Origin: Flavobacterium sp. MDT1-60
Lineage (GTDB): Bacteria > Bacteroidota > Bacteroidia > Flavobacteriales > Flavobacteriaceae
Assembly (NCBI RefSeq): GCF_014844035.1
Contig: NZ_CP062159.1
Span: 62,001 to 126,000 of the forward strand
Direction of reading: 5' to 3'
Length of the DNA: 64,000 bases
The notes under the pieces are model-generated. The model worked only from the letters and a program-made list of their open reading frames with translations, was not told the DNA's origin and did not search any database. Position 1 is the first letter of the stretch; each line of letters opens with the position of its first letter. Shown one piece after another: positions 1-64,000 of the stretch. The position numbers were made by a program, and so were the translations under genes.

Positions 1-526
1 CATAGTATTTGTTTCTTACTAATCCTGGATAACGTCTGTCAAAAAGCGAAATATCATCTGCAATTCCTTCTTTTGAAGCCAATAAAACAACTACTTTTCC
101 TTTAACATCGGCTTTTTCAATTTCTTCTTTTGTTGCTGCACCCAGGTATACTAAAGAACCTTCTACTTTAATATTTGTGGTTTCTGCTACCAAAACTTCT
201 TTCCAAAGTTTATATTCTTTTTGTCCAATTTTAAATTTAGTATTGGGAGTTACCTGATGCCTGAATAGATCAAAAAACTGAAAATAAGTTCCGTCATCTC
301 CAGCCGGAGCCATTCCTGCTTCTTTGGCTTTATTGGCCAGCCACATCGATACTTTTAACTCGTCTAAAGTCCCAGCTTCACGACCGTTAAAATGGTCACC
401 AGCCATTTGATACATATCAGTTCTAAGATCCTTATCAGTTATTGCCGCAACTAAAGGTTTTTTGATTGTTTGCGAAAAAGCAAGTCCTCCACAAATAATC
501 AAACCTAAGATCATTTTGTTTTTCAT
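1..526 (-). CDS. M28-family metallopeptidase, N-terminal part (runs off the left edge)
   Basis: This minus-strand reading frame starts at ATG 526 and stays open to the window edge, giving 175 residues of an incomplete protein. Residues 1-19 form a typical signal peptide ending in AFSQ, so the product is exported. The mature start (DMYQMAGDHFNGREAGT, then a run ending WLANKAKEAGMAP) resembles the N-terminus of secreted M28 zinc aminopeptidases, where this segment precedes a PA-like insert and the catalytic domain. The zinc ligands would lie beyond the edge and cannot be checked. A TAAGTTTG box about 20 bases upstream and a terminator between this gene and the next one upstream suggest its own transcription unit. 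Confidence 0.7.
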   Translation of the reverse strand, partial: MKNKMILGLIICGGLAFSQTIKKPLVAAITDKDLRTDMYQMAGDHFNGREAGTLDELKVSMWLANKAKEAGMAPAGDDGTYFQFFDLFRHQVTPNTKFKIGQKEYKLWKEVLVAETTNIKVEGSLVYLGAATKEEIEKADVKGKVVVLLASKEGIADDISLFDRRYPGLVRNKYY

Positions 527-545
527 AAGTTTTAATTTAGTATTC

Positions 546-553
546 CAAACTTA
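546..553 (-). promoter_or_regulatory. Putative -7 promoter box (TAAGTTTG) of the M28 peptidase gene
   Basis: The minus strand reads TAAGTTTG, matching the Bacteroidetes consensus TAnnTTTG, 19 bases upstream of ATG 526. No well-spaced TTTG -33 element was found, so this is suggestive only. Confidence 0.4.
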
Positions 554-624
554 CTAATTTATCTACAAAAAACGCTCTTTTTAAATTTGAAAGATCTCTG
601 AAGAAAACTCTTCTCTTATAACCA

Positions 625-661
625 AACAAAAACCCGACAGATTTAAAATTTGTCGGGTTTG
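625..661 (-). terminator. Rho-independent terminator after the frameshifted secreted-protein gene
   Basis: A GC-containing stem (AAACCCGACA with TGTCGGGTTT) with an AT-rich loop is followed on the minus strand by a T run. It lies just downstream of the stop at 684 and separates that gene from the M28 peptidase gene. Confidence 0.8.
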
Positions 662-683
662 CTTTTTATTTAATAACAGAAAT

Positions 684-2908
684 CTAGTACGTTCCGTCTT
701 GCATCTTAGTTAGGGTCTCACGGATTTCAGTAGCTGTTTCCTGCTCTGTCTCAGCACTTAAATATTTTATTGCCAGTGTTTGAGTTTCGATAGCTTTTTG
801 TTTTTGTCCATCCTTATAATATAGCTGCGCCAAAGTATCTAAATAATAAGGATTGTTTTTAGTAACCACTAAACTATATTCAGACCAGGTTATTGCAGAT
901 TTTAAAAAGTTAGCATTAGCAGGTTTTAAAACTACCATCCAAGCCGCAGAGTTGCATAAATTTGAATGGTATTCTTTAAACGCGTTCCATCCATTATAAG
1001 AGTAATCAGAAATTGGGTCTAAAGTTGCATACATTTCATCTAATCGTTCAATGGCACCTCCTTTATCAATTGCTAAATTAGCATTGAAATAACTACTAAA
1101 TTCCTTTAAGTAACTCGTATTTGAACCGTCTTTATCTTCGACTTCACCTAAATAGGCAAAGTAATTTTTATAACATTCAAAATTTCCTTTTCCGGCAGTA
1201 ATTAGTTTTTATAAACTGATATTGTCTTGTCTTTATTTGCTTCTCCGGAAATTCCATCTACTTCTATATAGGCATTTTGTTGCAGTGCTGAAGTAATTTC
1301 AGCAATTACATTACCAACCAAATGTATTTCTCCTTCTTTTTCATTAAAAGCTACTCTTTGAGTTTCTATTGCATCAGCATGTTTTATCAAATAATCAATA
1401 GACAGAAAATCAGTATCGGTCAGCACTTTGTCTTCATTAAAAAATTGCTTATAGAAACCTTGATTTTTAATTTCTTTCAGAATTGTTTCTACCAGATACA
1501 TATTTGGTTTTGTATCTTTTTGATGTGCTTCAATTAATTTTTTCCAGGTTTGAGAAACTGTTTTTTTGTCTAACGTCACTTTTACAAGCTTAAAATCCTC
1601 GGGATTCTCCGTACTTGTTTCAGCATAATCATAATCGTAAGGCATTTCGAGAACAGCTGCTTTATTAAAAGCCATAATCAAATCTGCATCCGTAGTTTTT
1701 TTATTTTTAATCACTTTATCAAAAGACAGAAAAGCATTTACTCTTTGCGCTTTTTTATAGAATCCGTCATAATAATTAAACTGTGCCTGTTTGTCTTTCA
1801 AATTAGATTTTGAAGTTGCTAAAATAGCTCCATTTTCATTCAAAACAATTATGCCTGGATTGTCTGTGATTTTATTCGTTTTCAGCCATTTTTTATCTTC
1901 GGCGGAAGCCAAATAATAATTAAAAAGATCGTATTCTGCATGATAAGCATCATACATAGTATATCCTACCTGCGCTTCCTGATCTTTTATAAAAGTATCA
2001 AAATCACTTTTTGCTGAAGCATTTTTACTATCAGCATACACAACCAAAAGTTTATTTTTTGTTGCTGAAAGAGCATTTTTTAAATTGTTTTCAATCTTAA
2101 ATTTAAAATCGAATTTAGTTGAAGGATAAGAATCTACAACAACTGCGGCGCTATCAACCGTAGCATCTGCGCCAAAATCATCACTCATTAGCGCTTCCTT
2201 TCCCGGATAAGTCCAGTTTGAAATAGTTTGACTTTCAACTGGAATAACTTTTGAAACTGCAGCTAGAGGTGTATCTTTTTCGTTTAAAAAAACTAACGGA
2301 TTCTTTCCTTTTTGCTCAGAAATTCTCAACTCATTTGTTTTTTGATCAAAAAAACCGGCAATATTTAAATCGTCTAAAACGGCCAATTGATAATTGATAG
2401 TCACTTCAGAAACATCTTTTGGCAAAGCAAATTTTGACAATTTACTTTCTCCATTGTAATCTTCATAAACCAAATACAAATAATCTGCTTTATCCAATTC
2501 AAACTCTAAATTTGTCTGGATAAAGTCCGGATCAATTTTAGTTCTGATATCATTGATTTTTTGATACTGAACAGGATCATTTGATTTTTGTGTTCCGATA
2601 TAGAACGAATAATAAGAAGGATCTAAAAACTTGATTTTAATTTTTTGTGCTTTTTTATCAGTTGCAAAAGCTAGATCAAAAGCATTTTCTGATTTTACTT
2701 TTTGCGAAAATAAAAGAGAATCCCCTTTAATCTCATAATCCCCGGAATAAAAAACCAGCTCGTACTTATTCTCTTCTAATAAATTCAATTTGATTTTTTG
2801 TCCTTTATTTGTAGAAAGATAAGTTCCTTTTTGAATGCCTTTTGTTTGAGAAAACGAAACAAATGTTACACAAAAAAAGAATAAGAAACTCCATTTAAAA
2901 TTACGCAT
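684..2908 (-). pseudogene. Secreted protein with thioredoxin-like and TPR-like regions, split by one frameshift
   Basis: The first part (ATG 2908 to TAA 1202) gives 568 residues with a signal peptide ending VSFSQ. The rest continues in the -1 frame to the stop at 684. The frames join at a run of five A on the minus strand (plus-strand T run 1206-1210). With six A the reading becomes ISVYKKLITAGKGNF and runs open to the end, for about 741 residues. About residues 270-370 look thioredoxin-like (LLVVYADSKNASAKSDFDTF, later GIIVLNENGAIL) but have no CxxC, so redox activity is doubtful. The C-terminus (YLDTLAQLYYKDGQKQKAIE) looks like a TPR repeat. It may be a true mutation or a sequencing error. 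It follows the outer-membrane barrel gene by 90 bases and may share its operon. Confidence 0.75.
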
Positions 2909-2998
2909 ACTTAAAATTTTTGGCTGTTAATATCATGCGTAAAGATATTGCATTCCTGATTAAACAAATCACAAAAAAGATGCTTTGTAATTAAAATA

Positions 2999-5692
2999 CT
3001 ATAAATTATATTTCATCGAAAAGATGATGTAACGAGGCTGAACCGTGTATTGTGAAACTCGTGTAGAAAACTGTGAGAAACTGTCATCATTAAGATATCT
3101 TGTATTTAATAGATTGGTTGCAGCAATTTTATATTCCCATTTGCTGTCCTTGTTTTGATAAATCAAACTGGCACTTAGAAAATCATATTCATTGTCAACC
3201 GTTTTATCAGTATTATAATAATGATAAAATTCATACTCTGAAACAAACGAAAAACTATTCCAAAAATAATAATCCAATCGTGCAAAAGGTTTGTCTGTAT
3301 AATAGGTCGAACCGCTGTATTGATTGATTAAGGCGTTGTATCCTACTTCTAAATTCGGAAAGTTTTTATAATTTGTTGAAGCCCTTACGGTATAACTTTG
3401 AGTAAAACTTTCTGTAGTGGCCAATGCGTTATTTTGAATATTATTAAATTTCGACCAATTGAAACTTGCAACTGCAGATGCTTTATAATTCTTTAAAAAA
3501 GAACGTCCATAACTTCCCATTCCTGAAAAAGTTTCATCTGCCAAGTTAGAATTATAGGGTACTGAAGATTGATTTATCCCATCAAAATCAGCTTTGGTTT
3601 TAATGGCATCTACTTTTTTCGTGTATGTTGCATTGGCAAAAATGTTCTCAAAATTGAACATATTATATTTGAAATAGCGCAGCGAATGAACTTGCGAAGT
3701 GGCATTTTCTAAAAATCGATTTCCTCTAAACAAACTACTGTAATCTGATAAAACATAACCCGCCGCCAACTGATTTATATCTGTAAAATCATTTGACAAA
3801 GAGAAATTATAAGTCAATGTCTCTGATTTCTTGATTTGATACAGGGCAAAAAAATCAGGTAATACTTTGGTGAAGCTCTGAGAATAATCTGTTCCCAACT
3901 GTGTGTTTGTCATTGAATAGGAATGCAGACTTACTCCGGGTGTCAATGTAAATTTACCGGACAAAATCTTATAGTGAAAACCTAAAAAAGTATCATTAAA
4001 ATTATAATTTACCTGATTGTTGTTTTCAGGATCATTTAAATCATTTCGATCTCCATTATCCAACATCTGAAAAATATGTGAGTTGAAATCCTGATAAGAA
4101 TATGTATTCCCTAAAGTGATATTAATATTGCTTTTTGGCGTTACCATGTAATAGTAATCCAATTTAGCATCGAGTTTATTTGTTTTTACAAAGCGATCCT
4201 GATTCAAATCATTTCTATTTTGTTTTGGATCTGTAATATAACCTGACAAATCAAATGGTAATGTTCTTAAATTAGCATTATAAAACGGGTTTTCGTCCTG
4301 ATACAAATGCTGCATCTCAAAAGCAAAAATATTTTTATCGCTTTGAGTATAATACAAACTCAAATTTTGGTTTATTGATGTGGGATTTTGCTTTTTATTT
4401 GTGAAGATTGTTTCAATTGAAGTTACATTATTCTCTACGGCTTCACGGAGCAATTCAGTATCTTCATCTTGTTTGGACAATTTTGTTAAAATATCATAAT
4501 CAAACTGAAATTTATCATTGGGTTTATACGTTGAACTCAATTTAAAAAGTCCCAAATTATTTTTTTGATGCGTTGATTCGTCTCTTTTTTGCTGATCACC
4601 AGAATCTAAAATGGTCGTTTGAGATTTGGTTTCTAAATCTGTTTTTGAAGTAGAAAGTATCCCGAAACCACTAATATTCCAGGCTTTTGTAACGGAGTAA
4701 GCAAAATTGGTTGCGCCAAATTTCGTTTCTATTTCCTTAGCTCGATTATTTCTTAAAAGTGAAATTCCAATATCATTTGATGAAACATTAAAATTGCTTC
4801 CACCCTTCTTCATCATATTTTTAAATCCGCCCGTGAATTTAAAATAATCCTGGGCTGTCAATGGCAATTCGCCAATATTATTAAAATTGGTAATTAAATT
4901 AATGGAGTATTTCGGACTGTAATAAAATAATTTCGGATTAATAATATAACGGCTGTCGAGTTCTGCAACTCCAATTCCGGCAGTTGCATCACCAAACCAA
5001 AAGTTCTTTTTGCCTTCTTTCAGTTTGATATTCATCGCGACATTATCCTGATCGTTTTCCAAACCCTTTAAAGCGCCAACTTCATTATAATTTCGCAAAA
5101 CCTGAATTTTATCAATTGCATCGGCAGGAATATTTTTAACCCCAAGTTTGGTGTCTCCATCAAAGAAATCTTTTCCTTCCACCATTAATTTGCTGACTTT
5201 TTTTCCTTCAACTTCAATTTCACCGTCGGCATTTACCTCAACTCCGGGTAATTTTTTTAAGACATCTTCCAGTTTTTTTTCAGTTCCCGATTTAAAAGAA
5301 TCGGCATTGTAAACAATAGTGTCTCCTTTTATAGAAACCGGCATTTCACGTACAATTTCAACGCCTTCAAGTTCAATTCCTGCGCCGTCCATCACAATAT
5401 TCTGAACTATATTTTCAGTATTAGTTGAGATCGCAATTTCTTTCGATTTCATTCCGAGATAACTCACTTTTACCATATACGAAGTATTGGGCTTTAAAGT
5501 CAGCTGAAACTTTCCTTTATCGTTTGTAATTCCGTATGAATCCATTGCTTTTGTCCCGTTGTTAACCGCCATAATATTGGCCATTTCCAACGGATTTTTT
5601 TGCTCGTCCTGAATAACACCATCAAAACGTACAGTTTGGGCAAAAGTTATAGACGTCATTAAGAAAATAACGAAGAGAAGTATATTTTTCAT
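2999..5692 (-). CDS. TonB-dependent-receptor-like outer-membrane barrel protein with carboxypeptidase-like domain
   Basis: The product has 897 residues. A signal peptide (1-19, ending ITFAQ) precedes a carboxypeptidase-regulatory-like beta-sandwich at about 22-105 (VRFDGVIQDEQKNPLEMANI). A plug-like domain at about 115-230 contains LEDVLKKLPGVEVNADGEIE, and the rest is a long outer-membrane barrel ending in an alternating strand, FSMKYNL. The architecture fits the Bacteroidetes group of outer-membrane beta-barrel proteins annotated beside GLPGLI proteins. The upstream GLPGLI gene ends 32 bases before this start, so the two are probably co-transcribed. No TonB box, SusD partner or sigma/anti-sigma pair is visible. 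Outer-membrane location is secure; the substrate is unknown. Confidence 0.85.
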   Translation of the reverse strand: MKNILLFVIFLMTSITFAQTVRFDGVIQDEQKNPLEMANIMAVNNGTKAMDSYGITNDKGKFQLTLKPNTSYMVKVSYLGMKSKEIAISTNTENIVQNIVMDGAGIELEGVEIVREMPVSIKGDTIVYNADSFKSGTEKKLEDVLKKLPGVEVNADGEIEVEGKKVSKLMVEGKDFFDGDTKLGVKNIPADAIDKIQVLRNYNEVGALKGLENDQDNVAMNIKLKEGKKNFWFGDATAGIGVAELDSRYIINPKLFYYSPKYSINLITNFNNIGELPLTAQDYFKFTGGFKNMMKKGGSNFNVSSNDIGISLLRNNRAKEIETKFGATNFAYSVTKAWNISGFGILSTSKTDLETKSQTTILDSGDQQKRDESTHQKNNLGLFKLSSTYKPNDKFQFDYDILTKLSKQDEDTELLREAVENNVTSIETIFTNKKQNPTSINQNLSLYYTQSDKNIFAFEMQHLYQDENPFYNANLRTLPFDLSGYITDPKQNRNDLNQDRFVKTNKLDAKLDYYYMVTPKSNINITLGNTYSYQDFNSHIFQMLDNGDRNDLNDPENNNQVNYNFNDTFLGFHYKILSGKFTLTPGVSLHSYSMTNTQLGTDYSQSFTKVLPDFFALYQIKKSETLTYNFSLSNDFTDINQLAAGYVLSDYSSLFRGNRFLENATSQVHSLRYFKYNMFNFENIFANATYTKKVDAIKTKADFDGINQSSVPYNSNLADETFSGMGSYGRSFLKNYKASAVASFNWSKFNNIQNNALATTESFTQSYTVRASTNYKNFPNLEVGYNALINQYSGSTYYTDKPFARLDYYFWNSFSFVSEYEFYHYYNTDKTVDNEYDFLSASLIYQNKDSKWEYKIAATNLLNTRYLNDDSFSQFSTRVSQYTVQPRYIIFSMKYNL

Positions 5693-5724
5693 GAAAAAAA
5701 TCTAAGGATGATGTGCTAAAAAAA

Positions 5725-6639
5725 TTAACGTCTAATCAGTACTGGCCCGCCACCCGGACCACCTTCACGACCACGGTTCATTTCTCTAAATTCTTCCATT
5801 TTTTTAATAACGGTGTCATCGTAATCTTTCTGAGAAATTACTTTTCCTTTTGTAGGCGCTTTTATTTCGGCTTTATCTTTCGCATTCAAAACAATTTTTG
5901 AACATAGGATTGTTGTTCTTCCATCATTAACTTCTAAAATCAAACCAGGTAAACCCCAATAATTCTCTGGACCCTGATTTACCGGGATTTCCGGAGAATA
6001 CCAAGCTGTTATAATAATCTCTTTTGGAATTTCAAAATTATCCTGAAAATTGGTTTTAGTTTCTCCTGAAGTTTTCTTAGTCTCGTCTTTTTTATCTTCA
6101 GACTTTTTATCGTCATTGTTTTTAGGTCTGAAATTTCTAAAATCAGTTTTACTGGCTTCTTTCACAGCAGTTGCTTTATAACAAGTGTAACCTCCAATTT
6201 GTTTTGTTTCAGATTCAAGTTTCCAGTTTAATTTTGGCAGAGAATCTATAACCAGAAACTCTTTTCCCATAAATTCTTTGTCAACTGTATATGATTTACT
6301 TTTTACATCTTTGTAAAAAGTTCCTCCACCACCCATAAAAGAATTCATCATAATACGCATTCCGCCGCCTTGTTGTCCCGGAGTTTCTAACTTTTCTTCT
6401 TCTTTGTAAATAGAAGCCGACTTATCAAAATTTAAAATAAAGGTTTTCTCCAGCATTTTTTTCATACGCTCTTCCATGTTTTTCTGCATTTCAGGCGTAA
6501 TATCTCTATTCGCCCGCATTCCATCCATTTTAGGTGCCTGCGTTTTTGACTCATAAACAGCCATTCCCTGAAAGTCTTTTTGCGCACGCATTTGAGTAAA
6601 TACAAGCATTAAAGACATATATAAGAATATTTTTTTCAT
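5725..6639 (-). CDS. GLPGLI family secreted protein
   Basis: The diagnostic motif is present as ENYWGLPGLILEVNDGR near the C-terminal third, and this names the family. I chose the start at ATG 6639 because MKKIFLYMSLMLVFTQMRAQ is a clean signal peptide; the frame stays open upstream to 6732 but that stretch looks like AT-rich leader DNA. The mature product is about 284 residues with a charged Lys/Asp/Glu-rich segment (KNNDDKKSEDKKDETKK) and a Gly-rich C-terminus (GREGGPGGG). GLPGLI proteins are periplasmic or surface proteins of unknown role, often encoded next to TonB-receptor-like barrels as here. Confidence 0.9.
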   Translation of the reverse strand: MKKIFLYMSLMLVFTQMRAQKDFQGMAVYESKTQAPKMDGMRANRDITPEMQKNMEERMKKMLEKTFILNFDKSASIYKEEEKLETPGQQGGGMRIMMNSFMGGGGTFYKDVKSKSYTVDKEFMGKEFLVIDSLPKLNWKLESETKQIGGYTCYKATAVKEASKTDFRNFRPKNNDDKKSEDKKDETKKTSGETKTNFQDNFEIPKEIIITAWYSPEIPVNQGPENYWGLPGLILEVNDGRTTILCSKIVLNAKDKAEIKAPTKGKVISQKDYDDTVIKKMEEFREMNRGREGGPGGGPVLIRR

Positions 6640-6871
6640 TTCTTTTATTTTAAAATTGAGTAAATCAATAAAACTTACTCTCAAATGTATTATTAATTTT
6701 AAAATACTAAAAATTAAATATATCAATACCAATAACCGATCGACGAAATCAGCTGTTAATTAGATTGTTGCAATTCTGAAACGTTTTAAAGAAAAAATCC
6801 AACTTAATAGGCTATTTAAACCATTTCGTACATAGTTTTTTGTAATTTGGCTCTTTTGAAACCTACTTCTT

Positions 6872-7687
6872 ATGAACAAAACAGTGCGCAAAATTTTAAT
6901 TCTATTTTTTATAGCCTGTTCATTATCAGCTGTTTCTGCACAAAATAAAAAAATAAACGCGACTTTAATCTCTCAATTTAATACTGCTATTGATGATTTC
7001 TTAGGATATGATTCTTTTGGATTTTCTTATCATATTAAAGATAATGTTTTTAGAAAAACTAAAGGAGATGAGGTTTTGAGTACAAAAATGTATCATTAGG
7101 AAATATTACCAAAGTTGACATTTTAAATCCTCTTAAAATAGTTTTGTTTTATGAAGATTTTAATACCGCTGTTTTATTGGACAATCAGTTAAACAAAATG
7201 ACAGAAATTAATTTTTCTTTAAACAACACTCCTATAGTTGTACCAGCCATTGGCATGTCAACCCAAAATCAGTTGTGGATTTTCAACACCTTAAATCAAC
7301 AAATTGGTCTTTTTGATTATTTAAAAAATGAATACAAAACGGTTTCTACCCCTTTAACAGAAGGTATAAAATATTACCAAACTGACTTTAATACTTTTTA
7401 TTGGATTGATAAAAAAAAACAATTTCTTTTCTTGTGATATTTTCGGAAAAACGACTTCTTTAGGAAAAATCCCTGACTATGACCAAATCGAAATTATAAA
7501 TCCAAATTCTTACATTTTCAGAAAAGCTAATCTGCTCTATTTTACAGACAAAACAAGTGCTGACTTGGATACCTTTTCTGAAATTGAAATTTTACAAAAA
7601 AGCTTTGATAAATTCTGCTACAAAGACCAAATTTTATCTATTTTTACAACTAAAGAAATTACCAATTATAAAATCGTAACACCGTAA
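6872..7687 (+). pseudogene. Secreted hypothetical protein broken by two compensating frameshifts
   Basis: Three overlapping frames together read one protein of about 271 residues over exactly 816 bases. It starts at ATG 6872 with a signal peptide ending AVSAQ. After EVL the frame breaks at the T run 7074-7077; one extra T gives EVFEYKNVSLG and restores the frame. At 7411-7419 a run of nine A breaks it again; eight A would give WIDKKNNFFSCDIFGK. The net change is zero. The repeated short beta-type segments (QLWIFNTLNQQIGLFDY, NLLYFTDKTSA) look like a beta-propeller-type sensor, but I do not recognise the family. The stop overlaps the next gene's ATG by one base, so the two are probably translationally coupled. 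Either a recent pseudogene or sequencing errors. Confidence 0.7.
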
Positions 7688-8301
7688 TGCACATAGCAAT
7701 AGCAGGAAACATAGGCGCTGGAAAAACAACTTTGACTAAATTATTGGCCAAACATTTTAAATGGGAACCACATTATGAAGATGTTGTTGACAACCCTTAT
7801 TTAGATGATTTTTACCACCAAATGGAACGTTGGTCATTTAATTTGCAGATTTACTTCTTGAACAGCAGGTTTCGTCAGGTGCAGCAAATTCGCGAAAGCG
7901 GAAAAAAAATTATTCAGGACAGAACGATTTATGAGGATGCTTATATTTTTGCTCCCAACTTATATTCAATGGGATTAATGACAAGTCGTGATTTCGAAAA
8001 TTACACTTCATTGTTTGAATTGATGGAATCATTAGTAAAAGCTCCTGATTTATTGATTTACCTAAGAAGTTCTATTCCAAATTTAGTAGGACAGATTCAC
8101 AAACGTGGACGCGAATACGAAAACTCTATTTCTATTGATTATTTAAGCCGATTAAATGAAAGATACGAAGCCTGGGTTCAGACTTATACGAAAGGAAAGC
8201 TATTGATTATTGATGTTGATAATATTAACTTCGTCGATAATCCTGAAGATTTAGGAAACATCATTAATAGAATTGATGCTGAATTAAACGGATTGTTTTA
8301 G
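7687..8301 (+). CDS. Deoxynucleoside kinase
   Basis: The 204-residue protein has a Walker A loop GNIGAGKTT at residues 7-15, the DRT-type motif QDRTIYEDAYIF near residue 78, and an Arg-rich lid RGREYENSIS near 142, all features of the dNK/dCK/dGK family. It phosphorylates deoxynucleosides with ATP in salvage for DNA synthesis. Length is normal. ATG 7687 overlaps the stop of the preceding gene by one base. Which deoxynucleoside is preferred cannot be read from the sequence. Confidence 0.9.
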   Translation: MHIAIAGNIGAGKTTLTKLLAKHFKWEPHYEDVVDNPYLDDFYHQMERWSFNLQIYFLNSRFRQVQQIRESGKKIIQDRTIYEDAYIFAPNLYSMGLMTSRDFENYTSLFELMESLVKAPDLLIYLRSSIPNLVGQIHKRGREYENSISIDYLSRLNERYEAWVQTYTKGKLLIIDVDNINFVDNPEDLGNIINRIDAELNGLF

Positions 8302-8334
8302 AAACACAAATTCCACGGATTTACACTAAATAAA

Positions 8335-8362
8335 AAATGCCTCTAAATTTAGAGGCATTTTT
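8335..8362. terminator. Bidirectional terminator between the deoxynucleoside kinase gene and hppA
   Basis: A near-perfect stem (ATGCCTCTAAAT with ATTTAGAGGCAT) is flanked by A on the left and T on the right, so it can serve both convergent genes. Confidence 0.85.
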
Positions 8363-8380
8363 GTTATAACTAACTGAAAT

Positions 8381-10927
8381 TTACTTCGTAGCTTCAATTT
8401 TTGCTTTCACTTCTTCTTCAGTTCCTTCATAAACTTCTGTTGTAGTTTTTCCGTTTTCAGTTTTGGTTACCGTTCCAACTGTAACACCATTTGCGGTAGA
8501 CAAATTAACTTCAACTCTATTTTTGCTGTATTTAGTTGTATCAAAACAATCTGTTTTTTGGTGCGTGTATTTTCCGTTTGCATCATAATGAGCCAGACAT
8601 TTTGCTGTTTCTTCAGCGGTACATCCTTTTTCTTTGCACATTTTAATACATTCTTCTTTTGTCATTCCTGACAAATCTCCACATTTAGAAGCACCGGCTG
8701 CATGCATTTCCATTTTACAACAAGAACCTTTTTCAGCCATAGCCGAAGACGAATGGCCTTCTCCTAAAATTGGAGCAATTACCAATCCAATCAAACAAGT
8801 TAATTTAATCAAGATGTTCATTGAAGGCCCGGAAGTATCTTTAAACGGATCTCCAACAGTATCTCCAGTCACCGCAGCTTTATGTGCATCGGAACCTTTA
8901 TAGGTCATTTCACCGTTAATCATAACTCCGGCTTCAAAAGATTTTTTAGCATTATCCCAGGCACCTCCGGCATTGTTTTGAAAAACTGCCCAAAGTACGC
9001 CTGAAACAGTAACTCCTGCCATATATCCTCCTAACATTTCAGCAATTAACTGATTGTTATCTCCGTAAACCAATTTACCTAACAACACAATTGCAATTGG
9101 GAAACCAATCGTCAAAATTCCCGGTAGCATCATTTCACGTAAAGCCGCTTTTGTAGAAATTTCAACACATTTCCCATATTCAGGTTTTCCGGTTCCTTCC
9201 ATAATTCCCGGAATTTCCTTAAACTGACGACGTACTTCGTACACCATATCCATTGCCGCTTTTCCAACAGAATTCATAGCTAATGCTGAGAACACTACCG
9301 GAATCATTCCACCGACAAATAACATGGCTAAAACTGGTGCTTTAAAAATATTGATTCCGTCAATTCCTGTAAAGGTTACATAAGCTGCAAACAAAGCTAA
9401 TGAAGTCAGTGCTGCTGATGCTATCGCAAAACCTTTTCCGGTTGCTGCAGTCGTGTTTCCTACTGAATCTAAAATATCTGTTCTGGTACGCACTTCTTTC
9501 GGCAATTCACTCATTTCAGCAATTCCTCCGGCATTGTCAGAGATTGGACCAAAAGCATCAATTGCTAATTGCATCGCTGTAGTTGCCATCATTGCTGAGG
9601 CCGCTAAAGCAACTCCGTAAAAACCAGCCAAAGCATAAGAAATCCAGATTGCTGCGGCGAATAATAAAACTGTTGGGAAAGTAGAAATCATTCCAGTTGC
9701 CAAACCGGCAATAACGTTTGTTCCAGCTCCTGTAGATGATTTTTGTACAATCGCCATTACTGGTTTTGTACCTAATCCAGTATAATATTCTGTTACTGAT
9801 GAAATTGCTCCACCAACTACTAATCCTACCAAAGTCGCATAAAAAACACGCATTGATGAAATATCTTTAGAACCTTCTCCAAAGAAACTCATTTGCATTG
9901 TTTCCGGCAACATATGTTGTACTAAAAAGAAACATGCAATTGCGGTTAAGGCAATTGAAACCCAGTTTCCTATATTTAATGCTTTTTGTACTTGTGCTTC
10001 TTTAGCATTATCATCAGATATTTTTACCAACGTAGTTCCGATAATCGAAAATAAAATTCCGAAACCGGCAATTGCCATTGGAAGCAAGATTGGCCCAATT
10101 CCTCCGAAAGCATCCTGAATAGAACCACCCATATCTTTAATTACATAATTTCCTAAAACCATCGCGGCTAAAACTGTCGCCACGTACGAACCAAATAAAT
10201 CGGCTCCCATACCTGCAACGTCTCCAACGTTATCTCCAACGTTATCAGCAATCGTAGCTGGATTACGAGGATCATCTTCGGGAATTCCAGCTTCTACTTT
10301 ACCCACTAAATCTGCACCAACGTCAGCAGCTTTTGTATAAATTCCACCTCCAACTCTGGCGAATAATGCGATTGATTCTGCACCAAGCGAAAATCCGGCT
10401 AAAGTCTCTAAAACCTTAGTCATATCCTCAGATGATGTCCAGGTTCCGTTCATGAATATTTGGAAGAAAACAATAAAGAAACCTGTTAATCCTAAAACGG
10501 CAAGACCTGCAACGCCTAAACCCATTACGGTTCCGCCTCCAAAAGAAACTTTCAGTGCCTGAGGCAGACTTGTACGTGCGGCCTGAGTTGTTCTGACATT
10601 CGTTTTAGTTGCTATTTTCATTCCCATATTTCCAGCTAAGGCTGAGAAAAAGGCACCAAAAATAAAAGCAACTACTATTAATATATGTGTGGTAGGAACG
10701 ATAAAAGAAACTCCGGCTAATACTAAACTGGCACCAATTACAAAAAATGTAAGTAATCTGTATTCTGCTTTTAAAAACGCCAGAGCACCTTCGTAAATGT
10801 GATCTGAAATCTCTTTCATCTTCCCGTCGCCTGCATCTTGTTTTAAAACCCAGGTCCTTTTTATTCCCATGAAAAGTAATCCAATAATTGCCATAACAAT
10901 TGGCAAGTAAATCATAAATGCATTCAT
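8381..10927 (-). CDS. hppA: Membrane-bound ion-pumping pyrophosphatase (K+-dependent type) with Cys-rich C-terminal tail
   Basis: This multi-spanning enzyme hydrolyses pyrophosphate and pumps H+ and/or Na+ out. The substrate-site motif EDDPRNPATIADNVGDNVGD is at 217-236 and the second metal-binding region PISDNAGGIAEM at 461-472. NTTAATGKG at 491-499 has Ala and Gly where K+-independent enzymes have Lys and Thr, so it belongs to the K+-dependent branch. The usual helix-6 Glu is Gly (GADLFGSY, 241-248), while helix 5 carries Glu184 in LGAESIALF; from memory this fits a Flavobacterium-type H+-pumping subgroup. The core ends near residue 721. An extra tail of about 127 residues follows with eight cysteines (CCKM, EECIKMCKEKGC and others) and no recognised domain. 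The soluble ppa gene lies just upstream. Confidence 0.95.
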   Translation of the reverse strand: MNAFMIYLPIVMAIIGLLFMGIKRTWVLKQDAGDGKMKEISDHIYEGALAFLKAEYRLLTFFVIGASLVLAGVSFIVPTTHILIVVAFIFGAFFSALAGNMGMKIATKTNVRTTQAARTSLPQALKVSFGGGTVMGLGVAGLAVLGLTGFFIVFFQIFMNGTWTSSEDMTKVLETLAGFSLGAESIALFARVGGGIYTKAADVGADLVGKVEAGIPEDDPRNPATIADNVGDNVGDVAGMGADLFGSYVATVLAAMVLGNYVIKDMGGSIQDAFGGIGPILLPMAIAGFGILFSIIGTTLVKISDDNAKEAQVQKALNIGNWVSIALTAIACFFLVQHMLPETMQMSFFGEGSKDISSMRVFYATLVGLVVGGAISSVTEYYTGLGTKPVMAIVQKSSTGAGTNVIAGLATGMISTFPTVLLFAAAIWISYALAGFYGVALAASAMMATTAMQLAIDAFGPISDNAGGIAEMSELPKEVRTRTDILDSVGNTTAATGKGFAIASAALTSLALFAAYVTFTGIDGINIFKAPVLAMLFVGGMIPVVFSALAMNSVGKAAMDMVYEVRRQFKEIPGIMEGTGKPEYGKCVEISTKAALREMMLPGILTIGFPIAIVLLGKLVYGDNNQLIAEMLGGYMAGVTVSGVLWAVFQNNAGGAWDNAKKSFEAGVMINGEMTYKGSDAHKAAVTGDTVGDPFKDTSGPSMNILIKLTCLIGLVIAPILGEGHSSSAMAEKGSCCKMEMHAAGASKCGDLSGMTKEECIKMCKEKGCTAEETAKCLAHYDANGKYTHQKTDCFDTTKYSKNRVEVNLSTANGVTVGTVTKTENGKTTTEVYEGTEEEVKAKIEATK

Positions 10928-10982
10928 AATGTTTTAGTGGTTTTGGTTAATAGTCAACAAACTAACTAAAACGAATTTAAAC

Positions 10983-11019
10983 AAAAAAGCAATACTCCTG
11001 ACGGAGTATTGCTTTTTTT
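10983..11019 (-). terminator. Terminator between ppa and hppA
   Basis: A perfect stem, AGCAATACTCC with GGAGTATTGCT and a TGAC loop, is flanked by A and T runs. It lies downstream of ppa on the minus strand, so hppA probably has its own promoter. Confidence 0.85.
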
Positions 11020-11039
11020 ATAATAGAATAGGGCTAAAA

Positions 11040-11570
11040 TTATTTAATACTAAATAATCCCTCTGGTTTATTTTCGATATCCTCAAAACGCTTAGTACAC
11101 TCCGCAATAATTGCAAATGCTTCGTTTACGTCTCCCCAACCTTCAACATCAACTTTTTTGTTTTCAAGGTCTTTGTAAACCTGGAAGAAATGCTCGATTT
11201 CTTTCAATAGGTGTCCGTTAATATCTGAAAGGTCATTTAATGAATTCCAGATTGGATCTGAAACTGGTACACAAATGATTTTTTCGTCTGGTCCTTTATC
11301 ATCTGCCATGTGAAAAACACCAATTGGCTTTACTTCTATAACACATCCAGGAAAAGTTGGTTCATTTATCAAAACCAATACATCAAGAGGGTCACCGTCA
11401 AGAGCTAAAGTTTCCGGAATAAATCCGTAATCAGCCGGGTACATCATTGAAGAGAATAACATTCTGTCAAAACGCATTCTTTTGATTTCAAAATCGTATT
11501 CGTATTTATTTCTGCTTCCTCTTGGTATTTCGATTAATACATCGAAAGTCGTTAGTTTGTCTGCGGTCAT
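11040..11570 (-). CDS. ppa: Inorganic pyrophosphatase, family I
   Basis: This 176-residue cytoplasmic enzyme has the family I signature DGDPLDVLVL at 58-67, the preceding IPRGSRNKYEYD at 15-26 and MMYPADYGFIPETL at 42-55. It hydrolyses PPi to two phosphates with Mg2+, pulling biosynthetic reactions forward. Length is standard. A CAAAAGTA on the plus strand (TACTTTTG on the minus) 34 bases upstream is a likely -7 box. It sits directly upstream of hppA, so soluble and energy-conserving PPi hydrolysis are encoded side by side. Confidence 0.97.
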   Translation of the reverse strand: MTADKLTTFDVLIEIPRGSRNKYEYDFEIKRMRFDRMLFSSMMYPADYGFIPETLALDGDPLDVLVLINEPTFPGCVIEVKPIGVFHMADDKGPDEKIICVPVSDPIWNSLNDLSDINGHLLKEIEHFFQVYKDLENKKVDVEGWGDVNEAFAIIAECTKRFEDIENKPEGLFSIK

Positions 11571-11603
11571 TTTCGTTTTTTATTATTTCTATAAATTCGA
11601 TTG

Positions 11604-11611
11604 CAAAAGTA
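11604..11611 (-). promoter_or_regulatory. Putative -7 box (TACTTTTG) of ppa
   Basis: The minus strand matches TAnnTTTG 34 bases upstream of the ppa start. A good -33 partner is not clear. Confidence 0.45.
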
Positions 11612-11702
11612 ACTAAACAATCCTTTTTTACAATGAAAAAAGTACATTAATCTATGCTTTTTATTCATTAATTAATATACTTTCCATTTATATAACAGAT
11701 AG

Positions 11703-12302
11703 TTAATAAGTAATCTTGCGATTTCGTTTATTTAAATAATAATGCCAGAGTAAATAGGTCGCATAAGAGCGATACGGACTCCATTGTTCAGCATGAATTT
11801 CCATTTCATTTTTGTCGTGAATATCCAGCAATTCTTTGATTGTATTAACCACTGCAATATCTCCCAGTGGAATCAAATCCGGTTCCTGCAAACAAAACAT
11901 TAAATAAATATCGATTGTCCAATTGCCAATTCCTTTTAATTTTATAAGTTCTTCCCGAACTTGTTTTGCAGATTTTAAAGCTAAACTTTCTATATCTAGT
12001 TCTTTATTTAATACTGCCTCAGCCAAAATTTTGATATATTTTGTTTTTTGACGGCTTACACCTAAAGATCGAAATTCTTCATCTGATAAAATCGACATAT
12101 TTTCAGGATTGCAAGTTGTATAAGATTTTATTTTTAAAAATGTGGCTTTCGCCGAATCTATAGAGACTTGCTGTTCAAGAATTAACAATACCAAAGTTTC
12201 AAAACCCTGAGGGCGTTTCGGAATTGGAGGTAAACCATATTTCTCAATAATTTCCTGAAATATTGGATTTTTAGTTGATAGAAAATCGATTGCTTCTTGC
12301 AT
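11703..12302 (-). CDS. AlkA-like DNA-3-methyladenine glycosylase (HhH-GPD superfamily)
   Basis: The protein has 199 residues. The helix-hairpin-helix is LKGIGNWTIDIYL at 122-134 and the catalytic Asp lies in PLGDIAV (Asp148), the spacing expected for HhH-GPD base-excision glycosylases. ILEQQVSIDSAKATF at 41-55 is the substrate-pocket helix typical of AlkA relatives, and WSPYRSYATYLLWHYY ends the domain. It lacks the N-terminal extension of E. coli AlkA, as many bacterial versions do. It probably excises alkylated purines from DNA. No neighbouring repair gene is seen. Confidence 0.88.
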   Translation of the reverse strand: MQEAIDFLSTKNPIFQEIIEKYGLPPIPKRPQGFETLVLLILEQQVSIDSAKATFLKIKSYTTCNPENMSILSDEEFRSLGVSRQKTKYIKILAEAVLNKELDIESLALKSAKQVREELIKLKGIGNWTIDIYLMFCLQEPDLIPLGDIAVVNTIKELLDIHDKNEMEIHAEQWSPYRSYATYLLWHYYLNKRNRKITY

Positions 12303-12340
12303 AATGTGATTTTAAGTCTAATCCAAAATTAAATAAAAAA

Positions 12341-12540
12341 GAATCTCGCAAAGACGCCAAGTCGCAAAGTTTTTTTCCGCGCAGATTTTGCAGATTTATC
12401 AGATTCATTTCCTTAAACTGAAATTATAAAATCTGCGTTAATCAGCTCAAATCTGCAAAATCTGCTTGAAATAATATAGTATATAGAAAAACGCCAAGTT
12501 GCAAAGAAATAATCTTAGCGACTTGGCGTCTTTGTGGCAA
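12341..12540. repeat. Nested inverted-repeat element
   Basis: The outer arms are CGCAAAGACGCCAAGTCGC at 12347-12365 and its near-complement at 12517-12537. The inner arms are CAGATTTTGCAGATTT at 12382-12397 and AAATCTGCAAAATCTG at 12449-12464, an exact reverse complement. A further copy of the outer motif (ACGCCAAGTTGCAAAG) is at 12491-12506. The whole about 200-bp block could fold into one long hairpin and has no coding capacity. It resembles the palindromic intergenic repeats scattered in Flavobacterium genomes. Confidence 0.7.
12490..12532 (-). terminator. Possible terminator of the DUF5686 gene, inside the repeat element
   Basis: On the minus strand GACGCCAAGTCGCTAAG pairs with CTTTGCAACTTGGCGT and is followed by a short T run. 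It lies about 20 bases after the stop at 12554. Confidence 0.5.
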
Positions 12541-12553
12541 TAATTTTTATTTT

Positions 12554-15058
12554 TTAGAAATAGAATCCAAAAGATCCCTTTACTGCAAATTTATTAGCAT
12601 CCGGAGCATTTAAATAACTTCCTCTCCAGGAGAAATCGATTCTAAACACTTTGAAGATATTTCCGATTCCGGCATTATATTCCCAATATACATTTTCCGG
12701 TGCATTATAAGGCTGATCTGAAGCATTGATAGCTCTGTTTGCGTCTGAAATAGTTCCGTAAACTCCTTTTACACCAACAAACTCTCTCCAGTTCAATTTT
12801 CTCATAAATGGAATTCTGGCGAATAATCTTCCTCCAAAATCATGATTCCATTGCAAAGTAGTATATTGATCTGTAATGAATTCGTAGAAATTCAAGTTAC
12901 TGAACGTGTTTTCAATTGTGAAATAAGTCTGGTTACCCGGAATTACACTCATTAATCCTAACGGAATTGTACCAAAAGTTTTTCCTGTTTCCAAAATAAC
13001 ATTCGATCTTCCCAGAGCACCAATAATAATAGGTTGTTTATAGTAAATCTGTATTTTTTCATAAGCAAAATCACTATTAAAAACTCCTTTTAAACCATAA
13101 CTAAAGTTCACAAAGAAATGACTAAACGGACTATCAACAAGGTCACGTTCTACTCCAAAACCAATAGTTTTACGATTTGGCATAAATTCAAATTGAATAT
13201 TAGCTTCAGATTGTGTTACCGCACTTGCAACAACTCCTGCAGGATTTGAAGGACTTGGCAAAGTGGTATAATAATCCAGACTAAAAGTAGGTGAAGCCGA
13301 TTCTAAAGTTCTATAAGAAAGTCCTGCCTGAACAACGAAATTTTTCATGGGTTCCATTTCAAATGAAATGTTACTCAAATTAATATTGGTTAATTTCCCG
13401 TTACTTCCCGTTGTGAAAAGCGCAGAAGAAGCAAAACTTCGGCCTAAAATATCGTTTGTTGTGGTTAAGCTCGCACCAATTTGTTCAATGTCCCGCCTGT
13501 TTCCTCCGGAAATGATGAATCGTTTTTTCTTATCAACCATCCATTTTCCAGAAACACCATATTTAAATTTACTATCATCAAAACCATAGGCCGTATAAGC
13601 TTGTATACGCCACGGATCATTTGGTCCAAAATAGGTTCGTCCACCTACACGTACTCTTAACCCTTCGACTTCGTTGTATCCAAATGTGGAGAAAATTGGG
13701 CCATAATCAAAGTTTTTAAACTCGACATAACCGCTTCCTAAAATAGAAACTAAACTATAAATTTGCTTAAATCGTTTGACGGTTTGTAAAGTATCTAACA
13801 TTTTGTAAATACCCTGTTCGTCCTTATTTAATTTCTCGAAACGATTTTCGTCCCAAAATTCATCAGGCCGATCGTAAACGGCATTGTCTATATAATTGAC
13901 CTCTTCTTTATAAAACTTCTCGGGTTTCTGAATGTTGAATTTATGATTTCGATATAAAGTGGTTCGTTTTCCATAAACCCCTTTTGATTTTTCCTTTTTA
14001 TTCAAGGCAAAATCAGACATCATATAATCTCGTGTTAAAAGGAAGACAGAGTCATTTTCTACATCAAATTCCTGTTCGATGTAAATATCTTTTACCCAGT
14101 TAATATTGGCGCTTTTAGTAACACCCATATTAATTTTCTTGATAGCAAAAGTGGTATCGTTTACCCAGAAATCTCCTTTAAAAGTCAACTCATTTTTACG
14201 TCTTGGATAAAAAACAATATTATAACACCATTTTTTATCGATATAAGCGCTGTCTTTTAAGACATAGTTATAGACGTCAATTCCAGTTTTTGAAAGCGGA
14301 CTTGTAAAACTTTTATCAAAAAATGTAAGGTGATTGTCGTAAATATTATAATCCGAATAAAGATCTTTTACAAAAGATAAAATCTGTTGATTTCCATTGA
14401 AACCAGAGGTTTTACTTCCTTTAATATTCTCTTTTACTTTCTTCAGTTTATTGTCGCCATAAACGTCATAAACTGATTCATTGATAAAGATTGGCAGATA
14501 TGTTTTTCCGGTAACATCAGAAGTATCCACATGATCAAACACAAACTCCATTCCTTTGAAGAGTTTATTTTTCATAAAAGCACTATCGATCGTGTTCATA
14601 TCAAACTCGACTTTTTCGTACTTCTGCATTTCATATTGATTGAATTGGTACAAACCGTTTTTACGCTTTCTTTCCCAAATTTTCCTCAAAATATCTAATG
14701 CCGGGTTATTCTTTTTAGATGTTTTTCCGGTAAAAATTACAACTTCGTTTAAAGCTTCGGCTTCGCCTAAAACTATTTTAAAATTATAATTTACAGCTTT
14801 TTCTAGTGGAATTTCCTTATCCGAAAATCCAGCAGATGTAACTAATAAAGCGGTATAAGTATTGGGTGATTCCAAATAAAAACGACCATCTTCATTGGAA
14901 ACTATTCCTGTGTTTGAACCTTTAAAAACAATATTTGCAAACGGAATAGGCTGATTCAGTTTGTCCAAAACAATTCCGCTCACTTTAGTTTGTGCAGTAA
15001 CTATATTCGCAAGTGCAAATACAAAAAACAGGCTGAGTAAAATTATTTTCTTCATCAT
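12554..15058 (-). CDS. DUF5686-type outer-membrane protein with carboxypeptidase-like N-terminal domain
   Basis: The product is about 834 residues. After the signal peptide (ending NIVTAQ) comes a carboxypeptidase-regulatory-like domain (KVSGIVLDKLNQPIPFANIV), then a long region typical of DUF5686 proteins (ALDILRKIWERKRKNGLYQF) and a C-terminal barrel-like stretch ending FAVKGSFGFYF. I start it at ATG 15058 or 15055. The frame extends to an ATG at 15082, but that piece (MMKFFFCQ) is encoded by the terminator hairpin of pdhB and would spoil the signal peptide. The family is common in Bacteroidetes outer membranes and its substrate is unknown. Confidence 0.82.
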   Translation of the reverse strand: MMKKIILLSLFFVFALANIVTAQTKVSGIVLDKLNQPIPFANIVFKGSNTGIVSNEDGRFYLESPNTYTALLVTSAGFSDKEIPLEKAVNYNFKIVLGEAEALNEVVIFTGKTSKKNNPALDILRKIWERKRKNGLYQFNQYEMQKYEKVEFDMNTIDSAFMKNKLFKGMEFVFDHVDTSDVTGKTYLPIFINESVYDVYGDNKLKKVKENIKGSKTSGFNGNQQILSFVKDLYSDYNIYDNHLTFFDKSFTSPLSKTGIDVYNYVLKDSAYIDKKWCYNIVFYPRRKNELTFKGDFWVNDTTFAIKKINMGVTKSANINWVKDIYIEQEFDVENDSVFLLTRDYMMSDFALNKKEKSKGVYGKRTTLYRNHKFNIQKPEKFYKEEVNYIDNAVYDRPDEFWDENRFEKLNKDEQGIYKMLDTLQTVKRFKQIYSLVSILGSGYVEFKNFDYGPIFSTFGYNEVEGLRVRVGGRTYFGPNDPWRIQAYTAYGFDDSKFKYGVSGKWMVDKKKRFIISGGNRRDIEQIGASLTTTNDILGRSFASSALFTTGSNGKLTNINLSNISFEMEPMKNFVVQAGLSYRTLESASPTFSLDYYTTLPSPSNPAGVVASAVTQSEANIQFEFMPNRKTIGFGVERDLVDSPFSHFFVNFSYGLKGVFNSDFAYEKIQIYYKQPIIIGALGRSNVILETGKTFGTIPLGLMSVIPGNQTYFTIENTFSNLNFYEFITDQYTTLQWNHDFGGRLFARIPFMRKLNWREFVGVKGVYGTISDANRAINASDQPYNAPENVYWEYNAGIGNIFKVFRIDFSWRGSYLNAPDANKFAVKGSFGFYF

Positions 15059-15070
15059 CTGGCAAAAAAA

Positions 15071-15106
15071 AAACTTCATCAATTAATATGACTGATGAAG
15101 TTTTAT
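15071..15106 (-). terminator. Terminator of pdhB
   Basis: The stem AAACTTCATCA with TGATGAAGTTT is followed on the minus strand by a run of ten T. It lies about 20 bases after the pdhB stop and just before the DUF5686 start. Confidence 0.85.
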
Positions 15107-15123
15107 AAGTATTGTTTATTTGA

Positions 15124-16101
15124 TTATTTGTACATTACTTTCTTTACTGCTTTTACTACATCAGCTGCGTTTGGCAACCAGTCTTTTAGTAAAACAGGAG
15201 AGTAAGGCGCAGGAGTATCTGCAGTTGTAATACGTTGAATTGGCGCATCAAGAAAATCAAAAGCTTGTTCCTGAACGATATATGTGATTTCAGATGAAAT
15301 ACTTGCAAATGGCCACGCTTCTTCTAAAATTACTAAACGATTTGTTTTTTTAACTGATTTTAAGATCGCCTCGTTATCCATCGGACGAACTGTTCTTAAA
15401 TCGATAATTTCACATGAAATTCCTTCTTTAGCTAATTCATCAGCAGCAATAAAAGCTTCTTTGATGATTTTTCCAAAAGAAACGATAGTAACATCTGTTC
15501 CTTCACGTTTAACATCAGCAACTCCTAATGGAATTGTATATTCTCCGTCTGGTACTTCACCTTTATCACCATACATTTGCTCAGATTCCATAAAAATTAC
15601 AGGATCATTATCACGAATAGCAGATTTCAAAAGTCCTTTTGCATCATAAGGAGTAGAAGGCACAACAACTTTAAGACCCGGAGTATTTGCAAACCAGTTC
15701 TCTAAAGCCTGAGAGTGAGTAGCTCCTAATTGACCTGCAGAAGCAGTTGGTCCACGAAAAACGATAGGTACATTAAATTGTCCTCCTGTCATTTGACGCA
15801 TTTTAGCAGCGTTATTTATAATTTGATCAATACCAACTAAACAGAAGTTGAAAGTCATATATTCAACGATAGGACGGCAACCATTCATAGCTGATCCTAC
15901 TGCAATTCCTGTAAAACCAAGCTCAGCAATTGGAGTATCAATTACTCTTTTTTCGCCAAACTCAGCAAGCATACCTTTTGAAGCTTTGTATGCTCCGTTG
16001 TATTCTGCAACTTCTTCGCCCATTAAATATATGGATTCATCGTGACGCATTTCTTCGCTCATCGCTTCACAAATGGCCTCTCTAAATTGTATTGTTCTCA
16101 T
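15124..16101 (-). CDS. pdhB: Pyruvate dehydrogenase E1 component, beta subunit
   Basis: The 325-residue protein has the transketolase-type pyrimidine domain and C-terminal transketolase domain of E1 beta subunits. Markers are YLMGEEVAEYNGAYKASKGM (25-44), VIDTPIAELGFTGIAVGSAM (54-73), GATHSQALENWFANTPGLKV and the C-terminal LRTVRPMDNEAILKSVKKT. With the alpha subunit it forms the thiamine-diphosphate E1 that decarboxylates pyruvate and acetylates E2. The alpha and E2 genes are not in the window. It appears monocistronic, with its own -7 box and terminator. A branched-chain 2-oxoacid E1 beta is the main alternative, but the sequence looks like the Bacteroidetes PDH form. Confidence 0.92.
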   Translation of the reverse strand: MRTIQFREAICEAMSEEMRHDESIYLMGEEVAEYNGAYKASKGMLAEFGEKRVIDTPIAELGFTGIAVGSAMNGCRPIVEYMTFNFCLVGIDQIINNAAKMRQMTGGQFNVPIVFRGPTASAGQLGATHSQALENWFANTPGLKVVVPSTPYDAKGLLKSAIRDNDPVIFMESEQMYGDKGEVPDGEYTIPLGVADVKREGTDVTIVSFGKIIKEAFIAADELAKEGISCEIIDLRTVRPMDNEAILKSVKKTNRLVILEEAWPFASISSEITYIVQEQAFDFLDAPIQRITTADTPAPYSPVLLKDWLPNAADVVKAVKKVMYK

Positions 16102-16132
16102 ATTTATATTGTATGTTGAATTTTCTGAAGAG

Positions 16133-16140
16133 CAAAAATA
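16133..16140 (-). promoter_or_regulatory. Putative -7 box (TATTTTTG) of pdhB
   Basis: The minus strand matches TAnnTTTG 32 bases upstream of the pdhB ATG. Confidence 0.5.
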
Positions 16141-16516
16141 AATATTTTAAATAACTTAAAAGCATAAATTGAATTTAAAATCACACGAACTTCCTCCTCT
16201 TCTTTGCTTTTAACTTTTAAAAATTTATTGTGATATTTACGAAATCGATATAATTGTGATTGTTTCTTTCGTAAAAACATTTTTTAGACAAACTCTGGCT
16301 TATTTGTTTAATTCTGATTTCAGCAAATTCCATCGTAATAACGACACAAATCAAAAAGTAGTATAAATTGCCTTTAAGTTTAACAACTGTTCAATGAAAC
16401 GCTATTGCAAAATTCCTATGAATCAGACTAAATAACTGAATTTTCAATTCCATATTCAAACAAAAACACCTTCAAATTCCATAATCTTCGAAAACGTAAT
16501 AGTTTTTAAAAAATAT

Positions 16517-16528
16517 TATGCATGCATA
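16517..16528. promoter_or_regulatory. 12-bp palindrome, possible operator upstream of etfB
   Basis: TATGCATGCATA is a perfect palindrome, 25 bases upstream of the putative etfB -7 box, where an activator or repressor could act. The function is inferred from position only. Confidence 0.35.
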
Positions 16529-16552
16529 GTATATTATTCCGATTTTAATTTC

Positions 16553-16560
16553 TAAATTTG
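16553..16560 (+). promoter_or_regulatory. Putative -7 box (TAAATTTG) of etfBA
   Basis: It matches TAnnTTTG 34 bases upstream of ATG 16594. Confidence 0.45.
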
Positions 16561-16593
16561 TCAAAGCATATTATAAATATAAAATATATACTT

Positions 16594-17340
16594 ATGAAAA
16601 TATTAGTTTGCATCAGCCATGTACCTGATACTACTTCAAAAATTAACTTCTCCAATGGTGATTCAGAATTCGATACCAATGGTGTGCAATATGTAATTAA
16701 TCCTAATGATGAGTTTGGTTTAACACGTGCAATTTGGTTTCAGGAACAACAAGGAGCAACTGTAACCGTTGTTAATGTTGGAGGTTCTGATACAGAGCCA
16801 ACTTTGCGTAAAGCATTGGCAATTGGCGCAAACGAAGCTATTCGTGTAAACGCTAATCCAACTGATGGTTTTTTCGTTGCAAAACAATTAGCTGAAGTAA
16901 TTAAAAATGGGGGTTACGATTTAGTAATTGCAGGAAAAGAATCTTTAGATTATAATGGTGGAATGGTTCCTGGAATGATTGCAGGAATTTTAGGTTCTAA
17001 CTTTTTAAACTCTTGTACTTCATTAACAGTTGAAGGAAGCAATGTAAAAGCAGTTCGTGAAATAGATGGTGGAAAAGAAACTGTAAGCACTACCCTACCT
17101 TTAATTATTGGAGGTCAAAAAGGCCTTGTTGAAGAAAAAGATTTGCGTATTCCGAACATGAGAGGAATTATGACTGCAAGAACAAAAGCCTTAACTATTC
17201 TTGAACCAGTTGATGCTCCTGTAAATACAAAAGCAGTGAAATTTGAAAAACCAGCTCCTAAATCAGCAGTGAAATTAGTTTCTCCTGATAATTTAGATGA
17301 GTTAGTTAATTTATTACACAACGAGGCGAAGGTAATCTAG
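16594..17340 (+). CDS. etfB: Electron transfer flavoprotein, beta subunit
   Basis: The 248-residue protein begins MKILVCISHVPDTTSKINF, the usual EtfB start; an upstream TTG at 16558 would add an unlikely leader. Family features include GKESLDYNGGMVPGMIAG near residue 116 and VEEKDLRIPNMRGIMTARTK near 185, the ETF beta signature region. It pairs with EtfA to carry electrons from acyl-CoA and other dehydrogenases to the respiratory chain. etfA follows after 109 bases, so one transcript is likely. The gap contains short AGTCTCAG repeats and an imperfect hairpin (GCTTTGC / GCGAAGC). Confidence 0.95.
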   Translation: MKILVCISHVPDTTSKINFSNGDSEFDTNGVQYVINPNDEFGLTRAIWFQEQQGATVTVVNVGGSDTEPTLRKALAIGANEAIRVNANPTDGFFVAKQLAEVIKNGGYDLVIAGKESLDYNGGMVPGMIAGILGSNFLNSCTSLTVEGSNVKAVREIDGGKETVSTTLPLIIGGQKGLVEEKDLRIPNMRGIMTARTKALTILEPVDAPVNTKAVKFEKPAPKSAVKLVSPDNLDELVNLLHNEAKVI

Positions 17341-17449
17341 TAATCAGTATTTAGTCTCAGTTTTCAGTCTCAGTTTATGAACTTGAAACCTGACCCGAGA
17401 GCTTTGCTCGAACAGGCGAAGCAAACTTTAAACTTCTAAACAAAAAATT

Positions 17450-18418
17450 ATGTCAATATTAATATATGCAGAATCTGCAGAAGGAAAATTTAAAAAAGTT
17501 GCTTTTGAATTAGCTTCTTACGCTAAAAAAGTAGCAGAATCATTAGGAACAACCGTAACGGCTTTGACTGTAAATACGAGCGACGTAAGCGAATTGTCAA
17601 AATACGGAGTTGATAAAGTTCTAAAAGTAAGCAACGATAAATTAGCAGGCTTTACAGCTAAGGCTTACGCCGATGTTATAAAACAGGCTGCTGAAAAAGA
17701 AGGGACAAAATTAGTATTGCTTTCTTCTACAACAGACAGTATTTACCTTTCATCATTAGTGGCAGTGGCGCTAAATGCAGGTTTTGCTTCAAATGTTGTT
17801 GGATTACCAGTTAGTACTTCACCTTTTCAGGTAAAGAGAAATGCTTTCTCAAACAAAGCTTTCAACATTACTGAAATCAGTACAGATGTAAAAGTTCTTG
17901 GTTTAGCTAAAAACTCTTACGGAATTTTTGAAAGTGCAGGATCTGCAACTGAAGAAGACTTCAACCCATCTATTGGAGACAATGATTTTGGTGTAAAAGT
18001 AGAATCTGTAGAAAAAGTAACCGGAAAAGTATCTATCGCTGATGCTGATGTAGTAGTTTCTGGAGGACGTGGATTAAAAGGTCCGGAAAACTGGGGATTA
18101 ATCGAAGATTTAGCGGCTGTATTAGGTGCTGCAACAGCATGTTCTAAACCCGTTTCTGATTTAGGATGGAGACCTCACAGCGAGCACGTTGGACAAACAG
18201 GAAAACCAGTTGCAACAAATTTATATATTGCAGTTGGAATTTCAGGAGCGATTCAGCATATTGCCGGAATCAATTCGTCAAAAGTAAAAGTAGTAATCAA
18301 TAGCGATCCTGAAGCACCTTTCTTTAAAGTTGCTGATTATGGTGTTGTTGGAGATGCATTCGAAATTGTACCAAAATTAATTGAGAAATTAAAAGCTTTT
18401 AAAGCACAACATTCTTAA
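17450..18418 (+). CDS. etfA: Electron transfer flavoprotein, alpha subunit
   Basis: This 322-residue protein has an N-terminal ETF fold (SILIYAESAEGKFKKVAFEL) and the conserved C-terminal FAD domain: SGGRGLKGPENWGLIEDL, then GQTGKPVATNLYIAVGISGA and INSDPEAPFFKVADYGVVGD. These match the ETF alpha signature and FAD-binding residues. It partners EtfB, encoded just upstream. A strong terminator follows. Length and motifs are complete. Confidence 0.96.
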   Translation: MSILIYAESAEGKFKKVAFELASYAKKVAESLGTTVTALTVNTSDVSELSKYGVDKVLKVSNDKLAGFTAKAYADVIKQAAEKEGTKLVLLSSTTDSIYLSSLVAVALNAGFASNVVGLPVSTSPFQVKRNAFSNKAFNITEISTDVKVLGLAKNSYGIFESAGSATEEDFNPSIGDNDFGVKVESVEKVTGKVSIADADVVVSGGRGLKGPENWGLIEDLAAVLGAATACSKPVSDLGWRPHSEHVGQTGKPVATNLYIAVGISGAIQHIAGINSSKVKVVINSDPEAPFFKVADYGVVGDAFEIVPKLIEKLKAFKAQHS

Positions 18419-18440
18419 TTTAAAATTCTCTATAAAAATA

Positions 18441-18490
18441 TAGCTGCCTAAAAACAAGATAATCGTATCTTTGTTTTAGGTAGCTTTTTT
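18441..18490 (+). terminator. Terminator of etfBA
   Basis: A long stem (AGCTGCCTAAAAACAAGAT with ATCTTTGTTTTAGGTAGCT, one G-T wobble class mismatch) ends in six T, about 25 bases after the etfA stop. Confidence 0.85.
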
Positions 18491-18582
18491 GTTCCATATT
18501 TTTTGATTAAAATTGCACCTTTATTTTTCAATCAAAAAAAGTATTAAAATGTGGCATTAATTGCCCTTTTTTACCCATATAT

Positions 18583-19206
18583 ATGAGTCTAGTAAAATTG
18601 TCCATAAAAGGAATTTCATACAGTCAAACTCAAAATGGAGCTTATGCCCTAATTTTGAATGAAGTTGATGGCGAAAGAAAATTACCAATTGTTATTGGAG
18701 CTTTTGAGGCCCAATCGATTGCTATTGCCTTAGAAAAAGAAATAAAACCTCCTCGCCCATTAACACATGATCTATTCAAAAACTTCGCTGAAAGATTTGA
18801 TATTGTTGTAAAACAAGTGATCATTCACAAATTGGTTGATGGTGTTTTTTATTCAAGCTTAATCTGCGAGAGAGATAAAATAGAAGAAATTATTGACGCC
18901 AGAACTTCTGACGCAATCGCATTGGCGCTGCGTTTTAACGCTCCGATTTTCACTTATAAAAACATTTTGGATAAAGCGGGAATTTATTTAAAATCGAATA
19001 CTGCGGACACCGATTCTGGTGCTCAGGAAATTGACGACGTACTTTCTAATCCGGAGACTTTTGGTCATGAAAAAGAAAGCAACCAATCTGGTGATGTCTA
19101 TGCAAAACATACTTTACAGGAACTAAACGAGCTTTTAGATCAGGCCGTTTCTCAGGAAGATTATGAAAAAGCAGCAAAAATTAGAGACGAAATTTCGAAA
19201 AGATAA
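18583..19206 (+). CDS. Bifunctional nuclease family protein with C-terminal UVR motif
   Basis: The 207-residue protein has a DNase/RNase (BFN) domain at about residues 1-135 (KLPIVIGAFEAQSIAIALEK, then IIDARTSDAIALALRFNAPI). A C-terminal UvrB/UvrC-type motif follows at 172-207 (LNELLDQAVSQEDYEKAAKI). The two-part layout is standard for the Bacteroidetes members. Its biological role is poorly known; nuclease activity is assigned by family. It starts at ATG 18583 after the etfA terminator and is followed by thyA after 117 bases of repetitive AT-rich spacer. Confidence 0.88.
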   Translation: MSLVKLSIKGISYSQTQNGAYALILNEVDGERKLPIVIGAFEAQSIAIALEKEIKPPRPLTHDLFKNFAERFDIVVKQVIIHKLVDGVFYSSLICERDKIEEIIDARTSDAIALALRFNAPIFTYKNILDKAGIYLKSNTADTDSGAQEIDDVLSNPETFGHEKESNQSGDVYAKHTLQELNELLDQAVSQEDYEKAAKIRDEISKR

Positions 19207-19323
19207 TTTTTAGGCTGTAAGCCATAAGCTTTAGTCTATAAGCTAAAGCAAAACTATAAAAAAAACAAGCTTTAAATATTAGGAAAAAGCCCTAAAGTTT
19301 AGAGCCTAAAGTTTAAAGCAATC

Positions 19324-20175
19324 ATGAAGCAGTACTTAGATTTAGTAAAACATGTTTTAGAAACCGGTTGCCAAAAAGGAGACCGAACAGGAACAGGAAC
19401 AAAAAGTGTTTTTGGTTACCAAATGCGTTTTGATTTAAGTGAAGGTTTCCCAATGGTTACGACCAAAAAATTACACTTAAAATCTATCATTTACGAATTG
19501 CTTTGGTTCTTAAAAGGCGACACCAATATTAAATATCTTCAGGAAAACGGAGTAAAAATATGGGATGCGTGGGCAGATTCAAATGGAGATTTAGGACCCG
19601 TTTACGGGCATCAATGGCGTAATTGGAACAGCGAAGAAATTGATCAGATCTCTGAGTTGATTACAGAACTAAAAACAAACCCAAATAGTCGCCGAATGTT
19701 GGTTTCAGCCTGGAACCCATCTGTTTTACCAGACACGAAAAAATCATTTGAAGAAAACGTTGCCAACAACAAGGCAGCTTTACCTCCTTGTCATGCCTTT
19801 TTTCAGTTTTATGTTTCAAGTCCCGATATTGAAAAAGGTGAGACAAAAGGCAAACTTTCTTGTCAGTTATACCAACGAAGTGCTGATATATTTTTAGGAG
19901 TTCCTTTTAATATAGCTTCTTATGCATTGCTAACTATGATGATCGCCCAGGTTTGTGATTTAGACGCAGGCGAATTCATTCACACTTTTGGAGACGCACA
20001 TATTTACAACAATCACATCGAGCAATTAGAGCTGCAATTAAGCCGAGAGCCAAAATCATTGCCAAAAATGATTTTAAATCCAGAGATCAAAAATATTTTT
20101 GATTTTGATTATAACGACTTTACACTTTTAGACTATGAACCACATGCTGGCATAAAAGGAAGTGTTGCTGTATAA
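19324..20175 (+). CDS. thyA: Thymidylate synthase
   Basis: This 283-residue enzyme methylates dUMP to dTMP with methylene-tetrahydrofolate. Landmarks are [18 protein letters not shown] (21-38), [12 protein letters not shown] (121-132), the catalytic Cys156 in [29 protein letters not shown] (184-200) and [12 protein letters not shown]. It is about 20 residues longer than the E. coli type because of two short insertions around the catalytic Cys (about 137-152 and 165-176). folA, which regenerates tetrahydrofolate after this reaction, lies 0.9 kb downstream. A bidirectional terminator follows immediately. Confidence 0.97.
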
Positions 20176-20178
20176 ATA

Positions 20179-20211
20179 AAAAAATCCGCTTAGTTGAGCG
20201 GATTTTTTTAT
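20179..20211. terminator. Bidirectional terminator between thyA and the CBM48 gene
   Basis: The stem AAATCCGCT with AGCGGATTT is flanked by A and T runs; its right flank overlaps the stop codon of the convergent gene. Confidence 0.88.
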
Positions 20212-20504
20212 ACAACTAAAACACTATTTTCACTTCCTGCAAAATCATTCCATTTATAAGAATCAGCTTCAGGATCATTTACATATAATCCGTCAATTAC
20301 ATATTTGAACTCATAAATAGCATCTTTCACTAAGTCATAAGTTGCTTTAAAAGTTCCGTTTTTTAACTTACTCAAAGTTCCTTCTTCCGGATTCCAATTG
20401 TTAAAATCTCCTACTACAGCAGCTGAATTTGCATCTTTAGCCTCCACAGAAAATGTAACTTTACACACTGGTTTTGTTTTGATAAATTGTTTCTTTAAAG
20501 ACAT
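20208..20504 (-). CDS. Small stand-alone isoamylase early-set / CBM48-like protein
   Basis: The whole 98-residue protein is one immunoglobulin-like early-set domain: CKVTFSVEAKDANSAAVVGD, then FNNWNPEEGTLSKLKNGTF and YEFKYVIDGLYVNDPEADSY. This is the glycogen-binding fold found in branching enzymes and AMPK beta, but here without any catalytic domain or signal peptide. It probably binds an alpha-glucan in the cytoplasm or regulates carbon storage; that is inference. Similar short proteins are common in Flavobacteriia. Confidence 0.85.
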   Translation of the reverse strand: MSLKKQFIKTKPVCKVTFSVEAKDANSAAVVGDFNNWNPEEGTLSKLKNGTFKATYDLVKDAIYEFKYVIDGLYVNDPEADSYKWNDFAGSENSVLVV

Positions 20505-20751
20505 AACTATTTAGTTTTTAGATTTATACACCTAAATTACAGAAATTCAGCTGAACATTCAATAGCTGCCTTACCGATTTATGATAATAGCAAAAACAGC
20601 TGTTCTTTTTAACCTTATCAATAATTTAAAGCACCTATAATTTTGTGTTTCTCATTTATCAATCTCCTGAATCCAAATATTCTACACTCAAAAATACCAT
20701 GATTTCAAAATAAATTCTAACTTTATAACCTCATTATTCATCAATTGTCTT

Positions 20752-21096
20752 ATGGAAAAAGAAGTGCACGAACAATACGAATACGCCCGAAGAAGACTTA
20801 GGCAGAAAAAAATCCTATATTTTCATTTTGTGCTTTTTCTTTTAGGCAGCTTATTTTTATTTATTGCGAACAGATTTTTTGATTTTGGAGCTAACACAGA
20901 TCAAAATTGGTGTATTTGGGGCATTACAATTTGGTTTTTTATCTTCATTTTACATTTTATAAAAGTCTACATCACAGACCGTTTCATGAATAAAAAATGG
21001 GAAAGAGAACAAATTGACAGACTTGTTGCTTTACAGCAAAAAAGAATCAGTCAATTAGAGTCCAGAGTAAATGAGGATACCGATAATAAAATTTAG
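20752..21096 (+). CDS. 2TM-domain membrane protein
   Basis: The 114-residue protein has an N-terminal charged stretch (YEYARRRLRQKK), two membrane helices at about 22-42 and 52-74 (WGITIWFFIFILHFIKV), then a charged helix (KWEREQIDRLVALQQKRISQ). This matches the small 2TM family that also occurs fused to LytTR-type histidine kinases. It is 10 bases before folA and probably shares its transcript. Function is unknown. Confidence 0.8.
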   Translation: MEKEVHEQYEYARRRLRQKKILYFHFVLFLLGSLFLFIANRFFDFGANTDQNWCIWGITIWFFIFILHFIKVYITDRFMNKKWEREQIDRLVALQQKRISQLESRVNEDTDNKI

Positions 21097-21106
21097 TTAG
21101 AATACC

Positions 21107-21589
21107 ATGATTATAATGATAGCGGCCGTTGCAGAAAATAATGCTCTTGGAAAAAATAATGAGTTAGTATGGCATTTGCCAAATGATTTCAAAAGATTCA
21201 AATCGCTCACAACGAATCATCATATTATTATGGGAAGAAAAACTTTTGAAAGCTTCCCAAAACCATTACCAAACAGAGTTCATGTTGTAATAACACGACA
21301 AAAAGATTACAATCCGGAAGGCTGTATTGTCGTTGATAGTATAGAAAAAGCGATTACTGTTTGTCCTGAAAATGAAGATTCATACATCATTGGCGGAGGC
21401 GAAATTTACAATTTAGGAATGGAGCATGCAGATATATTAGAAATAACTAAAGTACATCATAGTTTTGATGCCGATGCGTATTTTCCTGAAATTGATAAAA
21501 CCGACTGGCAATTAGTTGAATCTGAAGAAAATTTTAGAGACGAAAAACATCTTTATGATTATACTTACGAAACTTACATTCGACGATAA
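21107..21589 (+). CDS. folA: Dihydrofolate reductase
   Basis: The 160-residue enzyme reduces dihydrofolate with NADPH. It shows AAVAENNALGKNNELVWHLP (6-25), the acidic active-site residue in NDFKRFKSL, IIMGRKTFESFPKPLPNR and the NADPH motif SYIIGGGEIYNLG near 92-104. Length is normal. It follows the 2TM gene by 10 bases and is closed by a terminator. With the nearby thyA it completes the thymidylate cycle. Confidence 0.96.
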   Translation: MIIMIAAVAENNALGKNNELVWHLPNDFKRFKSLTTNHHIIMGRKTFESFPKPLPNRVHVVITRQKDYNPEGCIVVDSIEKAITVCPENEDSYIIGGGEIYNLGMEHADILEITKVHHSFDADAYFPEIDKTDWQLVESEENFRDEKHLYDYTYETYIRR

Positions 21590-21595
21590 ATAAAA

Positions 21596-21624
21596 AAAAC
21601 ATCCTCTTTTGAAGGATGTTTTTT
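21596..21624 (+). terminator. Terminator of folA
   Basis: The stem ACATCCT with AGGATGT (extended by flanking A/T pairs) ends in six T, a few bases after the folA stop. Confidence 0.85.
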
Positions 21625-22014
21625 AAAACGATTGATTTTTTTTGATCTGACTCTTTCAGGAAGTAGTTTTTGTAAAAATCACAAATGTTTAAAACATTTG
21701 AATTAGCTGAATAACATTTAAAGTTATTTGAGAATAAATCTCAAAAAGAGCCTTTAATAACAAATACCACTAAGATATTAAAGGCAAGAAAATTAAAATT
21801 TCCAAAAACAAATTTAATCCTAAGAACGTATTTTGCACTTATTTTAAAAAACAGTATTGTGGTTTAAAACAACACTTTCAAAACTACTTACAAGAACAAA
21901 TGAAATTACCAGTGCAAGAAAGTATTCATTTGATTTAAGTCATTATATTCTATCAATCATTAAAATTTCATCATTTTATCTTTAGCAAAAGTGACCATAA
22001 ATCAAGCACTGCAC

Positions 22015-22059
22015 AATACCCACTTTTAGTGATTTTTTGAAAATACCCGCTTTTAGTGA
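22015..22059 (+). promoter_or_regulatory. Two 18-bp direct repeats, possible regulator-binding sites
   Basis: AATACCCACTTTTAGTGA at 22015-22032 recurs with one change (A to G) at 22042-22059, start-to-start spacing 27 bases. Each unit also contains an imperfect palindrome, CACTTTTAGTG. They lie 97-141 bases upstream of the ubiE -7 box. Confidence 0.45.
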
Positions 22060-22155
22060 GAGTCAAAAACACAAATCAGCTGTTTATAAATAGCTTATTC
22101 TAAAACATTTGATTTACAAATTTAAAAACGCAATTACAGTTAACACAGTTTGTAT

Positions 22156-22163
22156 TATATTTG
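22156..22163 (+). promoter_or_regulatory. Putative -7 box (TATATTTG) of ubiE-porT
   Basis: It matches TAnnTTTG 15 bases upstream of ATG 22178, implying a very short leader. Confidence 0.55.
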
Positions 22164-22177
22164 CGTAAATAAAAAAA

Positions 22178-22909
22178 ATGTCTGAAAAAATAACCCCATA
22201 TAAAGACTCCTCTTTAGGAAAAAAAGAGCAGGTTGCCCAAATGTTTGATAACATCTCTGGGAACTATGACAATTTGAATCGCGTAATTTCATTTGGAATC
22301 GATATTAAATGGCGAAAAAAAGTATTAAAAATCGTATCGGACACTAATCCGAAAATAATTCTTGATATCGCAACAGGAACGGGCGATTTAGCTATTTTAA
22401 TGGCTCAGACTAAGGCTGAAAAAATCATTGGTTTGGATATTTCTGCAGGAATGCTTGAAGTTGGTAAAAAGAAAGTTGAAGATAAAAACCTTTCTAATAT
22501 TATAGATTTAGTTTTAGGTGATTCTGAAAATATTCCTTTTGAAGACAATTACTTTGATGCCATTACCGTTGGTTTTGGAGTACGAAATTTTGAAAACCTG
22601 GAAAAAGGTTTTTCTGAGATCTTAAGAGTTTTAAAACCAGGCGGCGTATTTGTTATTTTAGAAACTTCAGTTCCGGATAAAACTCCATATAAACAAGGTT
22701 ATAGGTTTTACAGCAAAAATATACTTCCAATAATCGGAAAATTATTTTCAAAAGATAATTCGGCTTATGGCTATTTATCAGAATCCGCAGCCGTTTTTCC
22801 TTACGGAGAGGCCTTAAACAATATTTTGAGAAAAATTGGGTTTATAGATGTTGTGGCAATGCCTCAAACTTTTGGAGTTGCAACCATTTATTCTGCTTCT
22901 AAAAAATAG
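22178..22909 (+). CDS. ubiE: Demethylmenaquinone methyltransferase (UbiE/MenG)
   Basis: This 243-residue SAM-dependent enzyme makes the last methylation in menaquinone synthesis. It has the glycine-rich SAM motif [18 protein letters not shown] (60-77), the UbiE signature [20 protein letters not shown] (30-49), and [17 protein letters not shown]. Flavobacteria respire with menaquinone, so MenG activity is the likely role. The gene ends one base before the porT start, so the pair is an operon. Confidence 0.94.
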
Positions 22910-22910
22910 T

Positions 22911-23621
22911 ATGAAAAAAACAGTAATCTTACTTTTATTAGTCTTATCGACAAAAGGATATTCGCAATTTGCTAAAAGTATGTTTAGCAAAGATCCTATA
23001 ATCAATCTTGAAAACTGGCAAAAACAACGCCTGTATTTTGGTTATTTTTTAGGTTTTAATAGTTTTGATTTTAAATTTGACTACAAAAATCCCGGTCCTG
23101 ATATTCAGGTAAAAAAGACTACTGGTTTTAATGTCGGCGTTGTTGCCGATTTAAGACTGCAGGAATATATTAATTTACGTTTTGAACCAGGTTTGTACTA
23201 TACAAAACGTGATCTGTATTATCCAAATATGGCTTCGGAACAAGATTATTTAAGAGAAGTAAACAGCACCTATATCCACTTTCCTTTGTTATTGAAATTC
23301 TCAGCCTTAAGAACTGGGAACATTCGTCCCTATTTAGTAGGTGGAATGTCGACTACATTAAATTTATCAAGCAATTCAAAATCGCAAGATGATAATTTTG
23401 AAGGAAAATTCAGAGTAAAGCCCTGGACTGCAGCCTACGAGCTAGGTTTTGGAATTGATATCTTCTCGGAATATTTTATTTTCTCTCCTTCGATCAGAGG
23501 TGTGTTTGGAATTACGGATGAATTAATTCGTGATAACCCTGCAAAAGGACCTAGTCCCTGGACAGATAATATCGATTCTATGAAATCGCGAGCAATTTTA
23601 ATTAATTTCACTTTTCATTAA
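22911..23621 (+). CDS. porT: PorT/SprT-type outer-membrane protein of the type IX secretion system
   Basis: The 236-residue protein begins with a signal peptide (MKKTVILLLLVLSTKGYSQ) and continues as an 8-strand-type outer-membrane barrel: YFGYFLGFNSFDFKF, LQEYINLRFEPGLYY, IRPYLVGGMSTTLNL, ending in an aromatic strand ILINFTFH. This pattern fits PorT (SprT in gliding flavobacteria), needed for type IX secretion and gliding. I start it at ATG 22911; an in-frame start at 22848 inside ubiE is unlikely. The ubiE-porT pairing is, as I recall, common in this group. A general porin-family barrel is the alternative. Confidence 0.8.
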   Translation: MKKTVILLLLVLSTKGYSQFAKSMFSKDPIINLENWQKQRLYFGYFLGFNSFDFKFDYKNPGPDIQVKKTTGFNVGVVADLRLQEYINLRFEPGLYYTKRDLYYPNMASEQDYLREVNSTYIHFPLLLKFSALRTGNIRPYLVGGMSTTLNLSSNSKSQDDNFEGKFRVKPWTAAYELGFGIDIFSEYFIFSPSIRGVFGITDELIRDNPAKGPSPWTDNIDSMKSRAILINFTFH

Positions 23622-23630
23622 AACAAATTC

Positions 23631-24359
23631 TTAACTATTTCGTTTAAATTCACTAAGAATAATTGCTGTTGCGGTAGCTACATTTAAACTTTCTGTTTTT
23701 TGTAATTCTCCAAATCTTGGAATTGAGATTCGGCTGGTTACTATTTTTTCAATTTCTGCTGAAATACCATTGGCTTCATTACCCATAATAATGATTCCAT
23801 TTTGAGGCAAATTTGATTGATAGATGTTATCACCGTCCATAAAAGTTCCAAAAACAGGTAATTTTGTTTGTGTGATAAAAGTTTTTAAATCAATATAGTT
23901 GACATTTACTCTGGCAATAGAACCCATTGTGGCCTGGACTACTTTTGGATTATAGATATCTACTGTTTCTTTAGAGCAAATAATTTGTTTGACACCAAAC
24001 CAATCACAAAGACGTAAAATTGTTCCCAAATTTCCGGGATCTCTAATATCGTCTAGCGCAATGATTAATCCTGAGTCGATTACTTTATTTTCGGCAGGGA
24101 TTTTGAATACAGCTAAACAAGAATTTGGAGTTGCCAAAGCACTTATTTTTTTAAGTTCCTGTTCATTAACGAGAGTGCGCTTTGAAGGCTGAACAGTCTC
24201 AAAATCATTTAAAGTCGTGTATAAATGCTCTAATTCAAAATTGGATTGCAACAATTCCTGAATTACTTTTACTCCTTCGGCAAAAAATAATTGATTTGCA
24301 AAACGCTGCTTTTTTTGATGCAAGCCTGTTATAAGTTTTATTTGGTTTTTACTAACCAT
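23631..24359 (-). CDS. TrmH-family (SpoU) RNA 2'-O-methyltransferase
   Basis: The 242-residue protein has all SPOUT motifs: ALDDIRDPGNLGTILRLCDW, GTFMDGDNIYQS, IIIMGNEANGIS and RISIPRFGELQKTESLNVA. An N-terminal substrate-binding domain precedes them (LITGLHQKKQRFANQLFFAE). It transfers a methyl group from SAM to a ribose of tRNA or rRNA; the target is not readable. I start at ATG 24359 because the open frame beyond overlaps the divergent tamL gene. It runs convergent to porT, 9 bases apart. Confidence 0.9.
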   Translation of the reverse strand: MVSKNQIKLITGLHQKKQRFANQLFFAEGVKVIQELLQSNFELEHLYTTLNDFETVQPSKRTLVNEQELKKISALATPNSCLAVFKIPAENKVIDSGLIIALDDIRDPGNLGTILRLCDWFGVKQIICSKETVDIYNPKVVQATMGSIARVNVNYIDLKTFITQTKLPVFGTFMDGDNIYQSNLPQNGIIIMGNEANGISAEIEKIVTSRISIPRFGELQKTESLNVATATAIILSEFKRNS

Positions 24360-24368
24360 AAAATAATG

Positions 24369-24376
24369 TACTTTTG
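24369..24376 (+). promoter_or_regulatory. Putative -7 box (TACTTTTG) of tamL
   Basis: It matches TAnnTTTG 20 bases upstream of the TTG start at 24397, within the 37-base divergent gap. Confidence 0.5.
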
Positions 24377-24396
24377 AATTAAATATTTTAGAACAC

Positions 24397-26952
24397 TTGA
24401 AAAATAATTCCACAAAAATAATAGCATTTATTCTAATAGCAATATTTATTTGCGCTTGTGATGCTGTAAAAAGAGTTCCTGATGGAAAAAAACTTCTTGT
24501 AAAAAATAATATTCTTGTTAATGGAAAGAATACCAATGATGAAACTGCATCAAATCAGATGTACCAAAAACCAAATGGAACTCTGTTAGGGTATAAATTG
24601 CGTTTAAATTTGTACAATTTAGCCAATTTAAATCCAGATTCTACTTATCAGGCTAAATTTAAAAATCATCCGGGCTTGTACGAGCGTCAGGCTAAATTTC
24701 TATCAGCAAAACAAGTTGACCGACTTGGACAATCATTTTTTTATAAAGGTTTACATGAATTCTTAAAAAACACTGGTGAACCGCCAGTTATTATTGATAC
24801 TACAAAAACAAAAAAATCTTTATTACGTTTAAAATTCTATTATTTCAATAATGGTTATTTTAATGTAAAAACTGATTACACAATTGATAGCATAGCACCA
24901 AAAAAAGCGAGAATAAATTACAATATTCTTACTGGTCCCGGCTACACTTTAGACTCTATCAGAACAACTATTTTAACTCCGGCTTTAGATTCCTTATATA
25001 AAACAAATCCGGAACCTTCAGTTTTAAAATCCGGAAAGCAATATAAAACTTCAGATTTTGAAGAAGAAAAAAATCGCATAACCACTTATTTCAGAAATCA
25101 TGGTGCATATTTCTTCCAGCCAACTTATATTACTTTTGATATAGATACAATTGGCAAAAAAAATAAGGCAGACATTAATTTAAAAATTAACAATAATAAT
25201 ATTCAGGAAAGAGATTCAAGCAGAACTGAACCATTTAAATTGTATAAAATAAGCGATGTAAACATTTATACAGACTATTCGGCAGCCAATGCAAAAAACA
25301 AAATAACAGATAGTACGACTTACAAAAACTTTAATTTGTACAGTTATAAAAAGCTAAAATATAAACCGCGGGCCATTACTGATGCTATTTTTATTAATAA
25401 AGGAAGCACTTATTCTGATACGAGAACAACACTTTCCTCGCGTTATTTAAACAACCTGAAGATTTTTAATTATCCTTCTATACAATATGAAGTTGATAAA
25501 CGAGATTCGACGGCGCAATCATTAATAGCCAATGTATATCTGACACCCAGAAAAAAATATAGTTTTGGAGCTACTCTGGATGTAACACATTCTAATATTC
25601 AGGATTTTGGAATTGGAGCCAGTGTTTCAGAAACGATTCGTAATGTTTTTAACCGAGCTGAAACACTAGAAATTTCGGCACGTGTAAATGTCGGATCATC
25701 AAAAGATATGGCTAACCCTAATGACAATTTCTTTAATGTCTCGGAATACGGAATTGACACCAAACTTAATTTCCCAAGGATCTTAATGCCTTTTGGAACC
25801 GAAAAAATTATTCCGAAAAGGATGATTCCTTCGACCATTATTGCTGCAGGTTTCTCAAAACAGCGAAATATTGGTTTGGATAAAGAAAATTTTACCGGAG
25901 GATTATCTTACAACTGGTCTCCAAAACGTTTGAATACTGCGAAACTTGAAGTATTGAATGCGCAATTTGTTCGTAACTTAAATCCTGATAATTATTTTAA
26001 TGTATACACCTCTTCTTATGACGAATTAAATGGAATTGGTAGAAATTATAACGTTGATCCTCTAAATGTTGATATAGATGGAAATTTAATAATTTCATCA
26101 GGAACGACTGGGTTTACTAATGATGTTTTAACAGAACAGACAGCCTTAACGCCGGCGGATGAGCAATATCAAGACGTGAAGAGTATCGAAGAACGAAGAG
26201 TTCGTCTGACCGAAAATGATTTTATATTAGCCTCGAGTTACACGTTTACGAAAACAACTAAAAAAGATCTTGCTGACAATATTTTCTATCAATTTAAAGC
26301 CAAAATAGAATCGGCCGGAACTTTATTATCTGCTGTTTCGAGTATAGCTAATCTTCAAAAAAATATAAATGGTAATTACGAAATATTCAATTTGGAATAT
26401 TCAGAATATCTTAAAACGGAGGTAGATTACATTAAACACTGGGATTTTGGAAAAGAGAAAGTCTTGGCCGTTCGAAGCTTTTTCGGAATTGCGATTCCTT
26501 TTGGCAATTCAGATTATATTCCGTTTTCACGAAGTTATTATTCCGGAGGTTCAAATGATAATCGAGCGTGGCAACCTTACTCATTAGGCCCGGGAAGTAC
26601 CGATGCTTTAGATGATTTTAACGAGGCAAATATGAAAATTGCACTGAGTGCCGAATTCCGATTCAAGGTTTTCGGAGATGTTAAGGGAGCTGTCTTTGCA
26701 GACGCCGGAAATATCTGGAATGTGCTCGATAATGTCACCGATGAAAAGGCAACATTTAACAACGTAAACGATTTAGCTGAGATTGCTTTAGGCACAGGAT
26801 TTGGATTACGATACGATTTAAGCTTTTTTGTAATTCGATTAGATTTAGGCTTCAAGACTTATAATCCGGCACATGAGAAGGGAGACCGCTGGTTCAAAGA
26901 GTACAATTTTGGGCACTCGGTTTTAAATTTTGGAATAAATTATCCTTTCTAA
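24397..26952 (+). CDS. tamL: TamL: lipoprotein BamA/TamA-family outer-membrane protein
   Basis: The 851-residue product has a lipoprotein signal (AIFICACDAVKRVPDGKKLL; lipid Cys about residue 21), POTRA-like segments to about residue 380 (YYFNNGYFNVKTDYTIDS) and a C-terminal BamA/D15-type barrel ending FGHSVLNFGINYPF. A lipid-anchored TamA-like protein is the Bacteroidetes form, thought to act with TamB in outer-membrane assembly. The start must be TTG 24397, because no ATG lies in frame before the lipobox. It is divergent from the TrmH gene, with a TACTTTTG box in the short gap. tamB is not in the window. Confidence 0.85.
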   Translation: MKNNSTKIIAFILIAIFICACDAVKRVPDGKKLLVKNNILVNGKNTNDETASNQMYQKPNGTLLGYKLRLNLYNLANLNPDSTYQAKFKNHPGLYERQAKFLSAKQVDRLGQSFFYKGLHEFLKNTGEPPVIIDTTKTKKSLLRLKFYYFNNGYFNVKTDYTIDSIAPKKARINYNILTGPGYTLDSIRTTILTPALDSLYKTNPEPSVLKSGKQYKTSDFEEEKNRITTYFRNHGAYFFQPTYITFDIDTIGKKNKADINLKINNNNIQERDSSRTEPFKLYKISDVNIYTDYSAANAKNKITDSTTYKNFNLYSYKKLKYKPRAITDAIFINKGSTYSDTRTTLSSRYLNNLKIFNYPSIQYEVDKRDSTAQSLIANVYLTPRKKYSFGATLDVTHSNIQDFGIGASVSETIRNVFNRAETLEISARVNVGSSKDMANPNDNFFNVSEYGIDTKLNFPRILMPFGTEKIIPKRMIPSTIIAAGFSKQRNIGLDKENFTGGLSYNWSPKRLNTAKLEVLNAQFVRNLNPDNYFNVYTSSYDELNGIGRNYNVDPLNVDIDGNLIISSGTTGFTNDVLTEQTALTPADEQYQDVKSIEERRVRLTENDFILASSYTFTKTTKKDLADNIFYQFKAKIESAGTLLSAVSSIANLQKNINGNYEIFNLEYSEYLKTEVDYIKHWDFGKEKVLAVRSFFGIAIPFGNSDYIPFSRSYYSGGSNDNRAWQPYSLGPGSTDALDDFNEANMKIALSAEFRFKVFGDVKGAVFADAGNIWNVLDNVTDEKATFNNVNDLAEIALGTGFGLRYDLSFFVIRLDLGFKTYNPAHEKGDRWFKEYNFGHSVLNFGINYPF

Positions 26953-26966
26953 TGCTAATTAATTCT

Positions 26967-26974
26967 TATTTTTG
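26967..26974 (+). promoter_or_regulatory. Putative -7 box (TATTTTTG) of fbaA
   Basis: It matches TAnnTTTG 37 bases upstream of ATG 27012. Confidence 0.5.
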
Positions 26975-27011
26975 CAACCTAAAAACCTAAAAACAACTAA
27001 AAAAAATTACA

Positions 27012-28079
27012 ATGGCACACAATATTAAACCAGGAGTAGCTACAGGAGATCAGGTACAGGAGATTTTTAATTATGCGAAAGAAAAAGGATTTGCACTTCC
27101 AGCAGTAAATGTTACGGGGTCAAGCACAATTAATGGAGTTCTTGAGACTGCAGCGAAACTTAATGCGCCAGTTATCATTCAATTTTCAAACGGAGGAGCA
27201 CAATTTAACGCAGGAAAAGGATTGTCTAACGCAGGTGAAAAATCAGCAATTGCTGGTGGAATCGCAGGAGCAAAACATATTCACGCATTGGCAGAAGCTT
27301 ACGGAGCAACTGTAATTTTACACACTGACCACTGTGCAAAAAAATTATTACCTTGGATTGATGGCTTGTTAGATGCATCTGAAAAACATTTTGCAGAAAC
27401 AGGAAAACCATTATTCAGTTCACATATGATCGATTTGTCTGAGGAGCCAATCGAAGAAAATATCGAGATCTGTAAAGAGTATTTAGCAAGAATGAGTAAA
27501 ATGGGTATGACATTAGAAATCGAGCTAGGTATTACAGGTGGTGAAGAAGATGGCGTTGACAACTCTGATGTTGACAGTTCAAAATTATACACACAACCGG
27601 AAGAAGTAGCTTATGCTTACGAAGAATTATCTAAAGTAAGTCCTAAATTTACAATTGCAGCTGCTTTTGGAAACGTTCACGGTGTTTACAAACCAGGAAA
27701 CGTAAAATTGACTCCAAAAATCTTAAAAAATTCTCAGGATTTCGTTCAAAACAAATTCAACACTGGACATAACCCGGTAGATTTCGTTTTCCACGGAGGT
27801 TCAGGTTCTACACTTGAAGAAATCAGAGAAGGAATTAGCTACGGAGTTATCAAAATGAACATTGATACAGATTTACAATTTGCATATACTGAAGGAATTC
27901 GTGATTATATGGTTAAAAACATTGACTATTTGAAATCTCAAATTGGTAACCCGGAAGGTGCTGATGTTCCTAACAAAAAATATTATGACCCAAGAAGATG
28001 GGTTCGTGAAAGCGAAGTGACATTCAATGCAAGACTTGAGCAAGCTTTTGCAGACTTGAATAACGTAAATACACTTTAA
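27012..28079 (+). CDS. fbaA: Fructose-bisphosphate aldolase, class II
   Basis: The 355-residue enzyme cleaves fructose 1,6-bisphosphate in glycolysis and runs in reverse in gluconeogenesis. Class II (zinc) features are HTDHCAKKLLPWIDGLLDA, LEIELGITGGEEDGVDN, AAFGNVHGVYKPGNVKL and VFHGGSGSTLEEIREGISYG, the last two carrying zinc-binding His residues. The length fits the IIA (E. coli FbaA) type. accD follows 111 bases later, with a repetitive AT-rich spacer. Confidence 0.96.
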   Translation: MAHNIKPGVATGDQVQEIFNYAKEKGFALPAVNVTGSSTINGVLETAAKLNAPVIIQFSNGGAQFNAGKGLSNAGEKSAIAGGIAGAKHIHALAEAYGATVILHTDHCAKKLLPWIDGLLDASEKHFAETGKPLFSSHMIDLSEEPIEENIEICKEYLARMSKMGMTLEIELGITGGEEDGVDNSDVDSSKLYTQPEEVAYAYEELSKVSPKFTIAAAFGNVHGVYKPGNVKLTPKILKNSQDFVQNKFNTGHNPVDFVFHGGSGSTLEEIREGISYGVIKMNIDTDLQFAYTEGIRDYMVKNIDYLKSQIGNPEGADVPNKKYYDPRRWVRESEVTFNARLEQAFADLNNVNTL

Positions 28080-28190
28080 ATTTTAGATTTCTGAATTTAG
28101 ATTCCGGACTTCTAAAAAAGCCTGGAATTTAAATTTCGAATCAGTTTTGATAATCTAAACTTTAAAATCTACATTCTTAAAATTAAAAAA

Positions 28191-29045
28191 ATGGCTTGGT
28201 TTAAAAGACAGGAAAAAGGGATTACGACCGCTACAGAAGATAAAATGGACGTTCCGAAAGGATTGTGGTACAAATCTCCTACCGGAAAAATTATTGATGC
28301 TGACGAATTAGCCAGAAACTTATTTGTTAGTCCAGAAGATGATTTTCACGTTCGAATTGGAAGCGCTACTTATTTTGAAATTTTATTCGACAACAACGAA
28401 TTTGTTGAGTTAGATAAAAATATGACATCAAAAGATCCTCTGCATTTTGTGGATACAAAAAAATATGCAGAAAGATTGAAAGATGTAATGGAAAAAACAC
28501 ACCTTAAGGACGCTGTACGTACAGGAGTTGGAAAATCCAAAGGAAAAGAGCTTGTAATTTGCTGTATGGATTTTGCCTTTATTGGAGGATCTATGGGAGC
28601 TGTTGTTGGAGAAAAAATTGCCAGAGGTATTGATCACGCGATCAAAAACAAATTACCTTTTGTTATGATTTCTAAATCAGGTGGAGCTCGTATGATGGAA
28701 GCTGCTTATTCGTTAATGCAATTAGCAAAAACTTCTGTAAAACTAGCTCAATTAGCTGAAGCTAAATTGCCTTACATTTCACTTTGTACAGATCCAACAA
28801 CTGGAGGAACAACTGCATCATATGCTATGTTAGGAGATATCAATATTTCTGAGCCAGGTGCTTTGATTGGTTTTGCCGGCCCTCGTGTTGTTCGCGATAC
28901 TACAGGTAAAGATTTACCAGAAGGTTTCCAGACTGCGGAATTTCTTTTAGAGCACGGTTTCCTAGACTTTATCACGCCTAGAAAAGAATTGAAAGACAAG
29001 ATCAACTTGTATATCGATTTGATTCAAAATAATACCATTAGATAG
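28191..29045 (+). CDS. accD: Acetyl-CoA carboxylase carboxyltransferase, beta subunit, without zinc-finger cysteines
   Basis: The 284-residue protein carries the crotonase-fold carboxyltransferase domain ([73 protein letters not shown]). It transfers the carboxyl group from biotin to acetyl-CoA, making malonyl-CoA for fatty acids. The N-terminal four-Cys finger of E. coli AccD aligns here with WYKSPTG and LFVSPEDD (28-51): the Cys positions become Ser29, Thr31, Ser47 and Asp50, so no zinc site remains. The rest is intact, so I expect activity. The alpha subunit is elsewhere. A terminator follows. Confidence 0.94.
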
Positions 29046-29068
29046 TTTTAAAACTTCTGAAACATATA

Positions 29069-29102
29069 GAATCCCATTCGCTAAGGCAAATGGGATTTTT
29101 TA
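29069..29102 (+). terminator. Terminator of accD
   Basis: The stem AATCCCATT with AATGGGATT and a T run lies about 25 bases after the accD stop. Confidence 0.8.
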
Positions 29103-29127
29103 TATCTTTATTTTAAATCTTATTTTT

Positions 29128-29745
29128 ATGGCGAAATTTTTTAGCGTTTTAATGGTTTGTTTATGTTTTTTAAATTGCACCAAAAAAGAAAACACAATAC
29201 AAAATACTCCTTATGTGATTTCTAAACATTCTATTATCTCTAATATTTCTAATAAACCAAGAGACACGAATATTCCTCCACCTCCACCGTTACCAGGAGG
29301 AGTAGCTTATGGAACAAATACTTTTATAATTGATAATAATTCAAAAATATACTATTTTCAAAGAGAGAAAATTGGACGTGTTTGCATAACTGAGCCGCTT
29401 GACACAATTCCTTATTTTATAAATTTACAACCTAAGGACCTAATTGAAATACCACCTATTGCACTTTCTGAGTTTATAAAATTAAATCATAAGGATAATT
29501 TTAGAAATATAACTATAATATCATCAAAGTTAGATACTTTAAAATCGGAAAACTATTTTAATTTAATTAAAGCGATTGAATCTTATTTAAAAGAAAAAGA
29601 TTTATATTTCATTCGAAGAACTACTCAGGAAGAAGATACTGTTTTGAAATATAAGAAAAATAATGAGCCTTATTATTCCGACATCATTAAATGGGATAGA
29701 AACAGAATAAAATTTCCTCTTATAAAACCAAAACTAAATCATTAA
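29128..29745 (+). CDS. Hypothetical lipoprotein with proline-rich linker
   Basis: The 205-residue product starts with a lipoprotein signal (MVCLCFLNCTKKEN; lipid Cys near residue 17). A proline-rich stretch (IPPPPPLPGGVAYG) follows near residue 50, then a globular region with no recognised motif (LKSENYFNLIKAIESYLKEK). Codon use looks like its neighbours. It sits alone between the accD terminator and a convergent gene. I do not recognise the family. Confidence 0.7.
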   Translation: MAKFFSVLMVCLCFLNCTKKENTIQNTPYVISKHSIISNISNKPRDTNIPPPPPLPGGVAYGTNTFIIDNNSKIYYFQREKIGRVCITEPLDTIPYFINLQPKDLIEIPPIALSEFIKLNHKDNFRNITIISSKLDTLKSENYFNLIKAIESYLKEKDLYFIRRTTQEEDTVLKYKKNNEPYYSDIIKWDRNRIKFPLIKPKLNH

Positions 29746-29754
29746 AATAGAAAA

Positions 29755-29850
29755 TGTATCGTTCCTACGGAACTTCTAAATTCTCTCTTCATTTTTCCAA
29801 CGGAATAAATTCCGTTGCTACCAATATTTCATTCCTACGGGATTTTTCTG
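29755..29850. repeat. Short palindromic intergenic repeats
   Basis: The palindrome GTTCCTACGGAAC is at 29761-29773 and its core TTCCTACGG recurs at 29832-29840. Between them AACGGAAT and ATTCCGTT form a hairpin at 29799-29816. This looks like a repetitive extragenic palindrome family and could also slow or end transcription between the two convergent genes. Confidence 0.6.
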
Positions 29851-29900
29851 CGCGTTCCATTTTTTATTTTTTTAATTGAAAAAGATAATTCTAAATTCTG

Positions 29901-30785
29901 CTAATTTTTAGGTTTTCCCTTTTTCAATTCTCTATCAGCAATTTTAAAAGCTAACTTTTCACGCCATATCGCATAACGTTCTCTAAAAACTACTTTTATT
30001 GCGCTATCAACCGCGCCATGCATAAACAAACTCCAAACGCTGGCCATTTTACGCGTTATTGATCGATCCCATGCACGAAGACTCAGGGAAAAAGAACCGT
30101 CTACGTAGCGCATCCAATGCCACATTCCGGTTGGCATGAACAAAGTATCTCCATGTTCCATAAAAACTTCATATCCTTCGACACCTTTTAGAGCGGGAAA
30201 TTTTTCAAAATCAGGATTAGCAACATCATAATCTTCTAAAGCATAAGTAGTATTGGGAACGCAATAAAGTCTTTTTTTCCATTTATAGTCAAACAATATA
30301 ATATGTTTTCGACCTCCAAAATGAGTATGAAAAAGATGCGGTAAATCGATATCATAATGTAAAAAGGTGAAGGCGCTTGAGCCACCAAAAAACATGGCAG
30401 GCATGCTTTCTATAAAACCACCCATTAATTCTTTTGGAATTTTTACATCATTAATTAATTCGGGTCTGTGTTTGAAAAGATTGAAGAAAAAAATGCGTAA
30501 TTGTGTTGGTTCTCTTTTTATTAAATCCAGGTATTCACCAAATTTCATACTAGCAATAGAGGCATTGATTACTTTTGTAGGATCTGCTTTGGAATTATCA
30601 ACTAGTTTTACCTCAATATCTCCTGCAATTTGCTTAAAATACTCCGTTGACCATTTTTCTCTTGCAGGCCAGTCTTTTGTTAATCCTTTTATAATTAAAG
30701 GTTTTCTCTTATCTAAATAGTTCTTTTTAAAATCTTCTCTAGAAATAGACTCAACGGTATCGACGGGTTTCAAGTTAAAGCTCAT
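29901..30785 (-). CDS. Cupin-like (JmjC-type) Fe(II)/2-oxoglutarate-dependent oxygenase
   Basis: The 294-residue protein has the cupin_8/JmjC-like layout: RKPLIIKGLTKDWPAREKWS (27-46), an HxD iron motif in FLHYDIDLPHLFHTHFGGRK near residue 142, and a second strand GDTLFMPTGMWHWMRYV with the distal His. These residues suggest a 2-oxoglutarate oxygenase that hydroxylates a protein or small molecule; the substrate is unknown. The MacB-type permease gene upstream on the same strand ends 92 bases before this start. Confidence 0.85.
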   Translation of the reverse strand: MSFNLKPVDTVESISREDFKKNYLDKRKPLIIKGLTKDWPAREKWSTEYFKQIAGDIEVKLVDNSKADPTKVINASIASMKFGEYLDLIKREPTQLRIFFFNLFKHRPELINDVKIPKELMGGFIESMPAMFFGGSSAFTFLHYDIDLPHLFHTHFGGRKHIILFDYKWKKRLYCVPNTTYALEDYDVANPDFEKFPALKGVEGYEVFMEHGDTLFMPTGMWHWMRYVDGSFSLSLRAWDRSITRKMASVWSLFMHGAVDSAIKVVFRERYAIWREKLAFKIADRELKKGKPKN

Positions 30786-30877
30786 TTATTTATTGATTTA
30801 AATTGCATACCTAACAAGTAGGTATCTAATTATCTAGTCCTTTAAAAAAAATCACAATTAATAACACAAAAAACGTA

Positions 30878-32125
30878 CTACATTCCAGTTCGAATTGCTT
30901 CAACCGGATCCAAATTGGCTGCGGAAATTGCTGGAAGAATTCCGGATATTAATCCAATAATAGCTGCTAACGTAGTTCCTAAAATTATATTCCCAAAGCT
31001 TAAAACAAATTCGAAATCAAGCACTTTCGTTAAAATCAGTGCAATCCCCCAAACCATTAAAAGTCCTATTATTCCTCCAATAACAGAAAGAATTATCGCT
31101 TCAAATAAAAACTGAAATAATATAAAACGATTTTTAGCTCCAAGTGATTTTTGAATTCCAATTAAGTTCGTTCGCTCTTTAACCGAAACAAACATAATAT
31201 TCGCAATTCCGAACCCTCCAACTAAAAGAGAAAATCCACTGATAATCCATCCAACAACATTCATCTGACCCAAAATACCGTCAATAAAATCTGTAAACCC
31301 GGAAAGTACATTAACAAAGAAATTATCAATTTCACCCGCTTTCATTCCGCGAATAGCTCTTAGTTTCTGTGCAACTTCAGCCTTATAAGCATCCATATCG
31401 ATTCCTTTCACAGGTTTTAATACAATTACCGGTGTCATTGCATCACTATCACCGTACATCCTACGCAAAAAATTAGCCGGCAAATAAACAGAGGTATCAT
31501 TGCTATCTCCAAAAAAACCAGCCCCCTGTTTTGTCATAACGCCAATAACAGAAAAACGTTGTCCATACAAACGAATACTTTTTCCGATAGGATCATCAGA
31601 TCCAAAAAGTCCGTTTGCAATTTCATAACCCAGAACAATTACGGGCGATCCCGAATTGGATTCAGATTCCGTATAAAATCTTCCCTTATCAAAACTCAAT
31701 CCGTCAATATCAACCATTTCATAAGAAGATGGAACAATATTTACATCAGCTACAGTTTTCGAATCATATTTTAAACTTTCCCTGCTAACAAAAAGCTGAT
31801 AACCAACCTGATCTGTATTGTTTAGAGAATTTTTCAAAGCGATATATTCATCATATTTCACATTTGGAAACTGTTCTCTTTTCCATTGTGGAATTTCAGA
31901 TGGTCCAAAGCAAAATTTCATTAAATAAATTGTATTTTTATCTAAACTGCTTAAATCTTTAGAAATTTTACGATCAAGAGAATCAACGGCAGCTAAAACA
32001 GCGATAATCGAAAAAATACCAATCGTAACCCCTAACAACGACAATAATGTACGCAATTTGTTATTTCGCAAAGCATTTATGGCAAAGCTTAGACTTTCCT
32101 TTAATAATCTTAAATAAAGTAGCAT
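30878..32125 (-). CDS. MacB/FtsX-type ABC transporter permease
   Basis: The 415-residue protein has the MacB layout: a first helix with the motif NALRNNKLRTLLSLLGVTIG (18-37), a large periplasmic domain at about 55-285 (VNIVPSSYEMVDIDGLSFDK), and three C-terminal helices of the FtsX domain (MFVSVKERTNLIGIQKSLGA then helices). No ATPase or membrane-fusion gene is adjacent. Its role is probably export or lipoprotein-related transport, substrate unknown. It runs divergent from purH. Confidence 0.9.
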   Translation of the reverse strand: MLLYLRLLKESLSFAINALRNNKLRTLLSLLGVTIGIFSIIAVLAAVDSLDRKISKDLSSLDKNTIYLMKFCFGPSEIPQWKREQFPNVKYDEYIALKNSLNNTDQVGYQLFVSRESLKYDSKTVADVNIVPSSYEMVDIDGLSFDKGRFYTESESNSGSPVIVLGYEIANGLFGSDDPIGKSIRLYGQRFSVIGVMTKQGAGFFGDSNDTSVYLPANFLRRMYGDSDAMTPVIVLKPVKGIDMDAYKAEVAQKLRAIRGMKAGEIDNFFVNVLSGFTDFIDGILGQMNVVGWIISGFSLLVGGFGIANIMFVSVKERTNLIGIQKSLGAKNRFILFQFLFEAIILSVIGGIIGLLMVWGIALILTKVLDFEFVLSFGNIILGTTLAAIIGLISGILPAISAANLDPVEAIRTGM

Positions 32126-32258
32126 ATTTTCGTATTTTTCAATAAAGTAAAATTCAATAAATTAAAATCAAAAACCTAATAAAAGTTAACTTACTCATCA
32201 GTAGTTTTTTTTAAGAGAATGTTACATTAATTTTCTTTAAAATAATATTTAAAAAAAC

Positions 32259-32266
32259 TACTTTTG
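32259..32266 (+). promoter_or_regulatory. Putative -7 box (TACTTTTG) of purH
   Basis: It matches TAnnTTTG 24 bases upstream of ATG 32291. Confidence 0.5.
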
Positions 32267-32290
32267 CAGTCTGAAAAACATAACTACACA

Positions 32291-33817
32291 ATGAGCACAA
32301 CAAAAAAAATTCAATCCGCATTAATATCTGTTTTTTCGAAAGATGGACTAGAGCCAATCGTTAGAAAATTGCACGAGCAAAACGTCACATTATATTCTAC
32401 TGGAGGAACTGAAGATTTTATAAAAAACCTTGGAATTCCTGTAGTTCCAGTTGAAGATATTACTTCATTTCCTGAAATTCTTGGAGGAAGAGTAAAAACT
32501 TTACACCCTAAAATTTTTGGCGGAATTTTAAATCGTCAGGATAATGAAAGCGATGTTCAGCAAATGAAAGAATTTGATATTCCTCAGATTGATTTGGTAA
32601 TTGTTGATTTATATCCTTTTGAAAAAACGGTTGCTTCAGGTGCGAGCGAACAAGATATTATTGAAAAAATTGATATTGGCGGAATTTCATTAATCCGTGC
32701 CGGTGCAAAAAACTTCAAAGACACGGTAATTGTAGCTTCAGTAAACGAATACAGTTTGCTTCTGGATTTGATTACAGAACAAAATGGAGCGACAACATTA
32801 GAAAACAGAAGATTGCTTGCTACAAAAGCATTCCACGTTTCTTCTCATTATGACGGTGCTATATTTAATTATTTTAATACTGACGAAACTATTTACAAAG
32901 AAAGCATTGCAGATGGTCAGGTTTTAAGATACGGTGAGAACCCGCATCAAAAAGGATTTTTCTTTGGAGATTTTGACGCAATGTTCAAAAAAATTCACGG
33001 AAAAGAATTGTCATATAACAATTTATTAGATGTTGATGCTGCAGTAAATTTAATTAATGAATTTAAAACTGACGGACCAACATTCGCTATTTTAAAACAT
33101 AATAACGCTTGTGGTTTAGCTTCAAGAAAAACAATTAGCGAAGCTTATTTAGCTGCTTTGGCTTGCGACCCAACATCAGCATTTGGTGGAGTTTTAATTG
33201 CAAACACTAAAATCGACTTAGCTACAGCACAGGAAATCAATAAATTATTCTGTGAAGTTGTCATTGCACCTAGTTATGATGACGAAGCAATTGTTGTTTT
33301 ACAAGAAAAGAAAAACAGAATTATATTAGTTCAAAATGAAGTTGAATTGCCTTCAAGACAAGTAAGAACATGTCTTAATGGTTTGTTAATTCAGGATAGA
33401 AATACTATTACAGATAATAAAGAGCATTTAAAAACCGTTACAACAACAGAGCCAACTGCTCAGGAGATAGAGGATTTGATTTTTGCTTCGAAGATTTGTA
33501 AAAACACAAAATCAAATACAATCGTATTTGCTAAAAACGGAACTTTAATTTCATCAGGAACTGGTCAGACATCAAGAGTGGATGCTTTGATGCAGGCAGT
33601 TGATAAAGCAAAAGCTTTCGGATTTGACCTAACAGGAGCCTCAATGGCAAGTGACGCATTTTTCCCTTTTCCGGATTGTGTAGAATTAGCTAAAAAAGCA
33701 GGAATTACAGCTGTAATTCAGCCAGGTGGATCGATAAAAGATGAATTAAGCATCAATTATTGCAACGAAAATAATCTTGCAATGGTATTTACAGGAACAC
33801 GTCATTTTAAACATTAA
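32291..33817 (+). CDS. purH: Bifunctional AICAR transformylase / IMP cyclohydrolase
   Basis: The 508-residue enzyme does the last two steps of IMP synthesis. The N-terminal MGS-like cyclohydrolase domain shows LISVFSKDGLEPIVRKL, LYSTGGTEDFIKNLGIPV and GGRVKTLHPKIFGGILNR. The transformylase domain has LRYGENPHQKGFF, the catalytic-type KHNNACGLASRKT, and DAFFPFPDCVELAKKAGITA near the end. I start at ATG 32291; an earlier in-frame TTG would run into the -7 box. mreB follows 55 bases later but has its own promoter-like box. Confidence 0.97.
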   Translation: MSTTKKIQSALISVFSKDGLEPIVRKLHEQNVTLYSTGGTEDFIKNLGIPVVPVEDITSFPEILGGRVKTLHPKIFGGILNRQDNESDVQQMKEFDIPQIDLVIVDLYPFEKTVASGASEQDIIEKIDIGGISLIRAGAKNFKDTVIVASVNEYSLLLDLITEQNGATTLENRRLLATKAFHVSSHYDGAIFNYFNTDETIYKESIADGQVLRYGENPHQKGFFFGDFDAMFKKIHGKELSYNNLLDVDAAVNLINEFKTDGPTFAILKHNNACGLASRKTISEAYLAALACDPTSAFGGVLIANTKIDLATAQEINKLFCEVVIAPSYDDEAIVVLQEKKNRIILVQNEVELPSRQVRTCLNGLLIQDRNTITDNKEHLKTVTTTEPTAQEIEDLIFASKICKNTKSNTIVFAKNGTLISSGTGQTSRVDALMQAVDKAKAFGFDLTGASMASDAFFPFPDCVELAKKAGITAVIQPGGSIKDELSINYCNENNLAMVFTGTRHFKH

Positions 33818-33823
33818 TTTGTT

Positions 33824-33831
33824 TAACTTTG
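33824..33831 (+). promoter_or_regulatory. Putative -7 box (TAACTTTG) of the mre operon
   Basis: It matches TAnnTTTG 41 bases upstream of the mreB ATG, right after the purH stop. Confidence 0.4.
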
Positions 33832-33872
33832 TTCGATAATTATTTATAACATTTTAAACCCCTAAAAAACTT

Positions 33873-34901
33873 ATGGGATTTTTTGATTTCATGACCGAGG
33901 ATATTGCGATAGACCTTGGTACCGCAAACACTTTAATCATTCATAATGATAAAGTTGTTATTGATAGTCCGTCAATCGTTGCACGTGACAGAATATCAGG
34001 CAAAATCATTGCTGTTGGTAAGGAAGCCAACATGATGCAAGGTAAAACGCATGAAAACATCAAGACCATAAGGCCTTTGAAAGATGGTGTAATTGCCGAT
34101 TTTGATGCTTCAGAAAAAATGATCAATATGTTCATTAAAAGTATTCCGGCATTGAAAAAAAGAATGTTTACTCCGGCTTTACGCATGGTAGTATGTATTC
34201 CGTCTGGAATTACTGAGGTTGAAATGAGAGCTGTAAAAGAATCTTGTGAAAGAGTAAACGGAAAAGAAGTTTATTTAATTCATGAGCCTATGGCAGCAGC
34301 AATTGGTATTGGTATCGATATCATGCAGCCAAAAGGAAATATGATTGTTGATATTGGAGGTGGTACAACCGAAATTGCTGTTATTGCATTAGGCGGAATT
34401 GTATGTGATAAATCTGTAAAAATTGCAGGTGACGTTTTCACAAACGATATCGTTTATTACATGCGTACGCAACACAACCTTTTTGTGGGAGAAAGTACTG
34501 CTGAGAAAATTAAAATTCAGATTGGGGCTGCTATCGAAGATTTAGATGGACCTCCGGAAGATATGTCAGTTCAGGGTAGAGATTTACTTACCGGGAAACC
34601 AAAACAAGTAGATGTTTCATACCGTGAAATAGCAAAAGCATTAGACAAATCAATTCAACGTATCGAAGATGCTGTAATGGAGACTTTATCTCAAACTCCT
34701 CCTGAATTAGCAGCCGATATTTACAACACGGGTATTTATTTAGCTGGTGGTGGATCGATGTTAAGAGGTCTTGATAAACGTATTTCACTAAAAACAGACT
34801 TACCTGTTTACATTGCCGAAGATCCTTTAAGAGCGGTAGTTCGTGGAACTGGAATGGCATTAAAAAACATTGCTAAATTTAAAAGTATCTTAATTAAATA
34901 A
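33873..34901 (+). CDS. mreB: Rod-shape-determining actin homologue MreB
   Basis: The 342-residue protein has actin-fold motifs: phosphate-1 IAIDLGTANTLI (11-22), phosphate-2 MIVDIGGGTTEIAVIALGG, and the adenosine loop TGIYLAGGGSMLRGLDKRI. It forms filaments under the inner membrane that guide lateral wall synthesis. It is the first gene of mreB-mreC-mreD-mrdA-rodA, the elongasome set. A strong hairpin separates it from mreC. Confidence 0.97.
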   Translation: MGFFDFMTEDIAIDLGTANTLIIHNDKVVIDSPSIVARDRISGKIIAVGKEANMMQGKTHENIKTIRPLKDGVIADFDASEKMINMFIKSIPALKKRMFTPALRMVVCIPSGITEVEMRAVKESCERVNGKEVYLIHEPMAAAIGIGIDIMQPKGNMIVDIGGGTTEIAVIALGGIVCDKSVKIAGDVFTNDIVYYMRTQHNLFVGESTAEKIKIQIGAAIEDLDGPPEDMSVQGRDLLTGKPKQVDVSYREIAKALDKSIQRIEDAVMETLSQTPPELAADIYNTGIYLAGGGSMLRGLDKRISLKTDLPVYIAEDPLRAVVRGTGMALKNIAKFKSILIK

Positions 34902-34930
34902 GATTCAAAATAATAACTAATATTTTTTTT

Positions 34931-34962
34931 ATGAGAGTCAAATGATCAAATTTGACTCTCAT
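34931..34962 (+). other. 13-bp perfect hairpin between mreB and mreC
   Basis: ATGAGAGTCAAAT at 34931-34943 pairs perfectly with 34950-34962 around a six-base loop. T runs precede rather than follow the stem, so it is not a classical terminator on either strand. It may set mreB above the later genes by stabilising mRNA or partly ending transcription. Confidence 0.6.
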
Positions 34963-35012
34963 AAAATTTGAAACCTTAAAGCATATCCTGAAACAAAATA
35001 ACCAAACAAGAA

Positions 35013-35837
35013 ATGCAGCAAATTTTTAATTTTATTATAAGAAACAGTAACCGATTGCTGTTTTTGCTGCTTTTAGGTATTTCGTTGGTTCTCAGCATTC
35101 AATCCCATTCCTATCACAGAAGCAAAGTAATCAGTTCAGCTAATTTTTTAAGCGGAGGTGTTTATGAAAAAATCAATCATATTAATGAATATTTGAATTT
35201 AAGAACCGAAAACGACGAACTTGTACTTGAAAACGCAAGATTAAAAAGCCTCCTTTTTAATAAAGAGGATACTACAAAAATACCGTTGGCGGACAGCGTA
35301 AAAGGAGTAAAACCTGCTGACATTATTGTTTCAAAAGTAATTCATAACTCTTATAACAGGCACGAAAACTATATTACGTTAAATTCCGGAGCAAATGACG
35401 GCATTAAACCAGATATGGGAGTAATTAATAGTTTAGGGATCATTGGAGTGATAGATAACACATCACCAAGATATTCAACAGTGATAAGTATTTTGAATAT
35501 GAAATCGCAAATCAACGCGAAACTAAAAAAATCAAATCACTTTGGTTCATTAACCTGGGATGGTAAAAGTACAGGATTTGTTCAGCTTGAGGATGTTCCT
35601 AGACTAGCTTCTGTAAAAAAAGGAGATACTATCGTTACAGGCGGACAGTCTGTTATATTTCCTGAGGGAATTAATATTGGTACAGTAGACATTGTTTACA
35701 AAAAAGACAACTCAAGTTATTATGTCATAAAAGTTAAGTTATTTAATGATATGACAAACTTAGGTCACGTTTATATAATCAAGAGTAAAGACAGAGAAGA
35801 ACTTATTAATTTAGAAAACAAGGAAAAAGATGAATAG
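35013..35837 (+). CDS. mreC: Rod-shape-determining protein MreC
   Basis: The 274-residue protein has one N-terminal membrane helix (LLFLLLLGISLVLSI), a coiled-coil stretch (LNLRTENDELVLENARLKSL, 62-81) and the periplasmic beta domains of MreC (YITLNSGANDGIKPDMGVIN and KKGDTIVTGGQSVIFPEGIN). It bridges MreB/MreD and the wall synthases PBP2/RodA. It overlaps mreD by 8 bases. Confidence 0.93.
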   Translation: MQQIFNFIIRNSNRLLFLLLLGISLVLSIQSHSYHRSKVISSANFLSGGVYEKINHINEYLNLRTENDELVLENARLKSLLFNKEDTTKIPLADSVKGVKPADIIVSKVIHNSYNRHENYITLNSGANDGIKPDMGVINSLGIIGVIDNTSPRYSTVISILNMKSQINAKLKKSNHFGSLTWDGKSTGFVQLEDVPRLASVKKGDTIVTGGQSVIFPEGINIGTVDIVYKKDNSSYYVIKVKLFNDMTNLGHVYIIKSKDREELINLENKEKDE

Positions 35838-36336
35838 CGCATTGTTAGTCAATATTTTTCGATTTATTATGTTACTGGCAATTCAGATTGTTATTTTTAA
35901 TAATATGAATTTTTTAGGATACATAAGTCCTTTTCCGTACATTCTGTATATTATTCTATATCCTGTAAACAGCAACAGATCAGGTTTAATAATTTCAAGT
36001 TTTTTACTTGGCCTTACCATGGACATGTTTTGTAATTCAGGAGGTATTCATGCCACAGCATGTGTTATTCTAGCTTATTACAGACCTTATATTTTTAAAT
36101 TTTCGTTTGGATTGAGTTACGAATATCAAACCATAAAACTAAACGAATCCCTGACACCTGAGCGCTTTTCGTTTATTCTGGTTTCTGTTTTATTGCATCA
36201 CATAATATTATTTATACTCGAAGCTTTTCAGTTTAAATTTATTTGGGATATTCTACTCCGAACTTTATTTAGTACAATTTTTACAATAATTATTTCAATC
36301 ATAATAATATATCTTATTAAGCCCAATAAACGATGA
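35830..36336 (+). CDS. mreD: Rod-shape-determining protein MreD
   Basis: The 168-residue protein is almost all membrane helices, with conserved-looking features such as PFPYILYIILYPVNSNRSG and a loop FLLGLTMDMFCNSGGIHATA, as in MreD. It overlaps mreC by 8 bases and mrdA by 4 (ATGA), so translation is probably coupled. Assignment rests on the fold plus operon position. Confidence 0.9.
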   Translation: MNSALLVNIFRFIMLLAIQIVIFNNMNFLGYISPFPYILYIILYPVNSNRSGLIISSFLLGLTMDMFCNSGGIHATACVILAYYRPYIFKFSFGLSYEYQTIKLNESLTPERFSFILVSVLLHHIILFILEAFQFKFIWDILLRTLFSTIFTIIISIIIIYLIKPNKR

Positions 36337-38282
36337 GAAAAGTTTTGCTGCCCTCTTTAATTATTATCGCAGCATCTTTGCTGCTGATCAGGGTATTTTA
36401 TTTGCAAGTTATTGATGATTCATTTAAATTAAAATCAGAGAATAACGCGATAAAAAAACAGTATGACTATCCTGAAAGAGGTTATATCTATGACAGATAT
36501 GGCAAATTATTAGTTGCCAATCAGGCTTCTTATGATATTATGGTTATTCCTCGCGACATTAAAGAAGACCTGAATGTTGATGAGTTATGTTCTTTATTAA
36601 ACATCACAAAAGAAGATTACGAAAAAAGAGTAGCTAAAGCAAGAGTATATAGTCCGCGATTACCTTCTGTATTTTTATCACAATTAAACAAAAGTGAATT
36701 TGCTGCTTTTCAGGAGAAAATCAGAAAGTTCGAAGGGTTCTATTTTCAAAAAAGATCGCTTCGTGACTATGAAGTAGATTATGGCGCTAATATTTTTGGA
36801 TTTATCACTCAGGTAAACGAAAAATTAATTGCTAAAAACCCTTATTACAATAGTGGGGATTTAATTGGAAAACAAGGTGTCGAAGAAAGCTACGAAGAAA
36901 TCTTACGCGGTATAAAAGGTGTAAAATACATCCAAAAAGATAAATACAACCGAGAAATAGGTTCCTATAAAAATGGAAAATATGATACGATCGCTGTTGC
37001 CGGAGAAGACATTAATTTAACCATTGATGCTGAACTTCAAAAATACGGAGAGGAATTGATGATTAATAAAAGAGGTGGAATTGTTGCTATTGAACCTAAA
37101 TCTGGTGAAATTTTAGCATTAGTTACTGCACCATCTTATGACCCTGGTATTTTGGTAGGAAGACAACGATCTAAAAACTATACCCTTTTATATCACGATT
37201 CGATTGCAAAACCCTTATATGACAGAGGACTTTTAGCGGAATATCCTCCTGGTTCTCCATTTAAAATATTAACTGGTTTGGTTGCTTTGCAAGAAGGTGT
37301 TATTAATGAGCAAACGACTTTCATGTGTCATCATGGATTTAGTTATGGTAGAGGCCGTTTTATGAAATGCCACGGTTTTGGTCCACATCAATTGCATAAT
37401 GGTATTTACAATTCATGTAATACCTATTTTGCAAATGTATACATGCTAATGATTAATAAATATGCAAATCCAGGCCAAGCTGTTGATGTGTGGAGTGATC
37501 ACGTAAAGAGTTTTGGTTTAGGTCAGTTTATGGGATATGATTTACCAACCGGTAAAAAAGGAAATATCCCAACATCTAAAACCTACAAGAAAATTTACCC
37601 TAATGGAGGTTGGAGAAGCACAACAATTATATCCAATTCTATTGGTCAGGGAGAAGTTTTAATGACTCCTATTCAATTAGCAAATATGATGGCAACAGTT
37701 GCCAATCAGGGGTATTATTATACACCTCATATCATTAAAAAGATTGAAGGAAAAAAAATTGATGCTAAGTTTACGACTAAACACGTTACAACAATTGATC
37801 AAAAATACTTTCCTCCTGTAATAAGTGGTTTATTTGATGTGTACAACAAAGGAACAGCTTACGCTCTTAGAGTAGAAGGTATTGATATTTGTGGAAAAAC
37901 AGGTACGGCAGAAAACTTTGCTAAAATAAACGGAAAAAGAACTCAGCTTAAAGATCACTCTATATTTGTGGCTTTTGCTCCAAAAGAAAATCCAAAAATA
38001 GCTATCGCTATTATGATTGAAAACGGAGGATTTGGTGCAACTGTTGCTGGTCCAATTGCCAGTTTGATGATCGAAAAATATTTGAGAAAGAAAATCACAA
38101 GAAATGATTTAGAAATTCGTGTTTTAAACAAAAGTCTTTTAAGCGAGTATGCTAAGGTTGGTGGTATAACAGCAGCGAGTGCAATTGAATCTACTCCAAA
38201 AGATTCTGTTATGAGAGCTAAAATTGTAAAACCGAAAGTAGAAGTCAAAAATATACCTGTAGACACCACTAAAGAAAACTAA
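36333..38282 (+). CDS. mrdA: Penicillin-binding protein 2 (peptidoglycan transpeptidase)
   Basis: The 649-residue protein has an N-terminal membrane anchor (LIIIAASLLLIRVFYL), a dimerisation domain with PERGYIYDRYGKLLVANQAS (47-66), and a transpeptidase domain. Its active-site motifs are SPFK (Ser308-Lys311 in EYPPGSPFKIL), SCN (361-363) and KTGTAENF. It cross-links side-wall peptidoglycan with RodA, encoded 15 bases downstream, and is a beta-lactam target. The C-terminus carries an extra Lys-rich tail after the domain (AKIVKPKVEVKNIP). Confidence 0.96.
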   Translation: MRKVLLPSLIIIAASLLLIRVFYLQVIDDSFKLKSENNAIKKQYDYPERGYIYDRYGKLLVANQASYDIMVIPRDIKEDLNVDELCSLLNITKEDYEKRVAKARVYSPRLPSVFLSQLNKSEFAAFQEKIRKFEGFYFQKRSLRDYEVDYGANIFGFITQVNEKLIAKNPYYNSGDLIGKQGVEESYEEILRGIKGVKYIQKDKYNREIGSYKNGKYDTIAVAGEDINLTIDAELQKYGEELMINKRGGIVAIEPKSGEILALVTAPSYDPGILVGRQRSKNYTLLYHDSIAKPLYDRGLLAEYPPGSPFKILTGLVALQEGVINEQTTFMCHHGFSYGRGRFMKCHGFGPHQLHNGIYNSCNTYFANVYMLMINKYANPGQAVDVWSDHVKSFGLGQFMGYDLPTGKKGNIPTSKTYKKIYPNGGWRSTTIISNSIGQGEVLMTPIQLANMMATVANQGYYYTPHIIKKIEGKKIDAKFTTKHVTTIDQKYFPPVISGLFDVYNKGTAYALRVEGIDICGKTGTAENFAKINGKRTQLKDHSIFVAFAPKENPKIAIAIMIENGGFGATVAGPIASLMIEKYLRKKITRNDLEIRVLNKSLLSEYAKVGGITAASAIESTPKDSVMRAKIVKPKVEVKNIPVDTTKEN

Positions 38283-38297
38283 CAAAGATTATTTCAA

Positions 38298-39533
38298 ATG
38301 AAAAATCAAAGTGTAAAAAATAACATCGACTGGGTAAGTGTTTTTATCTATACTGCGTTAGTAACATTAGGGTGGCTGAACATCTATTCTTCATCATTAC
38401 TATCGACAGAAGGAACTTATCAAAAACAACTAATTTTTATTGGTTGTACTATTCCTCTAATTTTCGTTGTCCTTTTTGTTGATGGAAAATTCTATGAAAA
38501 ATACGCCAGTATTATTTTTGGGGTTTCCTTATTATCATTGGCAGGATTATTCGTATTCGGAAAAACAATTGCCGGACAAAGATGCTGGTATGCTATTGGA
38601 AGTTTCACATTACAGCCTTCTGAGTTTGCAAAAGCTGCAACTTCATTGGCATTGGCCAAATATTTAAGTGACACTCAAATTAATCTAAAAGACGTAAACA
38701 GGCAAGTTCAGGCTTTAGCAATTGTGTTTTTACCTGTATTATTAATTTTACCTCAACCCGATCCTGGAAGTGCCCTTATCTACAGTATTTTTATTATAGT
38801 ATTATATAGAGAAGGTCTGCCGTCATGGTATGTATGGACAGGTTTTATCACCATTTTATTGTTTGTCCTGACACTTGTTTTAGAACCCTACGTAGTTATT
38901 CTAATAGCATTAGCCGTATTGATGATTATTCATTTTAAAGGAAGAGTTGTAGACAGAAATATCATATTAAGCAGTATAATACTAGTTGGTATTTCTGCTT
39001 TTGTTTTATCCGTAGACTATGTTTTTGATAACGTTTTTAAGCAACACCATAGAGATCGTTTTAATATTTTATTAGGTAAAACAGTCGATATGAAAGGTAT
39101 CGGATACAATACAAATCAGTCAGAAATTGCCATTGGATCAGGTGGCTGGGTTGGAAAAGGTTTTCTGGAAGGAACCCAAACCAAAGGTGGGTTTGTACCT
39201 GAACAGCATACCGATTACATTTTTACAACAGTTGGTGAAGAATGGGGATTTGCCGGGTCACTTGTGGTAATTGCGCTTTTTGTTGGTTTATTTTTACGTG
39301 TGATATACTTAGCTGAGAGACAAAAAACAAAATTCAGCAGGGTTTATGGTTATTGTGTTGCTGCTATTTTATTTACGCACTTTTTTGTGAATATTGCAAT
39401 GGTTATCGGGATTTTTCCAACAATTGGAGTTCCGTTACCCTTCTTTTCTTATGGAGGTTCCGGACTCTGGGGATTCACTATTTTATTGTTTATATTCTTA
39501 AAAATGGATGCCAATAAAGTAAATGAATGGTAA
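38298..39533 (+). CDS. rodA: Peptidoglycan glycosyltransferase RodA (SEDS family)
   Basis: The 411-residue polytopic protein shows SEDS features: AGQRCWYAIGSFTLQPSEFA (about 96-115), LPQPDPGSALIYS, the long periplasmic loop with HHRDRFNILLG, GTQTKGGFVPEQHTDYIFTT and the C-terminal GVPLPFFSYGGSGLWGF. It polymerises glycan strands from lipid II in the elongasome, working with PBP2. It ends the operon; a terminator follows about 130 bases on. Confidence 0.96.
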   Translation: MKNQSVKNNIDWVSVFIYTALVTLGWLNIYSSSLLSTEGTYQKQLIFIGCTIPLIFVVLFVDGKFYEKYASIIFGVSLLSLAGLFVFGKTIAGQRCWYAIGSFTLQPSEFAKAATSLALAKYLSDTQINLKDVNRQVQALAIVFLPVLLILPQPDPGSALIYSIFIIVLYREGLPSWYVWTGFITILLFVLTLVLEPYVVILIALAVLMIIHFKGRVVDRNIILSSIILVGISAFVLSVDYVFDNVFKQHHRDRFNILLGKTVDMKGIGYNTNQSEIAIGSGGWVGKGFLEGTQTKGGFVPEQHTDYIFTTVGEEWGFAGSLVVIALFVGLFLRVIYLAERQKTKFSRVYGYCVAAILFTHFFVNIAMVIGIFPTIGVPLPFFSYGGSGLWGFTILLFIFLKMDANKVNEW

Positions 39534-39628
39534 TTTAAAATCAATTTGTGAAATTTCAAATTCCAAATTAAATATAAAATTCTTAATTGATTTAGCGGAA
39601 AATTTAGAACGTAACTTAATACTTGAAA

Positions 39629-39666
39629 AACATAGTAGTTTTTAAACATAGTAGTTTTTAAACATA
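39629..39666. repeat. 16-bp tandem direct repeat after rodA
   Basis: AACATAGTAGTTTTTA occurs twice head to tail (39629-39644 and 39645-39660), followed by a partial third unit AACATA, directly before the terminator hairpin. It looks like local slippage. Confidence 0.75.
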
Positions 39667-39702
39667 AAAAAGTCCGAGGTTATTAAACTTCGGACTTTTT
39701 TA
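39666..39702. terminator. Bidirectional terminator between rodA and the DedA gene
   Basis: The stem AAAAAGTCCGA with TCGGACTTTTT is flanked by A and T, between convergent genes. Confidence 0.85.
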
Positions 39703-39720
39703 TGTTCTTGAATTTGTACT

Positions 39721-40401
39721 TTATATCTTTTCTATCGGTCTTTTCTTTAATAGCTTAAGCAAAACGGGAAAAGTAGATATAATTATAATAATAATAATAA
39801 TATATTCTATATGTTCTTTTAGATCTATCCCCTGCTCTAAAAAGACGCCGTATAAATAATGTCCGGAAAAAATTAATATAAAGGACCATAAAAAAGAACT
39901 CAAAATATTATAGAACATAAATTTCTTTTTATCCATAGAAACAATACCGGCTATAATTGGAGCAAAAGTCCTGAAAATTGGTAAAAAACGTGCGTAAATT
40001 ATTGCTTTTCCACCGTATTTTTCAAAGAAATCCTTTGATTGTAACAGGTACTTCTTTTTAAACCAAAAACTATCTTCTTTCTTAAATAAATAATAACCGC
40101 TTTTAGCACCGAACCAATAGCCTGTCATGTTTCCTAAAACCCCCATGATGGCTACTAGTGTTGAAAGCAAAAAAACATTTAAAAAATCACTAGGAATATA
40201 AAATACATTTTGAATTAAGTCACGACTGTAAATACCTGCTAAAAAAAGCAAACTGTCTCCGGGAAGAAAAAAACCTGCAAAAAGTCCTGTCTCAGCAAAA
40301 ACGATAAACAGCACTATGTATAAACCAATTTGAAAACCGCCGATACTTAAAGTTATATAAAATTCAGGGTTGACTAATTGAGTCCAATCAAAATTATTCA
40401 T
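39721..40401 (-). CDS. DedA family inner-membrane protein
   Basis: The 226-residue polytopic protein carries DedA/SNARE-associated motifs: FAETGLFAGFFLPGDSLLFL (37-56), MGVLGNMTGYWFGAKSGYYL, and KYGGKAIIYARFLPIFRTFA with the conserved Arg residues. DedA proteins are flippases or transporters for lipid carriers such as undecaprenyl phosphate, important for envelope homeostasis. The preceding metal operon ends in a terminator, so it is probably transcribed alone. Confidence 0.9.
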   Translation of the reverse strand: MNNFDWTQLVNPEFYITLSIGGFQIGLYIVLFIVFAETGLFAGFFLPGDSLLFLAGIYSRDLIQNVFYIPSDFLNVFLLSTLVAIMGVLGNMTGYWFGAKSGYYLFKKEDSFWFKKKYLLQSKDFFEKYGGKAIIYARFLPIFRTFAPIIAGIVSMDKKKFMFYNILSSFLWSFILIFSGHYLYGVFLEQGIDLKEHIEYIIIIIIIISTFPVLLKLLKKRPIEKI

Positions 40402-40496
40402 AAAATGAGTTTGGTTACATTTATAAGTTTGTGAAAGTAAGAATAATTTAGTTTAACCACAATAAATTACGGCATTTTAAAGATAAATTAACGATA

Positions 40497-40527
40497 AAGA
40501 AAGCCAAGCCAATACTTGGCTTTCTAA
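40497..40527 (-). terminator. Terminator of the metal-handling operon
   Basis: The stem GAAAGCCAAG with CTTGGCTTTC is followed on the minus strand by TTTA, just after the HMA gene stop at 40534. Confidence 0.8.
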
Positions 40528-40533
40528 AAAATA

Positions 40534-40875
40534 TTAGTCTCTTTCGTACTTACAACACGTATGTAAATTATCGTAATCTGTTTGTGTTGCTTTTACCTCT
40601 TTTGTATCATGCCCTACTTTCGCAATGGCTTTGTTCAAATCCTCCGGTGAACTTTTTTCTTCATTCAAAATAACCGTCAACTGATGCGAACTAATGTCCC
40701 AACTGGCAGTCTTAACTCCCGGTACGCTAAATGCCGCTTTTTCTATACGCTTTTTACATTGCTCGCAGTTTCCATTAACTTCAGTAGTATATTTTAAATT
40801 CTTATTTTTTTTAGTTTGAGCCTGAGCCGAAAAACCTAAAAAAGTGATCATTGCAATTAAAATTAAATTCTTCAT
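40534..40875 (-). CDS. Secreted heavy-metal-associated (HMA) domain protein
   Basis: The 113-residue protein has a signal peptide (ending SAQAQ) and one HMA fold with the metal motif NCEQCKKRIEKAA (Cys37, Cys40). It ends with a second Cys pair (HTCCKYERD, Cys107-108), which is unusual for simple metallochaperones. It probably binds a soft metal such as copper in the periplasm. It is the last gene of a three-gene set with a TonB receptor and an HYC_CC_PP protein, which suggests metal capture or trafficking across the outer membrane. Confidence 0.87.
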   Translation of the reverse strand: MKNLILIAMITFLGFSAQAQTKKNKNLKYTTEVNGNCEQCKKRIEKAAFSVPGVKTASWDISSHQLTVILNEEKSSPEDLNKAIAKVGHDTKEVKATQTDYDNLHTCCKYERD

Positions 40876-40930
40876 TGTATTAATTATTTAGTGTTATTGT
40901 AATTGATTTTTAAAATTGATATTATATTTC

Positions 40931-42937
40931 TTATTTTATTTTAAAACGTAATCCTGCATAATACATTTGTCCAAATATTGGAGCGTAAGCTACAGAAGCA
41001 TCAAAGTTCGGTCCAAATGGATCTTCGGCACCTAGAATTGCTTTTTGCTGTTTATAATTCCCAATGTTTTCTCCACCAATGTATACTTCGAAAACTGGCG
41101 AAAAAACTCTTGTAATCTGAAGATTCATTACGGCATATGAAGGTGAAAAATCCGGAAATTGATCTTCTACAGGATTTGATGCGGTATATGGCAATTGCTG
41201 TTTTCCGGACCAATTAAAAGTATAGTCAAACTTCCATTGTTTATCATTATTTAGTGGAGTCTCATATTCTAAATTTCCTAAAAAACGATGTTTGGCCTGA
41301 AGCGGACGTTGAAAAGTTCCCCTTAAATAATCTGTTTGGATATCATAATATTTGTATGCCGTTCTCAAATTCAGATTATGAATTAACTCATAATTAAATT
41401 CCAGCTGAAAGCTATTCGCAAATGAACTTCCTTTTAAATTATAAAACAAAACATCCTGCGGACTTTGCATCAAATCGACCACAGCCTGATTTTGAAAATC
41501 GGTTCTGTAAAAATCAAAACCAGCTTCAGCATTTTTATTGAAAAGCCTAAATTTCTGTGAAAAACTCACTCCATAATTCCAGGCAATTTCAGGATTCAAA
41601 CCGTAAATTTTTCCACTATTATCTAATATCGAAAAAGTTCTGGAACTTGCAAAAAGTTGTTGATTTTCAGCAAAAATATTAGCCGAACGTTTTCCTCTTC
41701 CAGCAGAAAAACGAATTACCCCATTTTCCCACGGGTTATAGCGCATGTGCAAACGAGGTGTTACAAAAAAACCTAATCGATTATGGTTATCCACTCTTCC
41801 TCCTAATATTAAACTGAAATTATCTGTGTTATCATAAGTGTATTCGAAGAATGCTCCAACTGAGTTATCAATTCGGCTATAATCTGTTACATTCACAAAC
41901 TCCTGATACTGATCATAAGTAAAATTTAAACCCGTGGTAAATTTGTGCTTCGTATTATTGATAATCGAATTAAAAATTAAATTCGAATAAAAACTATTCT
42001 GCTTAATATTATACAGATTCAATCCAAAATAAGAATTTTGATTATGACTGTTAAAAGCGTTTTGAAAACCAATACTCTGGTAAGGCATATCTTTAAAAAC
42101 ATAACCAATTTTAGTCGACACATCAAAACGTTCAGTATTGATTTCTGATCCCCAATGATTTGTTGTTCCGCGATCTCTGTCTTTATCAAAATCAACCTCT
42201 CCTGTTTGTTTTTTATCATTCATATATCTGAAATTGATAAAACTAACCAACCCACTTTCGGGATTATAATATTGATATCGATTTAAAATATTGATTTGTT
42301 TCCCTAACGGATTATCAAGAAATCCATCATTATTCATATCGTTTTTAGCTACACGGGTGTTTCCGTGAACGAACAAACTTGTCGCCCATTTATCGGATAT
42401 TTTTTTATTGAAATGCGTATTCAATTCAAAACGGGCATCGGTAGAACCGTAAGCATTCAGAAAAAACGGAATATCGCTTAGAGGCTTTAAAAGCTCCGTG
42501 TTTATTTGTCCCGAAATACTTTCATAACCGTTAATTACACTACCGGCTCCTTTGGTAATCTGAACACTTTCTATCCAGGTTCCGGGTGTAAAAGATAATC
42601 CATAGGCCTGAGAAGCACCACGAACTGACGGAATGTTTTCTTCCGTAATCATTAAATACGGACTTGTTAAACCTAACATTTTTATTTGTTTAGTTCCCGT
42701 TAAAGCATCAGAAAAATTGACATCGATCGACGGATTGGTTTCGAAACTTTCGGCCAGGTTACAACAAGCGGCTTTTAATAACTCTTTACTTGTAATTACG
42801 GTTGTATTGGAAGTAAGTGTATAGGATTTTTTTATTCCTTTTTGCTTTTTAGTAACTTTTACTTCCTGTAAATCTTCCTGAGAAAAAACAGATACTGAAA
42901 GCAAAATCATACCAAAAAACATGATATTTTTTTTCAT
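40931..42937 (-). CDS. TonB-dependent outer-membrane receptor, probably metal-related
   Basis: The 668-residue protein has a signal peptide (ending SVFSQ) followed directly by the plug (TVITSKELLKAACCNLAESF with Cys58-Cys59, QIKMLGLTSPYLMITEENIP, ITKGAGSVINGYESISGQIN) and a 22-strand-type barrel ending PIFGQMYYAGLRFKIK. Unlike many Bacteroidetes receptors it has no carboxypeptidase-like domain. The Cys pair in the plug and its neighbours (HYC_CC_PP upstream, HMA downstream) suggest a metal such as copper as cargo; this is inference. Confidence 0.9.
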   Translation of the reverse strand: MKKNIMFFGMILLSVSVFSQEDLQEVKVTKKQKGIKKSYTLTSNTTVITSKELLKAACCNLAESFETNPSIDVNFSDALTGTKQIKMLGLTSPYLMITEENIPSVRGASQAYGLSFTPGTWIESVQITKGAGSVINGYESISGQINTELLKPLSDIPFFLNAYGSTDARFELNTHFNKKISDKWATSLFVHGNTRVAKNDMNNDGFLDNPLGKQINILNRYQYYNPESGLVSFINFRYMNDKKQTGEVDFDKDRDRGTTNHWGSEINTERFDVSTKIGYVFKDMPYQSIGFQNAFNSHNQNSYFGLNLYNIKQNSFYSNLIFNSIINNTKHKFTTGLNFTYDQYQEFVNVTDYSRIDNSVGAFFEYTYDNTDNFSLILGGRVDNHNRLGFFVTPRLHMRYNPWENGVIRFSAGRGKRSANIFAENQQLFASSRTFSILDNSGKIYGLNPEIAWNYGVSFSQKFRLFNKNAEAGFDFYRTDFQNQAVVDLMQSPQDVLFYNLKGSSFANSFQLEFNYELIHNLNLRTAYKYYDIQTDYLRGTFQRPLQAKHRFLGNLEYETPLNNDKQWKFDYTFNWSGKQQLPYTASNPVEDQFPDFSPSYAVMNLQITRVFSPVFEVYIGGENIGNYKQQKAILGAEDPFGPNFDASVAYAPIFGQMYYAGLRFKIK

Positions 42938-43031
42938 AAAAATGATTTTAATAGTAATTAGAAAACTGTTTAGAGAAACTAAAAACAGTGCATTTCAAGC
43001 CACAAAAAGACTTGATTCTAAAACATTAAAA

Positions 43032-43430
43032 TCAGGAGTAGAAAATATATTGATTGTATAATTTGAATAAGGGGGGCGCATTCGCATCAGAATAATACGA
43101 AATGATTTGATTGCTTTTGAAATTCGGAACAGATAAAAACGCAATTGGTTTGTATTCCTGAATTACTGCCGGAAAAGCAATTTGAAAAAAGAATATTTTG
43201 AAAGTAGCATTATCCGATTTCTTTTCGATATGCACTATTTTATCTTTACAACAAGATGATTTTTTTTCGGAAGATCCGCAACATCTCTTTTCCGGAGATA
43301 CCGAAACTGAAGTATTTAAGGAAACAGAGGCAATTTCTCCTCCGCAATAATGCACATCAAAAGCAAACCCAATGTTGGAAACCAACAATAGGAACGCTAA
43401 AAATAATCCTGTGCACTTTTTTAAATTCAT
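43032..43430 (-). CDS. HYC_CC_PP family Cys-rich secreted protein
   Basis: The 132-residue protein has a signal peptide and the family-defining motifs in order: HYC at 27-29, CC at 50-51, a second CC at 60-61 (SSCCKDK), and PP at about 119-120 (NAPPLFKLYNQYIFYS). This matches the Bacteroidetes family named for them. The Cys pairs suggest metal binding. It stands 94 bases upstream of the TonB receptor and probably starts the operon; a TAGTTTTG box is very close to its start codon. Confidence 0.88.
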   Translation of the reverse strand: MNLKKCTGLFLAFLLLVSNIGFAFDVHYCGGEIASVSLNTSVSVSPEKRCCGSSEKKSSCCKDKIVHIEKKSDNATFKIFFFQIAFPAVIQEYKPIAFLSVPNFKSNQIISYYSDANAPPLFKLYNQYIFYS

Positions 43431-43475
43431 ACTGCAAAACTATTTAAAAAACCGCAGAAAAGATTAAATGAAATG

Positions 43476-43922
43476 TTATTTTTTAAAATTTACCTGCTGA
43501 TAATAAAATGCAGGAATGAAAAGCAAAACAAATATCGGTTGAATAATAAATCTTCTAACGTAAAAAAGCAACCAATTCCCATTAGGGAAATAATTCAGAA
43601 TCACAAAAAATAACATTAAGAGCAGTGCTAAAAAAAAAACATAAAGAAAAGTACTGAACTTTAAAATTTCTCTATCGCGAAATAGTGTATAAATAAGTAT
43701 CAACGATAGGATAGTATTTAAAAAATATCGAAAGAAAAGTCCGCAAAAAAGCTTAAAAACATCAAACGGAGGAAATGGCCAATTTTTGAAATTCGACTCG
43801 AAATAATCCAGAAATGGATCATAAAACAATTGACTTTCAAAAGTTCTTATCAATCCAAAACACATTACAATAAATATTGTGATTATAATTCTAACCTTAT
43901 GTTCCAATAATTTACTTAGCAT
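43476..43922 (-). CDS. Exosortase F-associated membrane protein
   Basis: The 148-residue protein has about four membrane helices and the pattern of the small partner encoded beside XrtF: TFESQLFYDPFLDYFESNF, WPFPPFDVFKLFCGLFFRYF and a C-terminal FVLLFIPAFYYQQ. It overlaps the exosortase gene by 11 bases, so the two are translationally coupled. Its molecular role is unknown; position and pattern carry the call. Confidence 0.85.
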   Translation of the reverse strand: MLSKLLEHKVRIIITIFIVMCFGLIRTFESQLFYDPFLDYFESNFKNWPFPPFDVFKLFCGLFFRYFLNTILSLILIYTLFRDREILKFSTFLYVFFLALLLMLFFVILNYFPNGNWLLFYVRRFIIQPIFVLLFIPAFYYQQVNFKK

Positions 43923-44448
43923 ATTTTGAAAATTTATTAACCCAAAATACCCATAAGATAAAAACCAATCCGTAAATAATTAAAGGAAACAAAACTCCAT
44001 GCAAAATATGTTCATTTTCAGGAAACGAAAATAGCAAAACAGTTAAAATTGCAATGCGAAGCACATTTAAAATATAGATTAAAACACTTCCTGCTATTAT
44101 AAACAATAAAGTCGTTTTGAATTTTCCGGAAAAAGCAATTACAAAAGAGACAAATAGAATAATAACACTTATTGCATTGCAACCTTCGATAATTCTGATT
44201 GTAAACTTTCCCTTATACCACACTTCAAAATAAGGATGTAATACACTTTTATGAATAATGACATCACAATTAAATAACTGCATTAACTGTTCTAAATTAT
44301 GACTCACAATAGTAGTTATTCCATCAACATCATTGTCCGAAAAACTGTTCAAATAAAATTTATAAAGTAGGGTCAGCACAATATAAGCCGAAAAGAAAGT
44401 GCCTATAAAAATCAAGAAAGGTTTAAATTGTAATAAATATTTTTTCAA
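43912..44448 (-). CDS. xrtF: Exosortase XrtF
   Basis: The 178-residue polytopic protein has the exosortase/archaeosortase triad: Cys90 in IIEGCNAISV, Arg131 in YILNVLRIAIL and His150 in EHILHGVLFPLII. Exosortases are membrane transpeptidase-like enzymes thought to cut and attach proteins with a C-terminal sorting signal; XrtF is the compact Flavobacteria type. It overlaps its partner gene by 11 bases. No substrate with an obvious sorting signal is encoded in the window. Confidence 0.9.
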   Translation of the reverse strand: MKKYLLQFKPFLIFIGTFFSAYIVLTLLYKFYLNSFSDNDVDGITTIVSHNLEQLMQLFNCDVIIHKSVLHPYFEVWYKGKFTIRIIEGCNAISVIILFVSFVIAFSGKFKTTLLFIIAGSVLIYILNVLRIAILTVLLFSFPENEHILHGVLFPLIIYGLVFILWVFWVNKFSKYAK

Positions 44449-44494
44449 GAGAATTTTTTTTCAAATTTATGTATTTTTTGATATTAGCTTTAAA

Positions 44495-44502
44495 TACTTT
44501 TG
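44495..44502 (+). promoter_or_regulatory. Putative -7 box (TACTTTTG) of the GAF-domain gene
   Basis: It matches TAnnTTTG 17 bases upstream of ATG 44520; a TTTTTTG run 14 bases further up could be a -33 element. Confidence 0.45.
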
Positions 44503-44519
44503 TATAAAATTTTTATATC

Positions 44520-44975
44520 ATGACATTTCAGGAATTACAACCAAAAATAAGTGCTATTGTTGCTGACAACAATAACGTTAGAGACGAAAAATTATTGGCA
44601 ATATGCCAGTTATTAAACGAAAATATAGAATACTATAACTGGGTTGGCTTTTATTTTGCGAATCACGAAAATAAAACCTTACATCTTGGTCCTTATATAG
44701 GTGCAGAAACAGACCATACTGTAATTCCTTTTGGAAAAGGTATTTGCGGACAAGTTGCTGAAAGTAATACTAATTTTGTGGTTCCTGATGTTGCTGCTCA
44801 GGACAATTATATTGCTTGTAGCTTTACAGTAAAATCAGAAATTGTGGTTCCATTGTTTGTTAATGGAGTAAACATTGGCCAGATTGATATTGACAGTCAT
44901 GTTATCGATCCGTTTACTGAAGCTGATGAACGCTTTTTGGAGTTTGTAAATCAAGAGGTTGCGAAATTATTCTAA
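44520..44975 (+). CDS. GAF-domain free methionine-(R)-sulfoxide reductase
   Basis: The 151-residue protein is one GAF domain with the fRMsr pattern: NWVGFYFANHENKTLHLGPY (40-59), GKGICGQVAESNTNFVVPDV with Cys76, and YIACSFTVKSEIVVPLF with Cys100, the two Cys at expected redox positions. It would reduce free Met-R-sulfoxide, protecting against oxidation. A generic GAF sensor is the alternative, but the Cys positions favour the reductase. It runs divergent from xrtF, 71 bases apart. Confidence 0.8.
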   Translation: MTFQELQPKISAIVADNNNVRDEKLLAICQLLNENIEYYNWVGFYFANHENKTLHLGPYIGAETDHTVIPFGKGICGQVAESNTNFVVPDVAAQDNYIACSFTVKSEIVVPLFVNGVNIGQIDIDSHVIDPFTEADERFLEFVNQEVAKLF

Positions 44976-45078
44976 AAAATATAGCATTACAAATCATCAA
45001 AATGACATTAATTGAACTTTAAATTACTTAATCTTCAAAATTTTCAATCTTTAAATTTATTTTTTCAGAAAAAAGATG

Positions 45079-45086
45079 TATTTTTG
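45079..45086 (+). promoter_or_regulatory. Putative -7 box (TATTTTTG) of rpsO
   Basis: It matches TAnnTTTG 56 bases upstream of the rpsO ATG. Confidence 0.5.
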
Positions 45087-45142
45087 CACCCGTCTTACAA
45101 AAGTTGTGAAGACATACATAAAAATCATTAAATAATATTGGA

Positions 45143-45409
45143 ATGTATTTAACTAAAGAAAAGAAAGAAGAGATTTTCGCACAACACGGTGATGCAACAA
45201 ACACTGGAAGCGCAGAAGGTCAGATTGCATTGTTCACTTACAGAATTTCACACTTAACTGAGCACTTGAAAAAAAATCGTCACGATTACAACACTGAGCG
45301 TTCACTTGTACTATTAGTAGGTAAAAGAAGAGCTCTGTTGGATTACTTGAAAAAGAAAGAAATCAACAGATATCGTGAGATTATCAAAGTATTGAATATC
45401 AGAAAATAA
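45143..45409 (+). CDS. rpsO: Ribosomal protein S15
   Basis: The 88-residue protein matches S15 along its whole length: GSAEGQIALFTYRISHLTEH (22-41), LKKNRHDYNTERSL and LVGKRRALLDYLKKKEINRY. It binds 16S rRNA in the small subunit. It stands before pnp, the classical rpsO-pnp order, but a terminator and a long leader separate them here. Confidence 0.97.
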   Translation: MYLTKEKKEEIFAQHGDATNTGSAEGQIALFTYRISHLTEHLKKNRHDYNTERSLVLLVGKRRALLDYLKKKEINRYREIIKVLNIRK

Positions 45410-45420
45410 TCAATATAGGA

Positions 45421-45449
45421 AAGAGGTGCGAAAGTGCCTCTTTTTTTAT
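45421..45449 (+). terminator. Terminator of rpsO
   Basis: GAGGTGC and GTGCCTC pair (with two G-T wobbles) around a GAAA tetraloop and are followed by seven T. Confidence 0.85.
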
Positions 45450-45550
45450 TTAAAATTTTAAAAATCAGATTTTAGATTTTTAACTTTACAAACACATTAA
45501 TATTGATTTTTGAAATTGATATTGACATTAAAAAAAGTTTGGTTTTTCAT

Positions 45551-45603
45551 TGGGTTTTAGAAACAACAACTACACACAACAACTACAACACAACTAAAAC
45601 CCA
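45551..45603 (+). promoter_or_regulatory. Long-range hairpin in the pnp leader
   Basis: TGGGTTTTAG at 45551-45560 is an exact complement of CTAAAACCCA at 45594-45603. The 33-base loop is unstructured and CAA-rich (ACAACTACACACAACAAC). It ends 25 bases before the pnp ATG. Leader hairpins control pnp in other bacteria, so autoregulation is possible here; inferred. Confidence 0.5.
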
Positions 45604-45627
45604 TTGTATAACCAATAAGGAAAAATT

Positions 45628-47763
45628 ATGATTCCACAATTATTTGTAGAAAAGATCGATTTAGGTGATGGCAGAAGCATCACAATCGAGACGGGTCGTT
45701 TAGCTAAACAAGCTGACGGTTCGGTAGTAGTAAGAATGGGCGACACGATGATACTTGCAACAGCTGTATCTGCACGTAGCGCTAACCCAAATGTTGATTT
45801 TTTACCATTAACGGTAGATTATCGCGAAAAATTTGCAGCAGCTGGACGTTTTCCAGGAGGTTTCTTTAAGAGAGAAGCACGCCCTAGTGATAGCGAAGTA
45901 TTAACGATGAGATTAGTTGACCGTGTTTTACGTCCACTTTTTCCAGACGATTATCATGCTGAAACACAGGTTATGATTCAATTAATGTCTCATGACGGAG
46001 AAGTTATGCCAGATGCTTTAGCTGGTTTAGCTGCATCTGCAGCATTAGCTGTTTCAGATATTCCTTTTTATAACTTAATTTCAGAAGTACGTGTTGCACG
46101 TATCGACGGAAAATTTGTAATCAATCCAAGCAGAACAGAATTAGAAAAATCAGACATCGATATGATGATTGGAGCTTCTTTGGATTCTGTGGCAATGGTT
46201 GAAGGAGAGATGAAAGAAATTTCAGAAGCTGAAATGGTTGAAGCAATTAAATTTGCTCACGAAGCTATTAAAGTTCAAATTCAGGCACAATTGCGTTTGC
46301 AGGCTGCTTTTGGTAAAAAAGAAATTCGTACTTACGAAGGTGAGAAGGAAAACGAAGAAATTTACAAAAAAGTAAAAGCTGCAGCTTACGATAAAATTTA
46401 TAATATCGCAAAAGTTGGATCGGCTAAACACGAAAGAAGCGCTGCATTTGCTGAAGTAAAAGAAGAAGTAAAAGCTTTATTTACAGAAGAAGAATTAGCT
46501 GCTGATGGAGATTTAGTTTCTAAATATTTCTACAAAACAAACAAAGAGGCTGTTCGTAATGTAGTATTAGAATTAGGAGTTCGTTTAGATGGTAGAAAAA
46601 CAACAGACATCAGACCAATCTGGTGTGAAGTTGATTATTTACCAAGAGTTCACGGTTCTTCTTTATTTACACGTGGAGAAACTCAGGCTTTGGCAACAGT
46701 AACTTTAGGAACTTCCAGAGAAGCTAACCAAATTGATTCTCCATCTGAACAAGGTGAAGAGAAATTCTACTTACACTATAATTTCCCTCCTTTCTCAACT
46801 GGTGAAGCAAAACCTCTAAGAGGAACTTCAAGAAGAGAAGTTGGTCACGGTAACTTAGCTCAAAGAGCTTTAAAAAACATGATTCCTGTTGATTGTCCTT
46901 ACACAATCCGTATTGTTTCTGAAGTTTTAGAATCTAACGGTTCTTCTTCTATGGCAACAGTTTGTGCTGGAACAATGGCTTTGATGGATGCTGGAGTTCA
47001 AATGGTAAAGCCAGTTTCTGGAATTGCTATGGGATTAATTACTGACGGTGATAAATTTGCTGTATTGTCTGATATTTTAGGTGATGAAGATCATTTAGGT
47101 GATATGGACTTTAAAGTAACCGGAACTGCTGATGGTATTACAGCTTGTCAAATGGACATTAAAATTGATGGTTTACGTTATGACATCATGGAGCAAGCTT
47201 TAGGGCAAGCACGTGAAGGACGTTTACACATTTTAGGAAAATTAACTGAGACTATTGCTGCGCCAAGAGCTGATGTAAAAGCGCATGCACCAAAAATCAT
47301 TACCAGAACTATTCCTGGAAACTTTATTGGAGCATTAATTGGACCTGGTGGAAAAGTAATTCAGGAATTACAAAAAGCTACAGGAACAACTATTGTAATC
47401 AACGAAGTTGATGAGCAAGGTGTTATCGAAATCTTAGGTACAGATCCTGCTGGAATTGAAGCAGTATTGGCTAAAATTAAGTCAATCACTTTTAAACCAC
47501 AAATGGGAGAAGCTTACGAAGTAAAAGTAATTAAAATGTTAGATTTTGGAGCTGTAGTTGAATATACTGCTGCACCAGGAAATGAAGTTTTATTACACGT
47601 ATCTGAGTTAGCTTGGGAACGCACTGAAAATGTTACTGACGTAGTTAACATGGGTGATGTTTTTGAAGTAAAATACTTAGGTGTTGATCCTAAAACTAAA
47701 AAAGAAAAAGTGTCAAGAAAAGCACTTTTACAAAGACCTCCACGTGAGGAGAAAAAAGAGTAA
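45628..47763 (+). CDS. pnp: Polynucleotide phosphorylase
   Basis: The 711-residue exoribonuclease has two RNase PH domains ([20 protein letters not shown] then [40 protein letters not shown] and [16 protein letters not shown]), an all-helical linker, a KH domain with [20 protein letters not shown], and a C-terminal S1 domain ([17 protein letters not shown], then LLHVSELAW). It degrades mRNA from the 3' end with phosphate. Length is standard. A weak AAGGA motif precedes its start and a clear terminator follows. Confidence 0.97.
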
Positions 47764-47796
47764 TCAGATCTTAGTTTACTAAAGGTTTATTCATAG

Positions 47797-47833
47797 AAAA
47801 CCCCAATTCATTCATTTGAATTGGGGTTTTTCG
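47797..47833 (+). terminator. Terminator of pnp
   Basis: The stem CCCCAATTCA with TGAATTGGGG, with an A run before and TTTTT after, lies 35 bases downstream of the pnp stop. A decayed copy sits at 54570-54605. Confidence 0.9.
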
Positions 47834-47898
47834 TTTTAAAACATATATATTATATTACAATTTAACACTTATCCGTGAAATTTGTAACATTTTTTTGA

Positions 47899-47906
47899 TA
47901 CTTTTG
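47899..47906 (+). promoter_or_regulatory. Putative -7 box (TACTTTTG) of operon copy A
   Basis: It matches TAnnTTTG 38 bases upstream of the TTG start. The surrounding string AACATTTTTTT and ATACTTTTGAAAT is kept in copy B. Confidence 0.6.
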
Positions 47907-47944
47907 AAATTACCAAAACAATTCATTAAAAGCTACAGAATCTT

Positions 47945-48718
47945 TTGAAAAATTATCAAAAAAAATCGATTTTCCTTATTTTATTTGGATTATTCTTAAA
48001 TATTTGCGCCCTCCACAGTCAAACAACTTATAATAAAACTCCAATCAATAATTGGTTTGACAATACAATTGGGAAGGAAAATTTAGCCATTTACAATGGT
48101 TCCCGCCATGTAAATTATTACATAACACTGGACAAGAGCCATAGCTATTATGCTTCAAGAAAATTCACTACTGGCTCCCTTAAGTATGAAGATCAGGATT
48201 ATTATAATGTCGAACTTAAATACGATGTTAACAATGATATTTTAGTTTGTAGGCCAATTGGCGAATTTGACTATATGGGGATAAATGTAATTAAAGAAAA
48301 AACCGCCAATTTTAGTATTTATGACAAGCAGTTTGTTAATATAAACTACGAGAATCCTTCATGTCCCGTATTTATGACTGGCTATTATCAGGAAATTATC
48401 TTTTCTAAAAACAACATTCTCTATATTAAACATCATAAGAGCAGAACAAAAGTAATTGACACTAAAACTATTTCTGATGGGGTTAATCAAAATAGCACTG
48501 ATGAGTTTAAAGAAAAAAACGAATTTATTTTAAAGTACAAAGAAGCCTATTATAGGATCAGTTCAAAAAGTGACATTATTAAAATTTTTCCAGAGTATAA
48601 AAGCACAATAAAAAAATATTATAATAACAATGCTCAGTTAGAGGAATCAGACAATAAAGTTTTTATTGAAAATTTAATAAAAGAAATAAACACTATTTCC
48701 AATAATGTATCCAATTAA
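47945..48718 (+). CDS. Secreted hypothetical protein, first gene of operon copy A
   Basis: The 257-residue protein starts with TTG (the copy B gene does too) and a signal peptide (SIFLILFGLFLNICALHSQ). The mature part is beta-rich with NNWFDNTIGKENLAIYNGSR, YYNVELKYDVNNDILVCRP and a C-terminal LIKEINTIS helix. I do not recognise the family. The paralogue in copy B keeps landmarks such as NWFD, LKYD and NLIKxIN but is otherwise strongly diverged. The receptor gene starts two bases after its stop, so the two are co-expressed. It may be a surface or periplasmic partner of the receptor. Confidence 0.8.
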   Translation: MKNYQKKSIFLILFGLFLNICALHSQTTYNKTPINNWFDNTIGKENLAIYNGSRHVNYYITLDKSHSYYASRKFTTGSLKYEDQDYYNVELKYDVNNDILVCRPIGEFDYMGINVIKEKTANFSIYDKQFVNINYENPSCPVFMTGYYQEIIFSKNNILYIKHHKSRTKVIDTKTISDGVNQNSTDEFKEKNEFILKYKEAYYRISSKSDIIKIFPEYKSTIKKYYNNNAQLEESDNKVFIENLIKEINTISNNVSN

Positions 48719-48720
48719 AA

Positions 48721-51498
48721 ATGAGAAAAATTATATTAGCACTATTTCTATTAGCTTTTCATGCATTATCTTTTAGTCAGGAAAAAACAAAAAATATCTC
48801 TATTGAATTTAATAATACCGATTTAAAATCAGCATTAGAAAATATCGAAAAAATTACTGATTATAAATTTTACTTTGATCAAAATTGGCTTAAAACCGAA
48901 ACTATTATCATCAATAAAACATACGAGAATACTTCAATTGAATATATATTAACTAATCTTTTTGAGAAAACCGATCTAAATTATTTTATATCTGACAAAG
49001 AAATAATCCTGACAAAAAACAGCATTATTTACGATTCGCTGCCTGATGATTATTTTGAATCTTCAACCACTGCTCAGCCAAATAAAACTGAAGCTATAGT
49101 TTTAGCAAAACCTATATTTCAGCAACAATATGATACCTTAAAACACGACAATATTAATTCGGGCATTACCTATGTTGGAAAAGAAAAAAAAGGTGGAGAG
49201 TCAAAATTCTATACACTTTCAGGGTTTATAAAAAATAAAAAAACAGGAAAAACAGTTTCTAACGTAAGCATTAAAGTACTTGATCAAAACATAAGTACAG
49301 TTACTAATAGTGAAGGATATTATACCCTTCAGGTACCATTTGGTCTTAACTACATTGAAGTTGAATCAATCAATCATAGAAAAGATACAGAGACTTTAAT
49401 GGTTTATGATAATGGTCAATTAGACATTACCTTATATGAAAGTATAAATGAATTAGACGAGGTCATTATAAAGCAGAATGCAGACAAAAATGTAAAAAAT
49501 GTTATTGCAGGAGTTTCCAGCATTGATGTTGAAGGAATAAAAAACATCCCTCTGGTTCTTGGTGAAAGAGATATTTTTAGAGTTGCTACAACTCTACCGG
49601 GAATAAAAACTACAGGAGAAGGTTCTGCGGGATTTAATGTTAGAGGAGGAAAAGACGATCAAAATTTAATCCTCTTAGATAATGCAGTTTTATATAATAC
49701 GTCTCACTTTTTAGGTTTTTTCTCGGCCGTTAATCCCTATACGACCAGCAAAGTAGACATATATAAAGGTAGTATTCCTGCGAGATTCGGAGGAAGATTA
49801 TCATCTGTTTTTGACATTGCTTCTAAAAATGGTAATCCCGAGAAATTTTCTGGCGAAGGTGGAATAGGCTCTGTTACCAGTAATCTTACGATAGGAACTC
49901 CGATAGTAAAAAACAAATCCAGCTTATTAGTTGGCGTAAGAACTACTTATTCTGAATGGATTTTAAAGAGTCTGGATGATGAATCTTTAAAAAATAGTCA
50001 GGCAGCATTTTTTGATGGAATTATAAAATACAACCACAAAATAAACACCAATAATAATATTGAATCTACACTATATTATAGTAAAGATCGCTTTAGTATT
50101 TCTTCTGATTCAGTTTATAAATATAGTAATGCATTGGTTTCATTAAAATGGAATCATGCATTCAGCGGCAAAAGCAAAACCGACTTAATATTTACCAATA
50201 GTAATTACAAATTTAATATTGACTATAATAATGGAACTCCAAATTCTTTTAATTATGGATACAAATTAAATGAAACTCAAATTATAGCCAATGCTAATTA
50301 TTCACTTAATAGCAAACATGCCTTTAATTATGGTATTTCTAGTAAGCTTTACAATGTTGACCCGGGATATCTTAATCCTAAAGATCCTAAATCAACTATA
50401 ATTCCAATAAATATAGAAGATGAAAAAGCCCTGGAATCTGCTCTTTATTTTTCAGACAGTTACACTCTTAATGAAAAAATATTAATTAGCTTAGGATTGC
50501 GTTACTCAACATATTCTGCACTTGGTGAATCAACACAAAGAATTTATGAGAGTAATGCCCCCATTAATGACAATACCGTTATTGAAACACAACATTATAA
50601 GAAAAATGAAGTCATTAAAACTTATGGCGGTTTTGAACCGAGAATAGCAGCACGCTATTTGTTTACCGATGATTTCTCCGTAAAGGCAAGTTATGATAAA
50701 ACCTTTCAATACATACATTTACTAACAAATAATACGACTCAATCACCAACTGACTCGTGGAAGCTATCTGATTTAAATATTGCTCCACAAGAAGCACAAC
50801 AATATTCATTGGGCTTTTATAAAAATCTTGATAATGATAATATCGAACTAAGTTTAGAAGGCTATTATAAAAAATCTAATAATTTATTAGACTATAAAGT
50901 CGGATCTGAATTATTACTGAATGAAAATACCGAAACTCAGCTTTTGCAAGGCGAAGGAAAAGCATATGGGGTTGAATTCTTACTGAAAAAAAATGCTGGA
51001 AAGCTTAATGGTTGGCTAGGATACACTTATTCACGAACTTTTATTAGAATAAATACCGAGTTTATTGATGAAAAAGTTAATAATGGACATTATTTCCCAA
51101 CAAACTTCGACAAGCCGCATGAAGTAAGTGCTGTATTAAATTATAAATTCACTAAAAGATATAGTTTATCTGGTAATTTTGTATATCAATCAGGAAGACC
51201 AATTACCTATCCTATTGGAAGTTATGTTTATAATGGCATGGAATACACCTTATATAGTGATAGAAACAAATTTAGAATTCCTGATTATTACAGACTAGAT
51301 CTTGGTTTTAATATTGAAGGCAATCATAAAATAAAAAAATTATCACATAGTTTCTGGAATATATCTGTCTATAATGTCTTAGGAAGAAATAATCCTTATT
51401 CTATCTTTTTTATTACAACAGATGGCCAGATAAAAGCTTATAAAACGTCTATATTTTCCGTGCCGATACCGACCATAACATATAATGTCAAATTTTAA
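48721..51498 (+). CDS. TonB-dependent receptor with STN and carboxypeptidase-like domains (copy A)
   Basis: The 925-residue protein has a signal peptide (ending LSFSQ), an STN-type domain at about 22-100 (ALENIEKITDYKFYFDQNWL), a linker, a carboxypeptidase-like domain at about 160-245 (TLSGFIKNKKTGKTVSNVSI), the plug (IPLVLGERDIFRVATTLPGI; GSAGFNVRGGKDDQNLILLD; ARFGGRLSSVFDI) and a barrel ending VPIPTITYNVKF. STN domains usually signal to an anti-sigma factor, but no sigma/anti-sigma pair is nearby. A DUF4249 lipoprotein occupies the place where SusD would be, so this is not a normal SusCD pair. Substrate unknown. Confidence 0.9.
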   Translation: MRKIILALFLLAFHALSFSQEKTKNISIEFNNTDLKSALENIEKITDYKFYFDQNWLKTETIIINKTYENTSIEYILTNLFEKTDLNYFISDKEIILTKNSIIYDSLPDDYFESSTTAQPNKTEAIVLAKPIFQQQYDTLKHDNINSGITYVGKEKKGGESKFYTLSGFIKNKKTGKTVSNVSIKVLDQNISTVTNSEGYYTLQVPFGLNYIEVESINHRKDTETLMVYDNGQLDITLYESINELDEVIIKQNADKNVKNVIAGVSSIDVEGIKNIPLVLGERDIFRVATTLPGIKTTGEGSAGFNVRGGKDDQNLILLDNAVLYNTSHFLGFFSAVNPYTTSKVDIYKGSIPARFGGRLSSVFDIASKNGNPEKFSGEGGIGSVTSNLTIGTPIVKNKSSLLVGVRTTYSEWILKSLDDESLKNSQAAFFDGIIKYNHKINTNNNIESTLYYSKDRFSISSDSVYKYSNALVSLKWNHAFSGKSKTDLIFTNSNYKFNIDYNNGTPNSFNYGYKLNETQIIANANYSLNSKHAFNYGISSKLYNVDPGYLNPKDPKSTIIPINIEDEKALESALYFSDSYTLNEKILISLGLRYSTYSALGESTQRIYESNAPINDNTVIETQHYKKNEVIKTYGGFEPRIAARYLFTDDFSVKASYDKTFQYIHLLTNNTTQSPTDSWKLSDLNIAPQEAQQYSLGFYKNLDNDNIELSLEGYYKKSNNLLDYKVGSELLLNENTETQLLQGEGKAYGVEFLLKKNAGKLNGWLGYTYSRTFIRINTEFIDEKVNNGHYFPTNFDKPHEVSAVLNYKFTKRYSLSGNFVYQSGRPITYPIGSYVYNGMEYTLYSDRNKFRIPDYYRLDLGFNIEGNHKIKKLSHSFWNISVYNVLGRNNPYSIFFITTDGQIKAYKTSIFSVPIPTITYNVKF

Positions 51499-51510
51499 TA
51501 ATCAAAATAA

Positions 51511-52737
51511 ATGGAATTTATAATCAGACCTATCAGACTTTTATATAAAACATTTGTTTTAATACTTTTTTCTTTTTCTATTAGCAGCTGTACAGAGCAA
51601 TATGTTTTTCAAACAAATTCTACGTTTGAAAGCATACTTGTAGTTCAGGCAAATATTACAAATGAATTAAAAAAACAGGAAATAAAAATTACGAAATCAT
51701 ATCGTTTTGAGGAAAATGGACCAACATTTGAAAAAGGAGCAAACGTTTATGTAACCGACAGTGATAAAAATACTTTTGAGTTTGAACTTGAGGAATTTTC
51801 AGGTCTTTATGTCTCAAAAAATGATTTTCAGGCAATTCCAGGAAAATCTTATCGCTTAAACATTATAACAAAAGATGGAAAATCATATTCCTCTGCAGTA
51901 CAAACTTTAACCGAAGTTAATGAAATTGAGGTAGAGTCAAAAGCAGCAACTATTGATGGAAATAAAGGCGTACAAATAATGGTAAGTAGCTTTGATCCAA
52001 ACGGAAAATCACGGTTTTACAGATACGAATATGAAGAAACATACAAAGTAGTATCTCCTTATTGGAATCGTAATAAACTTATAGTGGATTCAGGCAGTCC
52101 AAACATAGAGGAACCAAAATATCTTATTGTTCCAAGGGAAGGCGAAACCAGAATATGCTATTCGACAAAAAAATCAGATGATTTAATTCTATTGAGTACA
52201 GTGGGTTTGAGTGAAGACCGTATCAATCTCCCGATAAGATTTATAGATATCAAAAATCCCGTACTTAATGAGCGTTACAGTATTATTGTACGTCAATATA
52301 TTCAAAACTTAGAATCGTATACGTATTATACCACTTTAAAGACCCTTTCTACTTCTTCAAGCCTTTTTTCTCAAGTTCAACCCGGATTTAATTACGGTAA
52401 TTTAAAATCAGATGACAATCCTGATGAGAAGGTAATTGGTTATTTTGAAGTGTCTTCTGTTTCATCAAAAAGAATCTTTGTAGATTTTAGAGCTTTATTT
52501 GCAGATGATCCGTATCCGCCATTTGCTTTTGACTGTACATCAGCAGAATTACTAAACTGTTGGGACGCTAAAGGTTGTGCAGGCTCAACGATACTTGCCT
52601 TAATTAAATCACCTGTGCCTGAGAAAATATTTTATGGATCCCGAGATAATATGGAAGTAATTATATTTGTTCCCTCACCTTGTGGCGACTGCACCAAAAT
52701 TTCATCTAACATTAAACCTTTATTTTGGATAGATTAA
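51511..52737 (+). CDS. DUF4249 lipoprotein (copy A)
   Basis: The 408-residue protein has a lipoprotein signal (LFSFSISSCTEQYVF; lipid Cys27) and the DUF4249 pattern: ESILVVQANITNELKKQEIK, an N-terminal beta-sandwich with AIPGKSYRLNIITKDGKSYS, FYRYEYEETYKVV and a Cys-containing C-terminus (PSPCGDCTKISSNIKPLFWI). It follows the receptor by 12 bases. DUF4249 proteins are surface or periplasmic lipoproteins encoded with TonB receptors; function unknown. Its last 13 bases overlap the next gene. Confidence 0.9.
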   Translation: MEFIIRPIRLLYKTFVLILFSFSISSCTEQYVFQTNSTFESILVVQANITNELKKQEIKITKSYRFEENGPTFEKGANVYVTDSDKNTFEFELEEFSGLYVSKNDFQAIPGKSYRLNIITKDGKSYSSAVQTLTEVNEIEVESKAATIDGNKGVQIMVSSFDPNGKSRFYRYEYEETYKVVSPYWNRNKLIVDSGSPNIEEPKYLIVPREGETRICYSTKKSDDLILLSTVGLSEDRINLPIRFIDIKNPVLNERYSIIVRQYIQNLESYTYYTTLKTLSTSSSLFSQVQPGFNYGNLKSDDNPDEKVIGYFEVSSVSSKRIFVDFRALFADDPYPPFAFDCTSAELLNCWDAKGCAGSTILALIKSPVPEKIFYGSRDNMEVIIFVPSPCGDCTKISSNIKPLFWID

Positions 52738-54509
52738 AAATAATAATAAGTATCGTGATGTTAATAGCAATTAATACAGCTATTGCACAGAATAGTTCAT
52801 TAAGTAAAAATGAAACTATAACTAAAGCCACGAGCGAAAATATATTTGTTCATTTAAACACCACAACTTTAGTTGCGGGAGAGACGTTACATTGTAAGTT
52901 TTATTGTTTAAATCCATCAAATAACAACCTAAGTGACATAAGCAAAATTGCTCATGTAAAAATTGTCAACGAAGAAAACCAGGTTGTTTTAATGAACAAA
53001 ATTCATCTGGACAAGGCAACTGGACAAGGCGATTTTTTTATACCAACAACATTTAGTACAGGTAACTATAAACTTATTGCCTATACAAACTGGATGTTAA
53101 ACAAAAAAGATTCAAAAGTTTCTGAAACCGATCTTTTTATAATAAATCCTTATTCAACAAGTAAAAAAAACAATTCTAATAAAGATTCTAACACGCAAAT
53201 AAAAGAAGCAAAAACTCCAAAAGCTGAAATAAGTATTACAAACCAACCAAAGGATGAATCATTTACCTTAGAAGTAGATAAAAAAATAGCAGCAAAAAGA
53301 GAACAAATTTCACTTAAAATAAAGTCATCAAATCCTGTCCTTAATAAAGGAAGTTTTTCACTGTCAGTAAAAAAAACAGATAATTTACCCAGTATAAAAC
53401 CAATGAATTCTTACGAGTTTACAAAATCTAATTCTAATAATCAATTGGCAAACACTATCAACGATAATATCTTATTTTTACCAGAATTTAGAGGAGAAAT
53501 GATATCAGGCTCCATTATAAACATAAAAGACCCAAAACAAATTGTAGATAAAGATGTAGCGTTATCAATACCAGGAACTGATTTTGCATTTAAGATTGTC
53601 AAAACTGATGAGTACGGTAAATTCAATTTTATTTTAGATAAAAACCCAAATTATGCAAATACTGTCCTTCAGGTTGTGGAAAATGATAGAAATGATTATA
53701 AAATAGAAATTGAAAAAGATAAAGATTATGATCTGTCAGAATTGAAATTTACAAATGACTTAAATCTTACATCTGATTATAAAAAGAACATTGAAGAAAG
53801 GTCAATTGCAAACCAAATTGAGAATGCCTATTATCCAATCAAAAAAGATAGTATAGAAAGTAATACTAAAGCGATCCCTTTTTATCATCCGTTAGAAAAA
53901 GAGTACGTTCTTGCGGATTACACCAAATTTCCAAGTTTAAAAGAAACCATTACAGAAGTAATTACAGAAGCATATTATCGTGAAGAAAATAATAGTTTCA
54001 CACTAAATGTGAGAGATATAAATTACGATTTAAAATATTTTTCAGAACCTGCATTGGTATTAGTCGACGGATTATTAATCCAAAATGTTAATGAATTGGT
54101 CGATTATAAAACTGAGAATATATACAAAGTCAGTATTGTTCCCGGAATTTATCTTTATGGACCAAAAGCATTTAATGGTATCATTAGTATTACTACAAAA
54201 AATAATGATTATGTGAGTAAAACAACAGGTAATTACATTCTGAAGTCAGAGATTCAAAGACCATTAAAAAAAACAATATATTTTAAACAAGACTATACAG
54301 ACAGAACTAAATATAGTCGAATTCCTGATTACAGATACCAATTGCTTTGGCAACCTGAATTAAAATTGGAAAAAACTGAAAACGTAATTTCCTTTTACAC
54401 TTCTGATGTACCGGGAGTTTATGAAATAAATTTAGAAGGATTTACAGAAAAAGGAATTCCTGTTACCTTAAAAGAAACTATAGAAGTAAAAAATGTGACT
54501 GCTAATTAA
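52725..54509 (+). CDS. Periplasmic protein with MG2-like and TonB-plug-like domains (copy A)
   Basis: The 594-residue protein starts at TTG 52725, inside the end of the DUF4249 gene; the signal peptide is MDRLKIIISIVMLIAINTAI plus AQ. An MG2-type (macroglobulin-like) domain lies at about 38-145 (NIFVHLNTTTLVAGETLHCK, FFIPTTFSTGNYKLIAYTNW). A plug-like segment at about 445-500 reads LVDGLLIQNVNELVDYKTEN and YGPKAFNGIISITTKN, like the plug of TonB receptors, but no barrel follows. It may dock on a barrel or link the receptor to the lipoprotein; this is inference. The copy B paralogue has the same layout. Confidence 0.8.
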   Translation: MDRLKIIISIVMLIAINTAIAQNSSLSKNETITKATSENIFVHLNTTTLVAGETLHCKFYCLNPSNNNLSDISKIAHVKIVNEENQVVLMNKIHLDKATGQGDFFIPTTFSTGNYKLIAYTNWMLNKKDSKVSETDLFIINPYSTSKKNNSNKDSNTQIKEAKTPKAEISITNQPKDESFTLEVDKKIAAKREQISLKIKSSNPVLNKGSFSLSVKKTDNLPSIKPMNSYEFTKSNSNNQLANTINDNILFLPEFRGEMISGSIINIKDPKQIVDKDVALSIPGTDFAFKIVKTDEYGKFNFILDKNPNYANTVLQVVENDRNDYKIEIEKDKDYDLSELKFTNDLNLTSDYKKNIEERSIANQIENAYYPIKKDSIESNTKAIPFYHPLEKEYVLADYTKFPSLKETITEVITEAYYREENNSFTLNVRDINYDLKYFSEPALVLVDGLLIQNVNELVDYKTENIYKVSIVPGIYLYGPKAFNGIISITTKNNDYVSKTTGNYILKSEIQRPLKKTIYFKQDYTDRTKYSRIPDYRYQLLWQPELKLEKTENVISFYTSDVPGVYEINLEGFTEKGIPVTLKETIEVKNVTAN

Positions 54510-54569
54510 AATAATAGATATGGTTATTCTAATAAAGAGAGCGCTCACGTTAGTTAATAAAAATTCACA

Positions 54570-54605
54570 AAAATCCCATTTTATTCATTTAAATTGGGAC
54601 TTTTC
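54570..54605 (+). terminator. Decayed copy of the pnp terminator at the duplication junction
   Basis: The hairpin (TCCCATTTT, loop, AAATTGGGA) has mismatches but keeps the loop string ATTCATTT and the tail TTTTCGTT seen in the pnp terminator. It lies after the copy A operon and may still end its transcript weakly. Confidence 0.6.
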
Positions 54606-54671
54606 GTTAATAATAACAAATAATTTATCACATTTTAACACGTATACACATTATCTATAACATTTTTTTAA

Positions 54672-54679
54672 TACTTTTG
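54672..54679 (+). promoter_or_regulatory. Putative -7 box (TACTTTTG) of operon copy B
   Basis: It matches TAnnTTTG 37 bases upstream of the TTG start, in the same context as in copy A. Confidence 0.6.
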
Positions 54680-54716
54680 AAATCAACCAAAACAAAACAC
54701 TAAAACGACCAATCCT

Positions 54717-55433
54717 TTGAAAAATCATCAACAAAAAACTATTTTCCTTGTTTTATTTGGATTATTCTTAAATATTTACTCCACCCAAAGTCAAACAAAT
54801 GATGATATTATTGTCTATAATTGGTTCGATAAAAATTTAGGTTTAGAATCTCTGGATTTTAAAAACGGACTAGCCCATCTAAATTTTGACAAGACTGCTA
54901 CTAATCAAAATCGTTATTTAACTGATGAATTCAGAAAAGGAAGTATTAGCTACAATGAACAGATATACTTTGATTTGTTTCTGAAATATGATATTCATAG
55001 TGATGAATTGGTTTTAAGACCTTACGATGAAGCTAACACAACCAAAATCAACCTTATTAAAGACAACATTAAGTCCTTTTCCATTGGAAATGAGAAATTT
55101 ACCAACCTTAAAGAACTTAACCCAACCGTCTTAAAAGGTGGATATTATGAAGAGGTATTAATTGGAAAAAACATTACACTTTATATCAAATACTATAAAG
55201 AAAAAAAGAAAAGCAGCAAGGATGAAATTAATTTAATTGATTATGTACCCAAATATGAGTTTGTCTTATTTAAAGAAAACAGGTATAATTTGATAAGTGA
55301 AAAAAAAGAAATCATAACGCTGTTTCCTGACAGTAAAAGAAAAATAAATGATTTTTATCTTATGAATAGAGACTTGAGAAAAGAGAATCCTCCCCTATTC
55401 ATGAAAAACCTTATCAAATACATTAATAATTAA
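54717..55433 (+). CDS. Secreted hypothetical protein, first gene of operon copy B
   Basis: The 238-residue protein starts with TTG, and its signal peptide (TIFLVLFGLFLNIYSTQSQ) is close to that of copy A even in DNA. Shared landmarks are YNWFDKNLGLESLDF, FLKYDIHSDELVLRPYD, GGYYEEVLIGKNITLYIKYY and FMKNLIKYINN. The remainder has diverged much more than the signal peptide. The receptor gene starts 20 bases downstream. The family is unknown to me. Confidence 0.8.
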   Translation: MKNHQQKTIFLVLFGLFLNIYSTQSQTNDDIIVYNWFDKNLGLESLDFKNGLAHLNFDKTATNQNRYLTDEFRKGSISYNEQIYFDLFLKYDIHSDELVLRPYDEANTTKINLIKDNIKSFSIGNEKFTNLKELNPTVLKGGYYEEVLIGKNITLYIKYYKEKKKSSKDEINLIDYVPKYEFVLFKENRYNLISEKKEIITLFPDSKRKINDFYLMNRDLRKENPPLFMKNLIKYINN

Positions 55434-55453
55434 AATTTGCAGAAATCATCCAA

Positions 55454-58195
55454 ATGAGAATATTTACGATCCTTATATTATTTTTCGGTTTTAATCAATT
55501 AATGTATTCACAAGTTCAAAAAAACACGATCAACATTAATTACAGCAACATCAGCAGGATTGATGTTTTAAAAAAAATTGAAGCTTCTACTAATTATAAA
55601 TTTTATTTTCAGGACGACTGGCTCGATAATACTGTTTTAATTTCAGGCGATTATTCAAATAAGACTATTGAAGAATTATTATCAAAAGTTTTAGAAGACA
55701 CTGACCTAAATTTTTTTATTAGTAAAAATAAAATCATACTAACCAAAAACAGTATTATTTACAGCAAATTACCAAGTAACGGAACCAAAGATTCTAATAC
55801 CCCAATCTTTTTCCAACAATATGATTCCGTTAAAAAAAATAAATTGGAGGCAGCATCACCAATTGCATTAATTGGTAAAGAGTCATTAGATTCAGATGTT
55901 GAACTTTATACACTTTCTGGTCACATTACTGATTTAAAAGATGGCAAACCTCTTGCGGACATAACGGTAAAAGCAAAAAATACTCCAATATCAACTATTA
56001 CAAATACTGAAGGATTTTACAGTTTAAAACTTCCTACCGGTCTGAGTACAATAGAAATCGAGTCGATATTTCACAATAGTACTTCTCGAAAAATCATGAT
56101 TTATAGTAACGGTACTTTGGATTTTTCTATCATCGAAAAAATAAATCAATTAGATGAAGTATTAGTAAAAGGGAAAGACAGCCAAAACATCAGAACAGCG
56201 ATTACAGGTGTTACAACTATCGAAGCTGAAGGAATTAAAAATATCCCTTTAGTGCTGGGAGAGCGAGATATTTTTAAGGTTGCCTTAACCATTCCCGGGA
56301 TAAAAACTGCCGGTGAAGGTTCATCTGGATTTAATGTCCGAGGAGGAAAAGAAGATCAGAACCTGATATTATTGGACAACGCAACCATTTATAACCCTAC
56401 GCACCTTTTTGGATTTTTCTCTTCTGTTAATCCTTATACAATAAACAAAGTTGACATTTATAAAGGTGGAATACCTCCAGAATTCGGAGGTAGATTATCA
56501 TCTGTTTTTGATATTGCTTCTAAAAATGGAAATGCCGAAAAAATATCAGGAGAAGGGGGTATTGGGCCAGTAACAAGTAATCTTACTCTTTCAATTCCCG
56601 TTGTAAAAGACAAAGCCAGTTTATTAATCGGTGGAAGAGCAACTTACTCAGATTGGATTTTAAAGCAATTAGATGATGAAAACCTAAAAAACAGCCAGGC
56701 TTCTTTTTATGATTTATTTGCAAAATACAATCACAAAATAAACAAAAATAATTCAGTAGAAGGAACCGGATATTACAGTAAAGATGCGTACAGTATAACT
56801 CCTGATTCTATCTATAAATACAGCAACAGTCTTGTTTCTTTAAAATGGAAACATGCTTTTAATGAAAAAAACAGCGGCGAACTAAACTTTACAAATAGTG
56901 GCTATAATTTCAGTATCAATTATGAATCTACTAATCCGGAATCCTTTATTTTCAAATATAAAATAAATGAAACTCAGGCAAATTTAAAATTCAATAGTGA
57001 ATTAGGCGCTAATCACAAATTCACTTATGGAGTAACGAGTAAATTATACAAAGTTAATCCGGGAGAATTAAGTCCAAACGGATCTTCTTCAATTGTGACT
57101 CCGACAAAAGTAGATGATGAAAAAGGATTGGAATCGGCTGTGTTTTTCTCTGATAAATTTCAAATCACCGAAAAATTATTATTGGATATTGGAGCCCGAT
57201 ATTCTCTTTATGCAGCTTTAGGACCATCTACGCAAAAAATTTACCAAGAAGGCGTTCCGATGACTCCTTCAACTGTAATCGAGGAAAAAACATACACTAA
57301 TAATCAGGTAATAAACACTTCTGGCGGATTTGAGCCAAGAATAGGTTTGAGATATATCTTTGATGAAAGCTTATTTGTAAAAGCTGGTTTCGATAAAAAT
57401 TTCCAATATATTCACCTACTAACAAATAATACTACTCAATCTCCAACGGATACCTGGAAATTATCTGATTTGAATGTTAAACCAGAAAGTGGATTACAAT
57501 ATTCTTTAGGCATTTTCAAAAAATTGGATTACAAAGATATCGAGCTTAGTCTTGAAGGTTATTATAAAACATCAAAAAACATATTAGATTACAAAGTAGG
57601 CGCCAATATTCTTTTAAACCAAGATCTAGAAACCGAATTATTGCAAGGAGATGGAAAAGCCTACGGAGTCGAATTTTTATTAAAAAAACCTAACGGAAGA
57701 CTTAACGGATGGATTGGATACACTTATTCTAGAACTTTTATAAAATTAGACAGTCAATTTAATGATGAAAAAGTAAATAATGGTGAATATTTTCCAACTA
57801 ATTTTGATAAACCACATGACTTTAGCATTGTAATGAATTATAAATTCACACATCGCTATAGTTTTTCTTCTAATTTTGTATATCAAACCGGAAGACCAGT
57901 TACCTACCCAATTGGTAAATATTTTTATCAGGGTGCCGAATATACAATGTATAGTGACCGAAATAAATACCGAATACCTGATTATTACAGACTTGACATA
58001 GGACTTAACATTGAAGGAAATCATAAAATAAAAAAATTAGCGCATAGTTTCTGGAATATTTCGATCTACAATGTATTGGGAAGAAATAATCCTTACTCCA
58101 TCTTTTTTGTAACAAAAGATGGACAAATTAAAGCCTATCAGACCTCTATTTTTGCAGTTCCGATACCAACTATTACTTATAATTTTAAATTTTAA
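55454..58195 (+). CDS. TonB-dependent receptor with STN and carboxypeptidase-like domains (copy B)
   Basis: The 913-residue protein has a signal peptide (ending LMYSQ), an STN-type domain (VLKKIEASTNYKFYFQDDWL), a carboxypeptidase-like domain at about 152-235 (TLSGHITDLKDGKPLADITV), the plug (IPLVLGERDIFKVALTIPGI; GSSGFNVRGGKEDQNLILLD) and a barrel ending VPIPTITYNFKF. It matches copy A almost throughout, with identical blocks such as YIHLLTNNTTQSPTD and NVLGRNNPYSIFF; differences cluster in barrel strands and loops. It is not accompanied by SusD or a sigma/anti-sigma pair. Confidence 0.9.
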   Translation: MRIFTILILFFGFNQLMYSQVQKNTININYSNISRIDVLKKIEASTNYKFYFQDDWLDNTVLISGDYSNKTIEELLSKVLEDTDLNFFISKNKIILTKNSIIYSKLPSNGTKDSNTPIFFQQYDSVKKNKLEAASPIALIGKESLDSDVELYTLSGHITDLKDGKPLADITVKAKNTPISTITNTEGFYSLKLPTGLSTIEIESIFHNSTSRKIMIYSNGTLDFSIIEKINQLDEVLVKGKDSQNIRTAITGVTTIEAEGIKNIPLVLGERDIFKVALTIPGIKTAGEGSSGFNVRGGKEDQNLILLDNATIYNPTHLFGFFSSVNPYTINKVDIYKGGIPPEFGGRLSSVFDIASKNGNAEKISGEGGIGPVTSNLTLSIPVVKDKASLLIGGRATYSDWILKQLDDENLKNSQASFYDLFAKYNHKINKNNSVEGTGYYSKDAYSITPDSIYKYSNSLVSLKWKHAFNEKNSGELNFTNSGYNFSINYESTNPESFIFKYKINETQANLKFNSELGANHKFTYGVTSKLYKVNPGELSPNGSSSIVTPTKVDDEKGLESAVFFSDKFQITEKLLLDIGARYSLYAALGPSTQKIYQEGVPMTPSTVIEEKTYTNNQVINTSGGFEPRIGLRYIFDESLFVKAGFDKNFQYIHLLTNNTTQSPTDTWKLSDLNVKPESGLQYSLGIFKKLDYKDIELSLEGYYKTSKNILDYKVGANILLNQDLETELLQGDGKAYGVEFLLKKPNGRLNGWIGYTYSRTFIKLDSQFNDEKVNNGEYFPTNFDKPHDFSIVMNYKFTHRYSFSSNFVYQTGRPVTYPIGKYFYQGAEYTMYSDRNKYRIPDYYRLDIGLNIEGNHKIKKLAHSFWNISIYNVLGRNNPYSIFFVTKDGQIKAYQTSIFAVPIPTITYNFKF

Positions 58196-58199
58196 AGTC

Positions 58200-59402
58200 A
58201 TGAAAGTCTTATTCAGATTTCTCACAATATTAATACTCTCAACAACCGCTGGGTGTACGACTCCATACGACTATCAAACTAACGGATTCGATGATGTTAT
58301 TACAATTGAAGCTACTATAACTGATCAATTTAAAACTCAGGAAATAAAACTTACAAGAACTTACAAACTTGAAGAAAAAGTACCTACGTTCGAAACGAAA
58401 GCTATTGTTTTTGTAACTGATGACAAAGGGAATAAATACGATTTTAAAGAGAATGCAGGAACATACACTTCTATAAATCAGTTTCAGGCAAGTCCGGACA
58501 GAACTTATGAATTACATATTCGTACCCAAGATGGAAGATCATATATTTCAAATGCAGAAAAATTACCACAACAAACCCAAATCGAAAGTGTAAACGCTGA
58601 TGCTATTACCAAAGCAGGAGTTCTTGGAGTAGAAATTACAGTAAACAGTACTGACCCCACTAATTCATCAAAATACTATAGATATGAATATGAAGAAACT
58701 TCTCAAATTATTGCTCCAAAATATTATCCGGAAATGTTGGTTGCAAATAACGGTAGGGTTACTTTTCAGCCAAGAAATTATGAAGCAAGAATTTGTTATA
58801 CTACGGAGAAATCAAACACTTTGTTATTGACAAGCACGAGCCATTTATCAGAAGACAAAGTATCTAATTTTCCAGTTCGATTTATTTCTAGCAAAGACAA
58901 ATTTATCAGAAACAGATATAGCATTTTAGTTAAGCAATACGTTCAAAGTCTGGCTGCGCATACTTTTTCTGAAACACTTAAAGAAATATCAGCCACCGGA
59001 AGTATTTTATCGCAAACGCAACCTGGCTTTTTTTACGGAAACATTCAATCAGAAACTAATCCATCTGAAAAAGTAATCGGTTACTTTGATGTTTCGTCTT
59101 ATTCAGAAAAAAGAATTTTCTTCAGTTTTACGGAACTTTTCCCGAAAGAGCCTAAGCCGCAATATCAATACGAATGTCCTTCAGAGATACCAGAATCAGA
59201 CTTTCCACAATACTTTTTCAATTATTGTTTTTCTACTAATCCAAATGCGGGTTGTCAGGGAAATTTAATTGTAGAATACATACGAACAAGAATCAAAGTC
59301 TTTTTCCCCAATGAAGGTAACCTTTATTTATTGTACCCTATTGAATGTGGAGATTGCACGTCATTTTCATCAAATATAAAACCATCATTTTGGATAGATT
59401 AA
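58200..59402 (+). CDS. DUF4249 lipoprotein (copy B)
   Basis: The start at ATG 58200, four bases after the receptor stop, gives a clean lipoprotein signal (LTILILSTTAGCTTP; lipid Cys19) and 400 residues; the frame also stays open into the receptor gene, which is not used. The N-terminal part (DDVITIEATITDQFKTQEIK) and the C-terminal CGDCTSFSSNIKPSFWID parallel copy A. Its last 13 bases overlap the next gene, exactly as in copy A. It is probably the surface lipoprotein partner of the receptor. Confidence 0.9.
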   Translation: MKVLFRFLTILILSTTAGCTTPYDYQTNGFDDVITIEATITDQFKTQEIKLTRTYKLEEKVPTFETKAIVFVTDDKGNKYDFKENAGTYTSINQFQASPDRTYELHIRTQDGRSYISNAEKLPQQTQIESVNADAITKAGVLGVEITVNSTDPTNSSKYYRYEYEETSQIIAPKYYPEMLVANNGRVTFQPRNYEARICYTTEKSNTLLLTSTSHLSEDKVSNFPVRFISSKDKFIRNRYSILVKQYVQSLAAHTFSETLKEISATGSILSQTQPGFFYGNIQSETNPSEKVIGYFDVSSYSEKRIFFSFTELFPKEPKPQYQYECPSEIPESDFPQYFFNYCFSTNPNAGCQGNLIVEYIRTRIKVFFPNEGNLYLLYPIECGDCTSFSSNIKPSFWID

Positions 59403-61123
59403 AATATATATTAGTCATAGCTTTAATAATAAGTTTTCAGCAAATTTCTTTTGCTCAGAAAAGCAATACTATTAATGAGCTGAGTGAGATCGACAAAAAG
59501 TTAAACGAGTCAATTTATGTTAGCACAAACGGCAATTCGTTCCTAACCGGAGAAACTTTACTCTATAAATTTTTCTGCGTCAACAGTACAACAAATATTC
59601 CATCAAAATATAGCAAAGTAGCCTATCTCAAACTTATAGACAGTAATAAAAAAACCATTTTTACTCAGAAATTATTCCTTGAAAACGGAATTTCAAATGG
59701 TGATTTTTTTATTCCGACCACTTTAGAAACCGGAAGCTATAAGATTATCGGGTATACGAATTGGATGCTTAATAAAAATGCTTCAGTATATTTTAGTCAA
59801 GATATCTTTATAATAAATCCATATAAAGAAAAATCAAAAAATGTTATCACTGAGAAAGTTTCTCAGTCAGAAGTAATCTCGAATGAAAATATTTCTTTTG
59901 ATTTAAAAAGTAAAACTTACAAAAGCAGAGATAAAATAGAATTTAAAATCAATACAACTTCTGAGGAATTTGCTAAAGGGAATTATATAGTATCTATTCG
60001 AAAAGCAGATGGTTTACTATCTCAAAATAAAATAAATTTTAAAGAATCACAAGCGGAAAACCAAAATAGAAATTTTAATACGGAAATCAATAGTACTAAT
60101 TTTTTACTTCCTGAATTACGCGGGGAAATCATCAGCGGAAAACTTTCGTCTAACACCTCGGAAATTAAAAATAAAAAAGTGGCACTTTCTATTGTAGGCA
60201 AAAACAATGATTTGAAATTGACTAAGACGGATGAGCAAGGTAAATTTCAATTTAATTTGGAAAACCCAAATCCAAATCCAAATATTATTGTACAGGTTAT
60301 TGAAGATAATAACGAAGATTATACTATTGTGATGGACCAGCCTAAAGACATAGATATTTCAAATTTAACATTCCCTGTTTTTGAGTTTAATTCAGAGTTT
60401 GTAAATAACGTGACCGAGCGCTTAGTTTCGACTCAAATCGAAAATGCCTATTTTAGCAAAAAGAAAGATAGCACTATAGTTCCTAATGATAGTATTGCAT
60501 TTTATGGATCTTTGTCAAAGGAATTTAAACTTGATGCATTTACACGATTCCCAACAATGGCAGAAACGATTACAGAAGTTGTGGCTGGTGTTTACTTCAA
60601 AAAAATCAACAACGATTATTCGATTCATGTTTATGATTATGATCCTAATTATGAATCGACAATACCTGCCTTAATAACAGTTGATGGGTTAATTATTCAA
60701 AATGTAAATGAATTGTTTACCTATAATCCTAAAAATATTTATAAAGTTAATGTTGTAAAAGGACTTTATTACTATGGTTCAAAATCATTCAACGGAATTG
60801 TTGCTTTTACAACCAAAAATGGAGATTATGACACTAATCTTAAAGGTAATTTTATAATTAGGCCAGAAATTTTAAGACCTCAATATAAAAAAGAATATTT
60901 TCAGCCAGATTATGCAGATGGCAAATATTCAAGAATTCCAGATTACAGACATCAATTATTATGGATGCCAAAAGTTGATTTGAGTAATTCAGATTCAAAA
61001 GTATCTTTTTATGCATCTGATGTTCCGGGTAAATATGAAATAATTTTAGAAGGATTTTCGGGTACAGGAAAACCAGTTTTTATAAAAGAAAACATTGAAA
61101 TACAGGATTTAATCTCAAATTAA
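59390..61123 (+). CDS. Periplasmic protein with MG2-like and TonB-plug-like domains (copy B)
   Basis: By analogy with copy A it starts at TTG 59390 (LDRLKYILVIALIISFQQI, a signal peptide ending SFAQ), giving 577 residues. The MG2-like part reads SIYVSTNGNSFLTGETLLYK and FFIPTTLETGSYKIIGYTNW; the plug-like segment reads ITVDGLIIQNVNELFTYNP and YYGSKSFNGIVAFTTKNGDY. It ends with a further beta domain (SFYASDVPGKYEIILEGFSG) shared with copy A. The 13-base overlap with the DUF4249 gene suggests translational coupling. A strong terminator follows. Confidence 0.8.
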   Translation: MDRLKYILVIALIISFQQISFAQKSNTINELSEIDKKLNESIYVSTNGNSFLTGETLLYKFFCVNSTTNIPSKYSKVAYLKLIDSNKKTIFTQKLFLENGISNGDFFIPTTLETGSYKIIGYTNWMLNKNASVYFSQDIFIINPYKEKSKNVITEKVSQSEVISNENISFDLKSKTYKSRDKIEFKINTTSEEFAKGNYIVSIRKADGLLSQNKINFKESQAENQNRNFNTEINSTNFLLPELRGEIISGKLSSNTSEIKNKKVALSIVGKNNDLKLTKTDEQGKFQFNLENPNPNPNIIVQVIEDNNEDYTIVMDQPKDIDISNLTFPVFEFNSEFVNNVTERLVSTQIENAYFSKKKDSTIVPNDSIAFYGSLSKEFKLDAFTRFPTMAETITEVVAGVYFKKINNDYSIHVYDYDPNYESTIPALITVDGLIIQNVNELFTYNPKNIYKVNVVKGLYYYGSKSFNGIVAFTTKNGDYDTNLKGNFIIRPEILRPQYKKEYFQPDYADGKYSRIPDYRHQLLWMPKVDLSNSDSKVSFYASDVPGKYEIILEGFSGTGKPVFIKENIEIQDLISN

Positions 61124-61142
61124 AACCTCAATACTTAAGATA

Positions 61143-61181
61143 AAAAGATCCATTTCAGTATATTGAAACGGATCTTTTTTA
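61143..61181 (+). terminator. Terminator of operon copy B
   Basis: The stem AAAAGATCC-ATTTCA with TGAAA-CGGATCTTTT ends in six T, about 20 bases after the stop. Confidence 0.85.
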
Positions 61182-61248
61182 TTTTTTTTATAATTATTGT
61201 AACTTTTTTGAAACTTCCTACGTATAACCATTTGTACACTTTAAAAAT

Positions 61249-61254
61249 AAGGAG
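61249..61254 (+). promoter_or_regulatory. Shine-Dalgarno-like site (AAGGAG) of rpoD
   Basis: AAGGAG lies 8 bases before the rpoD ATG. Most genes in this window lack such a site, as usual for Bacteroidetes, so it stands out. Confidence 0.55.
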
Positions 61255-61262
61255 ACAAGAAA

Positions 61263-62126
61263 ATGAGACAACTTAAAATCACCAAGCAGGTAACCAATCG
61301 TGAAACTGCATCGTTAGATAAATATCTACAAGAAATCGGAAAAGTTGACCTAATTACCGCTGATGAAGAGGTAGAATTAGCACAAAGAATAAAGGCTGGT
61401 GATCAAAGAGCTTTAGAAAAACTTACAAAAGCCAACCTACGTTTCGTAGTATCGGTTGCTAAACAATATCAAAATCAAGGATTAACGCTTCCTGATTTAA
61501 TTAACGAAGGAAACTTAGGATTAATTAAAGCCGCTCAACGTTTTGATGAAACTCGTGGTTTTAAATTTATTTCTTACGCAGTTTGGTGGATTCGTCAATC
61601 GATCCTTCAGGCTTTAGCAGAACAATCACGTATTGTTCGTTTACCATTAAACAAAATTGGTTCTATCAACAAAATCAACAAAATGTATGCGTTATTAGAG
61701 CAATCTAACGAGCGTCCGCCTTCTGCTGAAGAAATTGCAAAAGAACTTGACATGACTGTAAATGACGTAAAAGAGTCTATGAAAAACTCTGGTCGTCACT
61801 TATCAATGGATGCACCTCTTGTTGAAGGAGAAGATTCTAACCTTTATGACGTTTTACGTTCTGGTGAATCTCCAAATCCAGACAGAGAATTAATTCACGA
61901 ATCATTACGTACTGAAATTGAACGTTCACTAGAAACATTAACTCCTAGAGAAGCTGATGTTGTTCGTTTGTATTTTGGTCTTGGTGATCAACACCCAATG
62001 ACATTAGAAGAAATTGGAGAAACTTTCGACTTAACCCGTGAACGTGTACGTCAGATTAAAGAAAAAGCAATTCGCAGATTAAAACATACTTCAAGAAGTA
62101 AAATTCTTAAAACTTATCTTGGGTAA
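61263..62126 (+). CDS. rpoD: Primary sigma factor RpoD (short Bacteroidetes form)
   Basis: The 287-residue protein starts directly with region 1.2 ([20 protein letters not shown]) and lacks region 1.1. Region 2 shows [40 protein letters not shown] and [19 protein letters not shown]; region 3 follows, and region 4 has [20 protein letters not shown] and the helix-turn-helix [20 protein letters not shown]. It is the Bacteroidetes housekeeping sigma that recognises TTG/TAnnTTTG promoters, consistent with the boxes seen here. It has an unusually clear Shine-Dalgarno site and a downstream terminator. Confidence 0.96.
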
Positions 62127-62265
62127 AAAACCGACAAAATCCAATATTATAAATTCCAAATCCCAATTATTTTATTGGAATTTGGAATTTATTGCGAAAC
62201 TACTTATATTGGACCTTAAAGCAAACAACAGTTTGATTGACTGTTCGTTTTTTGATTGATGATTG

Positions 62266-62294
62266 AAACTCCGGCTGATTACCGGAGTTTTTTA
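62266..62294 (+). terminator. Terminator downstream of rpoD
   Basis: AAACTCCGG and CCGGAGTTT pair around a short loop and are followed by a T run, 140 bases after the rpoD stop. Confidence 0.85.
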
Positions 62295-62340
62295 TTGGTC
62301 TTAAATGAAAGGTTTTTTATCTTTTGGAATGTTGTAAAAA

Positions 62341-62416
62341 CGCAAAGTTCACAAAGCTTTGCGAACTTTTGCGGTTAAATAAACTTTGCATAAATCCTTG
62401 CGAACTTTGCGGTTAA
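62341..62416. repeat. Short direct and inverted repeats upstream of rpe
   Basis: TGCGAACTTTTGCGGTTAA at 62360-62378 recurs with one T fewer (TGCGAACTTTGCGGTTAA) at 62399-62416. An inverted copy of its core, CGCAAAGTTC, is at 62341-62350. The CGCAAAG motif also builds the arms of the element at 12341-12540, so both may belong to one repeat family. Confidence 0.6.
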
Positions 62417-62423
62417 AAAAAAT

Positions 62424-62431
62424 TATCTTTG
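62424..62431 (+). promoter_or_regulatory. Putative -7 box (TATCTTTG) of rpe
   Basis: It matches TAnnTTTG 28 bases upstream of ATG 62460. Confidence 0.5.
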
Positions 62432-62459
62432 CAAAAAAACAACTACACACAACTACACA

Positions 62460-63122
62460 ATGAAGAATACACTTATTGCTCCTTCTGTTCTTGCCGCTGA
62501 TTTTGCTAATTTGCAACGTGATATCGAAATGATTAACAACAGTCAGGCTGATTGGTTTCATATTGATATTATGGATGGAGTTTTTGTTCCGAATATTTCT
62601 TTCGGAATGCCTGTTTTGGAAGCCATTTCAAGACATGCTAAAAAAACAATCGACGTACATTTAATGATAATTGATCCGGACCGTTACATAAAAACCTTTG
62701 CAGATTTAGGCGCAAACATTTTAACTGTACATTATGAGGCTTGTCCGCACTTGCACAGAACTTTGCAAGCTATTAAAGCTGAAGGAATGAAAGCAGGAGT
62801 TGCGATTAATCCTCATACTAATATTGATTTATTAGAAGATGTAATCAACGACATAGACTTAGTGCTTATTATGAGTGTAAACCCTGGTTTTGGAGGACAA
62901 TCATTCATCGAAAATACTTATGCTAAAGTTGCGAAACTTAAAGCTTTAATTACACGTAAAAATGCTTCAACTATTATTGAAATTGACGGCGGTGTAACCA
63001 GCAAAAATGCAAAACAATTAGTAGAAGCCGGAGCCGATGTTTTAGTTGCCGGAAGCTTTGTTTTTAAAACAGAGAATCCTGCTCAAACTATTGCTGAATT
63101 AAAAGCTCTTACTACTTTTTAA
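62460..63122 (+). CDS. rpe: Ribulose-phosphate 3-epimerase
   Basis: The 220-residue TIM-barrel enzyme interconverts ribulose 5-phosphate and xylulose 5-phosphate. Landmarks are LAADFANLQRDIEMINNSQA, WFHIDIMDGVFVPNISFG with metal His and Asp, VHLMIIDPDRYI, LIMSVNPGFGGQSFI and IEIDGGVTSKNAKQLVEAGA, then VLVAGSFVF. All active-site motifs are intact. Its last 24 bases overlap the convergent nuclease gene. Confidence 0.97.
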   Translation: MKNTLIAPSVLAADFANLQRDIEMINNSQADWFHIDIMDGVFVPNISFGMPVLEAISRHAKKTIDVHLMIIDPDRYIKTFADLGANILTVHYEACPHLHRTLQAIKAEGMKAGVAINPHTNIDLLEDVINDIDLVLIMSVNPGFGGQSFIENTYAKVAKLKALITRKNASTIIEIDGGVTSKNAKQLVEAGADVLVAGSFVFKTENPAQTIAELKALTTF

Positions 63123-63887
63123 ATTTTTCAAATTCGGAAAGAAATCAATTCCGGTCATTTTTTCTAAAGTTTCAATCGGAACTACGAAATCATAAAGTGA
63201 CTTATCGCTATCTTCATTCGGAACCAAAAAAGCAATTGCCTTATGCTCTTTTCCTGATTTAGCCAAAATGATTTTATAAAAATATTTAGGAACAGATACT
63301 TCTTCTGTTCCTATTTTTTTATCTGAATCTTTCAAAATTCCGCCAGTTACTATGTAAATATCGCTATACTTTCCAGCCCAGTAACGTACTTTTTGTTCTA
63401 ATCTATTCCAGACACCGCTATTAAAATCATGTTTTTGAGGAGAAATATTTGAAGTAAAAAAAGTATCCGTATAAGCACTTTTATCAAACTCCATATCACC
63501 GGCAGGACAAAGATGTCCTTTATCATAACCTGATTTTTTATAGTTTCTCCAATCAGCAGAGCCTGTTGTTACTTTTGGATCTTCGATAAAATACGGTCTT
63601 TTAAAATCGTTATTTTTGAGATATTCTTTCTTTAACTCATAAGCAACCCATTCAGCCTGCTCGAATTTTTCATTATAAGACAGTGTATAATATTTATGTT
63701 TTACAATTTGTTTCGTTGTCGAAGTTGGCAAATAAGAAAAAGTATAAACCGAATCTGTATGACTCTGATTGGAGACAAAATTGGATTCAGTCTCTTTCAA
63801 ATCATTTTTAACATTACTATTTATCATTTCTTTTTTACAGGAAATCGATAGCAAAATCATCAAACCAAACAAAATATAATTTCTCAT
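63099..63887 (-). CDS. Secreted DNA/RNA non-specific endonuclease (NUC1 family) lipoprotein
   Basis: The 262-residue protein has a lipoprotein signal (LMILLSISCKKEM; lipid Cys17) and the beta-beta-alpha-metal nuclease motif at 121-131, YDKGHLCPAGD, in which Lys replaces Arg of the usual DRGH and His125 is the expected catalytic residue. The Asn and Glu in GVWNRLEQKVRYW are the likely metal-site residues. It may degrade extracellular nucleic acid for nutrients at the cell surface. The overlap of 24 bases with rpe is tail to tail. Confidence 0.92.
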   Translation of the reverse strand: MRNYILFGLMILLSISCKKEMINSNVKNDLKETESNFVSNQSHTDSVYTFSYLPTSTTKQIVKHKYYTLSYNEKFEQAEWVAYELKKEYLKNNDFKRPYFIEDPKVTTGSADWRNYKKSGYDKGHLCPAGDMEFDKSAYTDTFFTSNISPQKHDFNSGVWNRLEQKVRYWAGKYSDIYIVTGGILKDSDKKIGTEEVSVPKYFYKIILAKSGKEHKAIAFLVPNEDSDKSLYDFVVPIETLEKMTGIDFFPNLKNLKSSKSF

Positions 63888-63928
63888 CTACAGAATATCT
63901 TTATTAATTAAACTTACAAAAAAAACGC

Positions 63929-63957
63929 TCAGAAAAATAAATTTTCCAGAGCGTTTA
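63929..63957 (-). terminator. Terminator of the gene at the right edge
   Basis: AAACGCTC and GAGCGTTT pair across an AT-rich loop, and on the minus strand a run of eight T follows. It supports a minus-strand gene ending just to its right. Confidence 0.8.
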
Positions 63958-63966
63958 ATAACAAAT

Positions 63967-64000
63967 TTATGCTTTCTCTAAAATTAAGATTTTACTAATT
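63967..64000 (-). CDS. C-terminal end of a minus-strand gene cut by the window edge
   Basis: The frame gives ISKILILEKA followed by TAA at 63967-63969, ten bases before a strong terminator. Only about ten residues are visible, so the product cannot be named. The terminator is the main reason to believe a gene ends here. Confidence 0.45.
   Translation of the reverse strand, partial: ISKILILEKA

Follow-up and report, generated by a model that had tools for sequence, protein, structure and literature searches.

The pairing of a TonB-dependent transporter with a DUF4249 lipoprotein is already known, BT2172/BT2173 being a case in which receptor and lipoprotein stand side by side in an operon, and DUF4249 proteins have reportedly been proposed as lids in a 2023 preprint by Price. 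In Bacteroides, BtuBG (vitamin B12) and XusAB (xenosiderophores) likewise combine a TonB gate with a surface lipoprotein lid outside the SusD family, and these lids, XusB included, belong to families other than DUF4249. Both are proven lid transporters according to the accessible parts of the sources, which describe no relatives of the proteins called A and D below (PMC10404256, PMC13142918). One subfamily of TonB-dependent transporters almost always adjoins DUF4249, and the part of the source available to us proposes that the two work together (PMC11003636). The gate-plus-lid principle is also that of SusCD/RagAB, whose gate carries a CarboxypepD_reg-like extension. The literature that we searched (preprints lay outside the search) mentions DUF4249 in a single paper, gives no substrate for it in the parts available and contains no description of the four-gene module or of the chromosomal site reported here. 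New relative to the known pair are the two further proteins A and D, the presence of multiple lids and a locus at which the complexes are swapped.

The window is a stretch of 64,000 nucleotides corresponding to positions 62001–126000 of the 5.56-Mb single-contig genome of Flavobacterium sp. MDT1-60 (G000:C1). Between pnp and rpoD, the latter taken by eye as the housekeeping sigma factor gene and 97–100% identical in the 114 genomes listed, it holds two consecutive blocks with the same gene order A-B-C-D, as an earlier note on this DNA had claimed, and all eight open reading frames (ORFs) are intact (Table 1). A is a secreted protein of unknown kind, B an STN-type TonB-dependent receptor, C a DUF4249 lipoprotein and D an MG2 protein. 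No other same-strand ORF of at least 90 aa lies inside or between the two blocks, each of which has its own upstream hairpin and promoter-like element. The spacing of the genes, described in that note as identical, is so only for the 13-bp overlap of C and D, where each D starts at a TTG within the end of C (a start inferred by alignment to the partner copy), whereas the A-B gaps are 2 and 20 bp and the B-C gaps 12 and 4 bp in blocks 1 and 2. The genes alone span 6.57 and 6.41 kb, and the 6.6–6.8 kb given before includes upstream DNA.

Table 1. Features of the pnp–rpoD interval, in window coordinates.
Feature	Position	Strand	Basis or remark
pnp	45628..47763		
Terminator-like hairpin after pnp	47801..47831	+	Left edge of duplicated unit; sequence and hairpin scan; aligns with the hairpin before block 2
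Promoter −7 element TAnnTTTG, block 1	47899..47906	+	Sequence
Block 1	47945..54509		
A1, secreted protein, 257 aa	47945..48718	+	TTG start; no lipobox
B1, TonB-dependent receptor, 925 aa	48721..51498	+	STN-like, CarboxypepD_reg-like, TonB-box-like LDEV, plug and barrel
C1, DUF4249 lipoprotein, long form, 408 aa	51511..52737	+	C-terminal CGDC
D1, MG2 protein, 594 aa	52725..54509	+	CarboxypepD-like and plug-like segments, signal peptide, no barrel
Hairpin between blocks	54574..54599	+	Resembles post-pnp hairpin; sequence, alignment and hairpin scan
Promoter −7 element TAnnTTTG, block 2	54672..54679	+	Sequence
Block 2	54717..61123		
A2, secreted unknown, 238 aa	54717..55433	+	TTG start
B2, TonB-dependent receptor, 913 aa	55454..58195	+	
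C2, DUF4249 lipoprotein	58200..59402	+	Probable start at 58200; ORF as listed begins at 58119, within B2
D2, MG2 protein, 577 aa from likely start	59390..61123	+	Probable TTG start at 59390; ORF as listed begins at 59345
Terminator-like hairpin after block 2	61143..61179	+	Read by eye
rpoD	61263..62126		

In a DNA alignment, the similarity between the blocks begins upstream of A, in the post-pnp hairpin, and extends across the promoter region, so that the repeated unit comprises hairpin, promoter, A, B, C and D. A separate terminator scan of the region reported none of the three hairpins (47801, 54574, 61143); similar hairpins precede the downstream blocks in some other arrays (for example, G108 and G109) though not in all. 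The motif TAnnTTTG, which we take to be the Bacteroidota promoter −7 consensus, is found in the 130 bp before A in 30 of 46 Flavobacterium blocks, mostly near −45 relative to start codons that were picked by motif and are approximate, TTG being common before A. The closest named match of D1 (81%, in a scan that may omit records very near the window genome) is in Flavobacterium aquidurense DSM 18293, whose array has the same double pnp-ABCD-ABCD-rpoD arrangement.

Both copies of B match the plug and CarboxypepD_reg-like families over the Pfam cut-offs, whereas their STN matches of 13.9 and 15.9 bits (E = 0.049 and 0.011) stay below the cut-off of 28.4. The barrel model is over cut-off in B1 (93 bits) and finds no match in B2, itself 62% identical to B1 over the full length. 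Across the 46 Flavobacterium copies of B, the LDEV-like columns, presumably the TonB box, hold L in 45, D in 29, E in 46 and V in 45, and the strict LDEV pattern occurs in 29 of 46 copies in the genus and 26 of 37 outside it. For C1 and C2, DUF4249 scores 134 and 156 bits (Pfam cut-off 28.5), and a sequence search of the family found no relative with a solved structure. The first C of each genus block has the lipoprotein cysteine in all 46 cases and a C-terminal CxxC in 45; a simple lipobox pattern fits 24 of 62 C proteins outside the genus, where starts are uncurated, and is absent from the 46 A and 46 D proteins of the genus. No Pfam or NCBIfam family, and no fold, matched A. The earlier description of the system as non-Sus agrees with these searches: B1 reaches 31.9 bits with the SusC/RagA model TIGR04056, far below its cut-off of 368.25, B2 does not match it, and none of the eight block proteins matches the SusD family.

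D had been called an MG2-plug protein, and the first half of that name stands better than the second. The MG2 scores of D1 and D2 (25.5 and 24.5 bits) are under the Pfam cut-off of 32.8, but 60 of the 61 D members aligned match MG2 at E ≤ 1 and structure matches support an MG-domain scaffold; a plug match to Pfam appears in 3 of the 61 (best E = 1.4 × 10−4), D1 and D2 not among them, and profile comparison of the plug-like segment with the plug of B returned a probability of 3.6%. D thus has an MG scaffold in common with alpha-2-macroglobulin and complement proteins, from which it differs in being only about 590 aa long, in its plug-like segment and in lacking, by reading of D1 and D2, the thioester motif C-x-E-Q. 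It also shares MG2, and often C-terminal parts, with MG2 proteins of about 800 aa in Flavobacteriia. At ten loci of such proteins, the stretches examined gave no B or C match; one of the ten (in G310) has a B-C-D block (L146) two ORFs further on.

The set of four genes is strictly kept across the genus. By profile search, 36 of 121 Flavobacterium genomes have full-length D, and the same 36 have A; five further genomes match the D profile by its MG2 part only. The window and the 35 other D-bearing genomes hold 46 blocks, each with A, B, one to four copies of C (one in 35 blocks, two in 8, three in 1 and four in 2) and D, and eight of the 36 genomes carry tandem arrays of two or three blocks. 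Within 43 of the 44 non-window blocks, those that were checked, there is no extra same-strand ORF of at least 80 aa, the last block being split across two stretches. Both pnp and rpoD flank the blocks in 33 of the 36 genomes, and one of the two was seen in each of the others (G079, G103 and G050; in G103, rpoD was located further on in the same direction). The earlier note had suggested looking for the same order in other flavobacteria, and had named homologues lying mostly apart as the finding that would speak against a fixed set; we found the order in 36 genomes, with the homologues together in every genus block. The module is real.

Beyond this sample, a scan of named genomes, which overlaps it, gave a complete A-B-C(n)-D arrangement at 67 of the best 71 loci, the exceptions being two with B as two ORFs and two without A at the beginning of a contig. 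F. johnsoniae CI04, for example, has A-B-C-D beside rpoD in the stretch examined. In the family sample, 33 of the 198 genomes outside Flavobacterium have a full-length D, with 38 genes at 37 loci; C accompanies it at all 37, B at 35 (the two without it are short contig pieces) and A at 22. No A was found at the other 15 loci, of which a contig end truncates three, so the module does not always require it. The order also varies, with C genes only after D, which then lies between B and C (L133 and L145), or with an additional C after D (L114, L115 and L143); pnp stands beside the module in a single non-Flavobacterium genome of this set (G315), and in another (G298) a weak A match stands alone, with none of B, C and D next to it. 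Among 118 genomes sampled across the phylum, two from other families of the class (G412, with two loci, and G385) have A-B-C(n)-D with the operon's own D in the long form of 793–820 aa, which suggests that the D of Flavobacteriaceae is probably a shortened one. Plain B-C pairs without A or D occur as well (G422 and G389), and the window genome itself contains two short DUF4249 genes of this plain sort, each immediately downstream of a receptor-like ORF. Compared with BT2172/BT2173, the blocks differ in their long DUF4249 proteins (about 400 aa), which are sometimes in tandem, and in the conserved A and D.

The blocks fall into distinct types. From a careful tree of D and a quick tree of B we drew five types (I–V), which cover 36 of the 46 blocks and leave ten outside; identity between types is 32–41% for A, 57–64% for B, 40–49% for C and 38–44% for D. 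For each of the four proteins, the nearest neighbour lies within the same type in all 36 typed blocks, a result that is partly circular for B and D and an independent test for A and C. The types are arranged in different orders, with I-II in the window, III-II-I in G108, III-I-II in G053, IV-II in G054, II-IV in G102 and III-V in G057, G109 and G096. In a quick tree of pnp, rpoD and rpe, the window genome (I and II) groups with support 99 with G054 (II and IV), G103 (IV) and G114 (II), and the sisters G006 and G063 (support 100) carry IV and V, respectively. Because the types keep their four genes together and yet sister species differ in type, pnp–rpoD works as a swap site. The minimum numbers of presence changes on the 36 genomes are 3, 6, 3, 8 and 5 for types I to V, counted without a shuffled control. 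That the flank tree disagrees with the block trees speaks for some exchange between species, and on these sequence comparisons we infer exchange rather than loss alone, although differential loss from an old array could mimic it.

That the interval is a variable site is also seen where the module is missing. In 20 of the 85 module-less Flavobacterium genomes, picked for long contigs, pnp and rpoD are 0.17–12.0 kb apart, with fewer than 310 bp between them in three; other ORFs of at least 90 aa lie between them in 16 and none do so in four. Some module-bearing genomes have a histidine kinase/response regulator-like pair, a sigma factor-like gene or a CDP-alcohol phosphatidyltransferase-like group in the interval (all named by eye), and sets matching the kinase/regulator pair and the phosphatidyltransferase group in size and order, sizes being all that was compared, are found in module-less genomes too.

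The two window copies are ancient types at this site rather than the products of a young duplication, as judged from their divergence and relationships. They are 41.6% identical in A (238 aligned positions), 61.7% in B (911), 45.8% in C (393) and 44.7% in D (573), and agreement at fourfold-degenerate sites is 37% for B (n = 179) and 27–33% for A, C and D (n = 15, 63 and 63), which looks near saturation for this composition. The long identical stretches of B quoted in the earlier note are present, but its expectation that the copies would be closer to each other than to other loci holds only in part. The best matches in the genus sample are 83% identical for B1 and 88% for B2, against 62% between the two, and the trees place copy 1 with three others (type I) and copy 2 with nine others (type II), in separately supported groups that are not sisters. 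On the other side, all 46 Flavobacterium B proteins form one clade (support 99, FastTree, with 37 B proteins from other genera added) and nearly all copies lie at pnp–rpoD, which together indicate that the tandem arrangement formed at this locus and predates the present species by far. B1 and B2 resemble each other slightly more (62%) than do type I and II proteins from different genomes (mean 59%), with higher identity in 12 of 16 windows by at most 11 points, and slight or old gene conversion may have acted on them. In the C-terminal windows holding the identical stretches, this pair reaches 75, 78 and 87% against between-genome means of 77, 83 and 86%, not clearly above them, so that these stretches reflect constraint; across most of B, no such surplus of identity is seen between the type I and II copies of G108 or of G053.

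We hold with moderate confidence that the product of each block is one pedal-bin complex for uptake at the outer membrane, with a gate, one or more lids and the helpers A and D, and that these complexes come in exchangeable types. B would be the TonB-powered gate and C a surface lipoprotein serving as its lid, some relatives having up to five lid genes per gate. A and D would be exported proteins, most likely periplasmic partners of the N-terminal STN/CarboxypepD region of B, and D would be a shortened macroglobulin-like scaffold that has a plug-like segment but lacks a barrel. The place of C and D as accessory subunits, as the earlier note had it, fits this arrangement. Import as the direction, the lid role of C, the location of A and D and their contact with B are what we infer. 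The proposal for DUF4249, the solved lids of BtuBG and XusAB and the distance comparison that follows speak best for a TonB importer of the lid type that is assisted by two proteins in the periplasm.

The two copies may, as the earlier note proposed, be diverging toward different cargo. What has diverged most is A, C and D together with the N-terminal, periplasmic portion of B. Mean distances within B are 0.61 for residues 24–160, 0.54 for residues 165–250, 0.25 for the plug and 0.32 for the barrel, and between types I and II the N-terminal 300 columns are 26–45% identical against 46–86% in the rest. In an exploratory resampling that used equal numbers of variable columns from both parts of B and is uncorrected for shared ancestry, the distances of A and D tracked residues 24–250 of B over the barrel in 198 and 197 of 200 resamples (190 and 195 with types I–V only). 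C did so in 71 (28 with types I–V only); as it diverges about as fast as A and D, it is an inside control. That A and D follow the N-terminal part of B and C does not fits A and D below the membrane and C elsewhere.

A bolder form of this model, which we regard as speculative and on balance doubtful, would make D a barrel-less second plug on a macroglobulin-type scaffold docking under B. The result would be a four-part TonB gate made up of gate, lid set, detached plug and periplasmic cap A, and pnp–rpoD would be a diversification locus swapping complexes whole, like a capsule or O-antigen locus.

Transport may be the ordinary role of the complex while phages or bacteriocins docking on B drive the swapping of types, an addition compatible with the preferred model that we consider unlikely. 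It would suit the many types at one locus and the close relatives that carry different block types between well-conserved flanks, but such pressure accords less well with types I and II differing most in the N-terminal 300 columns of B and not only at the surface. Lower still we place a mainly signalling function, in which the STN-like domain of B reports a ligand inward and A and D are a periplasmic relay instead of transport parts. The STN-like matches in both copies, the coupling of A and D to the N-terminal part of B and the regulator-like genes in the interval of some relatives are what such a receptor might leave behind; however, those regulator cassettes occur in some genomes only and have size-and-order counterparts in module-less ones, the blocks offer no spare ORF at the thresholds given above, and the eight block proteins have no match to the FecR or ECF sigma families.

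Export or assembly of a surface product, with A as cargo, strikes us as improbable; an assembly machine was one option of the earlier note. A has a signal peptide and no lipobox pattern, opens the operon and varies more between types than the other three proteins, as cargo might. Yet B retains the plug, barrel and TonB-box-like motif of import receptors, the solved non-SusD surface lipoprotein partners of such barrels serve import in the accessible parts of the reports on BtuBG and XusAB (PMC10404256, PMC13142918), and the assembly complex of F. johnsoniae uses a FadL-like barrel, BamG, with subunits that, by description alone and in the part of the source seen, are unlike A–D (PMC12611786). 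The simplest reading of the identical stretches, a recent local duplication after which gene conversion kept the B copies similar, draws on the adjacency of the blocks, their alignable upstream DNA and the slight extra likeness of the window B pair, but as stated it is refuted by the low fourfold-site agreement in all four genes, by the orthologues that each copy has in other species and by the window comparison, including the lack of excess in G108 and G053, and we give it almost no credence.

DUF4249 is found in 67 of the 118 phylum genomes sampled at E ≤ 1 × 10−8, and for its study the strictly conserved A-B-C(n)-D set provides defined partners. As a variable site between two conserved genes, pnp–rpoD is a place where receptor complexes differ as whole blocks among close relatives, and under the uptake model the duplication, loss and exchange of whole blocks there would let related species present different receptor complexes. 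Because the four genes stay matched within types, co-adaptation of the subunits is directly testable by mixing types.

Across the fetched genome stretches, the number and placement of DUF4249 genes vary, with these genes multiplied within a block or sited 3′ of the MG2 gene in L114, L115, L133, L143, L145, L127, L057 and L047, and reaching their highest count in a single block, up to five, in L127. Two further short DUF4249 genes lie elsewhere in the window's own genome, each with a receptor-like ORF immediately 5′, and neither the secreted unknown nor the MG2 protein is present beside them in the stretches L072 and L073. Longer MG2 proteins, of about 800 aa, occur as one to three consecutive genes in L266–L275, where no match to the receptor or the DUF4249 lipoprotein was found.

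Features in the window, elsewhere in the genome and in other Flavobacterium
Feature	Location	Strand	Basis
Ribosomal protein S15 leader of Flavobacteria	window 45079-45145		RF03161, 66.1 bits
Exosortase-like membrane protein + neighbour gene	window 43476-44448	minus	named by eye
Heavy-metal-associated-like protein + TonB receptor + Cys-rich small protein	window 40534-43430	minus	read by eye
Short DUF4249 gene	L072 8633-9481 (own genome, C1 near 2407725)		
Short DUF4249 gene	L073 9499-10320 (own genome, C1 near 4698558)		
Histidine kinase + LytTR-like regulator	pnp-rpoD interval, other Flavobacterium		named by eye
ECF-like sigma + membrane protein	pnp-rpoD interval, other Flavobacterium		named by eye
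CDP-alcohol phosphatidyltransferase-like gene	pnp-rpoD interval, other Flavobacterium		named by eye

The S15 leader is positioned 5′ of pnp, and the exosortase-like gene and its neighbour are also upstream of pnp; relatives of the exosortase-like protein, named by eye, adjoin pnp in many fetched stretches. Read by eye, the group containing the heavy-metal-associated-like protein resembles a locus for copper or another metal. Besides the four-gene module, the pnp–rpoD interval of other Flavobacterium genomes (L036, L037–L038, L035) holds further cassettes, those in L276–L295 being assigned by size.
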